Assembly: GCA_023150875.1 (NCBI GenBank)
Contig: JAKLKC010000013.1
Span: forward strand, 1 to 64,000
Source: Myxococcota bacterium
Lineage (GTDB): Bacteria; Myxococcota_A; UBA796; UBA9615; JAKLKC01
Direction of reading: 5' to 3'
DNA length: 64,000 nt
Shown: positions 1-64,000 of the stretch, one piece after another
Layout: each line of letters begins with the position of its first letter
Position numbering within the stretch: position 1 is the stretch's first letter
Translations under genes and position numbers: made by a program
Notes under the pieces: generated by a model
Told to the model about the DNA's origin: nothing
Databases searched by the model: none
Seen by the model: the letters and a program-made list of their open reading frames with translations, nothing else

Positions 1-864
1 CCGCCGGTCCCCGGGCGGGCGGCGGTACGCCTTCACCGTCGCCGTCGTCCCCCGTCCCCAGGTGCCGTCCATGGCGACCTTCGAGCCCCCGCGCCGGCTG
101 AACATCGGGCGGACCTCCTCGCCGTCCAGCACGAGCGTCAGCCCGGGCAGGTCGTTGGCGGCGAGCAGCTCGCGCAGGCGGTCCGGCAGCGTGACGTAGA
201 CTCGCCGGGCGTCGTCCCAGGTCTCGTCGAACTCCTCGGCCACGTCGAACACCGTGATCCGGGTCCCCTGGAGGAAGGGGGCGTCGTAGACCTGCACCTC
301 GGCGTCGGCGCCCTCGCTCACCGCGAGGTTGTCGCGGGTGTGCATCTCCCATCGGAAGGTCCGCGAGGTGCCGAGGATCACCGCCTTGGCGACGCCGAAG
401 CCGCCGGCCGCCTCCTCGCTGTCGCCCGCGTCCCGCTTGCCCGAGTCCCCGAGGGAGAGGAACTTCGTCAGGATCGTCGTCGCGTCCATGCCCACCCCGT
501 TGTCTTCCCAGGAGAGGGCCCTTCGGGCCGGGTCCCAGGTCACGACGAAGCGCCCCTCGCCCGCACGGAGCTTGCGGGCGCGGACGGCGGCGACCAGGGC
601 GTCGGACCCGTTCTGCAGGGCTTCGCGCGTCGCCAGCACCGGCAGGTCGCCGGACTGGTACACGCTCGTCGTCATGAACGACCAGATCCGGGCGACGTTG
701 ACGCCGGGGCGTCCCTGCGCCTTGGCGATCATCGCCTCGACGACCTCGGGCCGCCCCCCGAGCGCGGCGCGCAGCGCGGCACGGTCGACTCGCAGGCGGC
801 CGGCCGCCTTGGGGGCCCCACGGGAGATCGGCAACCGCTCCGACGCCTGGCAGGCGCAGCCCAT
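1..864 (-). CDS. GHKL-family ATPase, copy A (C-terminal part beyond window edge)
   Basis: An N-terminal Hsp90/MutL-type (GHKL) ATP-binding domain is visible in the 288 residues inside the window. The N-box LQNGSDAL lies near residues 83-90, the G1 motif DNGVGMD near 121-127 and the glycine-rich lid GGFGVAKA near 153-160. The start is the ATG at 864, giving MGCACQA; it overlaps the lysozyme stop as TGATG, so translation is probably coupled. It is the last visible gene of the leftward operon. A full-length paralogue at 57478-60054 shows what the missing part probably holds: an HExxH motif and a zinc ribbon. Substrate and partner are unknown. The ATPase assignment is firm; the role (chaperone-like, DNA-linked or entry factor) is open. 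Confidence 0.85.
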   Translation of the reverse strand, partial: MGCACQASERLPISRGAPKAAGRLRVDRAALRAALGGRPEVVEAMIAKAQGRPGVNVARIWSFMTTSVYQSGDLPVLATREALQNGSDALVAAVRARKLRAGEGRFVVTWDPARRALSWEDNGVGMDATTILTKFLSLGDSGKRDAGDSEEAAGGFGVAKAVILGTSRTFRWEMHTRDNLAVSEGADAEVQVYDAPFLQGTRITVFDVAEEFDETWDDARRVYVTLPDRLRELLAANDLPGLTLVLDGEEVRPMFSRRGGSKVAMDGTWGRGTTATVKAYRRPPGDRR

Positions 865-1832
865 CAGGCCAGCTCCACCGCCACGTCGCCGAGCGCACGG
901 TCGTTCAGGATCGCGGTACGGCGCCCAAGGATGTTCCGGTAGAGGTCCAGGTTGCCCGCGTGGAGGTGCCACTCGGCGCCGACCTTCACCCACCGGAGGC
1001 GGCCCGACGAGGACTCCGAGGGGGGCGTGGTGCGGCGGGCCCGGTCGGCGGCGGCCTGGGCGTAGGTGGCGAGGAGGTCCCGGTAGGGGACGGTCACGGC
1101 GGCGCCCCCGCTGACGAACGCGGCCTTCACCTTGCCCGCGACCTGGTCGGCAGCGGTCGCGCCCTGCTGGACGGCGGTGTCGAAGAAGAGGGCCAGGGCT
1201 CGCTCCGTCGGGACGCCGAGGCGTTGCGCCACCTTCTCCGCCGCTCGGAAGTGCTCGCCCTCCCGGGCCATCCGGTCCTGGACGCGCTGGAAGGGCGGGT
1301 GCCGGCCGGCGGCGCGGAAGCGGGAGAGCCAAGGCTCCCGCCAGAGGTGGGCGCCGTCCACCGTCCCCATCCCGCCGGAGTTGGCGGCCTGGAGGAGCAC
1401 GGCCCACGACGGGCCGAAGAGGCGCCGGAACGCCTCGGGGTCGTCAGCGTACATCTGGGCGAGGAGCTTCGCCAGCGTCGCCCGGTTCCACTGGAGGATC
1501 CCGAAGCTCAGGCCGGCGCCGTCCTTGTTGGGGTTCACGGCGTCGTAGCCGCCCTCGTGATGCGACACACGGGCGATGACACGGGACACCCAGCTCATGC
1601 GGTCCACCAGGGCGCCACCCGCGTCGCGGACGGCGTCGGTCACGGCGTCGGCCACCCGGCCGGGGACCGATGCGGCGGTTTCGAGGGGGCCGCGTCCGGC
1701 CTCGGGCACCGCGGGCGCGGGGGCCGCGGACCCATCGCCCTCGCGGCGCCGTCCCGCGGCGGCGGCGAGCAGGAGGAAGCCCACCGCGCCCGCCCCCCCG
1801 AGGAACAGCACTCCCTTGTTGGCCCCGGCCAT
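864..1832 (-). CDS. Membrane-anchored lysozyme-like hydrolase, copy A
   Basis: The 322-aa protein begins with one hydrophobic segment (about residues 7-25), followed by a Pro/Ala linker. A lysozyme-superfamily-like core contains HHEGGYDAVNPNKDG and LSFGILQWN around residues 95-125; the Glu of HEGGY is the likely general acid. The C-terminal block SSGRLRWVKVGAEWHLHAG is shared with the paralogue at 61857-62837. It probably cuts peptidoglycan glycan strands during particle entry or release. Start and stop overlap both neighbours as TGATG, placing it between the DarB-like helicase and the GHKL ATPase. The exact glycosidase family is not certain from sequence alone; a transglycosylase or chitosanase-like fold is the alternative. 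Confidence 0.75.
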   Translation of the reverse strand: MAGANKGVLFLGGAGAVGFLLLAAAAGRRREGDGSAAPAPAVPEAGRGPLETAASVPGRVADAVTDAVRDAGGALVDRMSWVSRVIARVSHHEGGYDAVNPNKDGAGLSFGILQWNRATLAKLLAQMYADDPEAFRRLFGPSWAVLLQAANSGGMGTVDGAHLWREPWLSRFRAAGRHPPFQRVQDRMAREGEHFRAAEKVAQRLGVPTERALALFFDTAVQQGATAADQVAGKVKAAFVSGGAAVTVPYRDLLATYAQAAADRARRTTPPSESSSGRLRWVKVGAEWHLHAGNLDLYRNILGRRTAILNDRALGDVAVELA

Positions 1833-4800
1833 CAGGCGGCCCTCTCGTCAGGCTTGCCGGTGCGGCGCGCGGCCGCGAGCAGGTCCCGGGGGAGCAGCCG
1901 CCCCCACCAGTACTCGCCGGCCTCGGCCAGCTCGGTGAACTTCATCCCGGTCGCGGGGGCCAGGGCCAGGAACTCCCGCCACCCGGACCGGGTCGGCGGA
2001 AGCACGGCCCCGTCGGCGAGGCCGGACCCCCGGGCGATGGTCAGCTTCCCGCCGACCACCACCGGCACCTTCTGGTCCGGGGCGTAGTAGGGGCTCGCCT
2101 CGGCCATCGAGCGCACGACCCGTCCCGCCATCCTCGGCCACCACTTCTCCACCCAGGCGTCGGATGCCAGAGTCCAGCCCAGCGTCGGCCAGTTGCCCCA
2201 GCGGCGCAGGTCCCGCTCGATGCGGGCGACGAGGGCCTGCTCGGTGTGGGCGTCGTCGTCCTCGGGCCAGGTCGGGGACAGGTGCTCGGGCTTCAGGCCC
2301 AGGGCCGCGACCTGCTCCACCTTGTGCGACGTCCAGCTCCCCGAGCCCGCCTCCCGGACGGCGATCTCGAAGCCCCTCACCTTGCCGAACTCGGCGTAGG
2401 TCACCCGGTCGGGGTTGTAGGGGGACGGCGTCCCGACCCGGAGACCCTCGTGGACGGGGGCCTCGCCGCCCTGGGGGACCAGCACCTCGGTGTCCCGCAC
2501 GGCGTACATGACGGGCGCCCACGGCCAGGCGGCGGGGTCCACCCGGGCCAGGTCCTTCAGGCGCTCCTCCCCTTCGAGCCGGAGCCGCGCGGCCTCGGTC
2601 GCGTCGTCCGCCCCTTCGGCCTTCCGGAACCGGGCGTTGGCCGACCGAAGCAGCCGGGCGGCGTCGGCGGCCACCTTCTTGCGGGCGTCGGCCTCCCGGC
2701 GGGCGCGTACCTCGGCCAGGCGCCGGGCCGTCTTCTCGGGGTCGCGGGAGATGAGGAGGAGGATCTCCTCTGGCCCCAGCTCCATCTGGGCGCCGGGGTT
2801 GTTGGTGTCCCGCGCCTGGCTCTGGAGCAGCTCCACCATCCACCCGAGCTTCCCCTGGATGAGGCTGAACCGCATCCCGTCCTGGCTCCGCCGGGCGAAG
2901 TAGTAGTTGATCGCGATGGCCTGGAGCGTGTTGCCCTGGCGCACCCCGCGCCCGTTCCGCTGCTGGAGGGTCGCCGGCTCCCAGGGCAGGTCCAGGTGGT
3001 GGATCGCGCAAGTCCGGGTCTGGAGGTCGATCCCCTCGTAGGCGATGGCGTTGGCGATCACCACGTCGTACAGCGGCGCGATCCCTTCTTCGGGGACGCC
3101 GTTGAACTCCCGGGCGATCCGCTGGCGGTCGGCGGCGGCCTTGGCGGTCAGGGCGTTGAGGATGGCGATCCGCTCCCTCGGGATCCCCGCCTCCACCAGG
3201 ACCGCCCGGACCCAGGCGTGGGCGGCGACGTTGTCCACGAAGACGATGTGGCCGCAGGTCCGGTTGGCGGTGACCCTATGGGCTAGGGCGTCGAACTTCG
3301 GGCTGTGGGGGTTCACGTCCCCCGCCTGCGCGCTCTTCCAGTCGTGGCCCTCGTCCAGGTCCGCGTGGATCGCCACCAGCGCCATCCGGGCGAGGAGGCC
3401 CAGGATCACCGACTTGTCGCCGATCTTCGTAGAGCTGAGGGCCTGCTCGATCTTCGCGACGTAGAGGTCGTACTTCCCCTCCTGGGCGGCGTCCATGTCG
3501 ACCTCGACGACCTGGACCCGGGGCTCGGGGAGCTTGAGGCCGACTTCCTCGGCGGTCTTGAACTCCCCGTAGCGGAAGATGGTCTCCCGCAGCTCGTGCA
3601 GGTTCTGGAAGCCGGTGACGGCGCTCCGCTCCTCGACCTCCATCTTCGTGTTCACCACCGGCTTCAGCTCGATGCGGAGGTACCGGTCGATGAACTGCTC
3701 GGGGTCGCGGATCCCCATGCGCGACCAGGCGTCGTGGTCCACGTACTGGATGAGGTTGTAGAACTCCAGGGGGCTGTTCTTGGCCGGCGTGGCGCTCAGG
3801 AGCACGATCCCCGCACCGCCGGTACGCCGCCGGACCGCCGCGCACCGGAAGTCGAGCTGCCAGGCGCGGTTGCTCCCCTCGCCCGCGTTCCCCATGAACC
3901 GCGGCACCCCGCCCTCCCGGGCCTCGGGCAGGTACAGGTTCTTGAAGTTCTGCGCCTCGTCCACGATGAGCAGGTCGATCCCGATGTCGTCCCACGCGAT
4001 CCCGGGGTCGTACTCCCAGCCCTCGCGGATCTCCATCGTCTCGGCGACCCACGCCGACACACCCTCCTTGAGGATGGCGCGCTGGCGCTCGGTGAGGGTC
4101 TTCATCTGCATCGCGTTGCGCTGGCGGAGCGTGACCTCCCGCTGGATCGCCTCGGTCTGCTCGGCGTAGGCGCGGACGGCGGCCTCGTTCATCCGCGTCC
4201 GCTCCAGGGCGGAGTAGGTGAGGAGCACCACGTCGAACTCCCCACCCTGGAAGCGGGTCCACTTCTCGGCCCGCTCCTGGGGGGTGTCCGTGTCCGACGT
4301 CACCTGGCCCTTGCGGTCGCCCCGGGCGATCACCTTGCGCTTCGAGCCGACGACGGCGATCCGGTAGTCGGGGAGGACGCGGCGGATGTCCGCCTCCCAC
4401 TTCCACACGATGCTGTTGGGCACCAGCACCACCGGCCGGCGGCACCAGCCCTCCTGGCGGGCCCGGGCGAGGACGCCGATCCCGGTGTAGGTCTTGCCGA
4501 CCCCCACGTCGAAGGCGACGAGGCCGCCCCGGTTGGCGAGGACCCGCCGGGCCCCGGCGACCTGGTGGGGATGCAGGCGCGGCCCGTCCTTGGCCCACCG
4601 CGCGATGTGGAGGGGCTCGGCCGCGTAGGTGGGGGCCTTGAAGCCCTGGAAGGAACGGTTGTACGCCTCCTCGATCCGTGCCCGCCGGCCCTCGTCGGCG
4701 CCGATCCACGCCCGGAAGGACTGCTCCCACTCGGCGGCCTTCTTGAGGCGCACCTCGTCGATGTTCTCGTCCTTCTTCTTCTTGGGGGAGAAGACGGTCT

Positions 4801-6910
4801 TGTCGTGGTTGATCCAGCCGATGCACCAGATCGTCTCGGCGGCGAGGTCCGCCCCGCCCTCGTCGATGTTGGCGTACTCGACGCCCTGGGGGACGACGAG
4901 GCCGTCGTCGCGGGCGAGGCGAACGGGGCCGTAGTACTCGTTGAGGGTGGCGGAGAGCCAGCCCTCGACGAGGTCCAGAGGCACCCAGCCCTGGCGGGGG
5001 GAGATCCCGGCGATGTCCTCGTAGACGGCGGGGGCGATGGCCTCCAGGAGCTTCCGCGCCTGGGCGGCGGCGACCTCGTCACCGCGATCCGCCCGGGCCT
5101 TCGCGCGGTCGTACCTCGGCCACAGGTGGCCGGTGTAGTACTGCTCCCCGGGGACGAGCTGGTCCCACCCGTCGCCGTCCCGGCACCAGCCCGAGGCGAG
5201 GAGGGCCGCCACGACGGCGTCGGGCTCCAACGTGCCCCCCGCCTTGCGATGGAAGGCGAGCAGGCGGTCGGTGCTGAGGGCGCGGGACTGGCGGTAGATG
5301 ATCTCCGCCTGGGCGGCCACGTCGTCGGGCTTGCCCCGGTAGCGGGGGCGGTAGACGGGCTTCGTCTCCAAGGAGGGGATGAGCTTCCCGGAACGCTGGA
5401 AGGCCGAGAGGAACCGCTCGGCCCCGGTGACGCCCTGCCTGGCGAGGCGCTGGAGGTCCACCTTGGCCCAGGGGTTGCCGTTCGCCCGGGACCAGGCGAG
5501 GAGGGCCTCGTGGAGCTCGGCCCAGAGGAGAGACGGCTTCTCGGAGTCCTCGGCGGCGAGGAAGGCGAGGAAGGCGTCCACCCGGAGCCCCAGGTGGACC
5601 GCCGAGGCCAGCTCTTCGGGAAGTCCCTCGGTGTCGGCCTGGACGTGGCGGGCCACTCCCACCCGGCCCCCCCGTGCCGCGCGAGGCGCCTCGACGGGGG
5701 CGAGCACGCACGAGCCGCAGTGGGGACGCTCGACGAGATCGGGCAGGCGCGTGAACTCCCCCTCGACCTGGTAGCCGAAGCGGGACTTGCGCGTCTGGTC
5801 GTCGTCACCGGCGTCCCGGCCGACCTCGCGGCCCAGGACGTGCCCCGGGTGCTCCTCGAAGTAGCGGCCCTCCAGGATGGAGCGGTCCTCGTCGGCGACC
5901 TCGGCGAGGGTGCCGCCCCGGGACCGGAAGAACAGCAGGTCCGTCACCAGCAGCGCCCCCGGGAACAGCTTGGAGGGCAGCCGGTAGGCGGCGGCGAGGT
6001 GGTGGCGGCGCAGCACCTTCTCCCGGAGCGCCAGGTTGCGCTCGGCGCGCCCCGTCATGAACCCGTAGGGGACGAGGTAGACGCCGAGCCCACCGGGGGC
6101 GAGCAGGTCCAGGCCCCGGCGCATGAAGTAGGCGTATGCCTGCTTCTCCCGGTAGGCGCGGTCCGGGTCCTCGGCGACCGACGCGCCGCGCTGGCCGTAG
6201 GGAGGGTTCGACACCACGAGCTGGACGCGCCCCTCGTACTCCGAGGCGTGCTCCCGCACCCACCGCTCGAACGGCCCCGCGTACAGGGCCAGCTCCGAGC
6301 GGATCGCCGCCAGCATCCGGGCCGACAGCCCGGAGTACTCGACGGCCAGCCACTCGACGGCACCGAAGCCCGCGCCCGAGAACGCGCGGACGAACCGCCC
6401 GATCCCCGCCGACGGTTCCAGGGCCAGGACCCGCCCCCCGGCGCCAGGCAGGGAGGCCAGCCCGGGGAGGAGAGGGCGCACCACCCGGGCCACCTCGGCG
6501 CAGACCTTGGTGGGGGTGTAGTACTCGTGGATCAGCCCCCGCTCCTCGGGGACGGGGAAGCCCGCGGGGAAGTGGCGCGAGGCCGCCTCGATGGACAGCC
6601 CGCCCCAGCCCGAGTACCCGGCGAGGACCCGCCGGTCGGCGTCGGTCATGTCGTCCGGGTGCTTGCTCGCCGCGAGGCGCATCGCCTCCAGGTTCGCCCG
6701 GGTGCGCTTCGCCGCCGTCCACTCCTCGGGGGGCAGGGCGTCGTCGTTCGCGGACGCCACCCCGCCGAGGTGCTGGTCCAGGATGGCGACCAGCGTGCGC
6801 CGGTTCCGGTACAGGAACCCGTCCAGGTAGGCCGGGGTGATCCCAGACGGGAGGCGCGTCCGTACGACCGAGGCGATCCGGTCGACGAGGGCTTCGGCCC
6901 GAGCGCTCAC
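1832..6910 (-). CDS. DarB-like fused N6-adenine methyltransferase and SF2 helicase, copy A
   Basis: A 1692-aa two-part protein. The N-terminal part has the conserved LAGYSGWGGLS segment (about residue 115), SAM-binding motif LEPSAGIGRF (about 165) and catalytic NPPYGQRG (about 235), as in amino-methyltransferases. The C-terminal part is an SF2 helicase with Walker A DVGVGKT (about 800), Walker B DEAQNFKN (about 982), motif III SATPAKNSP (about 1040) and QQRNGRGVRQGN (about 1318). This domain order matches the family of the phage P1 antirestriction protein DarB and related plasmid or phage helicase-methylases. In P1, DarB is carried in the virion and protects incoming DNA from type I restriction. 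Start is GTG at 6910, overlapping the upstream stop. A defence-evasion role is inferred from the family. Confidence 0.88.
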   Translation of the reverse strand: MSARAEALVDRIASVVRTRLPSGITPAYLDGFLYRNRRTLVAILDQHLGGVASANDDALPPEEWTAAKRTRANLEAMRLAASKHPDDMTDADRRVLAGYSGWGGLSIEAASRHFPAGFPVPEERGLIHEYYTPTKVCAEVARVVRPLLPGLASLPGAGGRVLALEPSAGIGRFVRAFSGAGFGAVEWLAVEYSGLSARMLAAIRSELALYAGPFERWVREHASEYEGRVQLVVSNPPYGQRGASVAEDPDRAYREKQAYAYFMRRGLDLLAPGGLGVYLVPYGFMTGRAERNLALREKVLRRHHLAAAYRLPSKLFPGALLVTDLLFFRSRGGTLAEVADEDRSILEGRYFEEHPGHVLGREVGRDAGDDDQTRKSRFGYQVEGEFTRLPDLVERPHCGSCVLAPVEAPRAARGGRVGVARHVQADTEGLPEELASAVHLGLRVDAFLAFLAAEDSEKPSLLWAELHEALLAWSRANGNPWAKVDLQRLARQGVTGAERFLSAFQRSGKLIPSLETKPVYRPRYRGKPDDVAAQAEIIYRQSRALSTDRLLAFHRKAGGTLEPDAVVAALLASGWCRDGDGWDQLVPGEQYYTGHLWPRYDRAKARADRGDEVAAAQARKLLEAIAPAVYEDIAGISPRQGWVPLDLVEGWLSATLNEYYGPVRLARDDGLVVPQGVEYANIDEGGADLAAETIWCIGWINHDKTVFSPKKKKDENIDEVRLKKAAEWEQSFRAWIGADEGRRARIEEAYNRSFQGFKAPTYAAEPLHIARWAKDGPRLHPHQVAGARRVLANRGGLVAFDVGVGKTYTGIGVLARARQEGWCRRPVVLVPNSIVWKWEADIRRVLPDYRIAVVGSKRKVIARGDRKGQVTSDTDTPQERAEKWTRFQGGEFDVVLLTYSALERTRMNEAAVRAYAEQTEAIQREVTLRQRNAMQMKTLTERQRAILKEGVSAWVAETMEIREGWEYDPGIAWDDIGIDLLIVDEAQNFKNLYLPEAREGGVPRFMGNAGEGSNRAWQLDFRCAAVRRRTGGAGIVLLSATPAKNSPLEFYNLIQYVDHDAWSRMGIRDPEQFIDRYLRIELKPVVNTKMEVEERSAVTGFQNLHELRETIFRYGEFKTAEEVGLKLPEPRVQVVEVDMDAAQEGKYDLYVAKIEQALSSTKIGDKSVILGLLARMALVAIHADLDEGHDWKSAQAGDVNPHSPKFDALAHRVTANRTCGHIVFVDNVAAHAWVRAVLVEAGIPRERIAILNALTAKAAADRQRIAREFNGVPEEGIAPLYDVVIANAIAYEGIDLQTRTCAIHHLDLPWEPATLQQRNGRGVRQGNTLQAIAINYYFARRSQDGMRFSLIQGKLGWMVELLQSQARDTNNPGAQMELGPEEILLLISRDPEKTARRLAEVRARREADARKKVAADAARLLRSANARFRKAEGADDATEAARLRLEGEERLKDLARVDPAAWPWAPVMYAVRDTEVLVPQGGEAPVHEGLRVGTPSPYNPDRVTYAEFGKVRGFEIAVREAGSGSWTSHKVEQVAALGLKPEHLSPTWPEDDDAHTEQALVARIERDLRRWGNWPTLGWTLASDAWVEKWWPRMAGRVVRSMAEASPYYAPDQKVPVVVGGKLTIARGSGLADGAVLPPTRSGWREFLALAPATGMKFTELAEAGEYWWGRLLPRDLLAAARRTGKPDERAA

Positions 6911-8295
6911 GCCGCGCTTCTCATCGCCGCCTGGACGGCAGCGGCGAAGGCGTCGAGGAGCACCTTGTCCTTCTCGGGATCCGCCTCCGCCGAGGCGGGA
7001 GAGGGCGACGGAACGCGCGACGGGGCCCGAGGGCGCCGCGGCAGGTCCCGGTCACGCACCTTGCCGGGCTTGCCGGCGCGGGGGGAGGACGGGACCTCGG
7101 CCCGCTGCCGGGTCAGCCCCAACGACGTCTGCCCCGCGGCGCAGGCCTTCGCCGCCCGGGCCGCCGCGAGGGCGACCTTCTCGCTGACGTAACGCACCTG
7201 CCGGGCCGCGTCCCAGGTCCGTCCCTCGGACACCGCCTTGCGGGCCGCCTCGTAGGCCGTCGTCGCACTCCGGATCGCCCTGACGGCCTCCTCCCGTTCG
7301 TCACCTCGGCACAGGGGCGAGCGCACGAGGCCCTGGGCGTGCCGCACGAGTCCCCGCGCCCGCTGGAGGTGCCCCGCCGCATCGGCGGACGTCTTCCACC
7401 CCCGCTCCCACTCCGTCAGCTCCGCCAGGGCTTGGGCGTCCTTGCGGGTGATCTCCGCGATCCGCCGCAGCTCCTTGGGGCCGTCGGGCGGCGCCGGCAC
7501 TGGCCCGGCATCGAGCGCCGGAACGACGGTCACGCCGGGGATCCCCGTCAGCCCGAAGGCCGAGGCGGTCTCGGCGTCCGCACGCACCGTCGGGGGAGAC
7601 GCGCCCTTCCCCTTCCCCTTCCCCTTCGGCTCCTTCAGCCGGTCCGTCGGGTTCTTCCGCTCCCGAGCGGGACGGGGAGGATGCGCCGCGGCGTATCCCT
7701 CGTCCATCGACGCCCGCCGGCGGGTGTCCCGGACCGAGCAGGCGTCCCCCACGACCCGCATCGCCGCGGCGATGCCCCGCGCGATGGCCTCCCCGAGGGT
7801 GGGGATCCCCTTCCCGCTCACCTCGCCGGGCTCGCTGAACCACCGCTCCGCCCTCGTCACGGTCCAGCGCCAGCCTTCCCCGGCGCGACTCTCGAGGCGC
7901 AGCGTGCCGTACGTGGCGATCCGCCGCTCCAGGAAGACGCGGGGGGTGTTCTCGTCGCAGAGCATGTGCCCGCGCCACCCTCCCCGCAGGACCGCAGGCC
8001 CCGCCTTGGGGACCGCCTTCTGCTCCGTCCGCACCATCACCACCGCGTCGGCGGGGGATACGGGGGAGATCGGGGCCTCGGGAGCGTCGGTCCCCTCACC
8101 CTGCCAGAACGTCGCGCTCGCACCCCCCTTGGGGATGTGGACGAGGACGCCCCGGGCGTTGCCGGGCCGCAGCACCAGGGCGAACTCCCCCCCGCACGCC
8201 CTTCCGTAGGCACGGATGATGCGGGGGACGTCCTCGTCGCGGCCGACGATGTCGAGGGTGAATCGCTTGTCGTTGCCGGCCTTCTCCGCCGCCAT
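6907..8295 (-). CDS. Hypothetical 462-aa operon protein with lysine-rich linker
   Basis: I do not recognise this protein. Residues about 1-170 look like a compact mixed alpha/beta domain ending near GIPTLGEAIARGIAAAMRVVG. A basic linker with GKGKGKGK follows around residue 225. The C-terminal half is helical and Ala/Arg-rich, compatible with coiled coil. It overlaps the DarB-like start by 4 bp (GTGA), so it is probably translated with it. Its place upstream of the DarB-like/lysozyme/GHKL cassette suggests a packaged or structural factor, but there is no motif to support an activity. Confidence 0.7.
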   Translation of the reverse strand: MAAEKAGNDKRFTLDIVGRDEDVPRIIRAYGRACGGEFALVLRPGNARGVLVHIPKGGASATFWQGEGTDAPEAPISPVSPADAVVMVRTEQKAVPKAGPAVLRGGWRGHMLCDENTPRVFLERRIATYGTLRLESRAGEGWRWTVTRAERWFSEPGEVSGKGIPTLGEAIARGIAAAMRVVGDACSVRDTRRRASMDEGYAAAHPPRPARERKNPTDRLKEPKGKGKGKGASPPTVRADAETASAFGLTGIPGVTVVPALDAGPVPAPPDGPKELRRIAEITRKDAQALAELTEWERGWKTSADAAGHLQRARGLVRHAQGLVRSPLCRGDEREEAVRAIRSATTAYEAARKAVSEGRTWDAARQVRYVSEKVALAAARAAKACAAGQTSLGLTRQRAEVPSSPRAGKPGKVRDRDLPRRPRAPSRVPSPSPASAEADPEKDKVLLDAFAAAVQAAMRSAA

Positions 8296-8298
8296 GTC

Positions 8299-8958
8299 TC
8301 ACCTCTTCAGCAGGGCCGGGACCACGGCCGCACCGGCGACGACCGCCAGCCCGCCCAAGACCCACGGCAGCACGCTTCCCCCGTCCGACGGATCGGCGGG
8401 GCGCTCCCGGAGCTGGCCCGGGACGACGTTCGCGCCGGGCAGGGCCCTCCCTTCCCGGCTCGCCTGGTCGTTCAGCTCCAGCGCTCGGGCCTGCACGTCC
8501 AGGGCCTTCGCCTCGTTCTCGGTCTCCCTACGAAGCTCGGCGATGTAGCCGCGCGCGACGTGGGCCCACACGAGCGCCACGACCGTCAGCCCCAGGGCGC
8601 CGACGACGAGCACCACCACGACTCCACCGAACTCCCCCCTCGCCGGCGCCGGCCTCTCCCGCTGCTCCGCGTGGGCGTAGAGCCCGACCGCCATCTCCCA
8701 CCACCGAAGGTGCAGGGCGTTGAACTGCGCGACGGCCTTCCGGTGCGCCTCGGGGTCCCGCTCCAGGCGGGCGAGGCCCATCTTCATCGCGTCGAGCTGG
8801 GCCCGGACGACGACGAGGTCCTCGACGGCACCGTTGGCGTCGGCGCGGTACGCCTCGGGGTCCCGCTCGACGGCACCCCGCAGGCGGCGGAGACCATCGG
8901 CCAGCAGCGCCTTCCAGCCCGTGCCCCAGTCTTCGAGAGAGTCCGCCCAGGTCGCCAT
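8299..8958 (-). CDS. Membrane protein with two transmembrane segments
   Basis: The 219-aa product has an N-terminal helical region (residues 1-115), a strong hydrophobic segment GGVVVVLVVGALGLTVVALVW (about 111-131), a charged helix, and a second hydrophobic segment near the C-terminus (PWVLGGLAVVAGAAVVPALL, about 197-216). No family was recognised. Three bases separate it from the downstream gene and 12 from the upstream one, so it belongs to the same operon. With the other membrane proteins of this element (11571-12194, 15430-16098, 24072-24551) it may act in a particle membrane or in host-envelope passage; this is inference. Confidence 0.72.
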   Translation of the reverse strand: MATWADSLEDWGTGWKALLADGLRRLRGAVERDPEAYRADANGAVEDLVVVRAQLDAMKMGLARLERDPEAHRKAVAQFNALHLRWWEMAVGLYAHAEQRERPAPARGEFGGVVVVLVVGALGLTVVALVWAHVARGYIAELRRETENEAKALDVQARALELNDQASREGRALPGANVVPGQLRERPADPSDGGSVLPWVLGGLAVVAGAAVVPALLKR

Positions 8959-8970
8959 CCCGTCCTCGCC

Positions 8971-9519
8971 TCACTCGTCGCGGCAGGCGTCGCGACAGGT
9001 CCAGCCGCACCCCTCGCACCCGAACCAGCCCGCGAGGTCCGTCGGCGGCTCGGCGCCCGACTCGCCGGGGGGCATGCCCCCTCGGGGGCGCATCCCGGGC
9101 CGGCCGCGACCGCCCCCCGGACCGAACCCGCCCCGGCCGCCCGGGCCTCCCCGAGACGGGAGCAGCACCCGCCCGGCGGCGGACGCCATCGCCTCGCCGA
9201 CCTTCGACAGCCGGTCCTGGGGCGTCCCCGCGGGCACCGATCCCACCAGCCACAGGTTCGGCGCGACCTCCATCACCGCGGCCCTCATGTCGGGCCGGGG
9301 CCTCACCTGGAGCACCGGGTTCCCGAGCGCGTCCTTCACGGTCACGGGACGGGCCCAGGAACGGCCGCGACCCTGGCCCCGAGCCGGGCGCGCGCCTCCC
9401 CGCCCCTCCGGACCACGATCCGGGCCTCCCCGGGAGCGGGGGGGCCTCGTGGGGCCCTCCGCCCCGAACTCGATGGGCCGCACCACGCGGCAGCGCCGCA
9501 AGAATGACCGCTTGCTCAT
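8971..9519 (-). CDS. Small Gly/Pro/Arg-rich protein with C-terminal Cys cluster
   Basis: The 182-aa product starts at ATG 9519 (MSKRSFLRR), overlapping the upstream stop by 4 bp. The middle carries an ordered-looking stretch (VTVKDALGNPVLQVRPRP, MRAAVMEVAPNLWLVGSVPAG). A long Gly/Arg/Pro low-complexity linker follows, and the protein ends with CEGCGWTCRDACRDE, four cysteines that could bind zinc. The family is not recognised. Its position among small beta-rich and membrane proteins suggests a structural or assembly accessory. Confidence 0.7.
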   Translation of the reverse strand: MSKRSFLRRCRVVRPIEFGAEGPTRPPRSRGGPDRGPEGRGGARPARGQGRGRSWARPVTVKDALGNPVLQVRPRPDMRAAVMEVAPNLWLVGSVPAGTPQDRLSKVGEAMASAAGRVLLPSRGGPGGRGGFGPGGGRGRPGMRPRGGMPPGESGAEPPTDLAGWFGCEGCGWTCRDACRDE

Positions 9520-10031
9520 CGTGCACCTCGGCCCGCCAAGCGCGCGGGCCTGCGCCGCGGCGCGCCAGCCGTCTCCGGCCTCCGGCGCCGCCGGTTCATG
9601 CCCAGCCGGGCACTCGGGTCGTCTCGATGCCATCGGCCCGCCACCTCGTACCTCACGATGCAGTGGTACAGGCCGGGTCGGTTCCTCGGGCTTCGGGTCC
9701 GCAGCATCACTTCCGCCGGGATGGACGTCAGCCTCAGCCGCTTCGCGTCGGCGTATCCCGGATCCCCCGGCGAGAGGGCCCGCCATCCCCGGGCGAGGAG
9801 CTCCCCCGCCCGGGCCGCCGAGAGACCGTCGCAGTCCTCGTGACCCTGCTGATACAGGTGGAGCACGTCGCACCAGGTCTCCACCCGCTCCCGCCGGTAC
9901 ACGACCCCCGAGGCGTACAGCCCCGGAAGGTCCTTCCGGCGCTGGTAGATCCGGGCGTTCTCCCGGGCGAGCCAGTTGAGCAGCCGCAGGGCCGCCCGCT
10001 CGTCGAAGCTGAGGAGGACGCGGATCTTCAC
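9516..10031 (-). CDS. Transglutaminase/papain-like cysteine peptidase candidate
   Basis: The 171-aa product starts at GTG 10031 (VKIRVLLSFDE), sharing GTGA with the stop of the upstream gene. Three motifs in order fit a Cys-His-Asp triad of the transglutaminase-like fold: GHEDCDGLSAARAGEL (Cys near residue 68), GLYHCIVRYEV (His near 137) and HRDDPSARLGM (Asp near 150). I recall a very similar DCEDLA...H...DPSxxLGM arrangement in many phage proteins of unknown role. Possible jobs are capsid-protein processing or peptide cross-link cleavage. The residues are visible; the activity is inferred. Confidence 0.65.
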   Translation of the reverse strand: MKIRVLLSFDERAALRLLNWLARENARIYQRRKDLPGLYASGVVYRRERVETWCDVLHLYQQGHEDCDGLSAARAGELLARGWRALSPGDPGYADAKRLRLTSIPAEVMLRTRSPRNRPGLYHCIVRYEVAGRWHRDDPSARLGMNRRRRRPETAGAPRRRPARLAGRGAR

Positions 10032-10645
10032 AGGCTCAACTCGAAGTGTAGAGAGCACAACTCTGCGGGGACGAGCCCGGTGACGGACACCTTCCGGGAC
10101 GCCCCGAGGGGTATGCCGGAGGTCCCGCCCGAGCCCATGGGATGCCGCAAGCTCACGGCGCCGCTGCCGTCCACCAGCTCCACCACCGCGGCGGTGGCCG
10201 GATCGGTGGAGTTGCCGCTGACGGCGATCGCGTAGGGTGGGACGTCGACCTCGGGTGCCGCGGAGGTCAGGAAGAAGTGGCGGACGTTCCGGGTGTACAG
10301 GACACCGTCCGCGACGGAGCAGGTGACTTCCTGGTCCTGACCGGTGATGAGACTCGCCGCAGAGATGTCGAGGGTGGTCCCGGCGACGACGCACACGCGG
10401 GTGGCGCGGGGGACGCTGATCTCGACCTCTCCGCCCTTGCCGTCGGTCCCGGTCCAGGCGAGGAACGCCTCGAAGGGCCCCTCGCCGACCAGGTCCACGA
10501 TCCGCGGCAGGGCTGGGGACGACTTGGCCCGAGCCCGCCGAAGGACCATGCGGGGACCCGGGACGAGGAGCGCCCCCGACGCGCGGGTCGCCCGGGGCAG
10601 CGTCTCGCGCCCGTAGGTGACGATGTAGTCGCAGACTTGAGCCAT
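10028..10645 (-). CDS. Beta-rich hypothetical protein, possible particle component
   Basis: The 205-aa product has no signal peptide or membrane segment. It is rich in Val/Thr/Ser and in short alternating hydrophobic runs (VEISVPRATRVCVVAGTTL, PYAIAVSGNSTDPATAAVVEL), typical of all-beta sandwiches or jelly rolls. It lies directly downstream of the acidic/basic diblock protein and 4 bp overlaps the peptidase-like gene. No family is recognised. A capsid, spike or vertex component is plausible from fold type and context only. Confidence 0.68.
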   Translation of the reverse strand: MAQVCDYIVTYGRETLPRATRASGALLVPGPRMVLRRARAKSSPALPRIVDLVGEGPFEAFLAWTGTDGKGGEVEISVPRATRVCVVAGTTLDISAASLITGQDQEVTCSVADGVLYTRNVRHFFLTSAAPEVDVPPYAIAVSGNSTDPATAAVVELVDGSGAVSLRHPMGSGGTSGIPLGASRKVSVTGLVPAELCSLHFELSL

Positions 10646-10704
10646 GGTCCACTCCGGATGAGGAGGGCCGCGGGAACCTCACCGGTGCCCGCGGCCCCCC
10701 CGGA

Positions 10705-10732
10705 GGGGCGCTCCCCCTGGGGGAGACGCCCC
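10705..10732 (-). terminator. Strong intercistronic hairpin
   Basis: Two arms, GGGGCG-CTCCCCC and its near-perfect complement, fold into about a 13-bp GC stem with one bulge and almost no loop. It lies between the stop of the diblock protein gene (10741) and the start of the next gene (10645). There is no U-tract, so it may stabilise or attenuate mRNA rather than terminate it. Such a hairpin after one operon gene often marks a protein made in larger amounts than its downstream neighbours. Confidence 0.4.
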
Positions 10733-10740
10733 GCGGGACC

Positions 10741-11499
10741 TCAGCAGAGCTGCTTGGTGCGGCCCTTGAAGGTCACCTCGAGGGACACGTCCGCGGCACC
10801 CGAGGCGGACAGGGTCCCCTTGATGACGATGTCCCGCCCGCCGCCGATGACCTGGTTCTTGAAGAACCCGCGGGCCCGGCTGCTCGCCGCGAAGTTGCTG
10901 GCCGAGGCGCCGTTGTTCGAGCTGAACACGGTCTTGCCGCCCAGCTTCACGTCGGTGATCTTCGCGAGGCCCCCCGTCACCTCGGTCAGGAAGTCCTCGA
11001 TGAAGAGGTCCTCCTGGACGCGGATGGTGATGACGAAGCTCTCCGTCCCCGCCCCAGCGAAGGTCGCGGAGGCCGATCCGGACTCCATGGTCTCGACCTT
11101 GAGGTCGGGCCGGCCCTTCTTCTTGGAGCTGCCGCGGCGCTTGCTGCTGCTCTTGCCGCTCTTGCTCCTGTTGCGCTTGTTGCGCCGCCGGCGGCGGGTG
11201 GCGCCGAACTCGTCGTCGTCCTCGCCCTCGACGGCTCCGTCGTCCTCGTCCCCGAACTCGTCGTCCTCGTCCCCGAACTCGTCGTCGTCGTCGCCCTCGA
11301 AGTCGCCGTCCTCGTCCCCGAACTCGGCGTCCTCGTCGTCCTCGTCCTCGTCGTCGTCCCAGTCCTCGTCCTCGTCCCCGAACTCGGGCTCGGGCTCGGG
11401 GCGCTGGCGGAGGCCGTCGGTGTCGACGAGCAGCTCCCGCGTCGCCGGGTCCCGGAACAGGCTGGTGTAGCCGAGGAAGATCAGGTTGTCCCTGCGCAT
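10741..11499 (-). CDS. Acidic/basic diblock protein with C-terminal beta domain
   Basis: The 252-aa product has three blocks. Residues about 1-30 are ordinary; about 31-98 are almost entirely Asp/Glu/Gly/Phe with repeats of FGDEDDE; about 99-128 are strongly basic (RRRRRNKRNRSKSGK). A C-terminal domain of about 120 residues is beta-rich (FVITIRVQEDLFIEDF, ITDVKLGGKTVFSSN, RDIVIKGTLSASG). The ITDxKxGGxxxF...F...G..I.I pattern resembles beta-sandwich structural proteins of small viruses, but I cannot name a family. A strong hairpin follows the gene. Charge blocks of this kind suit nucleic-acid neutralisation, or a scaffold that is later removed. A capsid role is inference. Confidence 0.72.
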   Translation of the reverse strand: MRRDNLIFLGYTSLFRDPATRELLVDTDGLRQRPEPEPEFGDEDEDWDDDEDEDDEDAEFGDEDGDFEGDDDDEFGDEDDEFGDEDDGAVEGEDDDEFGATRRRRRNKRNRSKSGKSSSKRRGSSKKKGRPDLKVETMESGSASATFAGAGTESFVITIRVQEDLFIEDFLTEVTGGLAKITDVKLGGKTVFSSNNGASASNFAASSRARGFFKNQVIGGGRDIVIKGTLSASGAADVSLEVTFKGRTKQLC

Positions 11500-11570
11500 T
11501 GCTCTCTCTCGCTCCCCACGGTCTCACGCCGTGGAAGTGGGTTGCCGCTGGTGTCTCGTCGTGGCCCGGA

Positions 11571-12194
11571 TCAGGCGGGCTGCGCCTGGGTGCGGGCGAA
11601 CCGGCCCCGTCGCCCCATCCCCATGCGACGCCGGCGCTGGGGGCGGGTGGGCTCGGCCTCGGCCTCCTCCTCTTCCCCGCGCATCCGCGGGCGGCGCGGG
11701 GACGGCTCGGGGCTGAGCATCACCTCGCGCACCGCGCCCCCCTCGAAGATCGCGTTCCCCGACGCGTCCCGGCCCTTGAAGGTCTTGCCCTGGGGCGTCG
11801 CCAGCCGCTCCCCCGCGCGGCGCCCCAGGCTGGCCACCCACGAGGCGGTCACGCCGTTCCCGAGGGCCAGGGCGTGCTCGCCGCCGCCGCCGGTGGCCAT
11901 CTGGTAGAAGCCGAAGCCGAGGGTGAGCAGGCCGACGGGGGCCCGCAGGTCGATGCCCGCCACCTCCATCTTCGGCTGCCCGAAGTAGCCCTCCGCCACC
12001 GAGGAGAGGACGACCGCCCCCTGCATCTCGGCGGTGGCGATGGCGGCCTCTCCCGTCGCGGCGACGACCTCCTTGGCCTTCGCCGCGCGCTTGGAGAGGC
12101 TGGTGATCCGGTCGACGGCCTCGGCGAGGGCGCGGGGCGCCTGCGCCTCGCTGACCTTCTCGCCCTTGATGGCCTTCTGCAGCGCCGTGGTCAT
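11571..12194 (-). CDS. Membrane-associated protein, first gene of the leftward operon
   Basis: The 207-aa product has a helical N-terminal half (KRAAKAKEVVAATGEAAIATAEM) and a hydrophobic stretch LRAPVGLLTLGFGFYQMAT near residues 84-101. A short domain then contains GKTFKGRDASGNAIFEGG, and an acidic/Arg-rich tail ends RRRRMGMGRRGRF. It is the promoter-proximal gene, starting 56 bp downstream of the conserved leftward promoter-like block. No family was recognised. Position and composition fit an abundant membrane or structural component. Confidence 0.7.
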   Translation of the reverse strand: MTTALQKAIKGEKVSEAQAPRALAEAVDRITSLSKRAAKAKEVVAATGEAAIATAEMQGAVVLSSVAEGYFGQPKMEVAGIDLRAPVGLLTLGFGFYQMATGGGGEHALALGNGVTASWVASLGRRAGERLATPQGKTFKGRDASGNAIFEGGAVREVMLSPEPSPRRPRMRGEEEEAEAEPTRPQRRRRMGMGRRGRFARTQAQPA

Positions 12195-12249
12195 GGGTTC
12201 GCGTACCTCTTTTCGCCAGGTGTCGCCCGGCGTTGCCGTTGCTCGCCCT

Positions 12250-12297
12250 GAACGTAACGAGGGAGGCGAGGCGACCCGCCGAAATCGCTACCCCGCC
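12250..12297 (-). promoter_or_regulatory. Leftward promoter-like block (half of an inverted pair)
   Basis: Read on the minus strand it consists of GGCGGGGTAGCGATTTCGGC, a 16-bp spacer, and CTCGTTACGTTC. The block at 12591-12638 on the plus strand has the same two boxes, differing at one base (T/A), with exactly the same spacer length but an unrelated spacer sequence. Conserved boxes with a conserved gap and a free spacer, each pointing out at an operon, are what a promoter looks like. Neither box resembles a housekeeping -35/-10, so the element's own sigma factor or an activator is the likely reader. The start codon of the leftward operon lies 56 bp downstream. Confidence 0.65.
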
Positions 12298-12617
12298 GGG
12301 AGCGCCCATGGGGGGAAGTCCGCGGGGTAGCTGAGGAATTCCCGGGGTAGCGGACCCCGCCGGAGCGGGGGCGAGCCTCACGGGTGGGAGGGGCGCCGTT
12401 CCAACGCGGGGTAGTGACGCGGAGAGGCGGGGTAGCGGCGTGACCGGCGCGGGGTAGCCACGAGGGAAGGCGGGGTAGCGACGCGACCGGCGCGGGGTAG
12501 GAGGCGCTACCCCGCTCTGGACCCCGGGGTAGCGGGGCGGGATGCCCCGGGGATCGGCTCCCCCGCGGGGGAAAAAACCGCGTCCAGGACGGCGGGGTAG
12601 CGAATTCGGCTACCCGG
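12286..12617. repeat. Array of GGGGTAGC repeats (iteron-like) between divergent operons
   Basis: About twelve copies of GGGGTAGC or its complement (some with one change) lie between the two divergent operons. They begin near 12286(-), 12321, 12344, 12405, 12426, 12448, 12469, 12491, 12504(-), 12526, 12591 and 12608(-). Five consecutive direct copies from 12405 to 12491 are spaced 21-22 bp, i.e. two helical turns, so one protein would bind them on one DNA face. The region from 12195 to 12651 holds no gene. It may be an iteron-type replication origin or a multi-site operator for both operons. The outermost copies form part of the two promoter-like blocks, which favours a regulatory role. Confidence 0.75.
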
Positions 12618-12638
12618 ATGCCGCGACTCGTTACGTTC
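12591..12638 (+). promoter_or_regulatory. Rightward promoter-like block (half of an inverted pair)
   Basis: Boxes GGCGGGGTAGCGAATTCGGC and CTCGTTACGTTC are separated by 16 bp, the mirror image of the block at 12250-12297. The downstream box ends 13 bp before the GTG start of the rightward operon (12652), so the transcript would have a very short leader. The sequence just after the second box is also partly shared between the two copies (CGGACGGAGC versus AGGGCGAGC). Confidence 0.62.
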
Positions 12639-12651
12639 CGGACGGAGCGAG

Positions 12652-13680
12652 GTGAACGTGGACGAGGACCTCATCATCGAGGAGTGGCCGAAGGTCGAAG
12701 AGACGCTGAGGCGCCAGGCCCGACACACCTGCTACATCACGCTCCTCGACCGAACCCACCGGGACCGGGAGGAGCAGATCGGGCGCTTCGACTACGAGAT
12801 CGAGCACGCGCTCCCCTGGCTCGAACCGGACCGCGGCGACGACCCGGTCGCCGAAGCGCTCCACGGCGAGGACGACATCGACGAGGACCCCCTCCCCGAC
12901 ACGTTCTCGTTGGACGAGCCCCCGCGGCCGGAGCCCAGCCCCGAGCAGATCGCCGTCGCCGCGAGGCGGTGGGTGCGGGACACGGTCACCCGCAACATGG
13001 CCGGTGAGGGCTGGCGGCGCTTCCGCCTGCGTTGCTGGGCGCGCAAGGCCAGCACCCCCATCGACTCCGTCACCTTCATCGCGCGGAACACCGATCCCGC
13101 GGTGCTGGACGATCCCGATCCGCTGCCCGCGCCGCGCCTGCCCGCCAGAGCGCCGTCGATGCTGGACGAGGAGCCGCTGGCGGGCGTGTCTCGCGCCTTC
13201 GGCTCCCTCACCGTGGCCACGACGCAGGTCCTGACCCTCACGCTGGACGCCATGCGCCAGCAGCAGCTCATCGCCAACGGCACCATCGCCCGGCTCCACC
13301 AGCAGAACCAGAGCCTCCACGCAAGCACCGAGCGCCTCGCCGGCGCGGTGCTGAACGCTCGCGTCGATGCCCTGGAGGCCCGCGAGGAGGCGCTGGCCGA
13401 GAGGCCCACCGACACCCGGGCCGAGATCGCCCGGGAGGGCCTGAAGCAGCTCGGCAGCGTCGCGAACCTCCTGCTGGTCAAGCAGGGGGTGGCCTCGGAC
13501 CTGCTGCCGGTGCTCGAGGCGGCGAAGGCCTCCCCGGAGCTGGCGGCGGCCCTTCACAACCCGAAGGTGCAGGCCCTGATGCGCGACCCGCAGACCTTGC
13601 GGGAGCTGGCCCAGATCATCACCGCGGCGGCGGAGGAGACGGCTGAGAGCGGCGCTGCTGCCGCGTCGGACGCCGCCTGA
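12652..13680 (+). CDS. Hypothetical 342-aa coiled-coil protein, first gene of rightward operon
   Basis: GTG start with a GGAG-type ribosome site just upstream (about 12644-12647). The first 110 residues are acidic (DEDLIIEEWPKVEET, GEDDIDEDPLPDTF). A central region (105-150) has tryptophans and basic residues (GEGWRRFRLRCWARK). The C-terminal half is helical and Ala/Leu-rich (QQQLIANGTIARLHQQNQSL; NARVDALEAREEALAER), compatible with a coiled coil. I recognise no family. It opens an operon that goes on to an amidase and a membrane protein, so a structural or scaffold role is possible. Confidence 0.72.
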   Translation: MNVDEDLIIEEWPKVEETLRRQARHTCYITLLDRTHRDREEQIGRFDYEIEHALPWLEPDRGDDPVAEALHGEDDIDEDPLPDTFSLDEPPRPEPSPEQIAVAARRWVRDTVTRNMAGEGWRRFRLRCWARKASTPIDSVTFIARNTDPAVLDDPDPLPAPRLPARAPSMLDEEPLAGVSRAFGSLTVATTQVLTLTLDAMRQQQLIANGTIARLHQQNQSLHASTERLAGAVLNARVDALEAREEALAERPTDTRAEIAREGLKQLGSVANLLLVKQGVASDLLPVLEAAKASPELAAALHNPKVQALMRDPQTLRELAQIITAAAEETAESGAAAASDAA

Positions 13681-13712
13681 CCACGGCTCGAACCCCCCAA
13701 GGAGCGTTCCCC

Positions 13713-14258
13713 ATGCCCTCGCCCTCCGCAAGGCGCCGCCCTCCCTCCTGGCTCGCAAAGGCCCGGGCCCTCTGGCCCGGCTTCGCCGCCCACGACGAGC
13801 CCAGCCTCACCGAGGGCCTCGACGAGTTCCACGACGACATGGAGCCCTCCGACCAGCGGTTCGCCGTGGGACACCTCGTCTACCTGGGCCTGGAGGGGCT
13901 TCACACGGTCGTTCGGGAGCTGCGCGCCCTGCGCGAGGCCATCGAGGACCTCGCGTCGAGCCTGGAACCCGAGGACGAGGACCCGGACGCCGAGCAGGAG
14001 GACGGCGGGGAGGAAGACGGCGGGGAAGAAGACGACGCCGAGGAGCCCGAGGCCGACGACCGGGAAGGCTCCGTGGAGGTCGAAGAGGCCGTGACCGACA
14101 CCCCGGCCGCGCCCCCCGAGCCCGCCGGGACCGCGGCGAGGGTCACCACCCGGCGCGCCTCCACCCGCCGCGCTGCGCCGCCGCCCACCGGACCTGTGGA
14201 GGTCCTGGACTCCGACGGGCAGGTCCTCGCCCGGGCCGAGGGTGAGGCCGTTCCGTGA
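13713..14258 (+). CDS. Small acidic-linker protein
   Basis: The 181-aa product begins 33 bp after the previous gene with an AAGGAG ribosome site at 13700-13705. A helical N-terminal part (GLDEFHDDMEPSDQRFAVGH, LREAIEDLASSLE) is followed by about 35 residues of Asp/Glu/Gly (residues 88-125). A Pro/Ala/Thr linker leads to a short C-terminal stretch PVEVLDSDGQVLARAEG. The family is not recognised. It is translationally coupled to the next gene by GTGA. Confidence 0.68.
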   Translation: MPSPSARRRPPSWLAKARALWPGFAAHDEPSLTEGLDEFHDDMEPSDQRFAVGHLVYLGLEGLHTVVRELRALREAIEDLASSLEPEDEDPDAEQEDGGEEDGGEEDDAEEPEADDREGSVEVEEAVTDTPAAPPEPAGTAARVTTRRASTRRAAPPPTGPVEVLDSDGQVLARAEGEAVP

Positions 14259-14701
14259 AGGCCCCGGGCGTCGACATCGACCTGGTCGTCCCCAGGCTGA
14301 GCGCGCTGCACGCCGTCGCCGTCCGCCGGATGCTCGGCCGGACGGTCCTCGACCTGGTGCGTCCCGCGCTCCGGGAGGAGCCGACGACGCGGGAAGGGGG
14401 CGCCAGGCAGGTGTTCCCCCTCCGCGTGCCCGACGGGATGGGGTTCGCCATCCCCCTCGGCGTCTTCGGCGAGATCGGCCTGCGCGCCGACGGTGACCGC
14501 CTGGTGCTCGCGGTCCCACGGATGCTGTACGAGCGGGTGGTGGGACGGGTCCGGCACCTGGTGGTGGCCGGTCCCCTCTCCCCGCCCGGACGTGGCGACG
14601 TCTCCGAGGCATGGCTCCAGCTCCGGCCGGGCGACCGGGTGACCGCGCCCCTCTTGCCCGGCGTGGAGGTCGTCCTCGAAGTGCCAGCCGGGGCCCCATG
14701 A
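14255..14701 (+). CDS. Hypothetical 148-aa protein
   Basis: Starts at GTG 14255 overlapping the previous stop, and ends overlapping the amidase start by ATGA. It has a mixed composition with beta-like strands (GMGFAIPLGVFGEIGLRADGD, RLVLAVPRMLYERVVGRVRH) and a final segment VTAPLLPGVEVVLEVPAGAP. No membrane segment or known motif is visible. Tight coupling to the amidase suggests a partner or structural neighbour of it. Confidence 0.68.
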   Translation: MKAPGVDIDLVVPRLSALHAVAVRRMLGRTVLDLVRPALREEPTTREGGARQVFPLRVPDGMGFAIPLGVFGEIGLRADGDRLVLAVPRMLYERVVGRVRHLVVAGPLSPPGRGDVSEAWLQLRPGDRVTAPLLPGVEVVLEVPAGAP

Positions 14702-15366
14702 GCGCCCCCCATGTCGTCAACGGCGCCGGGATCCAGGTGGGCGCCCCCCGCCCCCTCGCCGTCCTGGACATCCAGCACCGGGGCAAGCCCGGGAAGTGGG
14801 CCGACCGCGGCGCCACCTACCCACCCGGGGCCCGACTCCAGGACCCCCACATCGAGGAGGTGGACCTCACCCACCGGTACGTGCTGGCCGCGGACCGCAC
14901 CTTGCGGCTCGCGGGCTTCAACGTGGCCGTGATCGCCGACGGCGCCTACCGGGACCGCTGGCAGCGGTCCCACGACTACGGGGCGGCGGTTCATGTGGCC
15001 TGCCACGTCGACTCCGGTGGCGCCAACCGCGGATCGGTCCTCTACGACCGGCGCTCCCCGAACGGTCGCGTGCTCGCGGACGCCGTCGCCGATGCCCTGG
15101 GACGGGCGGTGCCCTGGCCCGTCGCCGCCGCCTCGTGCGGCCCCGACACCAACGGCGTACCCGGGGACGAGGGGGAGCGGGGCTTCTCCGTGATCGCCGG
15201 CCTCTACCCGCTGCGGCCGACGGGCCTGGTCTACGAGCCCGGCTTCATCGACTCCCGAAACGACCAGCACCGCGCGCTCCTGGCCGAGCGCCCCGAGTTG
15301 CTGGGGGTGGCCCTCGCCCGGGGCATCGCCGCCGGCTGGGCGCGCCTGGTGGCGAACGCCTCCTGA
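14698..15366 (+). CDS. N-acetylmuramoyl-L-alanine amidase-like (Amidase_3 fold)
   Basis: The 222-aa product fits zinc-dependent amidases that cut the bond between MurNAc and the peptide stem. Visible zinc ligands and context are LDIQHRGKPGKWADRGA (His near 26), HIEEVDLTHRYVLAA (Glu near 54) and HVACHVDSGGANRG (His near 101); a late catalytic-type segment is VYEPGFIDSRNDQHRALL. Family members have HxG...E...H in the same order. There is no signal peptide, so it would act from inside with a holin-like protein or as part of a particle. The downstream membrane protein at 15430 is a candidate partner. Confidence 0.8.
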   Translation: MSAPHVVNGAGIQVGAPRPLAVLDIQHRGKPGKWADRGATYPPGARLQDPHIEEVDLTHRYVLAADRTLRLAGFNVAVIADGAYRDRWQRSHDYGAAVHVACHVDSGGANRGSVLYDRRSPNGRVLADAVADALGRAVPWPVAAASCGPDTNGVPGDEGERGFSVIAGLYPLRPTGLVYEPGFIDSRNDQHRALLAERPELLGVALARGIAAGWARLVANAS

Positions 15367-15429
15367 AGAACCCCGGGGCCGCGGACCGCGCCCCTCACCG
15401 CTCCCTTCGTGGAGCAGGAGATCCCTTCG

Positions 15430-16098
15430 ATGCACACCGTCTCGAACGCCGTGCCCCTCCCCTCCCCGGCCTCCGGGCCCCCGCCGTGGCTCGTCACGCT
15501 CGCCTACATGGCCGCGGGCATCACCCTCGGGATGCTGCTCGTGCACCTCGCCACCGGGTGCGCCAGCTCGACCCCGGCGCCCGCTCCCTCCGTCGGGTCC
15601 CCCGACTCCGGCGAGGTGGAGGGCGCCTTCAACATCGCGGCCCTCGCCGCGACCGTGGCCCAGACCGCCGCCCTGGCCGATGCCTCCGCCGAGGGCTGCC
15701 TGGCCGCGTCCATCGCCTACGGCGGGATCCAGCTCGCCCACACGGTCTACCACGGGGTCGCGAGCGGCGGCGGTGCGCTCGTGCTCGCCGTCGACGCCTC
15801 GGCCTGCCTCCCCCTCGGCCTCCCAGCCGTCTCCGCCCCCCCGCCCGAGGTCGATTCCGGGATCCGCCTGGTGCTCCAGATCGTGGGAGACGCCGTGGGG
15901 CTGCTGGGCACGGTGGTGACGGACGACGACGCGAAGGCCGTCCTCGCCCGGGTGGGCGAGGTCCTGGCCCTGGTGCCGGATGCGTACTCGGCGACGGTGG
16001 AGGCCCTCAGGGACGAGGCGAGCCAGCCCGACGGGAAGGTGACGATCATCCTCGCCGAGGAGGTGCCCATCGCCGCCTCGGGCGCCGGCGCTCCCTGA
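15430..16098 (+). CDS. Membrane protein downstream of the amidase
   Basis: The 222-aa product begins at ATG 15430, chosen over GTG 15409 because AGGAGA lies 8 bp before it. A transmembrane segment WLVTLAYMAAGITLGMLLVHL (about 20-40) is followed by ATGCASSTPAP, which could be read as a lipobox although the hydrophobic segment is long. Further moderately hydrophobic helices follow (AALAATVAQTAALADAS, SGIRLVLQIVGDAVGLLGTVV). A holin- or spanin-like role next to the amidase is possible, but there is no diagnostic motif. Confidence 0.66.
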   Translation: MHTVSNAVPLPSPASGPPPWLVTLAYMAAGITLGMLLVHLATGCASSTPAPAPSVGSPDSGEVEGAFNIAALAATVAQTAALADASAEGCLAASIAYGGIQLAHTVYHGVASGGGALVLAVDASACLPLGLPAVSAPPPEVDSGIRLVLQIVGDAVGLLGTVVTDDDAKAVLARVGEVLALVPDAYSATVEALRDEASQPDGKVTIILAEEVPIAASGAGAP

Positions 16099-16200
16099 GC
16101 GCGCGACGTTCCGCCTCCCATCCCGTCCCGAAGCCCGCTGGTCGGCGGTCTCGTTGACGTCGGGATGGCCGGACCCCACCCCAACGCGGCCCTGGGCCGG

Positions 16201-16437
16201 TCAGAAGCCGAGCACGCACGCACGGCAGAGGCCGCTTCCGTTGCAGCTCGGGCAAGTGCCCACCCATCCCGACCGTCGGTTCGTCCGGACGACTTGCCCG
16301 CTGCCCTGGCAGCCGGGACACCGCAGCCGGCCCCCGCAGTCCGGGCACACCAACCAGGACATTGCCTGGACCAGGATGCCCACCGCGGCCTCGAGTCCCC
16401 CACCCTCGCCCACCCCAGGGCCCCGCCTGTCCGCCAT
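16201..16437 (-). CDS. Small DnaJ-type zinc-finger protein
   Basis: The 78-aa product has the alternating CxxC/CxGxG pattern of the DnaJ cysteine-rich domain without a J domain: CPDCGG, CPGCQGSGQV, CPSCNGSG, CRAC (residues about 31-75). Such stand-alone fingers bind two zincs and occur in chaperone-like or nucleic-acid-binding adaptors. The stop of the VapE-like gene (16442) lies 4 bp upstream, so it is the last gene of the leftward replication operon. Confidence 0.68.
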   Translation of the reverse strand: MADRRGPGVGEGGGLEAAVGILVQAMSWLVCPDCGGRLRCPGCQGSGQVVRTNRRSGWVGTCPSCNGSGLCRACVLGF

Positions 16438-16441
16438 GCCT

Positions 16442-17749
16442 TTACTCCTCCCGCCTCGGCGGCGCGTAGCGCATGGCCCGCCGCCCGCCCTGCGTCGTCC
16501 TGGACTTCGTGCACTTCAGGCGGTGCTCCAGGAGGGAAGCGACGTGGGCCTTGTGGCGGTCCTGCTGCGCCGGGGGGATGTCGAGGGCGCCCATGGCGTC
16601 GCCCAAGGTGAATGGCACCACCTGCCGGTGGACCCAGTCCGCCAGCCGGTCCTCCCAGGGGCTCTCCTGCTCGTAGAGGCGTGACACCTCGGCCAGCTCC
16701 CGCTCGCCCTCGGCGCTGAGCCACCAGGTCTCCCCCGCCGTGTACCGCGCCACCGCCTCGGCCCAGACCTGATCCCGATCCGCTTCCAGGCCGGCCGTGT
16801 CGATCTCGCGCACCCGCACCGGCCAGAAGCGCCGAGAGCCCGTGGGGTCCTTGAGGAACGCTCCCTCGTTCGTGGACGCCACGAACACCGTCTGCCGCTT
16901 CCAGCGCACGAAGTTCCGGCCATACGGCGGCCGGAACCAGTCCTCCCGGGCCGTCAGGAACGCCTTCACCGCCGACGCTTCCGAGCGGTGGATCGCGTCC
17001 AGCTCCGCCAGCTCCCACAGCCACACCCCCCGGAGCCCCTGGAGCGCGTCCTTGTTCCGGAAGTCGATGAGCGAGTCGCTGAACCACTCCGGCCGCACCG
17101 CGAGGGTGCGGAGCGCCGTGCTCTTGCCGGCCCCCTGCCCGCCCACCAGGACGAGCACCGTGTCCACCTTGCACCCCGGCGACAGGATCCGGGCCACGGC
17201 GGACAGCAGGAAGCGCACCGCGATCTCCCGGTGGAGGCGGGTGTCCTCGGCCCCGAGGTACTCGGTGAGCAGCAGCTCCGCCCGGGAGTGTCCGTCCCAC
17301 TCCAGCTCGGACAGGTACTCGCGGACGGCGTGGAACGTGTGGCTCTCGGCGACGGTACGCATGACTTCTCCCACCTTGGCGGTTGCGATCTCCACGCCGT
17401 AGACCCGCTCGATCCACATGGACACGAGGGTCTCGGTGGAGTCTCGGACGGACTCCGCGTCCAGGTACGCGCAGCCGTCGAACTGATTGAGGCGAAGGCG
17501 CCCGGCCCAGCGCGGATCCCCCCGGAGCACGATGTCGACGTTGCTCTTCGTGGGGTACGGGCGGCCCCGGCCGTGGTCCGAGGGGCGGCAGTCGAGGGCG
17601 GCCTGGACCACCGGATCGGGTGCCACCACCTCGACGCCGAAGTCCCAGCCCCGAGCCCCCGCTGGAGGTGTCTCGTCCTGGCTGGCGGCGGGACTCCTGG
17701 CCGGTCCGGCAGGAGTCGTGGCGGCGTATTCCGCTGTTCCGTTCACCAC
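16442..17749 (-). CDS. VapE/virulence-associated-E-like P-loop ATPase (replicative helicase type)
   Basis: The 435-aa product has Walker A GGQGAGKST near residue 200. It also has conserved VapE features: LIDFRNKDALQGLRGVWLWELAELDAI with the Walker B-like acidic pair, SAVKAFLTAREDWFRPPYGR, and TVFVASTNEGAFLKDPTGSRRFWPV as the sensor and DPTG block. Proteins of this family act as SF3-like helicases beside a primase in phages, satellites and plasmids. The next gene upstream encodes a PrimPol-like protein, so the two likely form a primase-helicase set. The ribosome site and promoter for it lie far upstream in the operon. Start MVNGTAEYA is uncertain by a few codons. Confidence 0.86.
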   Translation of the reverse strand: MVNGTAEYAATTPAGPARSPAASQDETPPAGARGWDFGVEVVAPDPVVQAALDCRPSDHGRGRPYPTKSNVDIVLRGDPRWAGRLRLNQFDGCAYLDAESVRDSTETLVSMWIERVYGVEIATAKVGEVMRTVAESHTFHAVREYLSELEWDGHSRAELLLTEYLGAEDTRLHREIAVRFLLSAVARILSPGCKVDTVLVLVGGQGAGKSTALRTLAVRPEWFSDSLIDFRNKDALQGLRGVWLWELAELDAIHRSEASAVKAFLTAREDWFRPPYGRNFVRWKRQTVFVASTNEGAFLKDPTGSRRFWPVRVREIDTAGLEADRDQVWAEAVARYTAGETWWLSAEGERELAEVSRLYEQESPWEDRLADWVHRQVVPFTLGDAMGALDIPPAQQDRHKAHVASLLEHRLKCTKSRTTQGGRRAMRYAPPRREE

Positions 17750-17831
17750 TTACCTCCCCGATCCCTTCTGGCAGGCCCCCTCCTCGCGTGCGTGGGGGCG
17801 AGTGCGTGCGTGCGCGCACCGGCGCGCGCGA

Positions 17832-18803
17832 CTACTCCCGGCAGGCCACGCCAGGGGTCACAAAGCCGAGCGTGCTCGCGGGGTTGCGTCCGGCAGGACT
17901 CCCGGCAGACCCGCCAGGACTCCTGCCATCGAGGAGCGCGTCGACCCCGCCGCCCGCGGCCTCCACCAAATCCACCAGGCTCCCCCTCCACCCGCACGAA
18001 CGCGCGTGGTTGCACCGCGCTCCCATGGGGCGCTCGGGCACCACGGGCCACCACACGTCCGGACGACCGCACTGCGGGCACGTCCCCCCACGGGCGATGC
18101 CGTCCCGCACGGCGGCGCCCACCAGGTCGGCGGCTCGCCTGCGGGCGTCCGGCTCCCGGGCCAGCACGGCGTACAGCACCGCCCGCCGCCGGCTCCAGGA
18201 GACGGTCCAAGGACCCCGGGGCGGAAGCACAGGGGCGGGTCTCGGGGGCGGCCTCGTCCACTCGAGGCGGAGCAGGGGGCGGTCCACGTCGTTCACCCGA
18301 GCCTCGTGGGGCCAGTCGGGCGCGCGAAGTGCCGGCCGGAAGTAGAGCCGCGCCACGTCCTTGCAGACGGGATCGGGCGTCGTGCCCCGGTACCACTGGC
18401 GCGCCGACTCCCACGCCCAGGGCCACTCCGGGGCGGGCACGGGCTCCTCCAGGGGCAGCACCACCCGGAACCGGGGGGAGTCCGGCGTGTGGGACCAGGA
18501 GGTGTGCAGGACGTGGGGCCAGTCCCTCCAGGCGACCACCGCCTCGTCCAGGCTGGTCCCCCCGTCGTAGTCCAGTACCAGGCAGGACACCGCCTCGACC
18601 CAGCCCCGCCCCCGCCGGGCCTCGTCCCGGTAGAGCACCGGAGACCAGGCCGGGAGCTGCCGCTTGTCGGTGACGGGGAACACCCGGAACGTCGTCAGCG
18701 CCCGGACGAGCTGTAGCCACGTCACTTGCAGACGTCGGGGGACGGTGTCGTGGGCGGATGCGAACGCCGCAACCGCGAACGTGGGCTCGCCCGTCCCCGT
18801 CAC
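17832..18803 (-). CDS. PrimPol-like archaeo-eukaryotic primase with C-terminal zinc finger
   Basis: Start is GTG 18803 (VTGTGEPTF), sharing GTGA with the previous stop; 323 aa. The catalytic core shows SCLVLDYDGGTSLDEA (acidic DxD near residue 82) and HTSWSHTPDSPRFRVVLPL (about 105-125), the S-H-x-R-F-R block typical of small primase-polymerases of phages and plasmids. The C-terminus has a Cys/His cluster (CPQCGRPDVWW...CNHARSCGWRG, about 275-305) that may recognise template DNA. It probably makes primers for the VapE-like helicase encoded next. Confidence 0.78.
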   Translation of the reverse strand: MTGTGEPTFAVAAFASAHDTVPRRLQVTWLQLVRALTTFRVFPVTDKRQLPAWSPVLYRDEARRGRGWVEAVSCLVLDYDGGTSLDEAVVAWRDWPHVLHTSWSHTPDSPRFRVVLPLEEPVPAPEWPWAWESARQWYRGTTPDPVCKDVARLYFRPALRAPDWPHEARVNDVDRPLLRLEWTRPPPRPAPVLPPRGPWTVSWSRRRAVLYAVLAREPDARRRAADLVGAAVRDGIARGGTCPQCGRPDVWWPVVPERPMGARCNHARSCGWRGSLVDLVEAAGGGVDALLDGRSPGGSAGSPAGRNPASTLGFVTPGVACRE

Positions 18804-19090
18804 GTCTCGCCCCCACTCCCCACGAGGGCCGCTCCGGCCGCCGCTCGGTCGCGGACGACCGCGAAGGCACGCAGCCCCCGCTGCATGGACGTCACGACCA
18901 ACGTCAAGTCGCCGGCGGCCGCCTGCCGGAACGCGGCGAGCGTGCGCGAAACCCCTGGGCCGGCGAGCCGCTTGACGTACTCGGGCAGGGACTCCGCCAT
19001 GACGTGGCTTAGTCCGAGTTGCCGCAGCAGTCCCATGACCTCGTCCCACTCGGCGACGAGGTCGTCGGGGACATCCACCACGACGAGCAT
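18800..19090 (-). CDS. Small hypothetical protein in replication operon
   Basis: The 96-aa product starts at ATG 19090 (MLVVVDVPDD), chosen because GGAGGGG precedes it at about 6 bp; a longer start at 19102 lacks this site. It looks like a compact alpha/beta fold (VVVDVPDDLVAEWDEVMGLL, GDLTLVVTSMQRGLRAFAVV). No family is recognised. GTGA overlap with the PrimPol gene implies translational coupling. Confidence 0.6.
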   Translation of the reverse strand: MLVVVDVPDDLVAEWDEVMGLLRQLGLSHVMAESLPEYVKRLAGPGVSRTLAAFRQAAAGDLTLVVTSMQRGLRAFAVVRDRAAAGAALVGSGGET

Positions 19091-19197
19091 GCACCCCTCC
19101 ATCCCGCGCTCAGGCACGTCCCAAGCGCGTCCACGGATCTCTGCCGGCCCCGGTCCGAGGCGGACCGGGGCCGGCGGTGGTTGGTCTGGCCCTCGGG

Positions 19198-19731
19198 TCA
19201 GGCCGCGTCGCCGTAGCGGCGGCGGCTGGGCTCCGGCGACGGCCTCGCGGGGGACGGGCACACCGTGTCGGGGGACCGGCACACCGTGTCGGGGAACGGG
19301 GGCACGGTGTCGGGGAACGGGGGCACCGCGGCGGGGGACGGCGCCACCGCGGCGGTGCCGCTCACGCCCAGCCCCTCCAGCGCCAGGAGCCGATCCTCGA
19401 TCTCGCGGATGTGGGCGGCGCCCCTGATCCGCGCGACACTGAGGTCCGTCTCCAGCGACGACACCCTCATCCTCAGCTTGCGGTGCCGCGTCCGCAGCTT
19501 CTCGATCTCGGAGGACGGATCGAGCGTGAGGCCGGGCACGGGCCCGGTGGCCTGGGCGAAGGGGTCGAGGGTGCGGTTGTCGCGCCCGGGACTGCCGGTG
19601 AGGTACCTCCCCAGCAGTTCCGCCCAGTAGGGCATGGCCGCGATGGCCACGTCGGCCAGCGCGGTCCCGATGGCGGGCGGCCGCGTCCGCGGCTCGGCGG
19701 CGGAGCGGGACACACGGATCTGTAGCAACAC
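19198..19731 (-). CDS. Coiled-coil protein with Pro-rich repeat tail
   Basis: Start GTG 19731 is preceded by GGGAGG; 177 aa. A short N-terminal domain is followed by a predicted coiled coil (SEIEKLRTRHRKLRMRVSSLE, then IREIEDRLLALEGL, about residues 85-130). A tail carries four imperfect copies of PPFPDTV / CRSPDTV, encoded by 21-bp tandem repeats at about 19254-19330. No known family. The repeat tract may vary in copy number between isolates. Confidence 0.62.
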   Translation of the reverse strand: MLLQIRVSRSAAEPRTRPPAIGTALADVAIAAMPYWAELLGRYLTGSPGRDNRTLDPFAQATGPVPGLTLDPSSEIEKLRTRHRKLRMRVSSLETDLSVARIRGAAHIREIEDRLLALEGLGVSGTAAVAPSPAAVPPFPDTVPPFPDTVCRSPDTVCPSPARPSPEPSRRRYGDAA

Positions 19732-19798
19732 TAGAACCTCCCAGCCGCGGAGAGGGCCGCGGCATCCCGTGAACGCCCTCTCGACGAGGGCGAGGTCG

Positions 19799-20476
19799 TT
19801 ACCACCTGCGAGCCTCGGCGGCGCGTTCCCGCGCCATGGCGACGGCGATCTGCGCCCCCACGAGGGCGTCCGTGCCGGCCCGGTGCGCCGGCCCCGTCCA
19901 CCGGACGGGGTGGCCACGGCCGTTGAACCAGGCGACGGCCTCCCCCAGCCGCGGCCACTTCCAGGGGCCCGCGTTCAGCCGCCCGTGGTCGGAGCCCGTA
20001 GCTCTGGGCACCGCCCCAGCGCGGCCCATGAGGTCCGCCGCGGCGAGCATCAGGCACTCGCCCTCGGCCAGGCCAGTCCGCTCCGGCAGCGACCACGGGG
20101 GGCGGCGCAGGAACCCCAGGTCGAACCAGGCGTTGTACGCCCGCAACTCGGCCAGGCCGATCTCTTCGCGCATCGCGCCCAGCCACGCCACGACCCCCTT
20201 GGCGGCACTCTCCTCGTCGTGCCCCCCGGCGAGCAGCTCGTCCACGGAGATCCGGTTGATCGCCAGGGCGGCGGCGGCCCGGGGATCGCGGAGGTGCTCC
20301 TCGGGCTGGCGCACGGCGGCGTCCAGGTACCCGGAGACCCGGCCCTCCACGTCGACGGCGACGAGACCGATCTCCACGATGCGGGGCTCCCAGCCCGGCT
20401 CGACTCCGGGGATCCCGGTCGTCTCCACATCGACGACGGCGAACGCTTGCTCGAACAGGCGCACGGTGATCTCCAT
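19799..20476 (-). CDS. DnaQ-like 3'-5' exonuclease
   Basis: The 225-aa product shows the DEDD exonuclease motifs: ExoI VVDVETTGIPG near residues 14-24, ExoII YNAWFDLGFL near 111-120, and ExoIII with HRAGTDALVGAQ near 201-212. This is the fold of the polymerase III epsilon subunit and of phage exonucleases. It removes 3' nucleotides and could proofread or process ends for the element's replication proteins. Start ATG 20476 (MEITVRLFEQ). It lies in the operon between the sigma factor and primase genes. Confidence 0.85.
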   Translation of the reverse strand: MEITVRLFEQAFAVVDVETTGIPGVEPGWEPRIVEIGLVAVDVEGRVSGYLDAAVRQPEEHLRDPRAAAALAINRISVDELLAGGHDEESAAKGVVAWLGAMREEIGLAELRAYNAWFDLGFLRRPPWSLPERTGLAEGECLMLAAADLMGRAGAVPRATGSDHGRLNAGPWKWPRLGEAVAWFNGRGHPVRWTGPAHRAGTDALVGAQIAVAMARERAAEARRW

Positions 20477-20529
20477 GCCGGCTCCGGGTTCAACCGGGCC
20501 CGCGTTCGGGACTGTGGGGGCCGCGGGGC

Positions 20530-21297
20530 TCAGCCGAGCCGAGCGGCGGGGCGGCCGTCGGCGACGGCGGCCCCCTGCGCATCGTTGGCCGCCAACGGCC
20601 GCTCCAGGCCCTTCCGCAGCTTGCGGAGGGCCCGGGCCTCGATCTGCCGTACCCTCTCGGGGGTGCATCCCAGCTCACCCGCGAGTTCCCTCAGGGTGCG
20701 TTTCTCGTCGTCCAGGTGGCGGCGGGTGACGACGTGACGCTCCCTCGGGGTCAGGGACGCGATCTCGCACCCGAGCACCTGTCCGAGCACGTCCCGCTCC
20801 TGGCCCGCGGCGACCTCGGCTTCGGGTCCGGCGGACCCGTCGGAGAGGACCTCGGCGAGCACCTCCCCGTCGGGATCCATGGCGTCCAGGGAGGCGTCCG
20901 CCGAGCGTCGGCCGGGCGGCCGTCGCACGGCGCCCCGCGACCGGTCGATGGCGCGGTCCACGTAGACGCGGATCCAGTGCCGGGCGTAGGTCGCCAGGGT
21001 CCCGGCGGCGGGGTCCCAGGTGTCGAGCGCCCGGAGCAGGCCGAGGTTGCCCTCCTGGACGAGGTCGTCGTGGGCGAGACCGCACGGGCGGGCCCTGTCG
21101 CGGGCGATGGCCAGCACCCACCGAAGCTGCCCGCCGACCAGCCGCGCGTGCGCGTCGCGGTCCCGGTGATCCCTCCACCGCCGCCCCAGCTCCCGCTCCT
21201 CCTCGGGGGAGAGGAGTGGGCAGCGCGCTACGGCCACCACGTAGGGGTGTGCGGGGACGCCGGGCGAGCTCCCCCGGGCTGGGCTCGACGAGTTCAT
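20530..21297 (-). CDS. Element-encoded sigma-70 family sigma factor
   Basis: The 255-aa product has region 2 (LVQEGNLGLLRALDTWDPAAG, TYARHWIRVYVDRAIDRSR, about residues 77-125) and region 4 (LTPRERHVVTRRHLDD, LAGELGCTPERVRQIEARALRKLRK, about 180-232). It is short for a housekeeping factor and lacks region 1.1, like RpoH/RpoS-size or phage-borne alternative factors. Start ATG 21297 overlaps the previous stop (ATGA). It probably redirects RNA polymerase to element promoters. The paired promoter-like blocks at 12250 and 12591 are the obvious candidate targets. Confidence 0.88.
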   Translation of the reverse strand: MNSSSPARGSSPGVPAHPYVVAVARCPLLSPEEERELGRRWRDHRDRDAHARLVGGQLRWVLAIARDRARPCGLAHDDLVQEGNLGLLRALDTWDPAAGTLATYARHWIRVYVDRAIDRSRGAVRRPPGRRSADASLDAMDPDGEVLAEVLSDGSAGPEAEVAAGQERDVLGQVLGCEIASLTPRERHVVTRRHLDDEKRTLRELAGELGCTPERVRQIEARALRKLRKGLERPLAANDAQGAAVADGRPAARLG

Positions 21298-21689
21298 CCC
21301 CGCACCGGCCCCCCGCTGACCAGCAACTCGCGCAGTCTCGCGCGGGCGCTGGCGCGGAAGTGCGCGAACTCCCGGGCCAGGCAGGGGCTGACAGCGGAGG
21401 CCTCCTCCAGCGCCGGGGGCAGGGAACTGGTCAACGCCATCCACCCCTGCACGACGGCCTGCGCCTCGGGCCCCCGGCCGAAGAGGTCGAGCAGTTCCTT
21501 CACCCTCATGGCGACGTAGTGCGCGGTCACCCCGTCGTAGGGGTGCTTGTCCAGGGTGTCCATGTCCCTCAGCACCGTGATGAGGCCCGCGACCTCGAGC
21601 AGCCGCCGCGCGAGGCCCGGGGTCCAGGGGTCGGCGGGCCCCTCGGGGTCGGAAGGGGTGACGGTGGGGGGCGGATCGTGGGCGTTCAT
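21294..21689 (-). CDS. Hypothetical 131-aa protein, first gene of leftward early operon
   Basis: Helical protein with no recognised family (ARRLLEVAGLITVLRDMDTL, VTAHYVAMRVKELLDLFGRG). It is the first gene behind the leftward promoter region near 21785-21813 and is coupled to the sigma factor by ATGA. Possible roles include anti-sigma or co-regulator, on position only. Confidence 0.65.
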   Translation of the reverse strand: MNAHDPPPTVTPSDPEGPADPWTPGLARRLLEVAGLITVLRDMDTLDKHPYDGVTAHYVAMRVKELLDLFGRGPEAQAVVQGWMALTSSLPPALEEASAVSPCLAREFAHFRASARARLRELLVSGGPVRG

Positions 21690-21784
21690 GTCCTGTCCTC
21701 CGGTGGGGCGGCCCCGTGAATGGGAACGGGCGTTCAGCGTCGGTCCGCGTGGGTGCGGGGCGCCCCGCAGCTCAGCATGAGGAG

Positions 21785-21833
21785 CAGTTTGCAGAATGCG
21801 ATACTCACGTCAAGCGCTTCTTTGCGGAATGGA
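21785..21833 (-). promoter_or_regulatory. Leftward early promoter and two repressor-operator candidates
   Basis: Two copies of TTTGCrGAATG (21788-21800 and 21821-21833) lie 33 bp apart, three helical turns, in the gap between the repressor gene and the leftward operon. On the minus strand a TTGACG hexamer (21808-21813) is placed so that the first copy covers the -10 position. The same TTGACG and TTTGCG combination recurs at 22617-22655 in front of the rightward operon. Confidence 0.5.
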
Positions 21834-21891
21834 CATCGCTCCCGGACGCCTCCGGGCCGACAATCGGCGCGTGGGTACCGTCGTTCGCTTG

Positions 21892-22266
21892 ATGGTCGGC
21901 AACCTGCGTCGCCTGCGGGACGCGCACTTCCGCTCTCAGGCGGAGATGGCGGAGAGGCTCAACATCAGCCAGCCGCGGGTCTCGCAGCTCCTGAACGAGC
22001 GGCGGGGCTGGGCGTGGCTGAGGGACCTTGAAGAGGTTCTCGCGCGCGCGGACATCGACCCGCTTGAGCTGATCCGGCCAGCGCCCGGGGCGGGCTTCGA
22101 TCCCGTCGACCGGGAGATCATCGACCTGCTGCCCCGCGCCCCGTCCCGCTTCAAGCTGATCGTGCTCGAGACGCTCCGCGCCGGCATCGCGGCTGCCGAA
22201 GCCCAGTCCGAGGGCGGACCAAACGACGAGTCCGATCCCCTCCCCCAGACATCAAGACGGCCATAG
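21892..22266 (+). CDS. XRE/Cro-type repressor
   Basis: A helix-turn-helix of the lambda repressor type lies at the N-terminus (LRRLRDAHFRSQAEMAERLNIS, then QPRVSQLLNERRGWAWLRDLEEVL). A short C-terminal helical part ends DLLPRAPSRFKLIVLETLR. It is divergent from the sigma-factor operon and flanked by TTTGCG-type operators, so it probably controls both early operons. The start is uncertain. ATG 21892 gives the normal spacing to the helix-turn-helix; in-frame starts at 21871 (GTG), 21829 and 21796 are possible but lie in or near operator DNA and lack ribosome sites. Confidence 0.82.
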   Translation: MVGNLRRLRDAHFRSQAEMAERLNISQPRVSQLLNERRGWAWLRDLEEVLARADIDPLELIRPAPGAGFDPVDREIIDLLPRAPSRFKLIVLETLRAGIAAAEAQSEGGPNDESDPLPQTSRRP

Positions 22267-22488
22267 GTCGTTCGCTCTCCCGGATCCAGGCGACGATAGG
22301 GCCAGCGATCGAACCGCGGTCACGAGGGTGTCGAACGTCTTGACCAGCAACAGCAGGTCCAGGTCATCCACCGCTGCCGCGCGCAGGGTGATGGACGCTA
22401 CCAGACGCGCCCTCCGCTCTTCGGAGAGGCGAAAGCCCTCCCCCTCGAACAACAGCAGCCTCAGCCACCCGCCCCCTGCGTCATCCAT
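22252..22488 (-). CDS. Small hypothetical protein convergent with the repressor
   Basis: The 78-aa product starts at ATG 22488 behind AGGAGG with good spacing (MDDAGGGWLRLLLFEGEGF). Leu/Asp-rich helical C-terminal part (AAAVDDLDLLLLVKTFDTLV). Its 3' end overlaps the repressor's 3' end by 15 bp on the opposite strand. No family is recognised. Confidence 0.5.
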   Translation of the reverse strand: MDDAGGGWLRLLLFEGEGFRLSEERRARLVASITLRAAAVDDLDLLLLVKTFDTLVTAVRSLALSSPGSGRANDLWPS

Positions 22489-22616
22489 GCGCCGCCTCCT
22501 GCACGCTGGGTTCCGGCGCCGGCGGGCGCCGCGCCCGCCGTTGCCGCCCGAAACTCTGTTCCCATCGCATTCTCCCGCAGTCCGCGAAAAAAGGCCCCGC
22601 ACCGGTTGAAATCCGG

Positions 22617-22655
22617 TTGACGCCTCGTTTGCGATTCGCCATATTTGCGAAACGC
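22617..22655 (+). promoter_or_regulatory. Rightward early promoter overlapped by repressor operators
   Basis: TTGACG (22617-22622), a 17-bp gap, and CATATT (22640-22645) form a good sigma-70 promoter 27 bp before the first start codon of the small-gene operon. Two TTTGCG sites (22628 and 22644) cover the spacer and -10, and the whole stretch from GTTTGCG to CGCAAC is nearly palindromic. This is where a repressor would block RNA polymerase. Confidence 0.62.
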
Positions 22656-22671
22656 AACCTGCGAGGCAGCC

Positions 22672-22857
22672 ATGCCGAACCGCAACAGACTCCTGTTCCA
22701 GGCCACCGAACTCGACGCGCACGCGAGGCGCTTCGACGAGATCGCCACCGAGGCGTCCAGCTCCGCCATGGTGGCGCAGGGTGCCCGGGCCCTCGCCGCC
22801 GAGTGCCGCCGCACGGCCCGCCGGCTGCGGGAGCGCGCGGAGGAGAGGGCGGCGTGA
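22672..22857 (+). CDS. Small helical protein (61 aa)
   Basis: First gene of the rightward early operon. Start ATG 22672 gives MPNRNRLLFQATELDAHARR. It is Arg/Ala/Glu-rich and helical throughout (AAECRRTARRLRERAEERAA). Two later small genes (23216, 23398) share the ERRAAELRR-like helical character and may be distant duplicates. Function unknown. Confidence 0.6.
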   Translation: MPNRNRLLFQATELDAHARRFDEIATEASSSAMVAQGARALAAECRRTARRLRERAEERAA

Positions 22858-23219
22858 TCCGGGACGACGCGCAACGGGGGCGGGTGTGCGAGACGATCCT
22901 GCGGGTCGCCCGGATCGACACGCGGGACGGGCTCGCGCTGTGGTCCGAAGGTCGCCCCACGGACGTCTTCTGGTGGGAACTCAGGCGCGGCGCGATGAGC
23001 CACGGCGAACGCCTCATGCTCCGCCTGGCTGCCTACATATGGAACGACGCCAACAAGGCTCCCGACCTCGGGGACTGCCTTCGGGTGTTGGACGGAGCGA
23101 ACCTGCGGGCGCGGGGGACCCTGGTCACCGCGCTCGCGGGGCACGCGGCGGACGTGGACGGGTGGATCGGCGAGTGGGGGACGCCACGCCGGGAGAGGTC
23201 CGGGGGAGGCGTCCCGTGA
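22854..23219 (+). CDS. Hypothetical 121-aa protein
   Basis: Start GTG 22854 overlaps the previous stop (GTGA) and its own stop overlaps the next GTG. A globular composition with GRPTDVFWWELRRGAMSHGER and AAYIWNDANKAPDLGDCLRVL. The segment MSHGERLMLRLAAYIWN suggests a helical domain common in small phage early proteins. No named family. Confidence 0.66.
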   Translation: MIRDDAQRGRVCETILRVARIDTRDGLALWSEGRPTDVFWWELRRGAMSHGERLMLRLAAYIWNDANKAPDLGDCLRVLDGANLRARGTLVTALAGHAADVDGWIGEWGTPRRERSGGGVP

Positions 23220-23401
23220 TCCGCGGTGCCCGCGTGCGGACGGCCGAGGTCCTGGAGCGGGACGCCGCGGCCCACCGTGCCGAGGCGGAACGGCTGGAGC
23301 GCGCCGCCCGATACCTTCGGCACCGTGCCGGAGCGCGGGCGAAGCGGACGGAGCCGGGCCACGCCCCCGACGAGGACGGTTGGAGAGGCGGGGGCCGATG
23401 A
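23216..23401 (+). CDS. Small helical protein (61 aa)
   Basis: GTG start overlapping the previous stop. Almost entirely one charged helix (AEVLERDAAAHRAEAERLER) with an Arg/Gly tail. Similar in type to the products of 22672 and 23398. Function unknown. Confidence 0.55.
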   Translation: MIRGARVRTAEVLERDAAAHRAEAERLERAARYLRHRAGARAKRTEPGHAPDEDGWRGGGR

Positions 23402-23592
23402 GGGGCGACCTCCTCACCCGCGCCCGGGGGGCGGAGCAGCTCGCCGCCTACTACGAGCGGCGCGCTGCCGAGCTGCGCCGCCAGGCCAGGACGGACCGCG
23501 AATCCTGGCTCGCCCAGCGACCCGAGCGGGACAGGACGGGTGAGGCGGCGAGCGAGGGCAAGCGTTGGGAGGGAGACGATGCAGCGGAGTGA
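23398..23592 (+). CDS. Small helical protein (64 aa)
   Basis: ATG start overlapping the previous stop (ATGA). Helical, charged (GAEQLAAYYERRAAELRRQA). The LAAYYERRAAELRRQAR motif resembles HARRFDEIA / ECRRTARRLRER in neighbouring small genes, suggesting local duplication. Function unknown. Confidence 0.55.
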   Translation: MRGDLLTRARGAEQLAAYYERRAAELRRQARTDRESWLAQRPERDRTGEAASEGKRWEGDDAAE

Positions 23593-23797
23593 CAAGGGAA
23601 CGGTGGCGTGGGCGCGGTACGCCCTCCAGTGGGCCCGCAAGGCGAGGCTCCAGGCCGAGGAGGCGCGCCGGCAGGGCAGGTCGGACGTGGCCCGCGACTT
23701 CGACACCATCTCGGACCTGAACTGGGCATCGGCGACACGGACGCTGAGGGGAGTGCTCGAACGGACCCGCGGAGCACGGGAAGGGAGGGCGGCATGA
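23579..23797 (+). CDS. Small helical protein (72 aa)
   Basis: ATG 23579 with GGGAG just upstream; overlaps the previous gene by 14 bp. The sequence WARYALQWARKARLQAEEARRQG followed by DTISDLNWASATRTLRGVLE indicates two helices. No family is recognised. Confidence 0.55.
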   Translation: MQRSDKGTVAWARYALQWARKARLQAEEARRQGRSDVARDFDTISDLNWASATRTLRGVLERTRGAREGRAA

Positions 23798-24075
23798 CCG
23801 GGAAGTACGTTCACGTCGGGGAGGCGTTTCGCATCCGACTCCTCGTCGGCGCTGCCACCGGCAGGGAGATCGCGGCCGCCTTCGACGCGATGAAGACGCG
23901 GAGCCGCGTCCTGGAAGAGAAGGTGGAGCGGCTGGAGCGCGTGGCGGGGGAAGCCGCATCCCTGGCCGACATCGCCCTGATCCGCTGCGACGACTTCGAG
24001 GTGCAGCAGCGCGCCCTCGCGCTCCGCGACGTGGCTCGCGCCTCGCCGGTGCCCGCGCCCGCCGGTGAGCCATGA
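23794..24075 (+). CDS. Small coiled-coil protein (93 aa)
   Basis: ATG 23794 overlaps the previous stop. A short alpha/beta start (HVGEAFRIRLLVGAATGREI) is followed by a coiled coil (TRSRVLEEKVERLERVAGEA) and a Pro/Ala tail. It could oligomerise. No family recognised. Confidence 0.58.
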   Translation: MTGKYVHVGEAFRIRLLVGAATGREIAAAFDAMKTRSRVLEEKVERLERVAGEAASLADIALIRCDDFEVQQRALALRDVARASPVPAPAGEP

Positions 24076-24551
24076 GCGCCGGGCAGAACTTCCCGTGGTC
24101 GCGCGCCGTCGGGGCAGCGGTGTGTTTCGGCCTCTACCTGCCCTGGGTGCGCTTCTTCACCACCGTGGAGAACGCCCGGGACCCGTGGATCTGGACGGGC
24201 GGGGCGCTGCTGTGCGCGTTCGCCGCGGTCTTCGCATGGGAGATCGCCCGAGACCACCTGGTCGCCTGGTCGAACGCGGTGCTGGCGGGCGCCCCCCCCT
24301 CGCCGCCGTCCCCGGGATCCGCTCCGGCGCCCGCCCCCGTTCCCGAGGCACCGTTGGTGCCGGAGCCGGCGGCGGACGCCCGCTGCCGGGTGCCCCCCGT
24401 CCAGGAGCCTGTCCAGGCGCCTCCCCCCCGCTCGACGGAGCCGCCCGTCCCCGCCCCCCTCCCGCCTCCGGGTCGGGTCCCATCCCGTCCCGACCTCCGC
24501 TTGATCTGGGGGCACAAGGGGCCTGGGCCGGAAGGAGGCGACGGTGAGTGA
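24072..24551 (+). CDS. Two-helix membrane protein with Pro-rich cytoplasmic tail
   Basis: The 159-aa product has hydrophobic segments AVGAAVCFGLYLPWVRFF (about 12-29) and WIWTGGALLCAFAAVFAW (about 39-56). About 90 residues of Pro/Ala-rich tail end with RLIWGHKGPGPEGG. ATGA overlap with the previous gene. It may be an early membrane protein such as an exclusion factor; no motif shows this. Confidence 0.6.
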   Translation: MSAGQNFPWSRAVGAAVCFGLYLPWVRFFTTVENARDPWIWTGGALLCAFAAVFAWEIARDHLVAWSNAVLAGAPPSPPSPGSAPAPAPVPEAPLVPEPAADARCRVPPVQEPVQAPPPRSTEPPVPAPLPPPGRVPSRPDLRLIWGHKGPGPEGGDGE

Positions 24552-24744
24552 GACCCCCGTCCGCCTCGGCCCGCCTCCCTGCCCGCTCGTCGGAGGGGGC
24601 GCACGCATCGCCGGCGCGGGTCCCCGGCCGGCGGGGAAGCCGCCACCCATGACCATGCCGCGCCGCGGCGGCGTGGGGCGCCCCTCTCCGGGGCACCGCT
24701 CGCCGGCCCCGTTGGAGTCCACCGCCAACGAGGCCCGCGCATGA
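24544..24744 (+). CDS. Small Pro/Gly-rich ORF
   Basis: GTG start at 24544 within the end of the membrane-protein gene; 66 aa of low complexity (Pro, Gly, Arg). Overlap with both neighbours fits the operon pattern, but composition gives little support for a folded protein. It could be a chance frame filling a small gap. Confidence 0.35.
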   Translation: MSETPVRLGPPPCPLVGGGARIAGAGPRPAGKPPPMTMPRRGGVGRPSPGHRSPAPLESTANEARA

Positions 24745-25046
24745 TCCGCTGCTTCCGCTGCTTGCGCTGGGCCCGCACCCTCATCCGGTGCACCGCCCTC
24801 CCCGATCCGGCGCGGGAGTGGCGGGTGTACGCCTGCCCGGACCACGTCGCCGCGGCGGACGCGGTCGCCGACGTCGTCCTCGGCACCGGCGACCGCGCCC
24901 TGCCCCGCGAGCGGGTGGAGGGCGGAGGAGGCTTTCCCCGCCTCGCCGCCCATACGGACCGCCAACGGCGCTGCGGGCCTCACGAGCACCGGAACCAGCT
25001 CGGCCTCTTCGCACCCGCCTCGGCGGTCGCTCCGGTGACTCGATGA
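24741..25046 (+). CDS. Small Cys-containing protein (101 aa)
   Basis: ATG start overlapping the previous stop. The N-terminus MIRCFRCLRWARTLIRC and later VYACPDHVAAADAV give CxxC...C...CxxH, a possible zinc site. The C-terminal half is irregular. Function unknown. Confidence 0.5.
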   Translation: MIRCFRCLRWARTLIRCTALPDPAREWRVYACPDHVAAADAVADVVLGTGDRALPRERVEGGGGFPRLAAHTDRQRRCGPHEHRNQLGLFAPASAVAPVTR

Positions 25047-25300
25047 ACGCGCCCGCCTCCGTTGGGTCCTCCCCGCCGTCCCCGACTTGGCGCCGCGAGC
25101 CCTGGCGCTGCTCCGCCAGGGTGGGCGAAGTCCTGGGGCTCGTCGAGCACCCCGATCTGCACGCCCGTCAACCGTGGCGGGTGCACGTCGTCCTGCCATG
25201 GGGCGGCACCCTCTCCGGTCGTGCCCGCGACGTCACGACGGGCGAGCGCGCCGTCGAGTCGGTCATGCGGGCGGCGGCGAGACTTCATGAGGGGGAGTGA
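25043..25300 (+). CDS. Small hypothetical protein (85 aa)
   Basis: ATG start overlapping the previous stop. After a Pro/Ser N-terminus comes WRREPWRCSARVGEVLGLVEH, then WRVHVVLPWGGTLSGRARD and AVESVMRAAARLHEGE. The TWRRxx...LPxGGxLxGxA pattern recurs in the next gene (TLPHGGRLRGYSSARWHAEVLL), so these two probably share a domain by duplication. Confidence 0.58.
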   Translation: MNAPASVGSSPPSPTWRREPWRCSARVGEVLGLVEHPDLHARQPWRVHVVLPWGGTLSGRARDVTTGERAVESVMRAAARLHEGE

Positions 25301-25301
25301 C

Positions 25302-26321
25302 GTGCGCGCCCCCATCGAACGGAGAGTTACCCGAGGAGAGGGGGCCAGCCGGCGGTCAACCCGCGCCGGCGGACCGGCGGCCCCCGACGTGTACGACGAG
25401 ACCCACCGAGGTTCGGCTCCGGCTGAGCTGGCCGAGGCGGGCGACGTCTTTGTCCAGGACGAGACTCCTGGTGGCTCCCCGAAAGGGGCGGTACCCGTGT
25501 CGCGCGAGCGCCGGAGGGGGCCCCTGGCCCCCGAAGGCCCGCGACGACGGGGAGGTAACCGCACCGCGACCGGCTCCGGGCCGGTGCGGGGCCCGGACGC
25601 GGTCGCGCCCTTCCCCTCGCCCCAGGCGGCGGGGACCGTGGCGCCCCTCGCGGGAGCCGGGGCGGTAGAACGGGGAGTGGAGGGCCCCGGTTCTTCTTCC
25701 AGCGTGCGGAGTAGGAAGGATGAAGCTCGCCGCCGTTCGGGATTCATGACGTCCGCGTTGGCCGCGGCCGCGCTCACGTGGCGCCGGACCGAGGAGCGGT
25801 CCTCGGCGGACTACCGGGGCGGCAGCGCCGTTGTCGAGTACGACCCCTTCGGTGAGGGACCGCGGTCGGTGTGGTGCTGGTGCTTGACCCTGCCGCACGG
25901 CGGGCGCCTCCGCGGCTACTCGAGCGCGCGATGGCACGCCGAGGTCCTGTTGACCACGCTGCTCGGGGCGATAGCCGAGCCCAGGGGAAGGGAGTGCACC
26001 GTGACCGTGTACGTCGAGCGCTGCGGCTGTTGTCCAAAGAACTGCCACTCCACCCGCTCCACGGGCGGGTGCGAGGGCTGCCAGTGCTGCAAGCACTGCG
26101 GGGAGTCGCCGGACGAGAGCTCCTACGCGGCCTGTCTGAACGACCCCGGGGGCTTCGGGGGCGACGAATGGGGCCAGGACTTCGATGAAGAGTACTGGTG
26201 CTGCGAACAGCGCATGTGGGACGTCCACCCGTCGCGCCGACCGACGGATGGACCGGCTGCGCTGGACCCCAGCGACGACGACGGCCCGTGTGAGCCGGAC
26301 CGCCTTCGGGAGGCACGATGA
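25302..26321 (+). CDS. Hypothetical protein with Cys-rich C-terminal region
   Basis: GTG 25302 was chosen for the AGGGGGAG ribosome site just before it; ATG 25746 (MTSALAAAALTWRR) is a good alternative because the first 148 residues are low-complexity Arg/Gly/Pro. From there, TWRRTEERSSADYRGGSAVVE and SVWCWCLTLPHGGRLRGYSS match the domain of the previous gene. Then comes a dense cysteine region (VERCGCCPKNC, GGCEGCQCCKHCG, about residues 235-268) with 11 cysteines, likely metal-binding. An acidic tail follows. Function unknown. Confidence 0.55.
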   Translation: MRAPIERRVTRGEGASRRSTRAGGPAAPDVYDETHRGSAPAELAEAGDVFVQDETPGGSPKGAVPVSRERRRGPLAPEGPRRRGGNRTATGSGPVRGPDAVAPFPSPQAAGTVAPLAGAGAVERGVEGPGSSSSVRSRKDEARRRSGFMTSALAAAALTWRRTEERSSADYRGGSAVVEYDPFGEGPRSVWCWCLTLPHGGRLRGYSSARWHAEVLLTTLLGAIAEPRGRECTVTVYVERCGCCPKNCHSTRSTGGCEGCQCCKHCGESPDESSYAACLNDPGGFGGDEWGQDFDEEYWCCEQRMWDVHPSRRPTDGPAALDPSDDDGPCEPDRLREAR

Positions 26322-27346
26322 CGCAGGACGTGAAGATCCGTACCGGCCGCGACTGCGTCGCCTGGTACCGGGACCGCTGGCTGGTGGCGTACATGGTGGG
26401 CTCCGAGCTGCGCGTCCGCGACTGGACGACGGGCCAGGAGCAGTGGATGGCCGGGCAGGTGGGGTCCTTCGCGCTGGCGGCGGCGGCGGAGCAGGGCGCG
26501 ATGCTGATCTACGTCCGCCTGGGCGCGCTCTACTGCCGCCGCCTCGTGGACGACACCTGGCTGCCGTCGGAGCAGATCGCCGACTGGGTCGAGGCCCTGC
26601 CGTCCCTGTGCTGCTACCACTCCGATGAATGGGACCTGGACGAGGGCATCGCCGCGGAGGTCGTCTACGGAGTCCAGCAGGGAGGCTGCTACGCCCGACG
26701 GTACGAGTCCGGGCAATGGGACAAGCCCCGTCGCCTCGACGACGGGAGCGCGCTGGCGGAGTTCCCGGCCGTGTGCTCCGACGCCCAGGGCCACGTCTAC
26801 GCTGCCTGGCGAGAGCGGAGCGACGATCCCCGGGGCTCGCCGCGCGTCCGCATCGCCACGAAGGCCGCGTGGGCGCTGGATTGGACCACGGCGGACCAGG
26901 TGATCGAGGACGCGGCCGATCCGTCCATCGCCCACGACGGGGCGAGCCTGTGGGTGGGGGTCCACCACGACTGGACCGTGCGCGTCCACCAGGTGGACGT
27001 CGACCTGGACCAGCCGGGGTCCGGCGTCGAGTGGGTGGGGCCGAGGACGAAGCTGGCGTCGTCCGCCCTGTTCGTGACCCTCCGAGCGGATCCCGCCGGC
27101 GAAGTCGCCGCCGCCTGGTCCTGGTGGGCCGGGACGGGGGACTCCCACCGCGACGACCTCCGAGGGGTCGCCTGCGCCGTTCTCGACGACAACTTCAAGT
27201 GGGCCGAGCAGGCGTGCACCAAGGAGGTCGGCCAGTGCCAGCCCGGCCTGGCGCGGGGCAAGACCTCCTGGGCGCTGGCCTGGGCGGACACGGTGGCAGG
27301 GCAGGTCCGGCTCCTGGAGATCCCGATGCGGGGGGCGACGCCATGA
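26318..27346 (+). CDS. Beta-propeller-like protein
   Basis: The 342-aa product has regularly repeated Trp/Asp/Gly strands: DCVAWYRDRWLVAYMVGSEL, GHVYAAWRERSDDPRGSP, GEVAAAWSWWAGTGDSHRDD and TSWALAWADTVAGQVRLLE. This pattern fits a sialidase-like or BNR-type beta propeller without catalytic motifs. No signal peptide is visible. ATGA overlap with the previous gene. It may bind a surface ligand or other particle proteins. Confidence 0.62.
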   Translation: MTQDVKIRTGRDCVAWYRDRWLVAYMVGSELRVRDWTTGQEQWMAGQVGSFALAAAAEQGAMLIYVRLGALYCRRLVDDTWLPSEQIADWVEALPSLCCYHSDEWDLDEGIAAEVVYGVQQGGCYARRYESGQWDKPRRLDDGSALAEFPAVCSDAQGHVYAAWRERSDDPRGSPRVRIATKAAWALDWTTADQVIEDAADPSIAHDGASLWVGVHHDWTVRVHQVDVDLDQPGSGVEWVGPRTKLASSALFVTLRADPAGEVAAAWSWWAGTGDSHRDDLRGVACAVLDDNFKWAEQACTKEVGQCQPGLARGKTSWALAWADTVAGQVRLLEIPMRGATP

Positions 27347-27621
27347 GCGACGAGTGGGTCCGCAGCAGGGCTCCCGGCCACCCGCTCGTGCTCCGCGTCG
27401 ACGCGGGCGGGGACCGCTGGCAGAAGACGCCGCCGTGCCCCCGCGACGTCCGCGTGCCATCGCGCCGCGAACCCCTCGGGGGACTGACCATGCACGAGCG
27501 TCGCGAGCTTGCCGCGGACATCCTCTCTCGCGGTATCCTGCGGGCTCTCAGCCGGTCCACCGGCTGGGCCCGTGAAGGAACCGACGATCGGCCTGATGGC
27601 CCGTTGCCGGGGGGGGAGTGA
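27343..27621 (+). CDS. Small hypothetical protein (92 aa)
   Basis: ATG start overlapping the previous stop. Sequence MSDEWVRSRAPGHPLVLRVD then MHERRELAADILSRGILRAL. The first copy of the 14-bp direct repeat (27528-27541) lies inside this gene, so its C-terminus may have been changed by the insertion that follows. Function unknown. Confidence 0.5.
   Translation: MSDEWVRSRAPGHPLVLRVDAGGDRWQKTPPCPRDVRVPSRREPLGGLTMHERRELAADILSRGILRALSRSTGWAREGTDDRPDGPLPGGE
27528..27541 (+). repeat. Direct repeat TCGCGGTATCCTGC, left copy
   Basis: Identical 14 bp recur at 29383-29396. The following bases are also related (CTCTCAGCC here, CTCTGAGCC there). The pair encloses the TcmP/three-Cys gene pair, as expected for attachment-site cores or a target duplication. 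Confidence 0.55.
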
Positions 27622-27692
27622 GTCTCGCCCCCGAGTCGATTCGGGCCTACCACGAACAGGCACGCGACAACTGCCGGGAGCTGGCGAGCTAG
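27618..27692 (+). CDS. Very short ORF (24 aa), possible truncated operon gene
   Basis: GTG 27618 overlaps the previous stop in the GTGA style of this operon and reads MSLAPESIRAYHEQARDNCR then ELAS and stop. The helical, charged sequence resembles the start of other small genes in this operon. It ends 20 bp before the inserted lower-GC gene pair, so it may be the 5' remnant of an interrupted gene. Confidence 0.35.
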   Translation: MSLAPESIRAYHEQARDNCRELAS

Positions 27693-27712
27693 TTGACCAG
27701 ACGGGAGGCCGA

Positions 27713-28615
27713 ATGAGCACAAGGCGACGCAGCGATGTTGGGCCAGCGCACACGTTCGGTGGCGAGTGGACCGAGACGAAGCTCAGCATCCTCAAGCACT
27801 ACCTGACGGCCTACACCACCGCGCTCAAGAATACGTGCTTCAGACTCGGCTACGTCGATGCCTTCGCGGGCACGGGCTACCGCTCGCTTCGCGAGGAGAG
27901 CCAGACCACCCCCCTGCTTCCCGATCTAGCCGCCGACGAACCTCAGGCGCTGCTGGACGGATCAGTCCGGATAGCCCTGAGCACCGAGCCGCGCTTCGAC
28001 TGGTTCGTATTCATCGAACGCGACCCGGTGCGGTGCGCGGAGCTTGAGGGCCTCAAGGAGCAGCATCCCGACATTGCACAGGCGGTTTCGGTCCGGCAGG
28101 GCGACGCGAACGCCGAGATCCAGAGGATGTGCGCGCTGGATTGGCGCGGGCGCCGCGCGGTGCTCTTCCTCGACCCTTACGGCATGCAGGTCGACTGGAC
28201 CACGATCGAGGCCGTCGCCAGCACACAGGCCATCGACATGTGGCTGCTGTTCCCGCTCGGCATCGGTCTGAACCGTCTGGTGACTCGGACGGGTTCGCTG
28301 CCCAAGGGCTGGGCTGACCGACTGGATCGCTTCCTCGGCACCCAGGACTGGCGTGAGGAGTTCTACCGAGAAGAGCGGACTTTGACGCTGTTCGGAGAGC
28401 AGACGACCCGGGTGAAGGCGGGTGTTGATGCCATCGGGCGCTACTTCATCCGACGACTCGAATCGGCGTTCCAGAGTGGTGGTGTGGCTCTCCCGCGCGT
28501 GCTATTGAACTCTGCCCGATGCCCGCTGTATGTGTTATGTTTTGCCAGCGGCAACCCCCGCGGCGCCAAGGTGGCGCTCAACATCGCGGGCCACCTCCTG
28601 AAGATGGGCTCCTGA
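27713..28615 (+). CDS. tcmP: Three-Cys-motif partner protein TcmP
   Basis: The 300-aa product starts at ATG 27713 behind GGGAGG. It shows a Rossmann methyltransferase-like arrangement: [10 protein letters not shown] (motif I, about 41-50), [12 protein letters not shown] (motif II acidic, about 99-110), VRQGDAN, and [14 protein letters not shown] (DPxG in the motif IV place). The family is known as the regular partner of three-cysteine Gp37/Gp68-type (DUF5131) proteins; its function is not established to my knowledge. The next gene encodes that partner and overlaps by one base (TGATG). Base composition is clearly less GC-rich than upstream genes, a sign of recent transfer. Confidence 0.87.
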
Positions 28616-29352
28616 TGGCACTCGGAACGGGCATCGAGTGGACAGAGGCGACCTGGAACCCGGTCACCGGCTGTACTCTGATCAGCCCTGGCTGCAAGAA
28701 CTGCTATGCGAAGGCACTCGCGCGACGGCTCCAGGCCATGGGACAACCGAACTACCGGAACGGGTTCGCGCCGACGCTCCAGCCCCAGATGCTGGAGCTT
28801 CCGCTGACCTGGAAGCGCCCTCGGACGATCTTCGTGAACTCGATGAGCGACCTGTTCCACGAGCAGGTCCCGATCGATTACCTCCAGTCGGTCTTCGACG
28901 TCATGCGCCGCGCGCGCTGGCACCGCTTCCAGGTGCTGACCAAGCGCAGCGAGCGCCTCAAGTCGGTCGCGTCCCGGCTGCCATGGCCAGATCACATCTG
29001 GATGGGGGTGAGCGTAGAGAGCGAGCGGTACCTCTACCGGGTCGACCACCTGCGCGAGATCGGCGCGACGGTGCGGTTTCTGTCGCTGGAGCCACTACTC
29101 GGGCCGCTACCGAACCTCAAGCTCGACGGAATCCAGTGGGTGATCGTGGGCGGTGAGTCCGGCCCTGGCGCGCGCCCGATGAATCCCTCGTGGGTAACGG
29201 AGATCCGCGATCTGTGCGCCAGGTCCGAGGTTCCCTTCTTCTTCAAGCAGTGGGGAGGTCGGGACAAGCGGCGCGCCGGTCGGATGCTGGAGGGTCGCAC
29301 ATGGGATGCGCTGCCGCGCCGGATCGGATCCGCCTCGGCAACGCCGACCTGA
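28615..29352 (+). CDS. Phage Gp37/Gp68-type (DUF5131) three-cysteine protein
   Basis: The 245-aa product begins [20 protein letters not shown]; the next residues complete the three-Cys motif (GC, then SPGCKNCYA), a CX6CX2C pattern that resembles a radical-SAM cluster site. Further family blocks are [47 protein letters not shown] and [15 protein letters not shown], ending [17 protein letters not shown]. It forms an obligate-looking pair with TcmP. A radical-SAM-like modification of nucleic acid is a possibility; chemistry and target are unknown. Confidence 0.88.
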
Positions 29353-29382
29353 GCGGGGAGAAGCGCCGCCTGAACGCCGGTG

Positions 29383-29396
29383 TCGCGGTATCCTGC
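29383..29396 (+). repeat. Direct repeat TCGCGGTATCCTGC, right copy
   Basis: Second copy of the 14-bp repeat at 27528-27541, located 31 bp after the three-Cys gene and 79 bp before the serine recombinase gene. A recombinase gene next to the repeat supports an attachment-site reading. Confidence 0.55.
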
Positions 29397-29474
29397 ACTC
29401 TCTGAGCCCGCTGATCGAGGCCGCCAACGACTGGGAGGCTGCCGGGCGTTCGGCTCCACCTCGAGGGGTACCCG

Positions 29475-31178
29475 ATGACCACCGCAGCACGCCCCCTGCT
29501 TCACCCAGGCACCATCGCCATCTACGCCCGCGTCTCCACCGAGGGGCAGGCGAGCCAGGCCGACGGGAGCCTCGACAACCAGGTCCACCGCTGCAAGCAG
29601 GCCCTTGCGGTCCACGGGCACGCACAGGCCGCCATTGACGGCGTGCGGATCTACCGGGAGGAGGGGGAGAGCGGGAAGTCCCTCGACCGGCCCGCACTGA
29701 AGTGCCTCCTCCAGGACGCGAAGGCCGGGAGGATCCGCCTCCTCGTCTTCACCGAGCTGTCCCGGATCAGCCGGTCCGTTGGCGACTTCCTCCAGCTCTC
29801 CGAGTTCCTCGGCCGCCACGGCGTCGAGTTCGTCTGCCTGAAGGAGCGGATCGACACGACCTCCGCCCATGGGCGGCTCATCACCGTGATCCTCGCGGCC
29901 CTGGGGCAGTTCGAGCGGGAGTGCACCGCCGAGCGCACCCGGCTCGCCTTCCGCGACCGCTCGGAGCGCGGGCTGTTCAACGGGGGCTCCCCCCCTCTCG
30001 GCTACGCGACCGATCCCGACCGCAAGGGGTCTCTCCTCGTCGTCCCCGAGCAGGCCGCCATCGTCCGTGAGGTCTTCCGGCTCTACGTGGAGACCGGGAG
30101 CCGGGAAAAGGTCGCTGCGACCCTGAAGGAGCGCGGCGTTCGCCGACCCGACTGGACCTCGGCGCGCGGGCGCTTCCACCCCGGTGGCCCCCTCACCCCC
30201 CAGGCGGTCAACCAGGTCCTCTCCTGTCCCGTCCACGCCGGCCTGAAGGAGGTCAACTGGCGGAACCGGAACGTGCCCGAGGAGGAGGCCCTCACCCTTC
30301 CGGACGCGGAGCGCTACCGCCTCGTCCCCGCCGTGTGGGAGGCCATCATCGACCAGGAGACCTGGGACCGTGCCCAGCGCCTCCTCCAGGAGAACGCCCG
30401 GCGCAACGGGAACGCCACGGCGACCCGGGGCACCAACGGGCACCACTACGTCCTCTCGGGCCTGGTGCGGTGCGCGAAGTGCGGGACCGTGCTCGAAGGA
30501 GCCGGTGGGCGCAGCCGGCGAGGGAAGGTCTCCCACTACTACCGCCACCCCCGCGGCACCATGACCGAGGGGTGCGCGCGCGCCTACTACCGGGCCGACC
30601 TCCTCGAAGAGGCGGTGATCGGCCGCCTCGCCCAGCTCGCCGAGGATCCCGAGCTGTTGGAGCTGGTCGTCCGCCGCGGCAACGAACAGATCGAGGCCAC
30701 CACCCCGGCCAAGCTGAAGGAGCTCGCTGACGCAAAGGCCCTGCTCGCCACCCGTGAAGGGGACCTGGAGCGGATGATGGCCTCCCTTATGGCCGCCCCC
30801 CCGGGCAGCGTGCCCGCGGCCTTCTGGGAGCGGGCACGGTCCATCGAGCGCGAGGTCGAAGCCGCCCGCGGCCAGGTGCGGCAGCTCTCGGACGAGCTGG
30901 CGGACATCCGGGCGTCCCAGCTCCCGCCGGCGGCGTACCAACGGGTCCTGCGCCACTTCGCCGAGGTGTGGGAACAGCTCGGGCCCCAGGATCGCGCCGA
31001 CCTGGTCGGCTACCTCGTGCCCTCCATCGACGTCGACGGGGAGCACGCGCGCATCGCCCTCGTCGGGGAGCCCGTCGAGGAGTCGGCGACGGTGTTAAGC
31101 GGGGAGGGCGCGCGGATAGTGGCGGGGAAGGACTGGCTCCCAAAAGTGGGCCAGATGGATACTTTTCCAAGCGTATGA
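29475..31178 (+). CDS. Large serine recombinase (integrase type)
   Basis: The 567-aa product has the N-terminal resolvase domain (IAIYARVSTEGQASQADGSL with the catalytic Ser of ARVST near residue 21; FTELSRISRSVGDFLQL; GRLITVILAALGQFERE). It continues with the recombinase domain (GSPPLGYATDPDRKGSLLVV), a zinc beta-ribbon (LVRCAKCGTVLEGAGG...GCAR) and a coiled-coil tail. This is the architecture of large serine integrases that insert mobile elements at attachment sites. Its last bases converge on, and overlap antisense with, the next recombinase gene. It may have moved the TcmP cassette or element A. Confidence 0.92.
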   Translation: MTTAARPLLHPGTIAIYARVSTEGQASQADGSLDNQVHRCKQALAVHGHAQAAIDGVRIYREEGESGKSLDRPALKCLLQDAKAGRIRLLVFTELSRISRSVGDFLQLSEFLGRHGVEFVCLKERIDTTSAHGRLITVILAALGQFERECTAERTRLAFRDRSERGLFNGGSPPLGYATDPDRKGSLLVVPEQAAIVREVFRLYVETGSREKVAATLKERGVRRPDWTSARGRFHPGGPLTPQAVNQVLSCPVHAGLKEVNWRNRNVPEEEALTLPDAERYRLVPAVWEAIIDQETWDRAQRLLQENARRNGNATATRGTNGHHYVLSGLVRCAKCGTVLEGAGGRSRRGKVSHYYRHPRGTMTEGCARAYYRADLLEEAVIGRLAQLAEDPELLELVVRRGNEQIEATTPAKLKELADAKALLATREGDLERMMASLMAAPPGSVPAAFWERARSIEREVEAARGQVRQLSDELADIRASQLPPAAYQRVLRHFAEVWEQLGPQDRADLVGYLVPSIDVDGEHARIALVGEPVEESATVLSGEGARIVAGKDWLPKVGQMDTFPSV

Positions 31179-32811
31179 CCTCCACCCTGCCCTCCAGGCC
31201 CTCCGCCCCTTCCCCGCCGTCGCTCGATCCAGGAGTCACGACCTCGTCCGTGAGGGCCCGGATGCCCTCGTTGTCGAAGGGGACCTTGATCGTCACCCGG
31301 ACCACGCTCCGGTCTTCCAACACGATGCTCTCCACGAAACGCAGGATCACCTGGCGCTGGACGGTGAAGGGCAGGGCGCGGATTTCTGTATCGAAGGACT
31401 GGCTGAAGCGCCGTAGCTCCTCCACGTTCCGGGCCAGCGCCCGGTCGTAGTAGTCCTCCCGGCGCAGGGTCGCCGCCTCCTCGGACAGCTTGCCCTTCTC
31501 CTCCTGAAGCTCGGCGATGTGCTGGCGGCAGACCGCGGGATCGAGGCCGTCGCCGATGGCCCGGTAGTAGTTCTCGATGCGCCGGTCGATGGCGGCGAGC
31601 TTCTGGTCGATGGCCTTGGGGTTCTGCCCGTAGGTCCGGCGCCGGGCCTCGATCTTCGCCCGGACGCGGGCCTCCAGGCTGGCGAGGCTGTCGGGGGTGC
31701 ACACCCGCGCCCGCACCGCCTCCAGGACGGCGGCCTCCACCCAGTCGCGGTGGATGCCGAGCGCCTTGCACACGCTGGTGCCCTGGCTCAGGTAGCCGTT
31801 GCAGTAGTAGCGGTAGATGTCCCAGCTCTCTCCGCTGCGGCTGGTGTACTTCTGCCGGCGGCCCACGAAGTTGTTGCCGCAGTGGGCGCACCGGATGAGC
31901 CGGGCCAGCAGGTAGCGGACCGGCTTGCGGGGCGTGGCCCGGTCGAGGAAGGTCCGGCCCCGCGCCTGCTCCCGCCGCCGCTCGAACAGGTCCCGGTCCA
32001 CCAGGGGCTCGTGGGTGTTGGGCACCAGGATCCACTGGCTCTCGTCGTTGAACCGCTTGCCCTTGCCCCGCTTGTTCCACATCCGGTCGCCCACGTAGGC
32101 GCAGTTGTTGAGCAGGGAGTCGAGGGAGGAGTGGTTCCACCGCCGCGAGAAGGGCCCGGGCACCCCCCGGGCGTTGAGGCGGCTGACGATGGACTTCGCC
32201 CCCAGGCCCTGGTTGCCCGCGAGGTCGAAGATCTCGCGTACGAGGGCGACCTCGTGGTCGGGCCCCGGCACCAGCTTCGAGTGCTCGCGCCCGCTGGCGT
32301 CGGCCACGCGGGCGAGGCGGTACCCGTAGGGGACGCGCCCGCCGTTGCAGTACCCGCGGGCGGCGGTCTCCTTCATCCCCTTCATGGTCTCGGTGGCGAG
32401 GTTCATGGAGTAGAACTGGTTGATGACCTCGATCATCCCCTCGTAGAGGAACCCCTGGGGGGTCTCGGGGTCGTAGTGCTCGGTGATCGACTTCACCTGC
32501 ACCCCGTGCTTGCGGAGCAGGGACTTGAAGAGGATGGACTCCTCCCGGTTGCGGCTGAACCGGTCGAGCTTGTGGACCAGGATGAAGTCCACCTTGTGCT
32601 TCCGGCAATAGGCGATCATCTGGCAGAAGCCGGGCCGCTTGTCGGCGGGGGCGTAGGCGGACTCGCCCTCGTCGACGAACTCCTCGACGAGGTGGTGGTC
32701 GGGGCGCTCGTCCACCCAGTGCCGTAGCGCCTTCCGCTGGGCGGGGATGGAGATGTCGCGCTGGGCCTGCTCGTCAGAGGAGACGCGGCAGTAGGTGACG
32801 ACCTGGGGCAT
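30787..32811 (-). CDS. Second large serine recombinase, convergent and antisense-overlapping
   Basis: Start ATG 32811 (MPQVVTYCRVSSDEQAQRDI; catalytic Ser in CRVSSDEQ). Resolvase motifs include DFILVHKLDRFSRNREESIL and YSMNLATETMKGMKETA. A recombinase domain (YGYRLARVADASG), a zinc ribbon (LIRCAHCGNNFVGRR...CNGY) and a long coiled coil follow. The recognisable protein ends near VEVIRLEKYPSG (about 31170). The frame stays open for another 390 bp over the 3' part of the opposite recombinase, and that extension is antisense low-complexity sequence. The original stop was therefore probably lost when the two ends were joined. True length is likely about 545 aa; as read it is 674. Confidence 0.88.
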   Translation of the reverse strand: MPQVVTYCRVSSDEQAQRDISIPAQRKALRHWVDERPDHHLVEEFVDEGESAYAPADKRPGFCQMIAYCRKHKVDFILVHKLDRFSRNREESILFKSLLRKHGVQVKSITEHYDPETPQGFLYEGMIEVINQFYSMNLATETMKGMKETAARGYCNGGRVPYGYRLARVADASGREHSKLVPGPDHEVALVREIFDLAGNQGLGAKSIVSRLNARGVPGPFSRRWNHSSLDSLLNNCAYVGDRMWNKRGKGKRFNDESQWILVPNTHEPLVDRDLFERRREQARGRTFLDRATPRKPVRYLLARLIRCAHCGNNFVGRRQKYTSRSGESWDIYRYYCNGYLSQGTSVCKALGIHRDWVEAAVLEAVRARVCTPDSLASLEARVRAKIEARRRTYGQNPKAIDQKLAAIDRRIENYYRAIGDGLDPAVCRQHIAELQEEKGKLSEEAATLRREDYYDRALARNVEELRRFSQSFDTEIRALPFTVQRQVILRFVESIVLEDRSVVRVTIKVPFDNEGIRALTDEVVTPGSSDGGEGAEGLEGRVEVIRLEKYPSGPLLGASPSPPLSARPPRLTPSPTPRRAPRRGRCARAPRRRRWRARGSRPGRRDPGARAVPTPRRSGAGPVGTPPAGAGTPGCPPARPRAAAPGRGRLRPRARWTVPAPRRPRARCPGGRP

Positions 32812-33381
32812 GGGGGGATCCTCAGGGATGGGGTAGATGGGGACGGGCCGGATCCGCGTGGCCCCGAACGAGGGCGGCATCGGGGAGCGCCCGCACCGCG
32901 GGCACGAGGGTCCCGAAACACCTTGGGCCCCAAGAGCCGCCCCCCTCCTCCAAGACAACGGACGGGCCTGTCGGACAGCGGATGCCGCCCTTCGGGGGCG
33001 TCGGGGCGGCGTTCGGGGGGTCGCGCGGTTCCGTCATCGTCGGGGCGGGGGTCCGGGAGGCCGGGGGTCCGGCCATCGCCCGGGGCCGGGGTAAGCTGTT
33101 GACATAACTCGGATTCCTTGTCCACGCCCGGCGAACTGCGGCCCGCGCGGTACCTGCTCGGAGCCCGTCCGACACCCGGCCCGGGGGCTGCCCGGTCTCT
33201 GTCCTGGACCGTCCCCCGCTGTCCTGGAAGCGGCCCGGGCCGGCTGCCAGAGTCCTGCCCGTCCACGACGCGCACCGCCTCGGCGGACCGGGTCCACCTC
33301 CCCGCCGCGGCGTCCCCTCACCTCCGCTGGCTCCGGCCAGGGTGGCACACGTCTGCCCACGGCAGACCGGAGACTCCTTCT
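32812..33381. other. Intergenic region, 570 bp, no supported gene
   Basis: Frames here are low-complexity Arg/Gly/Pro and unconvincing. A less GC-rich patch at 33090-33118 contains TTGACATAACTC, which could be a -35 element, but I see no good -10 after it. The region separates the leftward recombinase from the rightward 33.4-37.8 kb genes and may hold the promoters of both. Confidence 0.45.
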
Positions 33382-33627
33382 TTGCGCAGTTCCCTCCGCG
33401 CCGAGGTCCGCTTCGTCGCCCGCCCCGAAGCAGCGGCGGACGCCGATGCCGCGCTCGACCTGCTGGCCGACGCCCTGGCCGAGCAGATCATCGCCGCGGC
33501 CCGGGCCGAGGTGGCGGAGGAGCGCGACGTCCCGGAGGAGACCATCGACCTGGAGCACCGGCGGTTCGCCACCGAGGCCCGCGTCGAGGGCGTCGTTGGC
33601 CGCCTCCCCGGAGACCGCGAGCCATGA
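33382..33627 (+). CDS. Small helical protein (81 aa)
   Basis: Probable TTG start at 33382 with GGAGA about 9 bp upstream; the frame is open back to 33118 but that part is low complexity. The product, RAEVRFVARPEAAADADAAL then EQIIAAARAEVAEERDVPEE, is acidic and helical. A good terminator-like hairpin follows at 33703. No family is recognised. Confidence 0.45.
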   Translation: MRSSLRAEVRFVARPEAAADADAALDLLADALAEQIIAAARAEVAEERDVPEETIDLEHRRFATEARVEGVVGRLPGDREP

Positions 33628-33702
33628 CCGCCTGGGCGCCACGACGGCCCGTCGCGGGGGGCGCCTGCCCCCGAGGACCACCACCGCCCCGTTGCTGACC
33701 CT

Positions 33703-33726
33703 GGGGGCCGGTTCCGGCCGGCCCCC
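33703..33726 (+). terminator. Rho-independent-like terminator
   Basis: A 9-bp perfect stem GGGGGCCGG / CCGGCCCCC with a 6-base loop is followed by TCCTCTTGT, a weak U-rich tail for such a GC-rich genome. It lies between the small helical gene and the BRO-N gene. Confidence 0.5.
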
Positions 33727-33762
33727 TCCTCTTGTCGCATCATTCCCGCGTGGAGAACCACC

Positions 33763-34665
33763 GTGCGCCCTGCTTCCTTCATTCGCCTCACGTCCACCTT
33801 CGAGGGCACCCCCCTCGCCACCCTCATCGTCCGCGGCCAGCCGGCGTGGATCGCCCGCCAGGTCGGCGCCGCCATCGGCTACAGCCACGGGGGCAAGCGC
33901 CTGCCCAACACCGTCGCCGGCGAGTGGTCGGACGAGTTCGTGCTGGGCTCGGACTACGACCTGCTGACCGGGCCCGAGCTGATGGCCCTCAAGACGCTCG
34001 ACGGTGTCGGAACCGATTGTGTTCCGGCCATGGCCCGCTCGGGGATCCTCATCCTGTTCGAGTCCGGCCTGCACCTGGTGCTCGCCAAGACGCGCAAGCC
34101 GGTCGGGGTGAGGCTGCGCCGGTTCCTGGTGGACGACGTGCTCCCCCAGCTCGTCCGCGATGGCCGATACGCACCCGAGCGGACCCTGGTCGGGGGTGAG
34201 CTCGTCGACACCCCCACCGGCGACCTGTGGCGGGACCGGGAGGCCCGCCTCGCCCGCCAGCTCGAACTGAGGGACCGGCGCTTCCAGGCCAGCTCGCTCC
34301 GCCGGACGGTGCGCACCCTGAAGGCCCTGGGACGGATCGACGACGACACGGTCGCCGCCTACGAGATCCGGGCCTCGGAGATCGCGCTGCGCACCGACCT
34401 GCCGGACCTGCGCGGGGCGCCCGCCGACGACTGGCTGCCGCCGTCCCGCATCGCCACTCGGCTGGGCGCGACCCCGCAACTCGTGGGCCGCGTCATCACC
34501 GCCCTGGGGCTCCGGGCCGAGGTCCCGGGCCTGGCGCGCGTCGTCCACACCAAAGCACCCGGCCACAACTGGACCACGACCAGCTACCTGTACAGCCCCG
34601 AAGCCGTCCGCCGCATCGACGAGGCCCTGGCCGCGCTCCACAAGCCGCCGAAGCCGCGCCGCTGA
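33763..34665 (+). CDS. BRO-N domain protein (phage antirepressor type)
   Basis: The 300-aa product starts at GTG 33763 with GGAG 10 bp before. The BRO-N domain covers about residues 8-130: FEGTPLATLIVRGQPAWIAR, QVGAAIGYSHGGKRL, ILILFESGLHLVLAKTRKPV, RRFLVDDVLPQLVRDGRYAP. A helical linker (LARQLELRDRRFQ) follows. The C-terminal part resembles a winged-helix DNA-binding module (LPPSRIATRLGATPQLVGRV), ending in a basic tail. BRO-N proteins of phages often act as antirepressors or DNA-binding regulators. It precedes the primase-helicase gene by 49 bp. Confidence 0.82.
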   Translation: MRPASFIRLTSTFEGTPLATLIVRGQPAWIARQVGAAIGYSHGGKRLPNTVAGEWSDEFVLGSDYDLLTGPELMALKTLDGVGTDCVPAMARSGILILFESGLHLVLAKTRKPVGVRLRRFLVDDVLPQLVRDGRYAPERTLVGGELVDTPTGDLWRDREARLARQLELRDRRFQASSLRRTVRTLKALGRIDDDTVAAYEIRASEIALRTDLPDLRGAPADDWLPPSRIATRLGATPQLVGRVITALGLRAEVPGLARVVHTKAPGHNWTTTSYLYSPEAVRRIDEALAALHKPPKPRR

Positions 34666-34714
34666 CCCAGACCTTGCTGTCGCTCCTCGCTCCCCGCTGC
34701 CGGAGTGCCGCCGT

Positions 34715-37700
34715 ATGGACACCTGCGCGCCCGTGTCCCCGGCCGGGCGCGCGTGGCTGGCCTCCGAGCCCGCCGCCCGCTGCCTGCGCCCGTTCCTCGA
34801 CTGGATCACCGCTCGCCACGCCGGCCTGGACGGCATCACCGAAGTCCGCGTCATCCGCCGGGGGCCGGACCGGGGGATCTGGTCCGGATACTTCGGTCCC
34901 GGCGACGTGGACGCCCTGGTCGAGGCCCTGGCGCCGACCTTGCCGCGCCCGCGATCCACGATCCCCGGCGGCGACCACCCCCGGGACGGGGAGGCCAACT
35001 TCTACTTCTCGATGCAGGCGGTGGACCCCTCGTTCGCCGAGGGGGGCCGGGGCCGCCTCCACCGGGTGCGCACCACCACGCGCGACCGGGACATCCGCGC
35101 CTACACCCTGTTCGCCGTGGACGTGGACCCCGAGCGGAACCCCAAGGACTCGTCGGCCACGGACGCCGAGAAGGCCGAGGCGCGGGCCGTCGCCGAGCGG
35201 GTGCAGGGGTGGTTGAAGGAGCGGGGGATCGCGTCGGCGTGGGCGGACAGCGGGAACGGGTACCACCTGCTGGTCCCCACCCGGGCCTACCTGGAAGGCG
35301 ACGTCGGGCGGGCATCGGCGGATGCCCATGTGCTCCTCGACCTGCTCGACGCCCGATTTTCCACGTCGGGCGCGAAGGTGGACACCTCGATCTTCAACCC
35401 GTCGCGGATCCTGAAGCTGTACGGCACGACCGCGGTGAAGGGGGAGGCGACCACGGACCGGCCCCACCGGGTGGCCGTGGTGGACGTCGACGACCTCCCG
35501 CGGGACGTCGACCTGTTCGCCCGGCTCGGTGACGAGCTGCACTGGTTCCAGGAGGATCGGGCGGCAGGGCAGGGCCGGCGCGCCGTCTCGGCGCCGGTAC
35601 CGGCTCGGCCGCCGCCGCCGCTTCCCGAGGCGCCCTCCATCAGCCCGCCGCCGCCGGCACCGCCGTCGCCGGTCACGTCGCCCGCCGCGGCCCCGCCGAC
35701 CCCCTCGCCCGAGGCCGACTGGAAGGCGTGGCGCGCGCGTGCCCTGGCCGCCCTCGACCTGGCGGCGGTGTACGGGGACCTCCTCACGGGCCGCGCCACC
35801 GGGGCATGGCTGGAGTGCCGGGACCCCGAGTCCGAGAGCGGCGACCGGAACCCCTCGGCCGGAGTCTCCGACGGGACGGGGGAGGCCGAGCGCGGGGCCT
35901 TCCACTCCTTCCGCACCGGCCGCACCGTCAGCGTGTTCGACTTCCTCATCCGCCAGGGACGCGCTGCCGACTTCCGCTCCGCCTGCGCCCGGGTGGCGGA
36001 GCTGTCCGGGGTACCGCTCCCGGCGCCCAGGTCCCGAGCCGCCCCGGGCGTGGCGGCCTTCCGGTCCGCCTGGGACGCCGACCCCGATCCCGACGCCCGC
36101 ACCGCCCTGCTCCGGCGGACCCTGGTGGCCCTGCTCGCCCTCCCCGCCCTGGAGCGCGAGCCCGCCCTGGACGAGGTGCGTCGCCTCGCCGGCTTGGCGC
36201 CCCGCGCGTTCCGGGCCGCCCTCGCCGACGCCCGTCGCGCCGCCCGGGTGGAGCGGGCCAGCACCGAACCGGCGCCCCGCCCCGGGCTCCCGGTGGTCGA
36301 CTTCGTCCACAACCGGGACACGGTGGTGGACCTCTTCGAGGCCCTGGTCGCCGCGGTGGCCCCCGCCCGGCGCTTCTTCCGCTCCGACGGGGACCTGGTC
36401 TACGTGCGCGACGGCTTCGGCCCGGCGGGAGTGACCGACCGGACCCTTCCCGGCCTGCTGTCCGCCCACGTCGAGCTGCGGTTCCTGACCGACACCGACG
36501 ACGGGCCCGTCTTCCAGCGGTACGACGTGCTCCCCTCGGACCTGGCGCGGGCCTTCGTCGCCTCCCCCCGCGTCCTCGCGCGCCTCCCGGTGCTGTCGAT
36601 GTACGCCCGGGCCCCGCTGTTCGACCGGGCGTGGCGCTTCGTCGGCACCCCCGGCTACCACGAGCAGAGCGGCATCTACTACGACGGCCCCGAGGTGGTC
36701 CCGGGCACCGAGGTGACCCGCCTGTGCGAGGCCCTTGTCGACTTCGCCTGGAAGGATGACGCCGACTGGGTGAACTTCATGGGGGCGTTGGTGACCGCCA
36801 TCACCATGCCCCACTGGGGCCGGGGCCACCCCTTCCTCGCCATCAACGGCAACAAGCCGGGTGTGGGCAAGAGCACGCTCGCCCGGGTCCTCGGCGTCCT
36901 GGTCGAGGGCACCGAGCCCCACTCCATCTCCTTCGTCCCCGACGACGCCGAGTTCGAGAAGCAGCTCGCCACCCGCATCGAGGCCGGCGACCGCGTCCTG
37001 GTCATCGACAACGCCAAGACCTCTCGCCCCGTGGAGAGCGCCGTCCTGGAGCGGAGCATCACCGACACCCGCCTGAACTTCCGCCGCCTGGGCAGCAACA
37101 CCGCCATCAGCCGCCCCCAGAACGACGTCCTCTTCGTCCTGACGATGAACCTGACCCAGATGGGCCCGGACCTGCGCCGCCGGGCCCTCCCGGTCAACCT
37201 GGACCTGGACGCCAACGTGCGGGCGGCGATCTTCAAGGTCGGCGACCTGGTCGGCCACGTCCTGGAGCACCGCCTGGCCCTGCTTGCCGAGCTGGCGGGA
37301 ATGGTGCAGCGGTGGGTCGCCGCCGGCCGTCCCCCTTGCGAGGAACCCGCCCGCCACAGCACCAGCCAGACCTGGGCAGCGACGGTGGACGCCATCCTGC
37401 GGGGCTCGGGCTTCCGGGGGTTCCTCAGCAACTTCCAGCAGTCCGAGCACGCCTTCGACCCCCGCTACGCGGTGATGCTGGAGATCGTCGAGCAGCACCA
37501 CCACCGCCCTCCCGCCCCAGCGGCGCGATGGGTCGAACTGCTGGAGGGCGGCGCCCTCGCCGACCGCTTCACCGACAGGGGCGGCCATCCCAAGTCGCCC
37601 CGGGCGAAGGCGAACGTCGTCGCCAGCCTGTTCGCCGAGTACCTGGACACGGCATTCCCGGTCGAGGGCAAGAGCTACCGCCTCGTCCGTGAGTACCCCG

Positions 37701-37750
37701 AGGGCGCCAACCACAAGCCCACCTACCGCTTCCAGGAGGTAGTGCCGTAG
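34715..37750 (+). CDS. Multidomain primase-helicase (replication initiator type)
   Basis: The 1011-aa product has three parts. Residues about 1-290 look like an archaeo-eukaryotic primase core, with LFAVDVDPERNPKD carrying the acidic pair (about 130-143) and ADSGNGYHLLVPT (about 177-189). Residues about 335-440 look like a CHC2-type DNA-binding module without the zinc cysteines (DRNPSAGVSDGTGE, FHSFRTGRTVSVFDFLIRQG). Residues about 600-900 are an SF3/AAA-like helicase with Walker A GNKPGVGKST near 710, Walker B VLVIDNAK near 765 and NDVLFVLTMNLTQMG near 805. It is a second replication set besides the PrimPol/VapE pair, so it belongs to another element or plasmid unit. Confidence 0.85.
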   Translation: MDTCAPVSPAGRAWLASEPAARCLRPFLDWITARHAGLDGITEVRVIRRGPDRGIWSGYFGPGDVDALVEALAPTLPRPRSTIPGGDHPRDGEANFYFSMQAVDPSFAEGGRGRLHRVRTTTRDRDIRAYTLFAVDVDPERNPKDSSATDAEKAEARAVAERVQGWLKERGIASAWADSGNGYHLLVPTRAYLEGDVGRASADAHVLLDLLDARFSTSGAKVDTSIFNPSRILKLYGTTAVKGEATTDRPHRVAVVDVDDLPRDVDLFARLGDELHWFQEDRAAGQGRRAVSAPVPARPPPPLPEAPSISPPPPAPPSPVTSPAAAPPTPSPEADWKAWRARALAALDLAAVYGDLLTGRATGAWLECRDPESESGDRNPSAGVSDGTGEAERGAFHSFRTGRTVSVFDFLIRQGRAADFRSACARVAELSGVPLPAPRSRAAPGVAAFRSAWDADPDPDARTALLRRTLVALLALPALEREPALDEVRRLAGLAPRAFRAALADARRAARVERASTEPAPRPGLPVVDFVHNRDTVVDLFEALVAAVAPARRFFRSDGDLVYVRDGFGPAGVTDRTLPGLLSAHVELRFLTDTDDGPVFQRYDVLPSDLARAFVASPRVLARLPVLSMYARAPLFDRAWRFVGTPGYHEQSGIYYDGPEVVPGTEVTRLCEALVDFAWKDDADWVNFMGALVTAITMPHWGRGHPFLAINGNKPGVGKSTLARVLGVLVEGTEPHSISFVPDDAEFEKQLATRIEAGDRVLVIDNAKTSRPVESAVLERSITDTRLNFRRLGSNTAISRPQNDVLFVLTMNLTQMGPDLRRRALPVNLDLDANVRAAIFKVGDLVGHVLEHRLALLAELAGMVQRWVAAGRPPCEEPARHSTSQTWAATVDAILRGSGFRGFLSNFQQSEHAFDPRYAVMLEIVEQHHHRPPAPAARWVELLEGGALADRFTDRGGHPKSPRAKANVVASLFAEYLDTAFPVEGKSYRLVREYPEGANHKPTYRFQEVVP

Positions 37751-37783
37751 CGCCGCCCCCTGGCCCCGTCACCTGCCGGGCTC

Positions 37784-38155
37784 CTACCGCTGTCGAGCTG
37801 TCGACCCTTCGCCAGCGGCGGGACCGGCCCCTCCGGCGAGCCCCTGGGCCGGCGCCGGGCACCCCGAGGGAGGAATGGGCCTCCCTCGGGGTGTGGGGCT
37901 GGGCTGCCACGATTCCCCGCAGACCTCGCAGACCTCGGCAGACCTCGCGTTTTTCCGGGGTCGGCGCGGATTTCCCTGTCCTAGCGCACAGTTGAAGACC
38001 TCGCAGACCTCGCAGACCTCGATCCTGCCCCCCATGGCGATCTGATGATCTCGGTGCCCCGCCTCGCAGAGGCCGATCACCTCCTGCTCGGAGAGATCTC
38101 CTCGCGCGTAGAGGGCAGAGAAGAGGTCTGCGAGGTCTGCAAGGGGGTAGATCAA
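37784..38155 (-). CDS. Doubtful ORF spanning the 9-bp repeats
   Basis: The 123-aa frame starts MIYPLADLADLFSALYARGD and continues LSEQEVIGLCEAGHRDHQI, which looks protein-like. It then reads through repeats as EVCEVCEV and AEVCEVC, and finally through the perfect hairpin at 37860. The 9-bp repeat length keeps frames open on both strands, so the ORF may be only partly real. A short gene at its 5' end (about 38020-38155) cannot be excluded. Confidence 0.3.
   Translation of the reverse strand: MIYPLADLADLFSALYARGDLSEQEVIGLCEAGHRDHQIAMGGRIEVCEVCEVFNCALGQGNPRRPRKNARSAEVCEVCGESWQPSPTPRGRPIPPSGCPAPAQGLAGGAGPAAGEGSTARQR
37860..37893 (+). terminator. Perfect 14-bp hairpin after the primase-helicase gene
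   Basis: Arms CACCCCGAGGGAGG and CCTCCCTCGGGGTG pair without mismatch around the loop AATGGG, 110 bp after the primase-helicase stop. There is no U-tract. It is the strongest inverted repeat I noticed in the window and probably ends or protects the transcript; a role in plasmid-like replication or transfer is an alternative. Confidence 0.55.
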
Positions 38156-38227
38156 CCTTGCAGGACAAGGACTTACAGCAGGCAGACCTCGCCGAACCCG
38201 AGGTCTGCGGAGGTCTGCGAGGTCTGC
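37919..38227. repeat. 9-bp repeat array GCAGACCTC / GAGGTCTGC in both orientations
   Basis: Twelve units: three at 37919-37946, three at 37994-38020 (the first as GAAGACCTC), then inverted units at 38123-38140 (two), one direct at 38182, and inverted units at 38200-38227 (three). Direct and inverted groups could pair into long stems. Units are spaced by exactly 9 bp within groups, so reading frames pass through as EVCEVC or LADLADL. The array lies directly after a primase-helicase gene. Confidence 0.75.
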
Positions 38228-38382
38228 ACGCGTACCGTGGGGGGAGGAGCGGGAGCACCAGAAAAATGCTCCGTTCGATTGCCTTGAGAGTAGATCGTAT
38301 GGTAAGCTGCGCCTGTCTTGTCGCGCGAACGCGCTCCGGCGGCCACCTCTACCGCACGATCGAAAGCTGACGGGAATCGCAG

Positions 38383-41300
38383 GTGCCCCACACCACGTCC
38401 CAGCCGGCCCCGCCGCGCCATGGTCCCCCCGACTGGCAGACCCGACTCGGGTTGTCCGACCGACCTGCGTCGAGCTTCATCCGCTCCCTCGACGAGCTGG
38501 ACCATCTCTCGCCCCCATTTCCGGCGGCCCACTTGGTCAGGCGGGCCTGGGAGGCAATGCAGCTTGACGGTGCCCTCTGCTCGGATGGAGCACCTCTGGC
38601 CTACTTCCGAGTGGGGACTCTCTCGGCCGAAGACACGTTTGAACTGCATCGGCGGGCCTGGAATCAGGGCGTGGCCCCTCTGCTGATCCTGGTAGACTCC
38701 ACAGATGTCCGGGTGCTCTCGACGGTTGCAGCCCCGCGGAAGGACTTCCAGCAGCTGACCCGGAACAGCGTGGTCCGAACCCTGAGCTTGGTTGCGGATG
38801 CACTGGAGCTGGCCGACCTTCCTGACGCCATCGTGTCGGGTGCGTTCTTCCAGGTCCATCGGGAACGGTTCGACCACACGGATAGAGTCGACCGTTACCT
38901 CGTGCGGAACCTGCTGGCCGCCGGTTCCAGGCTCGTGGCTGCCGGCGGGATCGACCTGCGCCAGGCACACCTGCTCCTGGCTCAGGTCATCTTTGCGTGC
39001 TATCTCGAAGACCGTGAAGTCATCGGCCCGGATTGGTTCGCCGCCCTGGAGATCCCGGGTGTGCGCGAACTTCGCCACGTCTTCGAGCACCAGGGCGACG
39101 CGTGTAGTGCCCTCCAGGCCGTGCTCGGGCAGTTGCATCGGGACTTCAACGGGGACGTCTTCGGTGCCGAAACCGCCGAACACCTTGGCTTAGGCCACCT
39201 GGTAGTCCTGAGTGAGCTGCTTCGGGGTGATTCCCTCGACACACAGCAATTGTCGCTGGGGTTCTGGCCGTACGATTTCCGGGTTATCCCCATCGAGACG
39301 CTCAGCGTCGTCTATGAAGAATTCCTCGCCGCCGAGGACCCGGGTAGCCAGCGCGAATCGGGGGCCTACTACACGCCACGCCACGTCGCCGAATTGCTGC
39401 TCGACGTAGGGACGAGCACAGCGGTCTCGACAGAGCATCGCTATCTTGACCCGGCATGCGGGTCCGGCGTCTTCCTGGTTGCGCTGTTCCATCGCCTCGC
39501 GGAATCATGGAGCCGAGCCAACCCACACGCGACTGCGATGGAGCGGGCGGTCGCGCTGCGCCAAGTTCTCACTCGGTGCCTGTTCGGGGTCGATCAGAGT
39601 GAGACGGCCTGCCGGATAACCGCGCTCGGACTCTATCTTGCGTGGCTGGACGCACTTGATCCCAGGGACATCCAGCAGCTTCAGTGTTCCGGGGCGATGC
39701 TGCCCAGGTTGCTGATGAGACCTGGGGAGGCGGGAGGCAACATCTTTCCGGGGGAGTTCTTCGAAGCCAGAGAGCTCCCCAACGACTTCGATGTGGTCAT
39801 CGGAAACCCCCCCTGGGGCACTGCCGCCAAAGGAGGTCCAGCCGAGCGGTGGTGGCTAGGGGAAGGCCTGGAAGTTCCGAGGCGCCAGATCGCTTGCGCC
39901 TTCATCTTGAAGGCGGTGCGCCACATCAGGCCCTCGGGCCGGGTTTCCCTGGTACTGCCCGCTGGGATTCTGTTGAACCACCAGGGTCCGGCACTCAAAT
40001 TTGCTCGGGCGTGGATGAGCGCCGTCACGATCGAGCGGGTCGTGCATCTTGCCGACTTCTGCTTCCTGCTCTTCGAGAACGCAGATCGCCCGGCATCAAT
40101 CGTCTGCTTCCGCCCCGTCGAGCCGCCGACAGGGCACCGAGTCGAGGTGATCTCGCCCCAGGTTACCGCGGAGGCCCTATGTGCGGATCGGGTGGTCATC
40201 GGCAGCGACGATGTCCGTCGGGTTTCGATGGCAACGGTCCTCCCGGTTGAGGGAGACAAGGGTCTGGAGCCGCAGCGCGCGTGGAAGGTGTCCATGCGGG
40301 CCACGGGTCGAGATCGGCGCCTTCTTGACAGGCTCCATGGATACCCGTCGCTCGCTGCCTTCATTGCGGGGAGAAAGGGATGGTTGTGGGGCGAAGGGTT
40401 TAACCCGGGTGGCAAGGGTCGGCGTCTGGATCAGTCCATCCTGTCTGAGCTGCCTCACCGGCTTCCGGGCCAGTTGCAGGCTCACTTGGTGGAGGCGCTG
40501 GATCCCGCCGCGATGCCTCCCACGACAGCGCCAGCGTTCATGTGCCGCGCCGAGCTGTTCGCGGCGCCTCATGTGCTGCTTCCTCACGGTGCTCCGAGGA
40601 GAAACGACCGGATCCGCGCCGGCTTCTGCTCGGTCGCGTGCACATTCACGCATACGACTCGGGCCATCTGCGGTCCTAAGCATGACTCCGATCTCCTGCG
40701 ACTCTTAGCGTGTGTGCTGGCATCACCGCTTGCCCGTTACCTCCTCTTCCATACCTCGGCGAATTTCGGTGTTGAGCGAGCCAAGATCCATCTCGACGAG
40801 TACGGCCGATTTCCGTTTCCCGCCCCCGACACCGAGGGACGCGAGGGGGTTTTCAGGCAGATCGCAGATGCCCACCGACGCCTTGAAGAACTGCTCCGGC
40901 ACCCAATGGTGCACCCCGATGTGGCTCTGGCCAGGACGTCCATCGATGAATTGGTCTACAAGTACTTTGACATCGACGCCCAGGAGCGCGTGCTGGTGGA
41001 AGACGCTTGCACCGTGCTGATACCAAGTGCCACGCCGACCAGGGGGACGGACCAGATTCCGGCACTCGATGTCCCTTCAGAGGGGCAGAGGAGGAGCTAC
41101 TGCGAAGTGCTAGCAACCACGCTCACCGGATGGGCTTCTGACAAGTGGCGATTTGACGCGAGATCCTTCGCGTCCCTTCAGGCGGGACTGGGATTGGTGA
41201 TTCTTGAGCGCGTCGATCGGACAGCACCGGCCACGACGAACGGGATGGAGTCTGCTGAGTTGCGGGTGATCCTGAACCGGTTGCGTCGGTTGACAACCAC

Positions 41301-41463
41301 CGTCGGGAAGGCGACGCAGGTCGAGCGCGGATTGAAGATCTTCGACGACGGGCACCTATACATGGTAAAGCCCCTGCGGCGGCGATCCTGGTTGCCGTCC
41401 CTCGCGCTTGCGGATGCCGACGAAGTTGCAGGTGCCATCCTCGGCGCTCAGGAGAGGACGTGA
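38383..41463 (+). CDS. Class I DNA N6-adenine methyltransferase of restriction-modification type
   Basis: The 1026-aa product has SAM motif I LDPACGSGVFLVALFHRLAE near residue 356 and catalytic NPPWGTAAKG near 474. An N-terminal helical region contains YEEFLAAEDPGSQRESGAYYTPRHVAELLL, typical of Eco57I/PglX-like enzymes. The C-terminal third contains a specificity-type segment (HLDEYGRFPFPAPDTEGREG, AHRRLEELLRHPM) as in type IIG enzymes. No clear nuclease motif is visible inside it, and the next gene supplies one. Start is GTG 38383. The base composition is much less GC-rich than the flanks, a sign of recent acquisition. It probably marks host DNA in a two-gene defence system. Confidence 0.88.
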   Translation: MPHTTSQPAPPRHGPPDWQTRLGLSDRPASSFIRSLDELDHLSPPFPAAHLVRRAWEAMQLDGALCSDGAPLAYFRVGTLSAEDTFELHRRAWNQGVAPLLILVDSTDVRVLSTVAAPRKDFQQLTRNSVVRTLSLVADALELADLPDAIVSGAFFQVHRERFDHTDRVDRYLVRNLLAAGSRLVAAGGIDLRQAHLLLAQVIFACYLEDREVIGPDWFAALEIPGVRELRHVFEHQGDACSALQAVLGQLHRDFNGDVFGAETAEHLGLGHLVVLSELLRGDSLDTQQLSLGFWPYDFRVIPIETLSVVYEEFLAAEDPGSQRESGAYYTPRHVAELLLDVGTSTAVSTEHRYLDPACGSGVFLVALFHRLAESWSRANPHATAMERAVALRQVLTRCLFGVDQSETACRITALGLYLAWLDALDPRDIQQLQCSGAMLPRLLMRPGEAGGNIFPGEFFEARELPNDFDVVIGNPPWGTAAKGGPAERWWLGEGLEVPRRQIACAFILKAVRHIRPSGRVSLVLPAGILLNHQGPALKFARAWMSAVTIERVVHLADFCFLLFENADRPASIVCFRPVEPPTGHRVEVISPQVTAEALCADRVVIGSDDVRRVSMATVLPVEGDKGLEPQRAWKVSMRATGRDRRLLDRLHGYPSLAAFIAGRKGWLWGEGFNPGGKGRRLDQSILSELPHRLPGQLQAHLVEALDPAAMPPTTAPAFMCRAELFAAPHVLLPHGAPRRNDRIRAGFCSVACTFTHTTRAICGPKHDSDLLRLLACVLASPLARYLLFHTSANFGVERAKIHLDEYGRFPFPAPDTEGREGVFRQIADAHRRLEELLRHPMVHPDVALARTSIDELVYKYFDIDAQERVLVEDACTVLIPSATPTRGTDQIPALDVPSEGQRRSYCEVLATTLTGWASDKWRFDARSFASLQAGLGLVILERVDRTAPATTNGMESAELRVILNRLRRLTTTVGKATQVERGLKIFDDGHLYMVKPLRRRSWLPSLALADADEVAGAILGAQERT

Positions 41464-42137
41464 TCCAAGGCGACCTGTCCTTGTGGGCGGGTACGTTTCC
41501 GCCAAGCCTGATCGAAGAAGTGCTCGCCGTGTTGGTCTCCTGTTGGCCGAACCTTCTCCCGTTATCCCCAGTGACGAAGGAAGACCCCATCACAAATCGC
41601 CTCGTCGCGGCCATGCGGGCCGAGAAGAGGATTCGCAGGTCGATGTTTCGGATAGACCCGCAGTATCAGGTTATGGAACTGGAAACCGGCGAAGTCGAGG
41701 GGCGCATCGACATCTGCGTTTCGGCAGGTTTCGATGAAGAAGTGTTCTTTGCCCTGGAGTGCAAGCGGCTGAACGTCCAGGGGGCTGACGGCAAGATTGA
41801 CGTTCAGGCCAGCAAGTACGTTCAGGGGGGGATGGTGCGGTTCGTCACAGGCCCTTACGCTCGCGCACAGCGTCACGGCGGCATGGTCGGTTATGTCATG
41901 GACGGAGACGTCCAGCACGCCATGGCGGTCGTCGAGAAGGCCATAGGGGATCATCGGGTCGCCTTGTGTATCCCAACACCTGATTCCTGGGGACCCTCCC
42001 CCTATTGCGAGATCCATCCGGAATCGAAGGAATCGCTGCATCAGCCAAACGGTCGCGATCTTCGGCTCCATCATCTGTTCCTTCGGGTCCCGGCCCCATC
42101 CGCGCATGCTTGCCTCGGCAGTCCTGACCCAGAGTGA
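41460..42137 (+). CDS. PD-(D/E)XK-like nuclease, partner of the methyltransferase
   Basis: The 225-aa product starts at GTG 41460, overlapping the methyltransferase stop. The segment EVEGRIDICVSAGFDEEVFF followed by ALECKRLN gives D-(about 12-15)-ExK, the core of PD-(D/E)XK nucleases, near residues 78-106. An N-terminal block has ITNRLVAAMRAEKRIRR. The C-terminal part (SKYVQGGMVRFVTGPYARAQ) resembles restriction-type nucleases seen beside Eco57I-like methyltransferases. It probably cuts unmodified DNA. The motif is visible; recognition site and cleavage are inferred. Confidence 0.75.
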   Translation: MIQGDLSLWAGTFPPSLIEEVLAVLVSCWPNLLPLSPVTKEDPITNRLVAAMRAEKRIRRSMFRIDPQYQVMELETGEVEGRIDICVSAGFDEEVFFALECKRLNVQGADGKIDVQASKYVQGGMVRFVTGPYARAQRHGGMVGYVMDGDVQHAMAVVEKAIGDHRVALCIPTPDSWGPSPYCEIHPESKESLHQPNGRDLRLHHLFLRVPAPSAHACLGSPDPE

Positions 42138-42222
42138 GGGGGCTGCCCTGGGGGTAGCCGTCGAGGACGGTTGAGGAGGACAAGCTGTAGAACCTCTACT
42201 CTGGGCGACGGAATGGACCGTC

Positions 42223-43176
42223 TCATCCAGTCGGCAAGGACGCCCGTCGCCTTGCCAGGAACGCCTCCATCGCAGAGGATAGCGGGGGCTCTGGGCGAAA
42301 CCCCACGAAGACTTGCTCGAAGAAACCCCACGCCCGACTCAGGTTCCCACAGCGCCGCGCGAAGGGATGAAACCAGACCCATGATAGTCCCCACTCGCTC
42401 TGTTGGGACGGCAAGCCCGCCCCGGCTCGGTCTACGAAGAGGCATGCGCCGACGACGGTGCTGGCGTCGCCTCGGTTGACCCAAAGGAAGGCTTCTGAAT
42501 CGCTGCCGTGGTCGTCGCGCGCGTACTGGACGAAGTCGAAGTGAAACTCTCTTTGGAAGTACATGGCGCACTGCTCGACCGCACGGCGGTAGGTTGCCGC
42601 GGACCTGGCTGTGACCCAGACCAATGCAGCCGGCATGCCGGGCAGGAACGGCTGTAGGCGGCTTGCGTCAGACCGTGGGTGAGAAGGAGGGGGATCTCCG
42701 CTGAGTCGCACCCTTGGTGCGTCGATGCACCAGCGTTGCGCCATCAGTGATTCCCACCGGTCGTCGTCGGATGGCGAGTGGCGCTTGGGTCTGTCGACGC
42801 TTGGGGTCCGGACCTCATGACCGCCATCCTCGCGGGCCAGTTGCCGCATGGTGGCGGATCGCCACGAATAGTCCCTTTGCGCCACTGGATCCCGAATCTT
42901 CTTGACATCGCTCCAAGAGCCAGGCTTCCCCCAAGCGTCGACTACCACCCAGGATCGGGACTCTAGGTAGCTCACTGCGTCCCGCATCTGCTGGAGTTCC
43001 ACCGCGTACTCGACCTCGCGCTCCACTCCTACCGGTGGCTGCCACCAGTAACCGCTGCCGATGGGTGTCCACCCGGAAACGGTCAAGTAGGCGGTCCGGT
43101 CTTGTCGCCGAAGGGTATGGGCAAAGCCGAGGCGGACGAGTTCGGCATGAGCGGCGGCTGGAAGGAGGCGGCGCAT
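42223..43176 (-). CDS. Hypothetical protein with GNAT-like C-terminal domain
   Basis: The 317-aa product starts at ATG 43176 (MRRLLPAAAHAELVRLGFAH). An N-terminal part (TLRRQDRTAYLTVSGWTP, EVEYAVELQQMRDAVSYLES) precedes a C-terminal block, YRRAVEQCAMYFQREFHFDF, AFLWVNRGDASTVVGACLFV, EWGLSWVWFHPFARRCG, whose order fits a GNAT acetyltransferase-like fold. It is convergent with the R-M pair, shares their lower GC content, and probably arrived with them. Substrate unknown; link to the defence pair is by position only. Confidence 0.6.
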   Translation of the reverse strand: MRRLLPAAAHAELVRLGFAHTLRRQDRTAYLTVSGWTPIGSGYWWQPPVGVEREVEYAVELQQMRDAVSYLESRSWVVVDAWGKPGSWSDVKKIRDPVAQRDYSWRSATMRQLAREDGGHEVRTPSVDRPKRHSPSDDDRWESLMAQRWCIDAPRVRLSGDPPPSHPRSDASRLQPFLPGMPAALVWVTARSAATYRRAVEQCAMYFQREFHFDFVQYARDDHGSDSEAFLWVNRGDASTVVGACLFVDRAGAGLPSQQSEWGLSWVWFHPFARRCGNLSRAWGFFEQVFVGFRPEPPLSSAMEAFLARRRASLPTG

Positions 43177-43244
43177 GCGCCATCCTATCGTGCGGACAGC
43201 GCGAACGCCAGGGCCGCCTTGGCCGTCGGCTGGCCCTGGGCCTG

Positions 43245-43545
43245 GGCGAGTCCGGTAGGGATCGGGCTTTCCATGCCCTCGTTCGCAGCAATGCCGGGGC
43301 CGGAGTTCGCTGTTCGCAAAGCGCCACGCGGGCCGCGTCCTTGGGGGTGTCGTACCGGTCGCGGACTCCAGGGAGACGGGGAGACGGTCGCCTGTGCCTG
43401 GCTGTCCGTCACCTTGCCGCTCGGGCACGCGGCGAGCGCCATGCTGGGGCGGTGTTGAGCGGACCCGTTCGCAGCAACGCTGGCGATAGTCCCGTTCCTG
43501 GTGCTGGAGGAGTGGGAGGCGTCGGAGGAGGATGGGAGTGACTTT
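43245..43545 (+). pseudogene. Decayed copy of the cation transporter at 56077
   Basis: Plus-strand frames give ASPVGIGLSMPSFAAMPG, later GETVACAWLSVTLPLG, and after an in-frame TGA (43456-43458) and a frame change VPFLVLEEWEASEE. These match ASPVGIGLSVFSLAVMPG, KETFACAWLSFTLLLG and IPFLVREGREAWEE of the intact transporter at 56077-56739, in the same order. Only the C-terminal half is left, with frameshifts and a stop, so no product is expected. Confidence 0.75.
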
Positions 43546-43674
43546 AGGACGATCTTCGGGACGATCATGGAGCGAGTACCATCAGATTTCGGCCAGGGTC
43601 CCTACCCGGCTTGTGGCCCCACCAGCCCCCGCCCGGACGACCTTCAGCTCAGCCCGGGCTTACGGACACGGCGC

Positions 43675-44607
43675 TCACGGACACCCCCCATTCGCCTGAT
43701 CGCAGGACTCCGCCGCATGCTCGCCCTCGACCTGGAGTGTGGCGTGCCCGATGCCGAACCGGTCCGCGAGGGCGGAGGTGATCGCGCGGAGCTGCTCGTC
43801 CGTGAGCCGGCCCTGGGCGACCAGGTGCGCGGTCAGGGCGGTGCGACGGGTCCCGAGGGGCCAGATGTGGAGGTCGTGGACCGACACGATGCCCGGGAGG
43901 CTGCGCAGGTAGGCGGACACGGCGTCGGGGTCGACGTGCTCGGGGACGACGTCCATGGCCAGGTCGAAGGCACCTCGCAGGACCGGCCAGGTCTGGACCA
44001 GGACCGCCGCGGAGATGAGCAGGCTGGTGGCGGGGTCGATCCAGGAGTGACCGGTCAGCCGCATTGCGAGGCCCGCCCCGACGACTCCCAGGGAGACCGC
44101 CGCGTCGCTCGCGAGGTGCAGGAAGGCGGCTCGGACGTTGAGGTCGTGCTTCCGCCCGACGGCGAACAGGGCCGCGCTCAGCCCGTTGACGGCGACCCCC
44201 ACGGCGGCGACGGCCATCACCGTCCCCCCGGCGACCTCCCCGACGGTGCCCAAGCGGCGCACCGATTCCCAGGCGATACCCCCTACTGCCACCAGGACCA
44301 GGACGGCGTTCGCCAGGGCGGCGAGGATGGTGGCCCGTTGATAGCCGTAGGTGCGGCGGACCGTGCGGGGAGCACGGGCGAAGTGCGCCGCGACGCCCGC
44401 CAGGGCGACCCCGGCGACGTCCCCGAGGTTGTGCCCGGCGTCGGCGAGTAGGGCCATGGAGCCCGCCCACACGCCCGCGAACACCTCGACCGCCACGAAG
44501 GTCAGGTTGAGGACGACCGCCCACGCGAAAGCCCGTCCGCTGGCGCTCTCGGACTCCCCCTGCACGAGGTGTCCGTGCCCGTGCTCGTGCGAGTGGTCGT
44601 GCGCCAT
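43675..44607 (-). CDS. czcD: Cation diffusion facilitator, CzcD type (Zn/Co/Cd exporter)
   Basis: The 310-aa product begins with a His-rich cytoplasmic tail (MAHDHSHEHGHGH); start ATG 44607 was chosen over 44685 for this. Six transmembrane helices follow. Metal-site motifs are ALLADAGHNLGD in TM2 and HLASDAAVSLG in TM5 (HxxxD type), and the C-terminal domain has IVSVHDLHIWPLGTRRTALTAH. It exchanges cytoplasmic Zn2+ or related ions for protons. It lies at the downstream end of the czc operon on the same strand and probably shares its induction by metals. Confidence 0.92.
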   Translation of the reverse strand: MAHDHSHEHGHGHLVQGESESASGRAFAWAVVLNLTFVAVEVFAGVWAGSMALLADAGHNLGDVAGVALAGVAAHFARAPRTVRRTYGYQRATILAALANAVLVLVAVGGIAWESVRRLGTVGEVAGGTVMAVAAVGVAVNGLSAALFAVGRKHDLNVRAAFLHLASDAAVSLGVVGAGLAMRLTGHSWIDPATSLLISAAVLVQTWPVLRGAFDLAMDVVPEHVDPDAVSAYLRSLPGIVSVHDLHIWPLGTRRTALTAHLVAQGRLTDEQLRAITSALADRFGIGHATLQVEGEHAAESCDQANGGCP

Positions 44608-44703
44608 CACGCCTCGTTCCCTTCCGCGCTCAGCACGGGCACCCGGATCCACCCGCCGTCGGGCGCGTCGCCCGAGGTGAGCCAAGCCCGGGGCCCGCCC
44701 CCA

Positions 44704-45048
44704 TCAAAGCGCCGCCTCACCGCGGTCCCCCGTGCGGATGCGGAGCGCGTCTTCAACAGGGAGGACGAACACCTTCCCGTCACCGACCCTGCCTGTGCGG
44801 GCGTGCTGGTGGACGGCCTGGAGCACCGCACCGACCTGCCCGTCGGGCACGACCAGCTCCAGCTTTACACGATCCACGGCGTGCACCGAGCCCGGGGCGC
44901 GGACCTCGCCCAAGCGGTCCGGTCCCCGGCGGCGCCCGTATCCGCGACAGTCCGTCACGGTGATCGCCCCCACCCCAGGCAGCGCCTGGAGGGCGTCGAC
45001 CACGTCACTTAGCCGCGACGGCTGAAGTATGGCGAGCACCAGCTTCAT
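44704..45048 (-). CDS. P-II-like small signalling protein of metal efflux operons
   Basis: The 114-aa product starts MKLVLAILQPSRLSDVVDAL and has GVGAITVTDCRGYGRRRG, VKLELVVPDGQVGAVLQAV and GRVGDGKVFVLPVEDALRIR, the ferredoxin-like fold and T/B-loop blocks of the GlnB family. P-II-like members linked with heavy-metal RND pumps are thought to sense ligand state or metal. The uridylylation-type Tyr of GlnB is replaced by the GYGRRRG loop. It overlaps the CzcA 3' end by 44 bp, so it is made from the same message. Confidence 0.85.
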   Translation of the reverse strand: MKLVLAILQPSRLSDVVDALQALPGVGAITVTDCRGYGRRRGPDRLGEVRAPGSVHAVDRVKLELVVPDGQVGAVLQAVHQHARTGRVGDGKVFVLPVEDALRIRTGDRGEAAL

Positions 45049-48000
45049 CTTCTCCTCCGTCGGCGGGCTCGCCCCGGCGGGCGTTGCCTCGGTCGAACCA
45101 CGGGTACAGGGTCGGAAGGACCAGGAGGGTCAGGAGGGTGGCGGTCACAAGGCCCCCGATGACCACGGTGGCGAGCGGCTTCTGCACCTCGGCTCCAGCG
45201 CCGTGGGCCAGCGCCATGGGGATGAAGCCCAGCGACGCCACCAGCGCCGTGGTCAGCACGGGACGGAGCCGCAGGTGCGCGGCGTCATGGGCGGCCCGCT
45301 CCGGGGACAGCCCGTCCTCGCGCAGGTGGCGGATGGTGGAGACCAGGACCAGCCCGTTGAGCACCGCCACGCCGAACAGGGCGATGAAGCCCACCCCCGC
45401 CGAGATGCTCAAGGGCATGCCCCGGACCCCGAGGGCCAGCACTCCCCCCGTGACCGCGAAGGGGATGTTGAGGTAGATGAGCAACGCGGGACGGAAGGCA
45501 CCGAAGGTGGTGTAGAGCAGCAGGAAGATGATGCCCAGGGTCAGGGGGACCACCAGCCCGAGGCGGCGGGACGCGGCGGTGAGGTTCTCGAACTGCCCGC
45601 CCCAATCGATCCAGTAGCCAGCGGGTAGCTCGACCTGACTCCCAATGGCCGCCCGGGCCTCGTCCACGAACCCCTTGAGGTCCCGGCCCCGCACGTTCGC
45701 CTCGATGGTGAGGCGCCGCTGGGCGTTCTCCCGGCTCACCTGCGCCGGGCCTTCCTCGACGTCGATGCGGGCGAGCTGGGACAGGGGGACGAGCTGGCCG
45801 CCTGGGCCCTGGATGCGGATGCCGGCGATCTGCTCGACGCTCTGGCGGGCATCGGGCGCGATCCGGACTTGGAGGGCGAAGCGCTTCTGCCCTTCCAGCA
45901 CCGTCCCGACCTGCTTGCCGCCGACCGCCTCCACCGCCTCCAGGACCTCGCTGGCGTTGATGCCGTAGCGGGCGATGGCGTCCCGGTCGATCCGCACCCG
46001 AGCCACGGGGAGACCTGCCACCTGCTCCGCCTTGACGTCCGCGGCTCCCGGGACCTTGCCCAGCGCGGCGACCAGGCGGTCCCCGAGGCGCTTGAGGGTG
46101 TCCAGGTCCTCGCCGTAGAGCTTCAGCGCCACATCGGAACGGACCCCCGCGATCAGCTCGCTCACCCGCAGCTCGATCGGCTGAGAGTATGAGAACAGGC
46201 TCCCGGGGACCTCGCGTTTCAGCGCGTCGTCGAAGGCGGAGATCAGCCCCTCCCGGTCTCCGGCGGTCTTCCACTCCTCCCGGGGCTTGAGCATCACGAA
46301 GACGTCGCTGATCTCCACGCCCATGGGGTCGGTGGCGATCTCGGCGCGGCCGGTCTTGGAGACCACCGTGGTGACCTCGGGGAACCGCTTGAGCACCCGC
46401 TCGACCAGCCCCGACTGGCGGACCGACTCCTCCAGGGAGACCGACGGGACCCGCCACGTCTGGAGCGCGATGGCGCCCTCGTCCAGCCGGGGGACGAACT
46501 CCGCACCCAGGAAGGGGATCACCGCCAGGCTCCCCACCAGGCAGGCCACTGCAATCCCCACCGTCCGCCTGCGGTGCCCGAGGCACCAGGCAAGGGCGGG
46601 CTCGTAGACCTTCCGCGCCCCCCGGACGAGGAAGCTCTCCTCCTCGCGGGCCCCGAGCGGCAGCAGGAGCGAGGCCAGGGCCGGCACGAAGGTCAGGGCC
46701 AGCACCAGCGCCCCCGCCAGGGCGCAGATCACGGTGATGGCCATCGGCCGGAACATCTTCCCCTCGATCCCGGTGAGGGCGAGGATGGGGACGTAGACCA
46801 CGGTGATGATGAGGATCCCGAAGACGGTGGCGCCCCGCATCTCCACCGCCGAGCGGTACACCACCTCGTCCCGCTCGGAGCGGTCCAGGGGACGGTGGAG
46901 GGCGTGGCCCTGCTCCGCGATCCGGCGCATCGCGTTCTCGACGATGATCACTGCGCCGTCGACGATGAGGCCGAAGTCGATGGCGCCGAGGGACATCAGG
47001 TTGCCCGACACGCCGAACGCCCTCATGCCCAGGAACGCGAACAGCATCGACAGAGGGATGGCGCTGGCCACCACGACGCCCGCGCGCAGGTTCCGTAGTG
47101 TGAGGAACAAGACGGCGATCACCAGCACCCCGCCCTCGATGAGGTTGCGGGCGACGGTGTGGATCGTCTTCCAGACCAGCTCGGTGCGGTCGTAGAAGGG
47201 GTCGATGGTGACCCCCTTGGGGAGGGCGGGACCGATCTGCGCCACGGCCTCCTTCACCCCTTCGACCACCTCCCGGGAGTTGGCGCCCATGAGCATCATC
47301 ACGATGCCGGTGACCGCCTCGCCCCGACCGTCCCGGGTGACCGCGCCCTGGCGGACCATGGGGGCGAACGCCACCTTCCCCACGTCCCGGACATAGACCG
47401 GGGTGCCCTCGCCCGACGTCGCCAGCACGATGTTCCCGATGTCGTCGAGGTCCTCGACCAGCCCCTCGCCGCGTACCAGCACCTGCTCCTGGGCGCGGGC
47501 GATGTATGCGCCGCCGGTGTTGGCGTTGTTGGCCGCGAGGGCGTCGAACACCTGGTCGAGGGACAGCCGGTAGGCCCCGAGGCGGGCCGGATCCACCTGG
47601 ACCTCGTAGGTCTTCAGCTCCCCCCCGAAGCTGTTGACCTCGATGACCCCCGGCACCTGGCGGAGCCGCGGTGCCACCTGCCACTCCAGGATGCTCCTCA
47701 GGTCCATGGGCGAGTACCCTTCGCCCCTCACCTCGAACTGGTAGATCTCCCCGAGACCCGTGGAGATGGGGCCCATCTCGGGGGACCCGTACCCCTCCGG
47801 GATCTCCTCCTTCGCCGTCGTCAGCCGCTCCTGGACGAGTTGGCGGGCGAAGTAGATGTCGGTGCCGTCCTCGAAGACGACGGTGACGACGGACAGCCCG
47901 AACTTGGAGACGGACCGCACCTCCTCCAGGCCCGGCAGGCCGGTCATGGCCATCTCGACGGGGAAGGTGATGAAGCGCTCCACCTCCACCGGTCCCAAGG

Positions 48001-48163
48001 CCGGGCTGGAGGTGAGGACCTGCACCTGGACGTTGGTGACGTCGGGCACGGCGTCGATGGGCAGTTGGCGCAGCGCCTGGAGCCCCGCGCCGACGAGGAG
48101 CAGGGCCAGGGCCAGGACCAGGAAGCGCTGCTCGATGGAGAACCGGATCAGGCGGTCGAACAT
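45005..48163 (-). CDS. czcA: CzcA-type heavy-metal RND efflux pump
   Basis: The 1052-aa inner-membrane proton/metal antiporter of a tripartite pump. It has the N-terminal helix (FSIEQRFLVLALALLLVGAG), porter domains, and the proton-relay signature GAIDFGLIVDGAVIIVENAM around residues 395-415. The DFG/DGA/VEN residues are those of the Zn/Co/Cd class (HME1) rather than the copper/silver class. The length matches family members. It works with the adaptor (48176) and outer-membrane channel (49429). Substrate class is inferred from the signature. Confidence 0.95.
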   Translation of the reverse strand: MFDRLIRFSIEQRFLVLALALLLVGAGLQALRQLPIDAVPDVTNVQVQVLTSSPALGPVEVERFITFPVEMAMTGLPGLEEVRSVSKFGLSVVTVVFEDGTDIYFARQLVQERLTTAKEEIPEGYGSPEMGPISTGLGEIYQFEVRGEGYSPMDLRSILEWQVAPRLRQVPGVIEVNSFGGELKTYEVQVDPARLGAYRLSLDQVFDALAANNANTGGAYIARAQEQVLVRGEGLVEDLDDIGNIVLATSGEGTPVYVRDVGKVAFAPMVRQGAVTRDGRGEAVTGIVMMLMGANSREVVEGVKEAVAQIGPALPKGVTIDPFYDRTELVWKTIHTVARNLIEGGVLVIAVLFLTLRNLRAGVVVASAIPLSMLFAFLGMRAFGVSGNLMSLGAIDFGLIVDGAVIIVENAMRRIAEQGHALHRPLDRSERDEVVYRSAVEMRGATVFGILIITVVYVPILALTGIEGKMFRPMAITVICALAGALVLALTFVPALASLLLPLGAREEESFLVRGARKVYEPALAWCLGHRRRTVGIAVACLVGSLAVIPFLGAEFVPRLDEGAIALQTWRVPSVSLEESVRQSGLVERVLKRFPEVTTVVSKTGRAEIATDPMGVEISDVFVMLKPREEWKTAGDREGLISAFDDALKREVPGSLFSYSQPIELRVSELIAGVRSDVALKLYGEDLDTLKRLGDRLVAALGKVPGAADVKAEQVAGLPVARVRIDRDAIARYGINASEVLEAVEAVGGKQVGTVLEGQKRFALQVRIAPDARQSVEQIAGIRIQGPGGQLVPLSQLARIDVEEGPAQVSRENAQRRLTIEANVRGRDLKGFVDEARAAIGSQVELPAGYWIDWGGQFENLTAASRRLGLVVPLTLGIIFLLLYTTFGAFRPALLIYLNIPFAVTGGVLALGVRGMPLSISAGVGFIALFGVAVLNGLVLVSTIRHLREDGLSPERAAHDAAHLRLRPVLTTALVASLGFIPMALAHGAGAEVQKPLATVVIGGLVTATLLTLLVLPTLYPWFDRGNARRGEPADGGEDEAGARHTSAVAAK

Positions 48164-48175
48164 GGGCCGGCCCTC

Positions 48176-49432
48176 CTAGTGGTCGTGGTCGCCCATGCTC
48201 TCCTTGGAGAGCTCGGACTTCAGGATGAAGGCGCCCCGGGCCACCACGGTCTCCCCGCCGGTGAGCCCGATCCGCACCTCCGCCTCGGAGGCGGTAGTGG
48301 CGCCGACCTCGACCTCCACGGGTCGGAAGCGGTTCGGGCCCACGGCTACGAAGACCACCGCTTCCCCGCCGACCGCCTGGACCGCCTCGCGAGGGATCAC
48401 TACCGCGGACGGTGCCCCCGTCGGAGCTTCGGGCGCGCCCCCGACCGCGATCTCGGCGGTGGCGAACATGCCCGGCTTGAGGGCGCGCTCGGGGTTCCCC
48501 ACCGCCACCCGGACCTCGACGGTGCGGCTCTGCTCCTCGACCACGTCGCCTACGTAGTCGACCTTCCCTTCGAAGCGGGCTTCGGGCAGGGAGCCGACGG
48601 TCAACGCCACCGGCTGCCCCGGCCGCACCCGGGCGACGTCCGACTCGGCGATCTCCAGGATGGCCCACAGTCGGGACAGGTCTCCCACGGTGAAGAGGTG
48701 GGAAGCGCCCTCCACCGACTCCCCGAGGGTGGCGTCCACCTGTACGACCGTCCCGGTGAGCGGCGAACGCAGCGGGAACTGGGAGCTGAAGTGCTCGTCG
48801 GCCTTGAGCGCCTTCACCTCGGCCTCGGACAGGCCAAGGGCGTGCAGGCGGGCATCCGCGGTATCGACGGCGGCCTGGGCCTCGGCCAGGTCAGCCTCCG
48901 CCTCCCGGACGTCCCGGGCGGCGCTGATCCCCTTGTCGACGAGGCCCCTCGCCCGGTCGAGGTTCGTCTCGGCGACCTGGGCCCGCTTGGCGGCGGCCAG
49001 GTACTCGGCCCGGGCCTGGCCCAGCTCCGGGCTCTCCATGAGGGCCAGCACCTGGCCCCGGCGCACGTCCTGGCCCAGGCGGACCGGGATCTCGGCGACC
49101 CGGCCGGCGACCCGCGCGCCCACCTTGACCACCCCGTCCTGGGTGAACGCGAACCGCGCCGGCACGGTGAGCGTGCCCGACAGCGGCCGGCGCTCCGCGG
49201 TCACCAGGCGGATCTCCGCCGAGCGCATGGCTTCGGGGGTGAGCGCCACCTCTTCCCGCTCGTGCCCCTCTCCGTGTGCTTCCGGGTGCCCTGCGTCTTC
49301 GCCGGGGCCGGCGTGGGGCTCGCCCTTCTCCCCGGCGTGATCGGCTCCGGGGGGGAGATGGCCCTCCGTTCCCGCCCCGCAGCCCGCGAGCGCGACGACG
49401 AGGCCCAGAAGACCGATTTGTGCGCGCGTCAT
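48176..49432 (-). CDS. czcB: CzcB-type periplasmic adaptor lipoprotein
   Basis: The 418-aa product has a lipoprotein signal (MTRAQIGLLGLVVALAGCGA). A His/Glu-rich N-terminal stretch (GADHAGEKGEPHAGPG, HPEAHGEGHERE) could chelate metal. Membrane-fusion domains follow: GARVAGRVAEIPVRLGQDV (biotinyl-lipoyl half), a helical hairpin (LAEAQAAVDTADARLHALG), and RPGQPVALTVGSLPEARFEG (beta barrel). It links the CzcA pump to the outer-membrane channel. ATGA overlap with the upstream channel gene. Confidence 0.93.
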   Translation of the reverse strand: MTRAQIGLLGLVVALAGCGAGTEGHLPPGADHAGEKGEPHAGPGEDAGHPEAHGEGHEREEVALTPEAMRSAEIRLVTAERRPLSGTLTVPARFAFTQDGVVKVGARVAGRVAEIPVRLGQDVRRGQVLALMESPELGQARAEYLAAAKRAQVAETNLDRARGLVDKGISAARDVREAEADLAEAQAAVDTADARLHALGLSEAEVKALKADEHFSSQFPLRSPLTGTVVQVDATLGESVEGASHLFTVGDLSRLWAILEIAESDVARVRPGQPVALTVGSLPEARFEGKVDYVGDVVEEQSRTVEVRVAVGNPERALKPGMFATAEIAVGGAPEAPTGAPSAVVIPREAVQAVGGEAVVFVAVGPNRFRPVEVEVGATTASEAEVRIGLTGGETVVARGAFILKSELSKESMGDHDH

Positions 49433-50664
49433 TCCGTCCTCCCGATCGCGCGGTCCAGCTCGGCCTGCGCGCGGTTCAGCTCCTCCAGGGCATCGATCCA
49501 GGCTCGCTGGCCTTCCAGCGTCTCGCGGCGGACGAGCAGAAGCTGCAAGAAGTCGATCTCCCCCGCCCGGTAGGCCTCGTTGACGATTCGCAGGTTCTCC
49601 TCCAGGGCCGAGAGCACCTCGTCCCCGAACGCCTGCGCGGCGGCCACTGCCGCCTGGTACCGGGCCAGGGCGAGCCGCACCTCCTGCTGCACGCGGCGCT
49701 CCGCCGTGGCGAGGGCCAGCTCCGCTTGGGTGGCCCGGGCGCGGGCCTCTCCCCGGCCCGTCTGGTTCCGATCGAACAGGGGGAGGGGCAGGGTCAGCCC
49801 CGCCTGCACCGTGGTGGCGCCCTCCTCCTGTCCATAGGTGACCCCGACCGTGGGGTTGGGCGCCCCCTCGGCCGCCGCGAGTCGCCGGCCCGCCAGCGCC
49901 GCGTCCCTCTCCGCCCGGGCGGCCGCGAGGTCGGCGCGGGTGGTGGCCTGGGCGAGCAGGTCCTCCAGGCGGGGCGCGGGGGCGCCCGGGGCCGGAGCCA
50001 GGTCGCCTGCCGTATTCAGGTCCTCGTCCGGGGGTAGGGCCAGCAGGAGCTTCAGCTCGGCCAGGGCCGCCGCCTGCTCGCGCTGGGTGTGGGCCATGTC
50101 CCGGGCGGAACGACCGACTTCGGCGCGAGCCGTGTTGACCTCGATGCGCGCCGCCTCTCCCGCCCTGTACCGCTCCTCTGCGGCCCGGAGCGCATCCTCC
50201 GCCAGCTCGCGGGCCTCGGCCGCGAGCCGCACCCTCTGCTCCGCGGCCTGCAAGGCTCCAAAGGCGGCTCGGACCTGCGCCGAGAGGTCGGCCCGTCGCG
50301 CCGCCAGCCTCGCTTCGGCGGCGGAGAGCGCGGCCCGGGCGGCGGCGGCGCGGTGCACCGGCTGGCCCGCCACCTCAAGCTCCTGCGAGACCCCCACCTC
50401 GAAGTCCAGGGTCCGGCCCTCGGGGCTCCGCCGGGGTCCGACCGCTCCCTCAGCCTGGGGGTTGAAGCGGAAGGGGATCCGGGCGGCGTTGAGGGTGGCC
50501 CTCGCGGCGTCGACCTCGGCCCTGAGGGACTGGATCTCGGGGTTTTCTTCCAGTGCCCGTGCGACTGCCTCGCCGCGCGTCAGCTCGCGCGCGGAGGCAG
50601 GTACGGGCGAAGCAGCGGCGATCGCCCATAGGGCGAGCCCCGCGCGGATCGCTCCACGCAGCAT
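49429..50664 (-). CDS. czcC: CzcC/TolC-family outer membrane channel
   Basis: The 411-aa product has a Sec signal (LALWAIAAASPVPASAREL) and two TolC-type repeat halves, each with long amphipathic helices (NPEIQSLRAEVDAARATL; RADLAAARAERDAALAGR) and FDRNQTGRGEARARATQAEL. It forms the exit duct of the pump. First gene of the czcCBA set; transcription probably starts just upstream or at the 50754 gene. Confidence 0.93.
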   Translation of the reverse strand: MLRGAIRAGLALWAIAAASPVPASARELTRGEAVARALEENPEIQSLRAEVDAARATLNAARIPFRFNPQAEGAVGPRRSPEGRTLDFEVGVSQELEVAGQPVHRAAAARAALSAAEARLAARRADLSAQVRAAFGALQAAEQRVRLAAEARELAEDALRAAEERYRAGEAARIEVNTARAEVGRSARDMAHTQREQAAALAELKLLLALPPDEDLNTAGDLAPAPGAPAPRLEDLLAQATTRADLAAARAERDAALAGRRLAAAEGAPNPTVGVTYGQEEGATTVQAGLTLPLPLFDRNQTGRGEARARATQAELALATAERRVQQEVRLALARYQAAVAAAQAFGDEVLSALEENLRIVNEAYRAGEIDFLQLLLVRRETLEGQRAWIDALEELNRAQAELDRAIGRTE

Positions 50665-50753
50665 CGATGATCTCCTTGGTCGCGGACGGAGTCGCAGCCC
50701 CCTGCGGCCCCCTGGGTCTCAGGGAGTTAGAGGAGACCTTGCCCAGGGCGACG

Positions 50754-51086
50754 TCAGGAGATCGGAGGGCGGAAGGGCTGGTGACGGAAGCCGTCGCGGG
50801 GAGAGGCTTCGTCCGCCTGGAAGGCGGGACGGGTCTCGGCGCTCCGGACCGAGGCGGTCTGGGCGCGCTCCGCCACCGGAGGTGAGACGGGCTGGCTGGC
50901 GCAGCACCCGCAGTGGTGGGCGATGGGGGTGCAGCCGTGCTCGTCGCCCCCCGGGAGGTCGTCCTCTTCCGGGACCGAGTGGGCGAAGTGCCCCGTCGTC
51001 ACCCGGTGCGCGACGGCCTCGACCACCTCCCCGAGGGCGGGGCAGAGGCTGAAGACCATCATGGCGATGAGGAGCAAGCGAGCCAC
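50754..51086 (-). CDS. Small exported His/Cys-containing protein upstream of czcCBA
   Basis: GTG start 51086 gives VARLLLIAMMVFSLCPALGE, a signal-like hydrophobic segment. Then come HRVTTGHFAHSVPEEDD, HGCTPIAHHCGCCASQP and a Ser/Arg tail. The metal-binding residues and position suggest a periplasmic metal sensor or buffer of the czc operon. Small proteins ending in a CxCC-type motif are common before such operons. A longer frame back to 51182 lacks a signal and is less likely. Confidence 0.62.
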   Translation of the reverse strand: MARLLLIAMMVFSLCPALGEVVEAVAHRVTTGHFAHSVPEEDDLPGGDEHGCTPIAHHCGCCASQPVSPPVAERAQTASVRSAETRPAFQADEASPRDGFRHQPFRPPIS

Positions 51087-51245
51087 GGCGCTAGGATATA
51101 GGGCGATGCGGTTCGGGGTGCAAGCCCGCCCTCGCCAGCTCGGAGCGATGGTCGGGTGGTCAGCCGCCTGCTTGTCCGCCACGGTGGGGGTCGGCTAGAG
51201 TTCCCGCGACTCCCGGCAACAGCGGCCTGGTAGCCTGTGTGCTGC

Positions 51246-51698
51246 ATGTTTCCTTTGTCGTACCCGACCGCCGCGATGATCGTCTTCGTGTCCTTGGCGT
51301 CGGCCGGTTGCGACTCCGACGCCGAAGCGTGCGGCAGCTTCGGCGTCGCGCAGCCGGACCTGACCGACATCCAGGAGCGCGTTTTCGACAACAGCTGTGC
51401 CTTCAGTTCGTGCCACTCCGGGGCTGCACCCCAGGCTGGCCTCGACCTGTCCACGGTCGAAGCCGCCTTCGCCTCCCTCGTGGGCGCGGCTGCCGAAACC
51501 ACCACCAGCGACTGGGTCCGGGTGGCGCCGGGTGACCCGGGTCGCAGCTACCTGATGGTCAAGCTCAAGGGGCAGGGCATCGAGGCCAACCCCGAGTACC
51601 CGGACACCGAACCCATGCCTCCACCGGCCGGAGGCATCTGCGAGCGCAACATCCAGGCCATCAGCGACTGGATCGCGACCGGCGCCGAGGGACCATGA
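51246..51698 (+). CDS. Lipoprotein with CHSG motif
   Basis: The 150-aa product starts MFPLSYPTAAMIVFVSLASA with lipobox ASAGC. The mature part has FDNSCAFSSCHSGAAPQAG, the SCHSG motif of many Myxococcota lipoproteins (CX4CH, a possible heme or metal site), and ends PPPAGGICERNIQAISDWIA, a pattern of cytochrome-like domains. It opens a rightward run of five exported proteins, divergent from the czc operon. Function unknown. Confidence 0.75.
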   Translation: MFPLSYPTAAMIVFVSLASAGCDSDAEACGSFGVAQPDLTDIQERVFDNSCAFSSCHSGAAPQAGLDLSTVEAAFASLVGAAAETTTSDWVRVAPGDPGRSYLMVKLKGQGIEANPEYPDTEPMPPPAGGICERNIQAISDWIATGAEGP

Positions 51699-53362
51699 CG
51701 AACGGGGGGCCGAGGACTTTCCTCGGGGCCGGGGCAGGGATCCTGCTGCTGCTCGCCTGCCAGCGCACCGTATGGGCCCACGGCGAGTTCCCCGAGGCCA
51801 CGGGGGTGGTCTTCGAGCGTGACGCCGACCCCCTGCCCCTCGTCGTGACGTCCTTCGGGATCCTCGCCCCTCGCAAGGCGGACGACTGGACCTGGGTCTG
51901 CGAAGAGGTGACGGGCGAGACCTCAGTCACCTCCTTCGCGGCGCTCCCGTCCGGCCGCTGGTTCCTCGGGACCTTCTACGGGCTGTGGTACTCCGATGAC
52001 CGGTGCCGCTGGCAGGCGGTGCCGGGAGACCTCGACGGGCGGTTCGTCACTCAGGTCCAGCGGGACGCTGTCGACCCGGATCGGGTCTGGGCAGCGACCT
52101 CGAACGGGGACCGGGACAACGCCCTGTGGCGCTCGGACGACGGCGGGGACTCCTTCGCCGCCTACGCGACCTTCGGGACGGGAGCCATGATCCGAGGTTT
52201 CCTGCAAGGGAGCGACGGGGTCCCTTGGTACGTGTTCGGCTGGCGGGATCAACTGCCCTGGCTCTGGCACTCGGCCGACGGGGAGGACTGGACGGAGCAC
52301 CTCATCGACGCATTGCCCGAGGGGCACTCGATCTACCCCCTGGGCATCGATTCCCAAGACTCTTCGCGCGCCTATGTCGAGTTCCACGGCTACTACGGGG
52401 ATTCCCTGGTGCGGATCACGGCGGAAGGGAGCCTTGCGGTGCTGCTGGACGTGGCGGACGACGTGACGGCCTTCGCCACCGGGCCCGCGGACGGGGAGAT
52501 CTGGGCCGGCGGGAGGAACGTCGGCTGGTACCATTCCACCGACGACGGGCAGAGCTGGGATGGACCCGACCCGGAACCGGAGGCGGGTTGCGTCATCCCC
52601 CACGGCGACGACTGGTACCTTTGCCAGAACAACTGGGCGGACGGGGCAGCGGTGGCCGTGGCACCGGCGGGAGCGACGGAGGGCGAAGCCGTGTTGGAGT
52701 TCGGCGACGTGCATGGGGTCGAGGACTGCCCCGACGGAAGCGAGACCCAGGAAGTCTGCGGCCCCCTGTGGGAGTCGACCAAGGAGTATTCGGGCCTGGA
52801 CGCTGAGGTCCCGGCCGAGGACGTGTCGACGGCGGACGCGGACCCGGGGTGTGGGGGGTGCGCGCACGCTGGTCGACCGGGAGGGTTCCTGCCTATGGTC
52901 GGGACACTGGGATCCGCAGCGTTCGCACTCCGGCGTCGCCGTGGGCGTCGCCTCCCCCTGAGGTCGGGCACGCTCGTCGCGGTGGCACTCGTGGCGGCAT
53001 TGGCATCCGCCTGCGAGCCGCCCACGGCGGGAAATCCCTCGGTGCAGATCCTGACCCCGGCGGATGGGGCCATCGTCTGTGGCGACCCCTTAGAGGTCGC
53101 CGTCGAAGTGGAGAACTTCGAGTTGGTGGAGGAAGAAGCGGACCCCTACGCCGCGCCCGACGGCACGGGGCACGTCCACATCTTCCTCAACGGCCAGGAG
53201 GCCGTACAGGAGAGCCAGGAAGAGTTCGACCTCCCCGATCCGGTTCCGGACGGGGAGTACCAGGTGAAGGCCGAGCTGGCCAACGCCAACCACTCGCCGG
53301 TTGAGCCTTACACCAGCGACCTGATCTACGTCACCGTCTCGGCGGATGCCTGCGGGGACTGA
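51695..53362 (+). CDS. Exported repeat protein with internal MYXO-CTERM-like tail fused to a lipoprotein
   Basis: The 555-aa reading frame looks like two proteins. Residues 1-422: a signal peptide (GAGAGILLLLACQRTVWA), BNR-type propeller repeats (GLWYSDDRCRWQAVPGD, ALWRSDDGGDSFAAY, GWYHSTDDGQSWDG), then CGGCAHAGRPGGFLPMVG followed by SAAFALRRRRGRR, a MYXO-CTERM-type sorting tail. Residues about 423-555 start a new lipoprotein signal (LVAVALVAALASAC) and carry a beta domain (VQILTPADGAIVCGDPLEV) like the next gene's product. A stop and a start appear to be missing at about 52958. Propeller and lipoprotein are visible; the fusion may be a mutation or a sequencing error. Confidence 0.72.
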   Translation: MTNGGPRTFLGAGAGILLLLACQRTVWAHGEFPEATGVVFERDADPLPLVVTSFGILAPRKADDWTWVCEEVTGETSVTSFAALPSGRWFLGTFYGLWYSDDRCRWQAVPGDLDGRFVTQVQRDAVDPDRVWAATSNGDRDNALWRSDDGGDSFAAYATFGTGAMIRGFLQGSDGVPWYVFGWRDQLPWLWHSADGEDWTEHLIDALPEGHSIYPLGIDSQDSSRAYVEFHGYYGDSLVRITAEGSLAVLLDVADDVTAFATGPADGEIWAGGRNVGWYHSTDDGQSWDGPDPEPEAGCVIPHGDDWYLCQNNWADGAAVAVAPAGATEGEAVLEFGDVHGVEDCPDGSETQEVCGPLWESTKEYSGLDAEVPAEDVSTADADPGCGGCAHAGRPGGFLPMVGTLGSAAFALRRRRGRRLPLRSGTLVAVALVAALASACEPPTAGNPSVQILTPADGAIVCGDPLEVAVEVENFELVEEEADPYAAPDGTGHVHIFLNGQEAVQESQEEFDLPDPVPDGEYQVKAELANANHSPVEPYTSDLIYVTVSADACGD

Positions 53363-53378
53363 AAGGATGGGATTCTCC

Positions 53379-53852
53379 ATGAACCTCATGCGTCTGGCCG
53401 GCGGCGCCCTCGTCGGGGCCTGCCTGCTGCTTCCCCCGGGATGCGAGGAGGAGGCCGAGCCCCCCGAAGTGGAGTTCCTGGCCCCTCAGGATGGGTCGAC
53501 CGTGGCGTCTGGGACGGTCGACGTCTCGCTGGTCATCGAGCACTTCACCCTCGTCGAGCTGGAGGCCGCCCTCCGAGCCCGGCATGCACCCAGCCGTCTG
53601 GCCCAATGGGCCGACGCCCTGCTCCCGGGCCGCGCCGCCTACGCCCACGGGGGCGAGGAGTTCCCGGAAGGCCACTGCGTGCTGCGCCTCGATGGGGTGG
53701 AGGTTGCCACCCTGACCTCCACCCAAGGGCAGGTCACCGGCGTGGAGGCGGGGCAGCACGCCCTGGAGGCGGAGCTGGTGTACGCCGACGGCGACCCGCT
53801 CGACCCCCCAGTCAAGGTCCAGGTCGGGTTCACAGCGGAGGACGGGACGTGA
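53379..53852 (+). CDS. Small lipoprotein related to the preceding one
   Basis: The 157-aa product starts at ATG 53379 behind AAGGATGG; signal MNLMRLAGGALVGACLLLPP with lipobox PPGC. The mature domain (VEFLAPQDGSTVASGTVDVS, GHCVLRLDGVEVATL) resembles VQILTPADGAIVCGDPLEV of the fused lipoprotein upstream, an Ig-like domain for which duplication is likely. Probably outer-membrane anchored. Function unknown. Confidence 0.7.
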   Translation: MNLMRLAGGALVGACLLLPPGCEEEAEPPEVEFLAPQDGSTVASGTVDVSLVIEHFTLVELEAALRARHAPSRLAQWADALLPGRAAYAHGGEEFPEGHCVLRLDGVEVATLTSTQGQVTGVEAGQHALEAELVYADGDPLDPPVKVQVGFTAEDGT

Positions 53853-54721
53853 GGGATCGAGTGCTCGCGTGTCTGGTCGTCGGCGCGCTCGCGCCCTCCT
53901 GGGCAGGCTGCGACGGCGAGACCGCTTCGGACGACGACACGGCGCCGGACCCCCACGTTGAATTCGTCGTGGACGCATGGACCGACCCCGAGCCCCCCGT
54001 CGGCGGCGACGAGGTGGAACTGTGGTTCCGGATCCTGGACCAGGGCGGCGATCCCGTCGACGACCTGCAGATCAACCACGACCGGATGGTCCACACCTTC
54101 ATCATCAGCGCGGACCTCACCTCGTTCCAGCATCGCCACCACGAGGACTTCTACGACCTCAGCGCGGACGACCTCCGCGAGGCGACCTTCCACTTCCCCC
54201 TGACCTTCCCGTATTCCGGCGACTTCCTCCTCCTGTTCGACTTCGCCCATGGCAACCTCTACTACCCCCGGCCGGTGTGGTTCGTCGTCGACGGGGACAC
54301 CCCGCAGTTGCCGGAACCGGTCGTGGACCTGGCGACGGAGCGGGTGGCGGGTGACGTCCGGGCCGAGCTGACGTGGGACGGTCCCGCCATCGCCGGCTAC
54401 GAAGCGTCCTGGTCGCTTCACCTGACCGAGGCCGAAGGAGGTCAGGAGGTGACGGACCTGGTCCAGTACCTCGGGGCCGACGGGCACGCGGCGCTGGTCA
54501 GCGACGACCTGGCCTTCGCCGGCCACACCCATGCCTGGTTCCCGGGCATGGAGAACGTGCCCCCGAGCCACGAGATGTCCCACGAGTACGATGGGCCCGA
54601 TCTCCCATTCCGGTACGCCTTCGATGCGGCCGGGGTGTACAAGATGTGGGTGCAGTTCGTCCGAGCGGGCGCACCGGACGAGCCGTACCTGGTGGACTTC
54701 ATGTTCGAAGTCAGCCCCTGA
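53849..54721 (+). CDS. Lipoprotein with paired beta domains, possibly metal- or copper-related
   Basis: GTG 53849 overlaps the previous stop; 290 aa with signal RVLACLVVGALAPSWAGC and an acidic linker ETASDDDTAPD. Two similar halves contain MVHTFIISADLTSFQHRHHE and HTHAWFPGMENVPPSHEMSH, rich in His and Met (HxH, HExxH-like spacing by chance), with VDDLQINHDRMVH. The repeated His-rich beta pattern suggests a periplasmic metal-binding protein, which would suit the czc neighbourhood. No named family. Confidence 0.66.
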   Translation: MRDRVLACLVVGALAPSWAGCDGETASDDDTAPDPHVEFVVDAWTDPEPPVGGDEVELWFRILDQGGDPVDDLQINHDRMVHTFIISADLTSFQHRHHEDFYDLSADDLREATFHFPLTFPYSGDFLLLFDFAHGNLYYPRPVWFVVDGDTPQLPEPVVDLATERVAGDVRAELTWDGPAIAGYEASWSLHLTEAEGGQEVTDLVQYLGADGHAALVSDDLAFAGHTHAWFPGMENVPPSHEMSHEYDGPDLPFRYAFDAAGVYKMWVQFVRAGAPDEPYLVDFMFEVSP

Positions 54722-54759
54722 TGGTCTGCCAAGCTGCGCCGCCGCGAGAGGGCCCCGGT

Positions 54760-55881
54760 ATGCCACGCTGCCCGACCCTGTGCCTGCTGCCGCTCCTGGT
54801 CCTGGTCGCCTGCGTGGAGGGACCGGCGGACGGGGACCCGTCCGACGACGACTCCCAGGACGATGACAGCGATGTCGAGGTCGCCGTGCCCGAGTTTGGG
54901 GCAGGCGGAGCGCCGACCTTCACCGTCATCGGCACCGCCGCCGATGGCCTCGACGTGCCCAGGGACCTCGGGTTCGATCCCGAACACCCCGACCAGCTCT
55001 GGACCGTCAACCGCGGCAGCGACGGCGTGGTGATCTTCTTCGACGCGGGGACGCAGGACCAGGTGTCCGAGGTCCGGATCGACGTCATGGGCAACCACTT
55101 CATGGAGGAGGTCAGCTCGATGGCCTTCGGGGCCCCGGAGACCTTCGCCACCTGCCAGGAGTCGCGGAACACCTACAACGACGAGTACATGCCCAACGAC
55201 TTCATGGGCCCCGCGCTGTGGTCGGCGGACCTCGACGTCTTCGCCGCCGTGAACCAGGGCGCCCACAGCGACCTGCTGGGGAGTCACCTCGACATGCAGC
55301 ACGAGAGCCCGTACTGCATGGGGATCGCCCACGATTACGACAACGTGTACTGGGTCTTCGACGGCAAGAACGAGGACATCGTCCGGTACGACTTCCAGGA
55401 GGACCACGGGCCGGGCTACGACGACCACTCCGACGGCATCGTGCGCCGGTACGTCGACGTGAACGTCGAGCGGGTGGAAGGCGTCCCCAGCCACCTGGTG
55501 CTCGACCCCGACAGCGGATGGCTCTACTTCGTGAACACCGCCAAAGGCAAGGTGAGGCGGCTCGACACCGCGACCGGGAAGGTCACGGGGAGCCTGGCCG
55601 AGGTCATGGAGCCTCTGGAGGAGTACTCCAAGGTGGAAGGCGCGGTGGTCGAAGTCTTCGCCGAGGGCTTGCAGCAGCCCTCGGGCATCGCCCTCCAAGA
55701 CGGCCGCCTGTTCGTGTCCGACTACGCGACCGGTGAGATCGTCGCCTATGCCCTGGATGGGGGCGAGCTGGGCCGCATCCACACCGAGGCCGAGGGAATC
55801 ATGGGCATCACCGTGGGCCCCGACGGGAAGCTCTGGTTCGTGGACGCGGCGGCGAACGAGGTCGTGCGGGTCGATCCGTAG
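54760..55881 (+). CDS. NHL/beta-propeller lipoprotein
   Basis: Start ATG 54760 was chosen because it begins a lipoprotein signal (MPRCPTLCLLPLLVLVACVE); a frame start 13 codons earlier lacks this. An acidic linker (DPSDDDSQDDDSD) follows, then six or so propeller repeats: DVPRDLGFDPEHPDQLWTVN, VPSHLVLDPDSGWLYFVN, QQPSGIALQDGRLFVSDYAT, IMGITVGPDGKLWFVDAAAN. Surface-exposed binding or enzyme scaffold; substrate unknown. Last of the lipoprotein run. Confidence 0.78.
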   Translation: MPRCPTLCLLPLLVLVACVEGPADGDPSDDDSQDDDSDVEVAVPEFGAGGAPTFTVIGTAADGLDVPRDLGFDPEHPDQLWTVNRGSDGVVIFFDAGTQDQVSEVRIDVMGNHFMEEVSSMAFGAPETFATCQESRNTYNDEYMPNDFMGPALWSADLDVFAAVNQGAHSDLLGSHLDMQHESPYCMGIAHDYDNVYWVFDGKNEDIVRYDFQEDHGPGYDDHSDGIVRRYVDVNVERVEGVPSHLVLDPDSGWLYFVNTAKGKVRRLDTATGKVTGSLAEVMEPLEEYSKVEGAVVEVFAEGLQQPSGIALQDGRLFVSDYATGEIVAYALDGGELGRIHTEAEGIMGITVGPDGKLWFVDAAANEVVRVDP

Positions 55882-56076
55882 GTCCACGTCGAGGGTGCCT
55901 CTGAGACCCCGCACCCTGCCCGCTCGACGGCGGAGTTACGGCGGGACCCGGTGCAAGCAGGGCCCGCGATCTCCCGGGCGACAGCCTGGCGCGACGGCAT
56001 TGGCGCGCCCTGTCGGCCAGATCCCTCGCCTGCCGACCCAACGGTGGGGCGCAAAGGACGCGGCGGAGGTGATGCG

Positions 56077-56739
56077 ATGCAGGCCGAGGCGGACAGCAGC
56101 ATGATGGACACCCGTGCGCCCTTGCTGAGCAGGGCCATCCACCTGGAGCAGGCGACCATCGCCTGGAACGTCATCGAGGCGGTGGTCGCCGTGGGCGCCG
56201 GCATCGCCGCCGGGAGCATCGCCCTCGTGGGCTTCGGCCTGGACAGCATCATCGAGGTCATCGCCGCTTCCGCGCTCTACGTGCGCCTGCGGGCCGAGGC
56301 CCAGGGACGCGAGGAGAACGAGGCGGCGGAGCGGCGGGCGCTGCGGGTGGTCGCGGTGACGTTCTTCGTCCTCGCCGCCTACGTCGCGTTCGAGGCGGCC
56401 ACGGCGCTCCTCCAGCGCGAGGCGCCCGAGGCCAGCCCGGTTGGGATCGGGCTCTCGGTGTTCTCGCTCGCCGTGATGCCGGGTCTGGCCTTCGCCAAGC
56501 TCCGGGCGGGCCGCGCGCTCGGGAGCGCCGCCCTCGTCGCGGACTCCAAGGAGACGTTCGCCTGCGCCTGGCTGTCCTTCACCCTCCTGCTCGGGCTCGG
56601 GGCGAACGCCCTGTTCGGGTGGTGGTGGGCGGATCCGGTCGCGGCGCTGGCGATGATCCCGTTCCTGGTGCGGGAGGGACGGGAGGCGTGGGAGGAAGCG
56701 GAAGGGGAGGAGGGCGACGGCGACGAGGGGGACGGCTGA
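56077..56739 (+). CDS. Cation transporter, CDF-like membrane domain only
   Basis: The 220-aa product starts at ATG 56077 with GGAGG 7 bp before. Six hydrophobic segments include GSIALVGFGLDSIIEVIAAS and LVADSKETFACAWLSFTLLL, the positions of CDF metal sites. TM2 has GxxxD (Gly in place of His) and TM5 has DSKET, and the cytoplasmic C-terminal domain is missing, ending in Glu/Gly/Asp. Annotated relatives are called 'cation transporter'. The decayed copy at 43245 shows that this gene was duplicated. Confidence 0.8.
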   Translation: MQAEADSSMMDTRAPLLSRAIHLEQATIAWNVIEAVVAVGAGIAAGSIALVGFGLDSIIEVIAASALYVRLRAEAQGREENEAAERRALRVVAVTFFVLAAYVAFEAATALLQREAPEASPVGIGLSVFSLAVMPGLAFAKLRAGRALGSAALVADSKETFACAWLSFTLLLGLGANALFGWWWADPVAALAMIPFLVREGREAWEEAEGEEGDGDEGDG

Positions 56740-56866
56740 GGCGAATCCACCTGATTTCGGCACGGCGTCCGGTGGGATCCCGGACCCGCGCCGTTGCTGG
56801 CTCCGTCGGGGCCTCTCCGAGGGGGATTCCGACACAGGCCCCCGAGGGCTGGGACCGGGGGGCGGC

Positions 56867-57481
56867 TCAGGCGGCGAGCGGCGGTGCGTGCTCGCGGGCG
56901 CGGCGGGCGAGGAGCGTGGGTGAGACCCCGAGGGCCTTCGCCGCCTTGCGAATGCTGCCGTGCTCGGTGAGGGCGGCGGCGGCCTTGGCCGGGGAGAGCC
57001 CCGCCCGGGGACGCCCCAGGCGTACGCCTCGGGCGCGAGCGGCGTCGACGCCGGCCTGGACCCGCTCCCGGGCGAGCGAGGCTTCCAGCTCCGCCATGGC
57101 CGCCGCGATCTGGAACATCGCCATCCCGAGCGGGGTGTTGGTGTCCAGGGCCTCCTGATGGCTGACGAACGACAGGCCCAGGGAGCGCAGCTCCGACAAG
57201 AACCCCACGAGATGCGAGACCGAACGCGCCAGGCGATCGAACCGCCACACCGCGACGACATCGACCTCGCGCCTGCGGATCGCGGTCATCATCGCGTCGA
57301 GGCCCGGTCGACTCGCGAGGCGCCCCGACCATCCCTCGTCGACGTCCTCCCGCACGACGACCCACCCCCGAGCCTCGGCCATCTGGCGCAGGGCGGCGAG
57401 CTGGTAGGCGACACCGTGCTTGTCGGCCTGGGCACGGGTGGACACGCGGGCGTAGAGGGCGGCGAGGACGGGCCGGCTCAT
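56867..57481 (-). CDS. Serine resolvase/invertase
   Basis: The 204-aa product has the resolvase catalytic domain (VLAALYARVSTRAQADKHGV with the active Ser in ARVST near residue 14; VVAVWRFDRLARSVSHLVGF; GMAMFQIAAAMAELEASLAR; VQAGVDAARARGVRLGRP). A C-terminal helix-turn-helix follows (SIRKAAKALGVSPTLLARRA). The length is standard. Such enzymes resolve cointegrates or multimers, or invert DNA. It shares ATGA with the GHKL gene upstream in the same operon, so it marks the left end of element B; a matching gene may lie just left of this window in element A. Confidence 0.93.
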   Translation of the reverse strand: MSRPVLAALYARVSTRAQADKHGVAYQLAALRQMAEARGWVVVREDVDEGWSGRLASRPGLDAMMTAIRRREVDVVAVWRFDRLARSVSHLVGFLSELRSLGLSFVSHQEALDTNTPLGMAMFQIAAAMAELEASLARERVQAGVDAARARGVRLGRPRAGLSPAKAAAALTEHGSIRKAAKALGVSPTLLARRAREHAPPLAA

Positions 57482-60054
57482 GAGGATGCCCCGATTCCGG
57501 GGCGGGCGAGGCCCGCGCGCACGAGGGCAACCAGGCGGTCGCGGTGCCGGCCGACGAAGGCGGCGACGTAGGCGGCGTCCACGCCGGCCGGCGGGCGGGC
57601 GGCGACCGCCGCGGCGGCGGCATCGAGCACGAGGGCGGCGGGATCGGCGCACCCGCAGGTCGGACAGCGGGCCTCGCTGGCGACCCGTACCCGGGCGCTC
57701 TCGGCCTCCGCCTCGGCGAGGGCGGCGCGGGCGTCGTCGAGGGCCGCCTGGAGGCGCGCGACCTCGGTGGCGGAGCGGCGCTCCTCCAGCCGGGCGGCGC
57801 GGGCGCGGGCAAGTTGGCGCTCCAGGGCGGCGATCCGCTTCTGCTCCTCGGTCACCTTCACCGGCAGCCGCAGGACGCCCTCGACGAGGATGGCGATGGC
57901 GGGCAGCAGGTGGCCCGTGGCGTGCCCGAGGTCCTCCCTCGCGGCGACGTACTCCTCGCTGTGGCCCTGGCCCATCCTCCCGTCCAGATGCGTCAGTTCG
58001 TGGCAGGCGACCCCGTGCAGGTAGGCAGCGATGGCGAGGGGGCGCTCGCGGTGCGCCCGGACGACCTGGTCCAGGCGGTCGGGGTGGATGTAGACCACGT
58101 TCCCGCCCGACGGCGTGCTGGTCGTGAGCCCCAGCAACTCGTCGTCCAGCACGAACCCCGGCTTGAACCGGCGGCGGATCCGGGCTTCGGCGGCGATGAG
58201 CCGGAGCGTCGCGTCCCAGGCAGTCAGGTGGGGGATCCACCGGGCGAACCCCTTGCGGAAGCGGTAGGCGCGCTGGCGGTCGTAGTTCTTCTTGGAGATC
58301 CGCAGACCGGCGAGTCGGCCGAAGGGGTTGCGCTTGACCCTACGGCGGCGTTCGCCCGCCTCGTCGGTGGTGAGGGCTGCGAGGGCAACGTCCCCGGCCC
58401 GGGTCAGGGTGGCGGCCTGGAGCAGACCCCCACCCGAAGGACCGGTGGCAGCGTCGGCGGCGCGGGCAATGGCGCCCTGGAGGAGGACCACGTCGTGCTC
58501 GCCCAGGGCCTCGCCGGCCTCGGCGCGGTCGAGCGCGTCCTGCACCTCGGAGGTCAAGACGAGGAAGGGATAGCCGCCCCCGGCGGCGATCACGGCGTCG
58601 TCGGCGGACTGGAGCACGTCGCGGAGCTGGCGGACGGCGCTCGCGGGACCGCCGGGGCAGGCCACGTCCGGCTCGACCGGCGTCGCCGTCGCGGCGAGCT
58701 GCACCCCCGGCGGCAGCACGGCGGAGCGGGTCGGGCCGTCGCCGCCTTGAGGCGCCCGGGTGCCCGGAGGGGCGAGGCTCGCCACCGGGGACTCCACCCC
58801 CGGGTCCTTCGCCCGCTCGGCATAGAAGTCGGCGATCCCGCCCGCGGCCTCGGCCATGGCCTTCTGGAAGGCGGCGTCCCCGAACGCCTCGGCGGCGAGG
58901 TCGGCCAGCTCGGCGGCGCCCCGGCGCTCGGCTTCGTCGTCGGAGTCGGGGTCGTAGACCTCGTCCTCCTGGGAGCGGCCGACGCTCTCGTTCTCGCGCT
59001 CCACCTCCTCGACCAGGTCGCGGAAGGCCCAGCGGGCGTGGTCCTGGAGGGCGTCGCGGGCGGCGTTGAAGGGGTAGCCGGCCGTACCAGGGCGAACGGT
59101 GGTCAGGAGGTCCACCACCACGTCGGCCTTCAGGTTGCCCCGCTGGCTCGGCACCTTGTGCTGGAAGAGGCCGCCGAGCCGGAGGTAGTAGGCCCCCTGC
59201 CGGTCCCCGGGCGGGCGGCGGAACGCCTTCACCGTCGCGGTGGTGCCCTGGCCCCACGAGCCGTCCACGGCGACCTTCGCGCCCCCGCGCCGGCTGAACA
59301 TGGGGCGGACCTCTTCGCCGTCGAGCACCAGCGTGAGGCCGGGGAGGTCGTTGGCGGCGAGCAGCTCGCGCAGGCGGTCGGGCAGGACGACGTAGGCCCG
59401 GCGGGCGTCGTCCCAGGTGGAATCGAAGTCCTCGGGCACGTCGAACACGGTGATGCGGGTGCCCTGGAGGTACGGGGCGTCGAAGACCTGGACCTCGGCG
59501 TCGGCGCCCGTGCTCAGCGCGAGGTTGTCTCGGGTGTGCATCTCCCATCGGAACGTGCGCGAGGTCCCGAGGATCACCGCCTTCGCGACTCCGAACCCGC
59601 CGGCCGCCTCCTCACTGTCGCCCGCGTCCCGCTTGCCCGAGTCCCCGAGGGAGAGGAACTTCGTCAGGATCGTGGTCGCGTCCATGCCGATGCCGTTGTC
59701 CTCGAACGAGAGGGCGCGGCGGCCCGGGTCCCAGGTCACGGCGAACCGGCCCTCGCCCGCCCGGGTCTTGCGGGCGCGGATCGCGGCGCGGATGGCATCG
59801 ATCCCGTTCTGAAGCCCCTCGCGCGTCGCCAGCACGGGCAGGTCCCCGGACTGGTAGACGCTGGTGGTCATGAAGGACCAGATGCGGGCGACGTTGACGC
59901 CGGGACGGCCGGTGGCCTTGGCCTCCATCGCCTCGACCACCTCGGCACGGCCCCCGAGGGCGGCGCGCAGGGCGGCGTGGTCGATGCGGAGGCGGGCGGC
60001 GGCCTTCGGCGCACCCTGCCGGGCGAGAAGGGTCGCTTGGCATGCGCAGCCCAC
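57478..60054 (-). CDS. GHKL-family ATPase with HExxH and zinc-ribbon domains, copy B (full length)
   Basis: The 858-aa product starts at GTG 60054, which aligns with MGCACQA of copy A; ATG 60084 is the alternative and overlaps the previous stop. The ATPase part has N-box LQNGIDAI, DNGIGMD and GGFGVAKA in residues 80-160. A long middle part (380-640) is unrecognised. Around residue 684 lies GVACHELTHLDGRMGQGHSE, an HExxH metallopeptidase-type motif with a downstream His/Glu. A coiled coil follows at about 730-790, and CPTCGCADPAAL near 796 could be part of a zinc ribbon. An ATPase joined to a zincin-like motif is unusual. Peptidase activity is unproven. Confidence 0.85.
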   Translation of the reverse strand: MGCACQATLLARQGAPKAAARLRIDHAALRAALGGRAEVVEAMEAKATGRPGVNVARIWSFMTTSVYQSGDLPVLATREGLQNGIDAIRAAIRARKTRAGEGRFAVTWDPGRRALSFEDNGIGMDATTILTKFLSLGDSGKRDAGDSEEAAGGFGVAKAVILGTSRTFRWEMHTRDNLALSTGADAEVQVFDAPYLQGTRITVFDVPEDFDSTWDDARRAYVVLPDRLRELLAANDLPGLTLVLDGEEVRPMFSRRGGAKVAVDGSWGQGTTATVKAFRRPPGDRQGAYYLRLGGLFQHKVPSQRGNLKADVVVDLLTTVRPGTAGYPFNAARDALQDHARWAFRDLVEEVERENESVGRSQEDEVYDPDSDDEAERRGAAELADLAAEAFGDAAFQKAMAEAAGGIADFYAERAKDPGVESPVASLAPPGTRAPQGGDGPTRSAVLPPGVQLAATATPVEPDVACPGGPASAVRQLRDVLQSADDAVIAAGGGYPFLVLTSEVQDALDRAEAGEALGEHDVVLLQGAIARAADAATGPSGGGLLQAATLTRAGDVALAALTTDEAGERRRRVKRNPFGRLAGLRISKKNYDRQRAYRFRKGFARWIPHLTAWDATLRLIAAEARIRRRFKPGFVLDDELLGLTTSTPSGGNVVYIHPDRLDQVVRAHRERPLAIAAYLHGVACHELTHLDGRMGQGHSEEYVAAREDLGHATGHLLPAIAILVEGVLRLPVKVTEEQKRIAALERQLARARAARLEERRSATEVARLQAALDDARAALAEAEAESARVRVASEARCPTCGCADPAALVLDAAAAAVAARPPAGVDAAYVAAFVGRHRDRLVALVRAGLARPGIGASS

Positions 60055-60083
60055 AAGATGAGCCCTCGTCCGGCCCGGCCGCA

Positions 60084-60284
60084 TCACCTGTGCCTGCGCC
60101 GGTCCGCCTCCCGACGCAGGGCCTCGGCGCCTTCCGCCTCCATGGCTGCCCGGGCGGAGGCGAGCGCGTCGGGAGACAGCTCCCACAGAGGGGTGCCACA
60201 GCCGGGACAGAACGCGAGCGCCCTGCGGCGGGCGCCGCACCGAGGGCACTTCATCGCGCCGGGGGGAGGGATGAGCTCGGGCAT
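60084..60284 (-). CDS. Small zinc-ribbon protein
   Basis: The 66-aa product has MKCPRCGARRRALAFCPGCG (two CxxC pairs, residues about 12-30), a rubredoxin-like zinc knuckle, and a charged helical tail (ASARAAMEAEGAEALRREAD). It lies between the spike-like gene and the GHKL ATPase and has no counterpart in copy A. Probably a protein-protein or nucleic-acid adaptor. Confidence 0.65.
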   Translation of the reverse strand: MPELIPPPGAMKCPRCGARRRALAFCPGCGTPLWELSPDALASARAAMEAEGAEALRREADRRRHR

Positions 60285-60317
60285 GGCGTCCTCGACGTTC
60301 GCCTGGGCAGACGGGGT

Positions 60318-61838
60318 CTACCCGAGGTGCTGGTGCTGCGGGTCGGTGACCGCGTGGGAATGGGCGATCCCGGTGAAGGTGTGGGTGTGGGCCGCCTGGG
60401 TCAGGGTCCGGTCGGCGGCGTAGACGGCGACAAAGCGGCGGGCGCCGTTGGGGGCGGTGGTGGGGGTCACCGCCGAGTTGGTGCCGTCCCAGGTGCTCGC
60501 TTCGGTCGCGCCGTTCACGGACAGCTCGCCGACGCCCCGGGTGCTGAAGTCCTTGACCCGGGGGATCGCCGCGGAGCCCACACCCAGCTTGCTGCCGGCG
60601 CCGATGCTGGCGGTGGCGGCGTCGGCGCCCGCCGCGGCCTTGGTCGCGGAGGTGACGGTCTTGAAGACCTTGGTCCCGACCACGGTGTTGCCGGGGTTGG
60701 CGACGAAGGTCTCGTTGACCGCCTGGTCGAACTGGTCGGTACCGACCACGTTGACGTTGCCGCCGTCCCAGGTGGCGCCGAAGGCGACCTGGAGGTTGCG
60801 GGGCGTGCCGGGGTTGGTGAACGGCCCGGGGAAGTTCGGGGACGCCTGGTTGCCGGCGTAGGCGGCATGGACATCGGTGGTGCTGGGGGCCGAAGGGGTC
60901 CCGAGGTCCTGGGCCATCGTCAGCACCGCGGCGGCGATGGCGGGGGTCTGGTTGTCGAGGGTGCCGGCGGCGGCGGTGTTGCCCAGGGAGATCCCGGTGC
61001 CGGCGGCCCGGGTAGCGGGCGGGGCGTCGGGCTGGGCGTCCATCAGGGCGTAGACGGTCGCGGTGGCGGTCACCTGGGGGTTGCCGGCGCCGAGGCGGTG
61101 GGCGATGCCGACGACCAGCCGTAGGCGGGGGAGGATGGGGCCGACCACGGCCTCGTCGAGGTAGCCGGTGAGCAGGCCGAGGTTGTCGGTGGTGTCGGTG
61201 AACAGGTTGCCGGCCCCGGCGTTGGCCCAGGGTCCGGCGCCGCCGATGGCGTGGTCGATGCGGCAGTCGAGGTTGGCGTTCAGGGCCCGGGCGGTGACGT
61301 CGAGGGCGGCCCTCACCTGGGCGCCGTCGAAGTCCATGGGGACGGGGAAGACATACTCCTTGCGCGAGCCGTCGGCGTTGGACGCCAGGACGGCACCCGC
61401 CACGAGTTGCTGGAGGGAGGGGGCCTGGCCGGGCTGGCTGTAGGTCTCCCAGGCCAGCATCGGCAGGGCGGTGAAGGTCACCTGGGGGTTGCCGCCGCCG
61501 AGTCGGCTCGACACCGTGAGCAGCACCCTGAGGAAGGGCAGGAGGATGCCGGCGCTGCGGACGCTGGCGGCGCCCGAGAGCAGGGCGACGGCGTCGGTGG
61601 TGTCGTTGATCTGCGCCGCCGCGCCCACGTTGGCCCAGGGGCCGGACGCGGAAGGGCCGTGCTGGAGCTGGGCCTGGATGTCGCAGTTGGGGTCCCGGGC
61701 GGTCAGCGGGAGCACGATGCGGACCCGGGGCGGGGACAGCCAGGACAGGGGGCCGACGGCGGTCTGGGCGGCAGCGCCATTCCCAGCGCTGCGGTAGACC
61801 TGGGGGACGGTCTCGGGGATGAGCTTGGAGTAGGGCAT
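60318..61838 (-). CDS. Spike/fibre-like beta protein with HxH tip
   Basis: The 506-aa product contains two copies of a beta domain about 150 residues apart (NCDIQAQLQHGPSASGPWAN / NLDCRIDHAIGGAGPWANAG; SSRLGGGNPQVTFTALPM / AHRLGAGNPQVTATATVY). A phage-typical domain follows (VVGTDQFDQAVNETFVANPG, GTKVFKTVTSATKAAAG). The end is QAAHTHTFTGIAHSHAVTDP plus QHQHLG, a cluster of HxH motifs like the metal-binding tip of T4-type fibres. This indicates a receptor-binding fibre or spike. It sits between lysozyme and GHKL genes in element B only. Confidence 0.78.
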   Translation of the reverse strand: MPYSKLIPETVPQVYRSAGNGAAAQTAVGPLSWLSPPRVRIVLPLTARDPNCDIQAQLQHGPSASGPWANVGAAAQINDTTDAVALLSGAASVRSAGILLPFLRVLLTVSSRLGGGNPQVTFTALPMLAWETYSQPGQAPSLQQLVAGAVLASNADGSRKEYVFPVPMDFDGAQVRAALDVTARALNANLDCRIDHAIGGAGPWANAGAGNLFTDTTDNLGLLTGYLDEAVVGPILPRLRLVVGIAHRLGAGNPQVTATATVYALMDAQPDAPPATRAAGTGISLGNTAAAGTLDNQTPAIAAAVLTMAQDLGTPSAPSTTDVHAAYAGNQASPNFPGPFTNPGTPRNLQVAFGATWDGGNVNVVGTDQFDQAVNETFVANPGNTVVGTKVFKTVTSATKAAAGADAATASIGAGSKLGVGSAAIPRVKDFSTRGVGELSVNGATEASTWDGTNSAVTPTTAPNGARRFVAVYAADRTLTQAAHTHTFTGIAHSHAVTDPQHQHLG

Positions 61839-61856
61839 GGCGGTCTCCGCGCCCGG

Positions 61857-62837
61857 TCAGGCCAGGCGGACGGGGGCGTCCCCGAGCTGGGGGTCCTTCA
61901 GGATGGCGGTGCGCCGGGACAGGATGTCCCGGTACAGGTCGAGGGAGCCGGCGTGCAGGTGCCACTCGGGGCCCACCGCCACCCACCGCAGGCGGCCCGA
62001 CGAGGGGGAGTCCGGGGCGGTGGTGCGCCGGGCGCGGTCGGCGGCGCCCTGGGCATAGGCGGCGAGGAGGTCGCGGTAGGGGACGGTGACGGCTTGGCCG
62101 GCGGCGGTGTAAGCGGCCTTCATCCGGGCGGCGACCTGGTCGGCGGCTCCGGCGCCCTGCTGGACGGCGGTGTCGAAGAAGAGGGCGAGGGCCCGCTCGG
62201 TGGGGACGTTCAGCCTCCGGGCGACTGCCTCGGCGGCCTGGAGGTGCTCGCCCTCCCGGGCGAGGCGGTCCTGGGCCTCCTGGAAGGGCGGGTGCTTGCC
62301 GGCGGCGCGGAAGCGGGACAGCCAGGGCTCCTCCCACAGGCGGCGGCCATCGACGGAGGCGGTGGCGCCCCCGCCCGCGGCCTGGAGGAGCTTCGGCCAG
62401 GAGGGGCCGAAGACCCGCTGAAAGGCGGGGGCGTCGAGGCCGTACATGGCGCCGAGCAGGCGGTAGAGGCCCGCCCGGTTCCACTGGAGGATGCCGAAGG
62501 AGAGGCCGGCGCCGTCGCGGTTGGGGTTGACGGCGTCGTACCCGCCCTCGTGGCGCATCACGCGGGCGATGACTCGCGGGACCCAGGTCATGCGGCTCAC
62601 CAGGTCCGTCGCGGCGTGGGCGGCGTCGGTCACTACGTCGGCGACCTGGCCGGGGACCGCCACGGCGGCGTCGAGGAGGGAGGGGGTGGGAACGGGAGGG
62701 ATGACCGCGCCGTCCGGGGTAGGAGAGCCCCCGGGCTGGGACGTGGGGGCCTCCCGGCGTCCCGCGGCGGCGGCGAGGGCGAGCACACCCACAGCCCCGG
62801 CGCCGCCGAGGAGGAGCAGTCCCTTGGCGGCGGCCAT
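61857..62837 (-). CDS. Membrane-anchored lysozyme-like hydrolase, copy B
   Basis: The 326-aa paralogue of the 864-1832 product starts at ATG 62837 (MAAAKGLLLLGGAGAVGVLA, membrane anchor). The core has MRHEGGYDAVNPNRDG and LSFGILQWNRAGL, with the same putative catalytic Glu. The C-terminal block is SSGRLRWVAVGPEWHLHAG. Alignment with copy A is good along the whole length, most divergent in the Pro/Ala linker. TGATG overlap with the DarB-like gene is kept as in copy A. Confidence 0.77.
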   Translation of the reverse strand: MAAAKGLLLLGGAGAVGVLALAAAAGRREAPTSQPGGSPTPDGAVIPPVPTPSLLDAAVAVPGQVADVVTDAAHAATDLVSRMTWVPRVIARVMRHEGGYDAVNPNRDGAGLSFGILQWNRAGLYRLLGAMYGLDAPAFQRVFGPSWPKLLQAAGGGATASVDGRRLWEEPWLSRFRAAGKHPPFQEAQDRLAREGEHLQAAEAVARRLNVPTERALALFFDTAVQQGAGAADQVAARMKAAYTAAGQAVTVPYRDLLAAYAQGAADRARRTTAPDSPSSGRLRWVAVGPEWHLHAGSLDLYRDILSRRTAILKDPQLGDAPVRLA

Positions 62838-64000
62838 CAGGCGGCCCTCGGAGCGGCGGGGGCGGAAGCCTCGCCGGCCTCGGCGGCCTTGCGGGCAGCG
62901 GCGAGCAGGTCGCGGGGGATCTTCCGTCCCCACCAGTAGTCGCCTGCCGCCTCCAGCTCGCCGAACTTGAGGCCGGACGCGGGGGCGAGGTCCAGGAAGG
63001 CCCGCCACCCGGCGGCGGTGGGCGGCAGCACGTCCCCACTGGCGAGGCCCGGACCGCGGGCCACGGTCAGCTTGCCGGCCACCACCACCGGGACCTTCTG
63101 GTCGTCCACGTAGTAGGGGCTGGCCTCGGCCATCGACCGCACGATCCGGCCCGCCATCCGCGGCCACCACTTCTCCACCCAGGCGTCGGAGGCGAGGGAC
63201 CACCCGAGGGTCGGCCAGTTGCCCCACCGGCGCAGGTCGCGGTCGACGCGGGCGGCGAGGGCCTGCTCGGTACGGCCGTCGTCGTCCTCGGGCCAGGTCG
63301 GGGACAGGTGCTCGGGCTGGATCCCCATCCCCGCCACCTGCTCCACCTTCTGCGACGACCAGGTGCCCGAGCCCGCCTCCCGGGCGGCGATCTCCGTGCC
63401 CCGCACCTTGCCGAACTCTGCGTAGTTGACCCGGTCGGGGTTGAAGGGGGAGGGCATTCCCACCCGCAGGCCCTCATATACCGGGGCCTGCCCGTCTTGG
63501 GGGACCAGCACGTCGGTGTCGCGGACGGCGTACATCCACTCCGCCCAGGGCCAGGCGGCGGGGTCCACCCGGGCGAGGTCCTTCAGGCGCTCTTCCCCCT
63601 CCAGGCGCAGGCGGGCGGCCTCGGTGGGGTCGGCGGCGGTCTCCGCCTTGCGGAACCGGGCGTTGGCCGACTTGAGGAGGCGGGCGGCGTCGGCGGCGAC
63701 CTTCTTGCGGGCGTCCGCCTCGCGCCGAGCGCGGACCTCGGCGAGGCGGCGGGCGGTCTTCTCCGGGTCCCGGGAGATGAGGAGCAGGATCTCCTCGGGC
63801 CCCAGCTCCATCTGGGCGCCGGGGTTGTTGGTGTCCCGGGCCTGGGAGGACAGCAGTTCGGTCATCCACCCGAGCTTCCCCTGGATGAGGTTGAACCTCA
63901 GCCCGTCCTGGGAGCGCCGGGCGAAGTAGTAGTCGATCTCGATGGTCTGGAGGGTGTTGCCCTGGCGGACCCCGCGGCCGTTGCGCTGCTGCAAGGTCGC
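62837..64000 (-). CDS. DarB-like methyltransferase-helicase, copy B (C-terminal part; start beyond window)
   Basis: The last 387 residues of a second helicase are in the window, beginning near QQRNGRGVRQGNTLQ (motif VI region). They continue with YYFARRSQDGLRFNLIQGKL, then GPEEILLLISRDPEKTARRL, and end APAAPRAA. Identity with the C-terminus of the 1832-6910 protein is high by eye, with scattered substitutions. The rest of the gene lies right of the window, so its motifs I-V and methyltransferase domain cannot be checked here. Confidence 0.88.
   Translation of the reverse strand, partial: ATLQQRNGRGVRQGNTLQTIEIDYYFARRSQDGLRFNLIQGKLGWMTELLSSQARDTNNPGAQMELGPEEILLLISRDPEKTARRLAEVRARREADARKKVAADAARLLKSANARFRKAETAADPTEAARLRLEGEERLKDLARVDPAAWPWAEWMYAVRDTDVLVPQDGQAPVYEGLRVGMPSPFNPDRVNYAEFGKVRGTEIAAREAGSGTWSSQKVEQVAGMGIQPEHLSPTWPEDDDGRTEQALAARVDRDLRRWGNWPTLGWSLASDAWVEKWWPRMAGRIVRSMAEASPYYVDDQKVPVVVAGKLTVARGPGLASGDVLPPTAAGWRAFLDLAPASGLKFGELEAAGDYWWGRKIPRDLLAAARKAAEAGEASAPAAPRAA

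Follow-up and report, generated by a model that had tools for sequence, protein, structure and literature searches.

Helically phased repeats of an element-specific word in a probable control region between two divergent operons of a Myxococcota genome

The intergenic region at positions 12195 to 12651 of the DNA analysed here is crowded with copies of one short word and opens onto an operon on either side. What does this region control, and which protein reads its repeats? The DNA (the window, 64,000 nucleotides) is the first part of a 122-kb contig from a 6.9-Mb metagenome-assembled genome (MAG), and its genes were called heuristically with a simple caller based on GC content by codon position. 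The leftward operon comprises, in order, g207, g252, g205, g171, g124, g219, g462 and a DarB-like methyltransferase/helicase gene; the rightward operon comprises g342, g181, g148, Amidase_3 and a lipoprotein-like gene.

1832 to 6910, minus strand: DarB-like fused N6-methyltransferase/SNF2 helicase
6907 to 9345, minus strand: g124, g219 (membrane segments) and g462
9516 to 10031, minus strand: g171, the best conserved among the smaller proteins
10028 to 10645, minus strand: g205, all-beta; its fold weakly resembles that of double jelly-roll capsid proteins
10741 to 11499, minus strand: g252, acidic repeats and a C-terminal domain
11571 to 12194, minus strand: g207, first gene of the left operon, with a glycine-rich hydrophobic segment
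12195 to 12651, no strand: bidirectional control region between the divergent operons, judged from the sequence and from homologous g207/g342 intergenic regions
12652 to 13680, plus strand: g342, first gene of the right operon, 342 aa; the start is possibly the GTG at 12658
13713 to 14258, plus strand: g181, helical protein with an acidic tail
14255 to 14701, plus strand: g148, conserved, without assigned function
14698 to 15366, plus strand: Amidase_3 (endolysin-like)
15409 to 16098, plus strand: lipoprotein-like, last gene of the right operon

The initial annotation had described two mirror-image 48-bp blocks, at 12250-12297 (minus) and 12591-12638 (plus). Both are present, and 35 of their 48 positions are identical. 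After each of 60 dinucleotide shuffles, the closest inverted 48-mer was identical at 27.1 positions on average and at 31 at most. As reported, each block contains a 20-bp box, which differs between the two at one position, and past the same 16-bp gap a 12-bp box that does not differ; both blocks read GGCGGGGTAGCGA[T/A]TTCGGC-N16-CTCGTTACGTTC. Their outward orientation, each into an operon, is borne out by the gene calls. The array of about twelve GGGGTAGC copies is real, but the count was slightly high: the 457-bp region holds nine exact 8-mers (seven on the plus strand, two on the minus strand) and 11 copies of GGGGTAG. In 300 shuffles the latter occurred 0.28 times on average and at most twice, and the remaining 63.5 kb of the window holds 8. 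The sole other close GGGGTAG pair in the 6.9-Mb genome sits in low-complexity coding sequence. Five copies do follow one another at steps of 21, 22, 21 and 22 bp (12408, 12429, 12451, 12472 and 12494).

12251 to 12256, minus strand: candidate -10 element (TACGTT) for leftward transcription, within the 12-bp box and starting 30 bp past the outermost repeat
12278 to 12297, minus strand: leftward 20-bp box with an outward-facing repeat (12287-12294)
12324 to 12351, plus strand: two repeats (12324, 12344)
12408 to 12501, plus strand: core array, five repeats at 21-22 bp steps
12506 to 12513, minus strand: inverted repeat within a plus/minus/plus triad (12494+, 12506-, 12526+)
12526 to 12533, plus strand: repeat closing the triad
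12591 to 12610, plus strand: rightward 20-bp box with an outward-facing repeat (12594-12601)
12632 to 12637, plus strand: candidate -10 element (TACGTT) for rightward transcription, likewise starting 30 bp past the outermost repeat

The divergent two-operon cluster recurs with conserved gene order at no fewer than 39 distinct loci of Myxococcota-type MAGs, among them three others in this genome; the loci compared are related to each other and the counts are thus not independent. The relatives, found by alignment, are labelled Sandaracinus sp., 'Deltaproteobacteria' or Myxococcota (a few records are evidently misnamed), and the DNA fetched around many of them consists of short flanks on MAG contigs. 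An alignment search of genome contigs with g171 gave 51 loci, and the same kind of contig search with VapE gave no matches. g342 has three more copies in its own genome and homologues in 25 of the 58 genomes searched, its own included.

Most of the 39 g207/g342 intergenic regions carry an array of a single 8-bp word, and the word varies by element. It is GGGGTAGC in the window and GTGGTCAG in the three other clusters of the genome; elsewhere GCGGTCAG, GCGGTAAG, GCGGTTGG, GCGGCAAG, GCAGCAAG, GCTGTAGG, GCGGGAGA, CTGGTCAA and others are used, and the loose pattern G-N-G-G-[T/C/G]-N-R-G fits many of them. The best 8-mer score was reached by at most 5 of 100 Markov shuffles in 32 of the 39 regions and by at most 1 of 100 in 23. 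Twelve of 60 control intergenic regions passed at 5 of 100, several of them being real arrays of another kind. A clear array is absent from L025, L068, L114 and the viral contig locus L119. Where genes have been inserted between the operons (L049, L050, L045), repeats are kept at both ends, as they should be if every promoter depends on sites of its own. A second, paralogous cluster begins at the right edge of the window, where it occupies 57478-63994, and runs on into L024. It has genes for an HSP90-like ATPase, an unassigned protein, a phrog_30036-type protein and a DarB-like protein, and the word of its control array is GTGGTCAG. The presence of two words within one genome (the window versus L022-L024) points to element-specific binders, and each element probably has its own matching control protein.

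The spacing of the repeats follows the DNA helix. A common period of 10.7 bp fits the 25 loci analysed best, with a summed Rayleigh statistic of 147.6, against a mean of 41.5 and a maximum of 56.2 when spacings were redistributed. Steps of 21-22 bp dominate (78 neighbouring plus-strand copies); next come 9 and 13 bp, together again 22 bp, and 32-33 bp. Triads like 12494+/12506-/12526+ also occur in L022-L024, L027, L064 and L074.

The core of the 12-bp box is best read, from its sequence and position, as a -10 element, TACGTT, starting 30 bp past the outermost repeat on both sides. In relatives a TAnnnT motif lies 29-33 bp past the last repeat, or at 42-44 bp where the scan missed a degenerate last copy. 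The left sides of L046 and L055 read repeat-N10-TTCCAA-N17-TAGTGG. Some relatives have better -35 elements than the window, as on the right sides of L022-L024, which read TTGCyC-N17-CATnnT. A scan for consensus sigma-70 promoters (TTGACA-N16-18-TATAAT-like) found no match in the window, TACGTT being -10-like only. Conservation of the boxes and their spacing had been proposed as a check on the locus: the layout and the distance to the -10 element are kept in relatives, but the array sequence is not. The description of a divergent control region is well supported by this recurrence of boxes, outward direction and repeat-to-(-10) distance. If these promoters are correctly placed, the outermost copies would occupy about -50 to -43 and immediately precede a poor -35. 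A last repeat at this position, next to a weak -35, suits an activator, and activation appears to fit the repeat position better than repression does.

Several known systems share parts of this arrangement. LytTR operators consist of 9-bp repeats with 12-13 bp gaps about 10 bp upstream of the -35 (PMC6193735). The array resembles those of LytTR-type systems (LytTR Regulatory Systems; AgrA family) in that its short direct repeats are not palindromic, follow one another at about 21 bp and lie shortly before the -35. LytTR-type operators are often autoregulatory and vary in sequence by system (PMC6193735), as the word does here. Unlike LytTR operators, which hold a pair of repeats, the arrays have about 10-15 copies and two outward promoters, and no LytTR-domain regulator is encoded in the cluster. 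SARP/OmpR-type boxes are direct repeats 11 or 22 bp apart on one helix face (PMC10936776), and the helix-turn spacing on one face is similar here. However, SARP repeats end 8 bp from the -10, compared to 30-33 bp here, and no SARP, BTAD or Trans_reg_C genes were found in the cluster. Precedents for cooperative head-to-tail binding on direct repeats come from phage 186 Apl, whose direct repeats lie at helix-turn spacing between divergent phage promoters (PMC7498355), and from BldC, which forms a cooperative filament on repeats of varying number (PMC5859096). Unlike the binder expected here, Apl and BldC are small wHTH proteins with fewer sites, and BldC prefers AT-rich repeats. No Apl- or BldC-like gene was found at the locus. 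Stoperators of Cluster A mycobacteriophages are dispersed genome-wide, whereas the words described here are confined to a single intergenic region. The operator sequences of these phages are element-specific and diverge between related prophages (PMC6550527). The region is not a recognisable LytTR, SARP or sigma-factor system.

We favour g342 as the candidate array-binding protein. Word distance was compared pairwise with protein distance for six genes at 21 loci (partial Mantel). g342 divergence correlates with that of the word (rho 0.636), also given the other genes (partial 0.325, permutation p=0.002), and given g342 the partial correlation is at most 0.09 for every other gene tested. Distance alone does not explain this covariation, since g207 is about as close to the array as g342; linkage could account for it in part, and the seed words of the individual loci were in part hand-picked. 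Ladders of repeats are also found upstream of some g342 genes that have no left operon (L051, L052/L061, L042, L060, L062), and 5 of 12 such solo upstream regions stay within the limit of 5 of 100 shuffles. For g342, AlphaFold gave a model of only moderate quality (pLDDT 80, pTM 0.47), which comprises an N-terminal alpha/beta domain, a 76-residue helix (a long coiled coil) and C-terminal helices with weak STI1/DP-like similarity. Comparison of g342 with PDB folds and DNA-binding families gave no match, and a sliding-window correlation for a specificity segment within the protein gave no clear peak. In L042, L052, L053, L054 and L061, g342 is followed by a shorter relative of some 211-260 aa, whose similarity is mainly to the N-terminal domain. 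g181 was rejected as binder: L022 and L023 have the same word, yet 55% of g181 positions differ. No homologue of the sigma factor at 20530-21297, suggested as a binder in the initial annotation, was found in the DNA retrieved around other array clusters, where many contigs are short. This factor is RpoH-like and lies within a block of replication genes (VapE, primase-like, DnaQ-like).

Taken together, we think it probable that the region acts as a promoter in both directions and that its helically phased repeats are an operator array. The element to which it would belong is mobile and probably derived from a virus; it would itself encode the protein that binds the array, with g342 the favoured one. 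This protein would bind many 8-bp words in direct repeat, and because the words are mostly two helix turns apart, it would do so on one face of the DNA. It would likely assemble head to tail and cooperatively on the array, whose occupancy would switch both operons together. With g342 as the binder, g342 would regulate itself.

The binder might instead be encoded outside the cluster, for example by the host (a LytTR or OmpR-type protein) or by another gene of the element. The repeat spacing fits LytTR operators, TTCCAA-N17-TAGTGG in L046 and L055 starts 10 bp past the repeat, and XRE-like genes follow g148 in some loci. However, the one LytTR gene of the window's own genome is on another contig, genome G023 (87% complete) has several arrays and no LytTR match, and g342 has no profile similarity to LytTR. 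Moreover, two words in one genome would call for several host regulators, and XRE-like genes are missing from most loci. We regard an outside binder as unlikely. Another reading with g342 as the binder would be a centromere-like partition site, on which g342 would segregate the excised element and repress its own operon, like parC/ParR. There, too, an autoregulated direct-repeat array flanks the promoter of the binder, and its replicon-specific sequence sets plasmid incompatibility (PMC9426499). The 76-residue helix of g342, its tracking of the word and its occurrence without virion genes, on contigs with serine recombinases, would suit such a role. But no ParM, ParA or TubZ was seen adjoining the array, and scanning the conserved operons gave no ParM/ParR homologue and no actin- or tubulin-like NTPase with an RHH adaptor. 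Unlike in ParR/parC, the outward copies are aligned with the promoters, at a fixed distance from the -10-like elements on both sides, and the array can be split by inserted genes. Partition is in our judgement quite improbable.

Inserted genes also bear on a replication origin, in which the repeats would serve as iterons and the element would encode their initiator. Being short, directional and spaced at 21-22 bp, the repeats do resemble iterons, and VapE and primase-like genes are present in the window. Nevertheless, the GC content of the region is 73% and it lacks an AT-rich stretch for unwinding, so that the set of features typical of an iteron origin (iterons, an AT-rich unwinding element and an adjacent initiator gene) was not found. 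The earlier suggestion of a replication region fared poorly: the array is split by inserted genes that leave repeats at both ends, and separate iteron-like arrays exist elsewhere in the window (37919-38227) and in relatives (L087, L041, L055, L058). An origin here is very unlikely. Least probable of all is a recognition site for DNA packaging or transfer, comparable to terminase boxes or TraB/FtsK words. Short directional words do adjoin probable particle genes, but the cluster contains no packaging ATPase, terminase, TraB or FtsK, the copies occur in both orientations and are aligned with -10-like elements, and the array is missing from a viral contig with the same gene module. A riboswitch or other RNA element was discarded, with no Rfam match at E<=1.

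In the array at 37919-38227, 11 AGGTCTGC copies follow one another every 9-10 bp, grouped in clusters that face either way, and AGGTCTGC recurs in nearly the same layout in another genome (L087, 3173-3485). This array is likely an iteron origin or a control site of a replication module. Dense iteron-like arrays (GGTGTGGCC, GGTGTGTCC, GTGGGGA) in L041 (9300-9640), L055 (6120-6520) and L058 (6380-6800) adjoin SSB-like genes, and VapE is also beside those of L041 and L055.

What the favoured promoter-operator array would control is suggested by the flanking operons. With the DarB-like protein, the amidase, the small membrane proteins and g205, these operons look like a module for a virion or particle. 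The DarB-like gene encodes a fused N6-methyltransferase and SNF2-type helicase, as in phage P1 DarB and its phage homologues; PADLOC gave only generic helicase/methyltransferase matches, and a known defence system was set aside. g205 and its homologues are two-domain, all-beta proteins. The g205 model (pLDDT 90.5) best matches PBSX XepA, which is not a capsid, and more weakly the double jelly-roll proteins STIV MCP (E=8e-5, TM 0.43) and phiCjT23 capsid (E=1e-3). No packaging ATPase, as in the Varidnaviria morphogenesis module, terminase or portal was recognised in the conserved operons, so that these are only putatively viral. The same module is found on a 105-kb IMG/VR contig, IMGVR_UViG_3300025141_000040 (L119, L121-L126), together with a ribonucleotide reductase, a UDG-DNA polymerase A fusion and a 3569-aa DarB-like protein. 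Its 703-bp intergenic region carries no array, and no tailed-phage structural genes were found among the proteins scanned.

If the favoured reading is right, the clusters constitute dozens of cognate protein-operator pairs, several of them in one genome, in which geometry is fixed and specificity drifts, and it becomes possible to test directly how a regulator and its DNA word coevolve. The array would also point to a DNA-binding protein without a recognised fold and mark a particle or virus-like gene module that is widespread in Myxococcota and apparently undescribed. More tentatively, it is possible, though we would not count on it, that g342 founds a new DNA-binding control family without a recognisable DNA-binding fold, which assembles on phased arrays and coevolves with private 8-bp words. 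It would thereby provide heteroimmune-like switches for an undescribed, multi-copy, virus-derived family of Myxococcota elements.

Some further features of the window were noted. The Cys, His and Asp motifs of g171 (EDCD, YHC, DDPS) are invariant and reminiscent of a transglutaminase-type cysteine protease; comparison with PDB sequences gave no match. A tandem repeat at 11209-11386 encodes the acidic D/E/G repeats of g252, and an acidic tract is present in most homologues. Two large serine recombinase genes (29475-31178 and 30787-32880) lie on opposite strands and overlap as called, and related recombinases are present on several other g342 contigs. Between the two clusters, an RND-type efflux operon (45005-50664) encodes an AcrB-like pump, an HlyD-type adaptor and an outer-membrane channel.

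What the first reader, a model, noticed from the sequence alone, without database searches (positions are those of the whole stretch)
38383..43176. Lower-GC three-gene island: Eco57I/PglX-like methyltransferase, PD-(D/E)XK-like nuclease, GNAT-like protein
The first two genes overlap and form a plausible restriction-modification pair; the third has no known link to restriction but shares the composition. It may be a third component or a modifier of the system.
Basis: partly seen in the sequence, partly recalled or inferred. Interest (0 to 1): 0.52.

Follow-up and report, generated by a model that had tools for sequence, protein, structure and literature searches.

The report
Two-gene restriction system plus unrelated neighbour
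A methyltransferase gene and a small, unnamed DNA-cutting gene form a conserved two-gene bacterial defence module in which the methyltransferase's own cutting domain appears to be dead and the neighbouring gene supplies the blade; the third gene is a chance neighbour.

Summary
In detail: a lower-GC stretch (63.4% against 72.7% for the rest of the window) with a gamma-type N6-adenine methyltransferase (38383-41463, +), an overlapping small gene (41460-42137, +) and a convergent GNAT-like gene (42223-43176, -). Genes 1 and 2 are a conserved module: of 86 nuclease loci, 83 have the methyltransferase within 60 nt upstream, same strand. The nuclease has a predicted PD-(D/E)XK fold and a conserved core (E100, K102 in 92 of 92 loci), yet matches no Pfam, NCBIfam or PADLOC family convincingly. 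The methyltransferase begins with a domain resembling type IIG nuclease domains but without conserved catalytic residues. Best reading: a restriction-modification enzyme of type IIG descent with a dead in-cis nuclease domain and a separate PD-(D/E)XK cutting subunit. Gene 3 is not a component: its family is absent from 80 of 80 pair-bearing genomes or plasmids searched (control 4 of 4); it is a relative of ESCO-type zinc-finger/GNAT proteins without the finger. The module's recurring third gene is an upstream helix-turn-helix regulator (52 of 70 loci), missing here. No activity has been shown; cutting, and dependence of the nuclease on the methyltransferase, are inferred.

The parts
38383..41463 (+). 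Gene 1: 1026-aa gamma-type N6-adenine DNA methyltransferase with a C-terminal region that includes the presumed target-recognition part
   Evidence: Pfam N6_Mtase and Eco57I; PADLOC type IIG model PDLC03623 E 4.4e-78 over residues 148-1015
38401..38862 (+). Residues 7-160 of gene 1: domain with the fold of type IIG/HsdR nuclease domains but no conserved D...(D/E)xK, read as a dead nuclease domain
   Evidence: AlphaFold model pLDDT 86.8; VIA-align: BpuSI Z 8.1, DrdV 7.1, HsdR of EcoR124I 6.7; no conserved triad in 74 sequences
38887..39366 (+). Residues 169-328 of gene 1: helical region resembling HsdM
   Evidence: 2okc (HsdM-type M protein) Z 10.4, 136 residues aligned
39448..39468 (+). Motif I (DPACGSG), SAM binding
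   Evidence: D356, C359, G360, S361 and G362 present in 69 of 69 homologues; motif role as described in PMC3874165
39805..39816 (+). Motif IV (NPPW), catalytic
   Evidence: N475 and P477 in 69 of 69, P476 and W478 in 68 of 69; motif role from PMC3874165
41460..42137 (+). Gene 2: 225-aa PD-(D/E)XK nuclease, proposed restriction subunit
   Evidence: Model pLDDT 88.9; closest solved folds OkrAI Z 8.3, BglII 8.1, BamHI 7.4
41580..41582 (+). Glu41 of the nuclease core
   Evidence: E in 90 of 92 loci, 2 gaps
41709..41711 (+). Asp84 of the nuclease core
   Evidence: D in 91 of 92 loci, 1 gap
41757..41765 (+). E100-C-K102, the ExK of the nuclease core
   Evidence: E100 and K102 in 92 of 92 loci
42223..43176 (-). 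Gene 3: GNAT-like protein, convergent; neighbour, not part of the system
   Evidence: C-terminal 120 aa 32-40% identical to zinc-finger/GNAT proteins of plasmids; relatives hit zf-C2H2_3 (ESCO) and Acetyltransf_1, gene 3 itself does not; zinc finger not preserved; no co-occurrence with the pair

Best explanation
Genes 1 and 2 are a two-subunit restriction-modification system of type IIG ancestry. Gene 1 reads a DNA site with its C-terminal region and methylates adenine there. Its N-terminal nuclease-like domain has lost the active site and probably serves as a structural or docking part. Gene 2, a separate 225-aa PD-(D/E)XK nuclease, is the cutting subunit, brought by gene 1 to unmethylated sites on incoming DNA. 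In most relatives a small helix-turn-helix regulator upstream probably times expression; the window copy lacks it. Gene 3 is a horizontally acquired neighbour with its own, unknown acetyltransferase-type role. Shown by computation: gene pairing, intact nuclease core, folds, absence of a catalytic signature in the N-domain, absence of gene 3 elsewhere. Inferred: methylation, cutting, physical contact, and dependence of gene 2 on gene 1.
For: Pairing: methyltransferase on the same strand within 60 nt upstream in 83 of 86 nuclease loci (50 overlapping). The three exceptions are L090 and L091 (open frames overlap when starts are not trimmed) and L080 (none found). Distant methyltransferase relatives on plasmids also carry the same small partner (L094, L095, L096, L097, L100). 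Core: E41 90/92, D84 91/92, E100 92/92, K102 92/92. [quoted passage not shown] 7 of the 8 best VIA-align rows are the restriction enzymes OkrAI, BglII, BamHI or BstYI, the eighth is NucC. N-domain: fold like BpuSI, DrdV and HsdR nuclease domains, matched by type IIG models in 53 of 53 members, but no conserved D...ExK. Pairwise divergence of nuclease and of every methyltransferase domain is correlated at 0.95-0.97 over 2701 pairs, as for genes inherited together. Dependence of gene 2: loci with damaged methyltransferase keep an intact nuclease core: internal deletion in L055 and L063, only the C-terminal half left in L101.
Against: No activity, motif or interaction is known. The N-domain assignment rests on a predicted model with Z 6-8 and no Foldseek E-value below 0.001; the nuclease model too has no Foldseek E below 0.001. 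The nuclease resembles BamHI/BglII-type enzymes, which recognise their own sites (recalled), so it could act alone. Damaged methyltransferases may be recent decay or assembly error. The nuclease and the recognition region diverge in step, which does not tell whether one or both recognise the site.
Confidence: 0.62

Rival explanations
1. Conventional type II system: gene 2 is an independent, dimeric BamHI/BglII-like enzyme that recognises the same site as the methyltransferase and needs no partner.
For: Size (225 aa) and closest folds are OkrAI, BglII and BamHI.
Against: The methyltransferase keeps a large N-terminal nuclease-like domain and HsdM-like helical part, unneeded for a plain modification enzyme. 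Loci with deleted methyltransferase cores keep an intact nuclease core, which a free-standing enzyme would make lethal if expressed.
Confidence: 0.25
2. Gene 1 is a self-sufficient type IIG enzyme and gene 2 is an accessory or regulatory protein.
For: PADLOC type IIG models match gene 1 well.
Against: No conserved D...ExK in the N-domain: 6 of 74 sequences have a loose match, in scattered places. Gene 2, by contrast, has an almost invariant core.
Confidence: 0.06
3. Three-component system in which the GNAT-like gene modifies the pair or the DNA.
For: Shared low GC and adjacency in this window.
Against: Gene family absent from 85 of 85 other pair loci and from 80 of 80 pair-bearing genomes or records; nuclease absent from 8 of 8 GNAT-bearing plasmids tested; gene 3 is convergent.
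Confidence: 0.04
4. The pair is a decayed or silent remnant in this genome.
For: No sigma-70-type promoter match upstream and no upstream regulator gene, unlike 52 of 70 loci.
Against: Both frames are open and full length, with motifs I and IV and the nuclease core intact. The promoter scan covers one promoter type only.
Confidence: 0.1

Closest known systems
Type IIG (IIC) restriction-modification enzymes, e.g. BpuSI, DrdV, MmeI, Eco57I
   Same: Gamma-type methyltransferase of about 1000 aa with N-terminal nuclease-fold domain, helical connector and C-terminal region; PADLOC type IIG models match 53 of 53 members
   Different: N-domain shows no conserved active site; a separate PD-(D/E)XK protein is encoded directly downstream. 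The 17 organisations in Table 4 of PMC3874165 all keep R joined to M (section 36, part 1 read)
Type I systems (HsdR, HsdM, HsdS)
   Same: Separate restriction subunit; HsdM-like helical region
   Different: Restriction subunit is 225 aa, too small for a motor domain; no separate S gene between the two
Type IIP enzymes BamHI, OkrAI, BglII, BstYI
   Same: Closest solved folds of gene 2, Z 6.8-8.3
   Different: Sequence similarity not detectable in the PDB sequence search; partner is a type IIG-like rather than a plain methyltransferase
Haloferax HVO_A0006 with HVO_A0237
   Same: Proposed split of a type IIG enzyme into nuclease and methyltransferase parts (PMC4389544, abstract and passages)
   Different: There the nuclease is the broken-off N-terminus and the methyltransferase lacks it; here the N-domain is still present and a different nuclease is added
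PglX / BREX and MAD2 methyltransferases
   Same: Catalytic-domain similarity
   Different: Scores far below the curated cut-offs (42.7 bits against 400; 55.2 against 720)

Membership tests
[quoted passage not shown]
   Predicted elements H41-54, E64-72, E79-88, E97-104, H117-130, E139-146; D84 and E100-x-K102
PD-(D/E)XK nuclease superfamily (gene 2) | Nuclease activity | not testable with these tools
   Needs protein
Gamma-class N6-adenine methyltransferase (gene 1) | Motif I before motif IV NPP(F/Y/W), C-terminal recognition region | tested here: met
   Motifs at residues 356-362 and 475-478; Pfam N6_Mtase. That the C-terminal region does the recognition is inferred
Type IIG restriction enzyme (gene 1 alone) | N-terminal nuclease-fold domain fused to the methyltransferase | tested here: met
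   Fold resembles BpuSI and DrdV domains; confidence moderate
Type IIG restriction enzyme (gene 1 alone) | Intact PD-(D/E)XK active site in that domain | tested here: not met
   No conserved D...ExK in 74 sequences
Type I restriction system | HsdR with helicase motor | tested here: not met
   Partner is 225 aa, one nuclease domain
Type I restriction system | Separate HsdS | tested here: not met
   No gene lies between genes 1 and 2, which overlap; gene 1 has about 450 residues after the catalytic domain
BREX (PglX) | PglX-level similarity | tested here: not met
   42.7 bits against a cut-off of 400
BREX (PglX) | BREX gene set next to it | tested here: inconclusive
   No BREX gene seen among the neighbours examined, but not all neighbours were scanned
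ESCO-type zinc-finger acetyltransferase (gene 3) | C2H2 zinc finger | tested here: not met
   Relatives have CxxC...HxxxH; gene 3 lacks it in the same region
ESCO-type zinc-finger acetyltransferase (gene 3) | GNAT domain with RRxG acetyl-CoA-binding stretch | tested here: met
   ARRCG aligned with RRxG in relatives; homology E 2e-15. Motif role recalled

The most novel reading that the evidence does not exclude
A widespread, undescribed class of restriction-modification enzyme in which a type IIG enzyme's own nuclease domain died and became a docking platform, while a different, BamHI/BglII-like PD-(D/E)XK protein was recruited in trans as the cutter, so that methylation and cutting share one recognition region but sit in two genes. 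Databases list such proteins as single-chain type IIG enzymes and leave the real cutter as a hypothetical protein.
Probability: 0.42. Interest if true: 0.6.

Novelty: new variant of a known kind. Interest (0 to 1): 0.42.

Why it matters
If right, a common bacterial defence module has been half-annotated: the methyltransferase is filed as a one-piece restriction enzyme, and its real cutting subunit carries no family name. Naming it would correct defence-system searches, give many new enzymes whose cutting and methylating parts can be handled separately, and offer a test of how nuclease domains are lost and replaced in restriction enzymes.

Tried and rejected
Considered and rejected: gene 3 as a component; gene 1 as PglX/BREX or MAD2; an att-like direct repeat bounding the island (longest shared repeat 15 nt, not above expectation as I judge it; no shuffle was run). 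Family searches gave nothing convincing for gene 2: single hits among 67 members in PADLOC and NCBIfam and one or two in Pfam, including one PDDEXK_9 hit at E 0.012 and one REase_II at 0.0091. PDB sequence search of the nuclease profile gave only chance-level hits. The viral collection gave no relative of gene 3 and one of the nuclease. Attempt to tell a shared from a separate recognition region by domain divergence: no contrast. Search for a single-chain relative with a live N-domain and no partner: type IIG model PDLC03603 in 235 same-phylum genomes gave 4 hits, of which three (G000, G077, G240) carry the nuclease partner and one (G019) ends at the contig edge. Two truncated methyltransferases without an annotated partner were seen (L098, L099). 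Literature: searches listed no description of this pair that I recognised from titles and the starts of abstracts; read in part: PMC3874165 (passages and sections 31 and 36, part 1), PMC4081073 (passages), PMC4389544 (abstract and passages), PMC5587805 (abstract and outline). REBASE could not be searched. Two searches on bacterial ESCO-like proteins gave nothing.

Rows dropped: L001 and L088 are copies of the window and were left out of counts. Structure alignments used 66 of 71 loci for the nuclease (A6; dropped L042, L063, L069, L072, L080 as duplicates or by the start/N-content filters) and 52 of 58 full-length methyltransferases (A7; dropped L029, L031, L033, L046, L069, L072, chosen by hand as near-duplicates without a measured cut-off). 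The 80 records leave out L042 and L069 as duplicates.
Full report
What is there. The window holds three genes at the stated place. Gene 1 (38383-41463, +, 1026 aa) and gene 2 (41460-42137, +, 225 aa) overlap by 4 nt; gene 3 (42223-43176, -) is convergent. The stretch is 63.4% GC against 72.7% (sd 2.8) elsewhere in the window.

Gene 1. Pfam gives N6_Mtase (E 3.6e-20) and Eco57I (2.4e-13). PADLOC type IIG model PDLC03623 matches residues 148-1015 at E 4.4e-78, while PglX and MAD2 models in NCBIfam match far below their cut-offs. Motif I (DPACGSG) and motif IV (NPPW) are conserved in 69 homologues. A model of residues 1-330 (pLDDT 86.8) splits in two: residues 7-160 resemble the nuclease domains of type IIG BpuSI (Z 8.1, 129 residues, rmsd 4.2), DrdV (7.1) and HsdR of EcoR124I (6.7); residues 169-328 resemble HsdM (2okc, Z 10.4). 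These Z-scores are middling and Foldseek alone gave no E below 0.001, but most of the better rows are nucleases of one superfamily (classified from memory of the names). In 74 aligned homologues the N-domain has no conserved D...(D/E)xK; 6 of 74 contain a loose match, at scattered places. I read it as a dead nuclease domain.

Gene 2. No convincing family hit alone or over 67 members. [quoted passage not shown] Closest solved folds: OkrAI (Z 8.3), BglII (8.1), BamHI (7.4), BstYI (6.8). Across 92 loci the core is E41 90/92 and D84 91/92 (the rest gaps), E100 92/92 and K102 92/92; Y120, M142 and H205 are also in 92 of 92.

Pairing. One scan of species genomes gave 71 loci, from alpha-, gamma- and other Proteobacteria, Planctomycetes, Acidobacteria, Gemmatimonadetes, Dadabacteria and Rhodothermaceae by record title. 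With plasmid and same-phylum loci, 86 nuclease loci were tested: 83 have the methyltransferase within 60 nt upstream on the same strand, 50 of them overlapping. L090 and L091 overlap if starts are not trimmed; L080 has none. Remote methyltransferases on plasmids carry the same partner (L094-L097, L100). Nuclease divergence follows each methyltransferase domain at r 0.95-0.97. In the window's phylum the nuclease is rare: 4 of 282 genomes.

Does the nuclease need its partner? Not shown. Suggestive: L055 has lost methyltransferase residues of about 354-872, L063 has a frameshift and a gap at 743-812, and L101 keeps only the C-terminal half (aligned from 534); all three keep the nuclease core. L010 and L019 have frame breaks and L015 is split in two frames. 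These may instead be decay, assembly error or silent copies.

The usual third gene. Of 70 loci with a placed methyltransferase start, 39 have a MerR-like, 10 an XRE-like and 3 a winged-helix-like small gene just upstream; 18, the window among them, have none recognised. The three winged-helix loci (L017, L018, L020) are among the four best matches to the window's nuclease. The assignment of the commonest 158-aa type to MerR is by eye, from its resemblance to annotated MerR neighbours; Pfam did not score it.

Gene 3. Its last 120 aa are 32-40% identical to plasmid proteins annotated GNAT, C2H2 zinc finger or hypothetical. Four of five family members hit the ESCO zinc finger and four of five Acetyltransf_1; gene 3 itself hits neither, and the finger is not preserved. 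Its family is absent near 85 of 85 other pair loci, absent from 80 of 80 pair-bearing genomes or plasmids, and found in 4 of 4 controls. Only the window genome has it among 282 same-phylum genomes. The nuclease is absent from 8 of 8 GNAT plasmids. A bond special to this one lineage cannot be excluded.

What it is called. Type IIG enzymes are defined by an N-terminal cleavage domain joined to the methyltransferase (PMC3874165, section 36 part 1); its Table 4 lists no case with a separate cutter. The nearest idea in print that I saw is the split Haloferax pair (PMC4389544), which differs as stated. Gene 1 therefore fails one defining feature of type IIG, though the system may well work like one. 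Six literature searches found no description; REBASE was not available, and it may hold such pairs.

Verdict. The restriction-modification pair is sound; the mechanism (dead cis domain, trans cutter guided by the methyltransferase) is the best reading but unproven; gene 3 is a bystander.

Noticed in passing
window 37919-38227: Cluster of GAGGTCTGCGAGGTCTGC units, three on the minus strand (one with a mismatch) then two on the plus strand, between a primase-like gene and gene 1. These are the only five sites in the 6.9-Mb assembly. Could be operator or origin repeats.
   Followed up: partly
window 34715-37750: 1011-aa protein with weak DUF5906 and primase-polymerase hits (E 0.027 and 0.17), next to the repeats; hints at a mobile element that replicates.
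   Followed up: no
window 29475-31178 (+) and 30787-32958 (-): Two large serine recombinases on opposite strands whose open frames overlap by about 390 nt.
   Followed up: no
window 1835-6910 (-): 1692-aa protein joining Eco57I/N6-methylase and SNF2/helicase domains; a second methylase in the window.
   Followed up: no
window 43675-50664: Cation-efflux (CDF) gene, with genes beside it that look like an RND metal-efflux set (by eye), next to the island.
   Followed up: no
L101 3578-5643: Pseudosulfitobacter plasmid with only the C-terminal half of the methyltransferase but an intact nuclease core; the plasmid search counts 24 Pseudosulfitobacter records with some methyltransferase match.
   Followed up: partly
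L103 5197-11862: A C2H2/GNAT relative of gene 3 lies beside ATP-binding, Z1-domain and PD-(D/E)XK genes; 126 of 136 plasmid records with the family are Pseudomonas.
   Followed up: no
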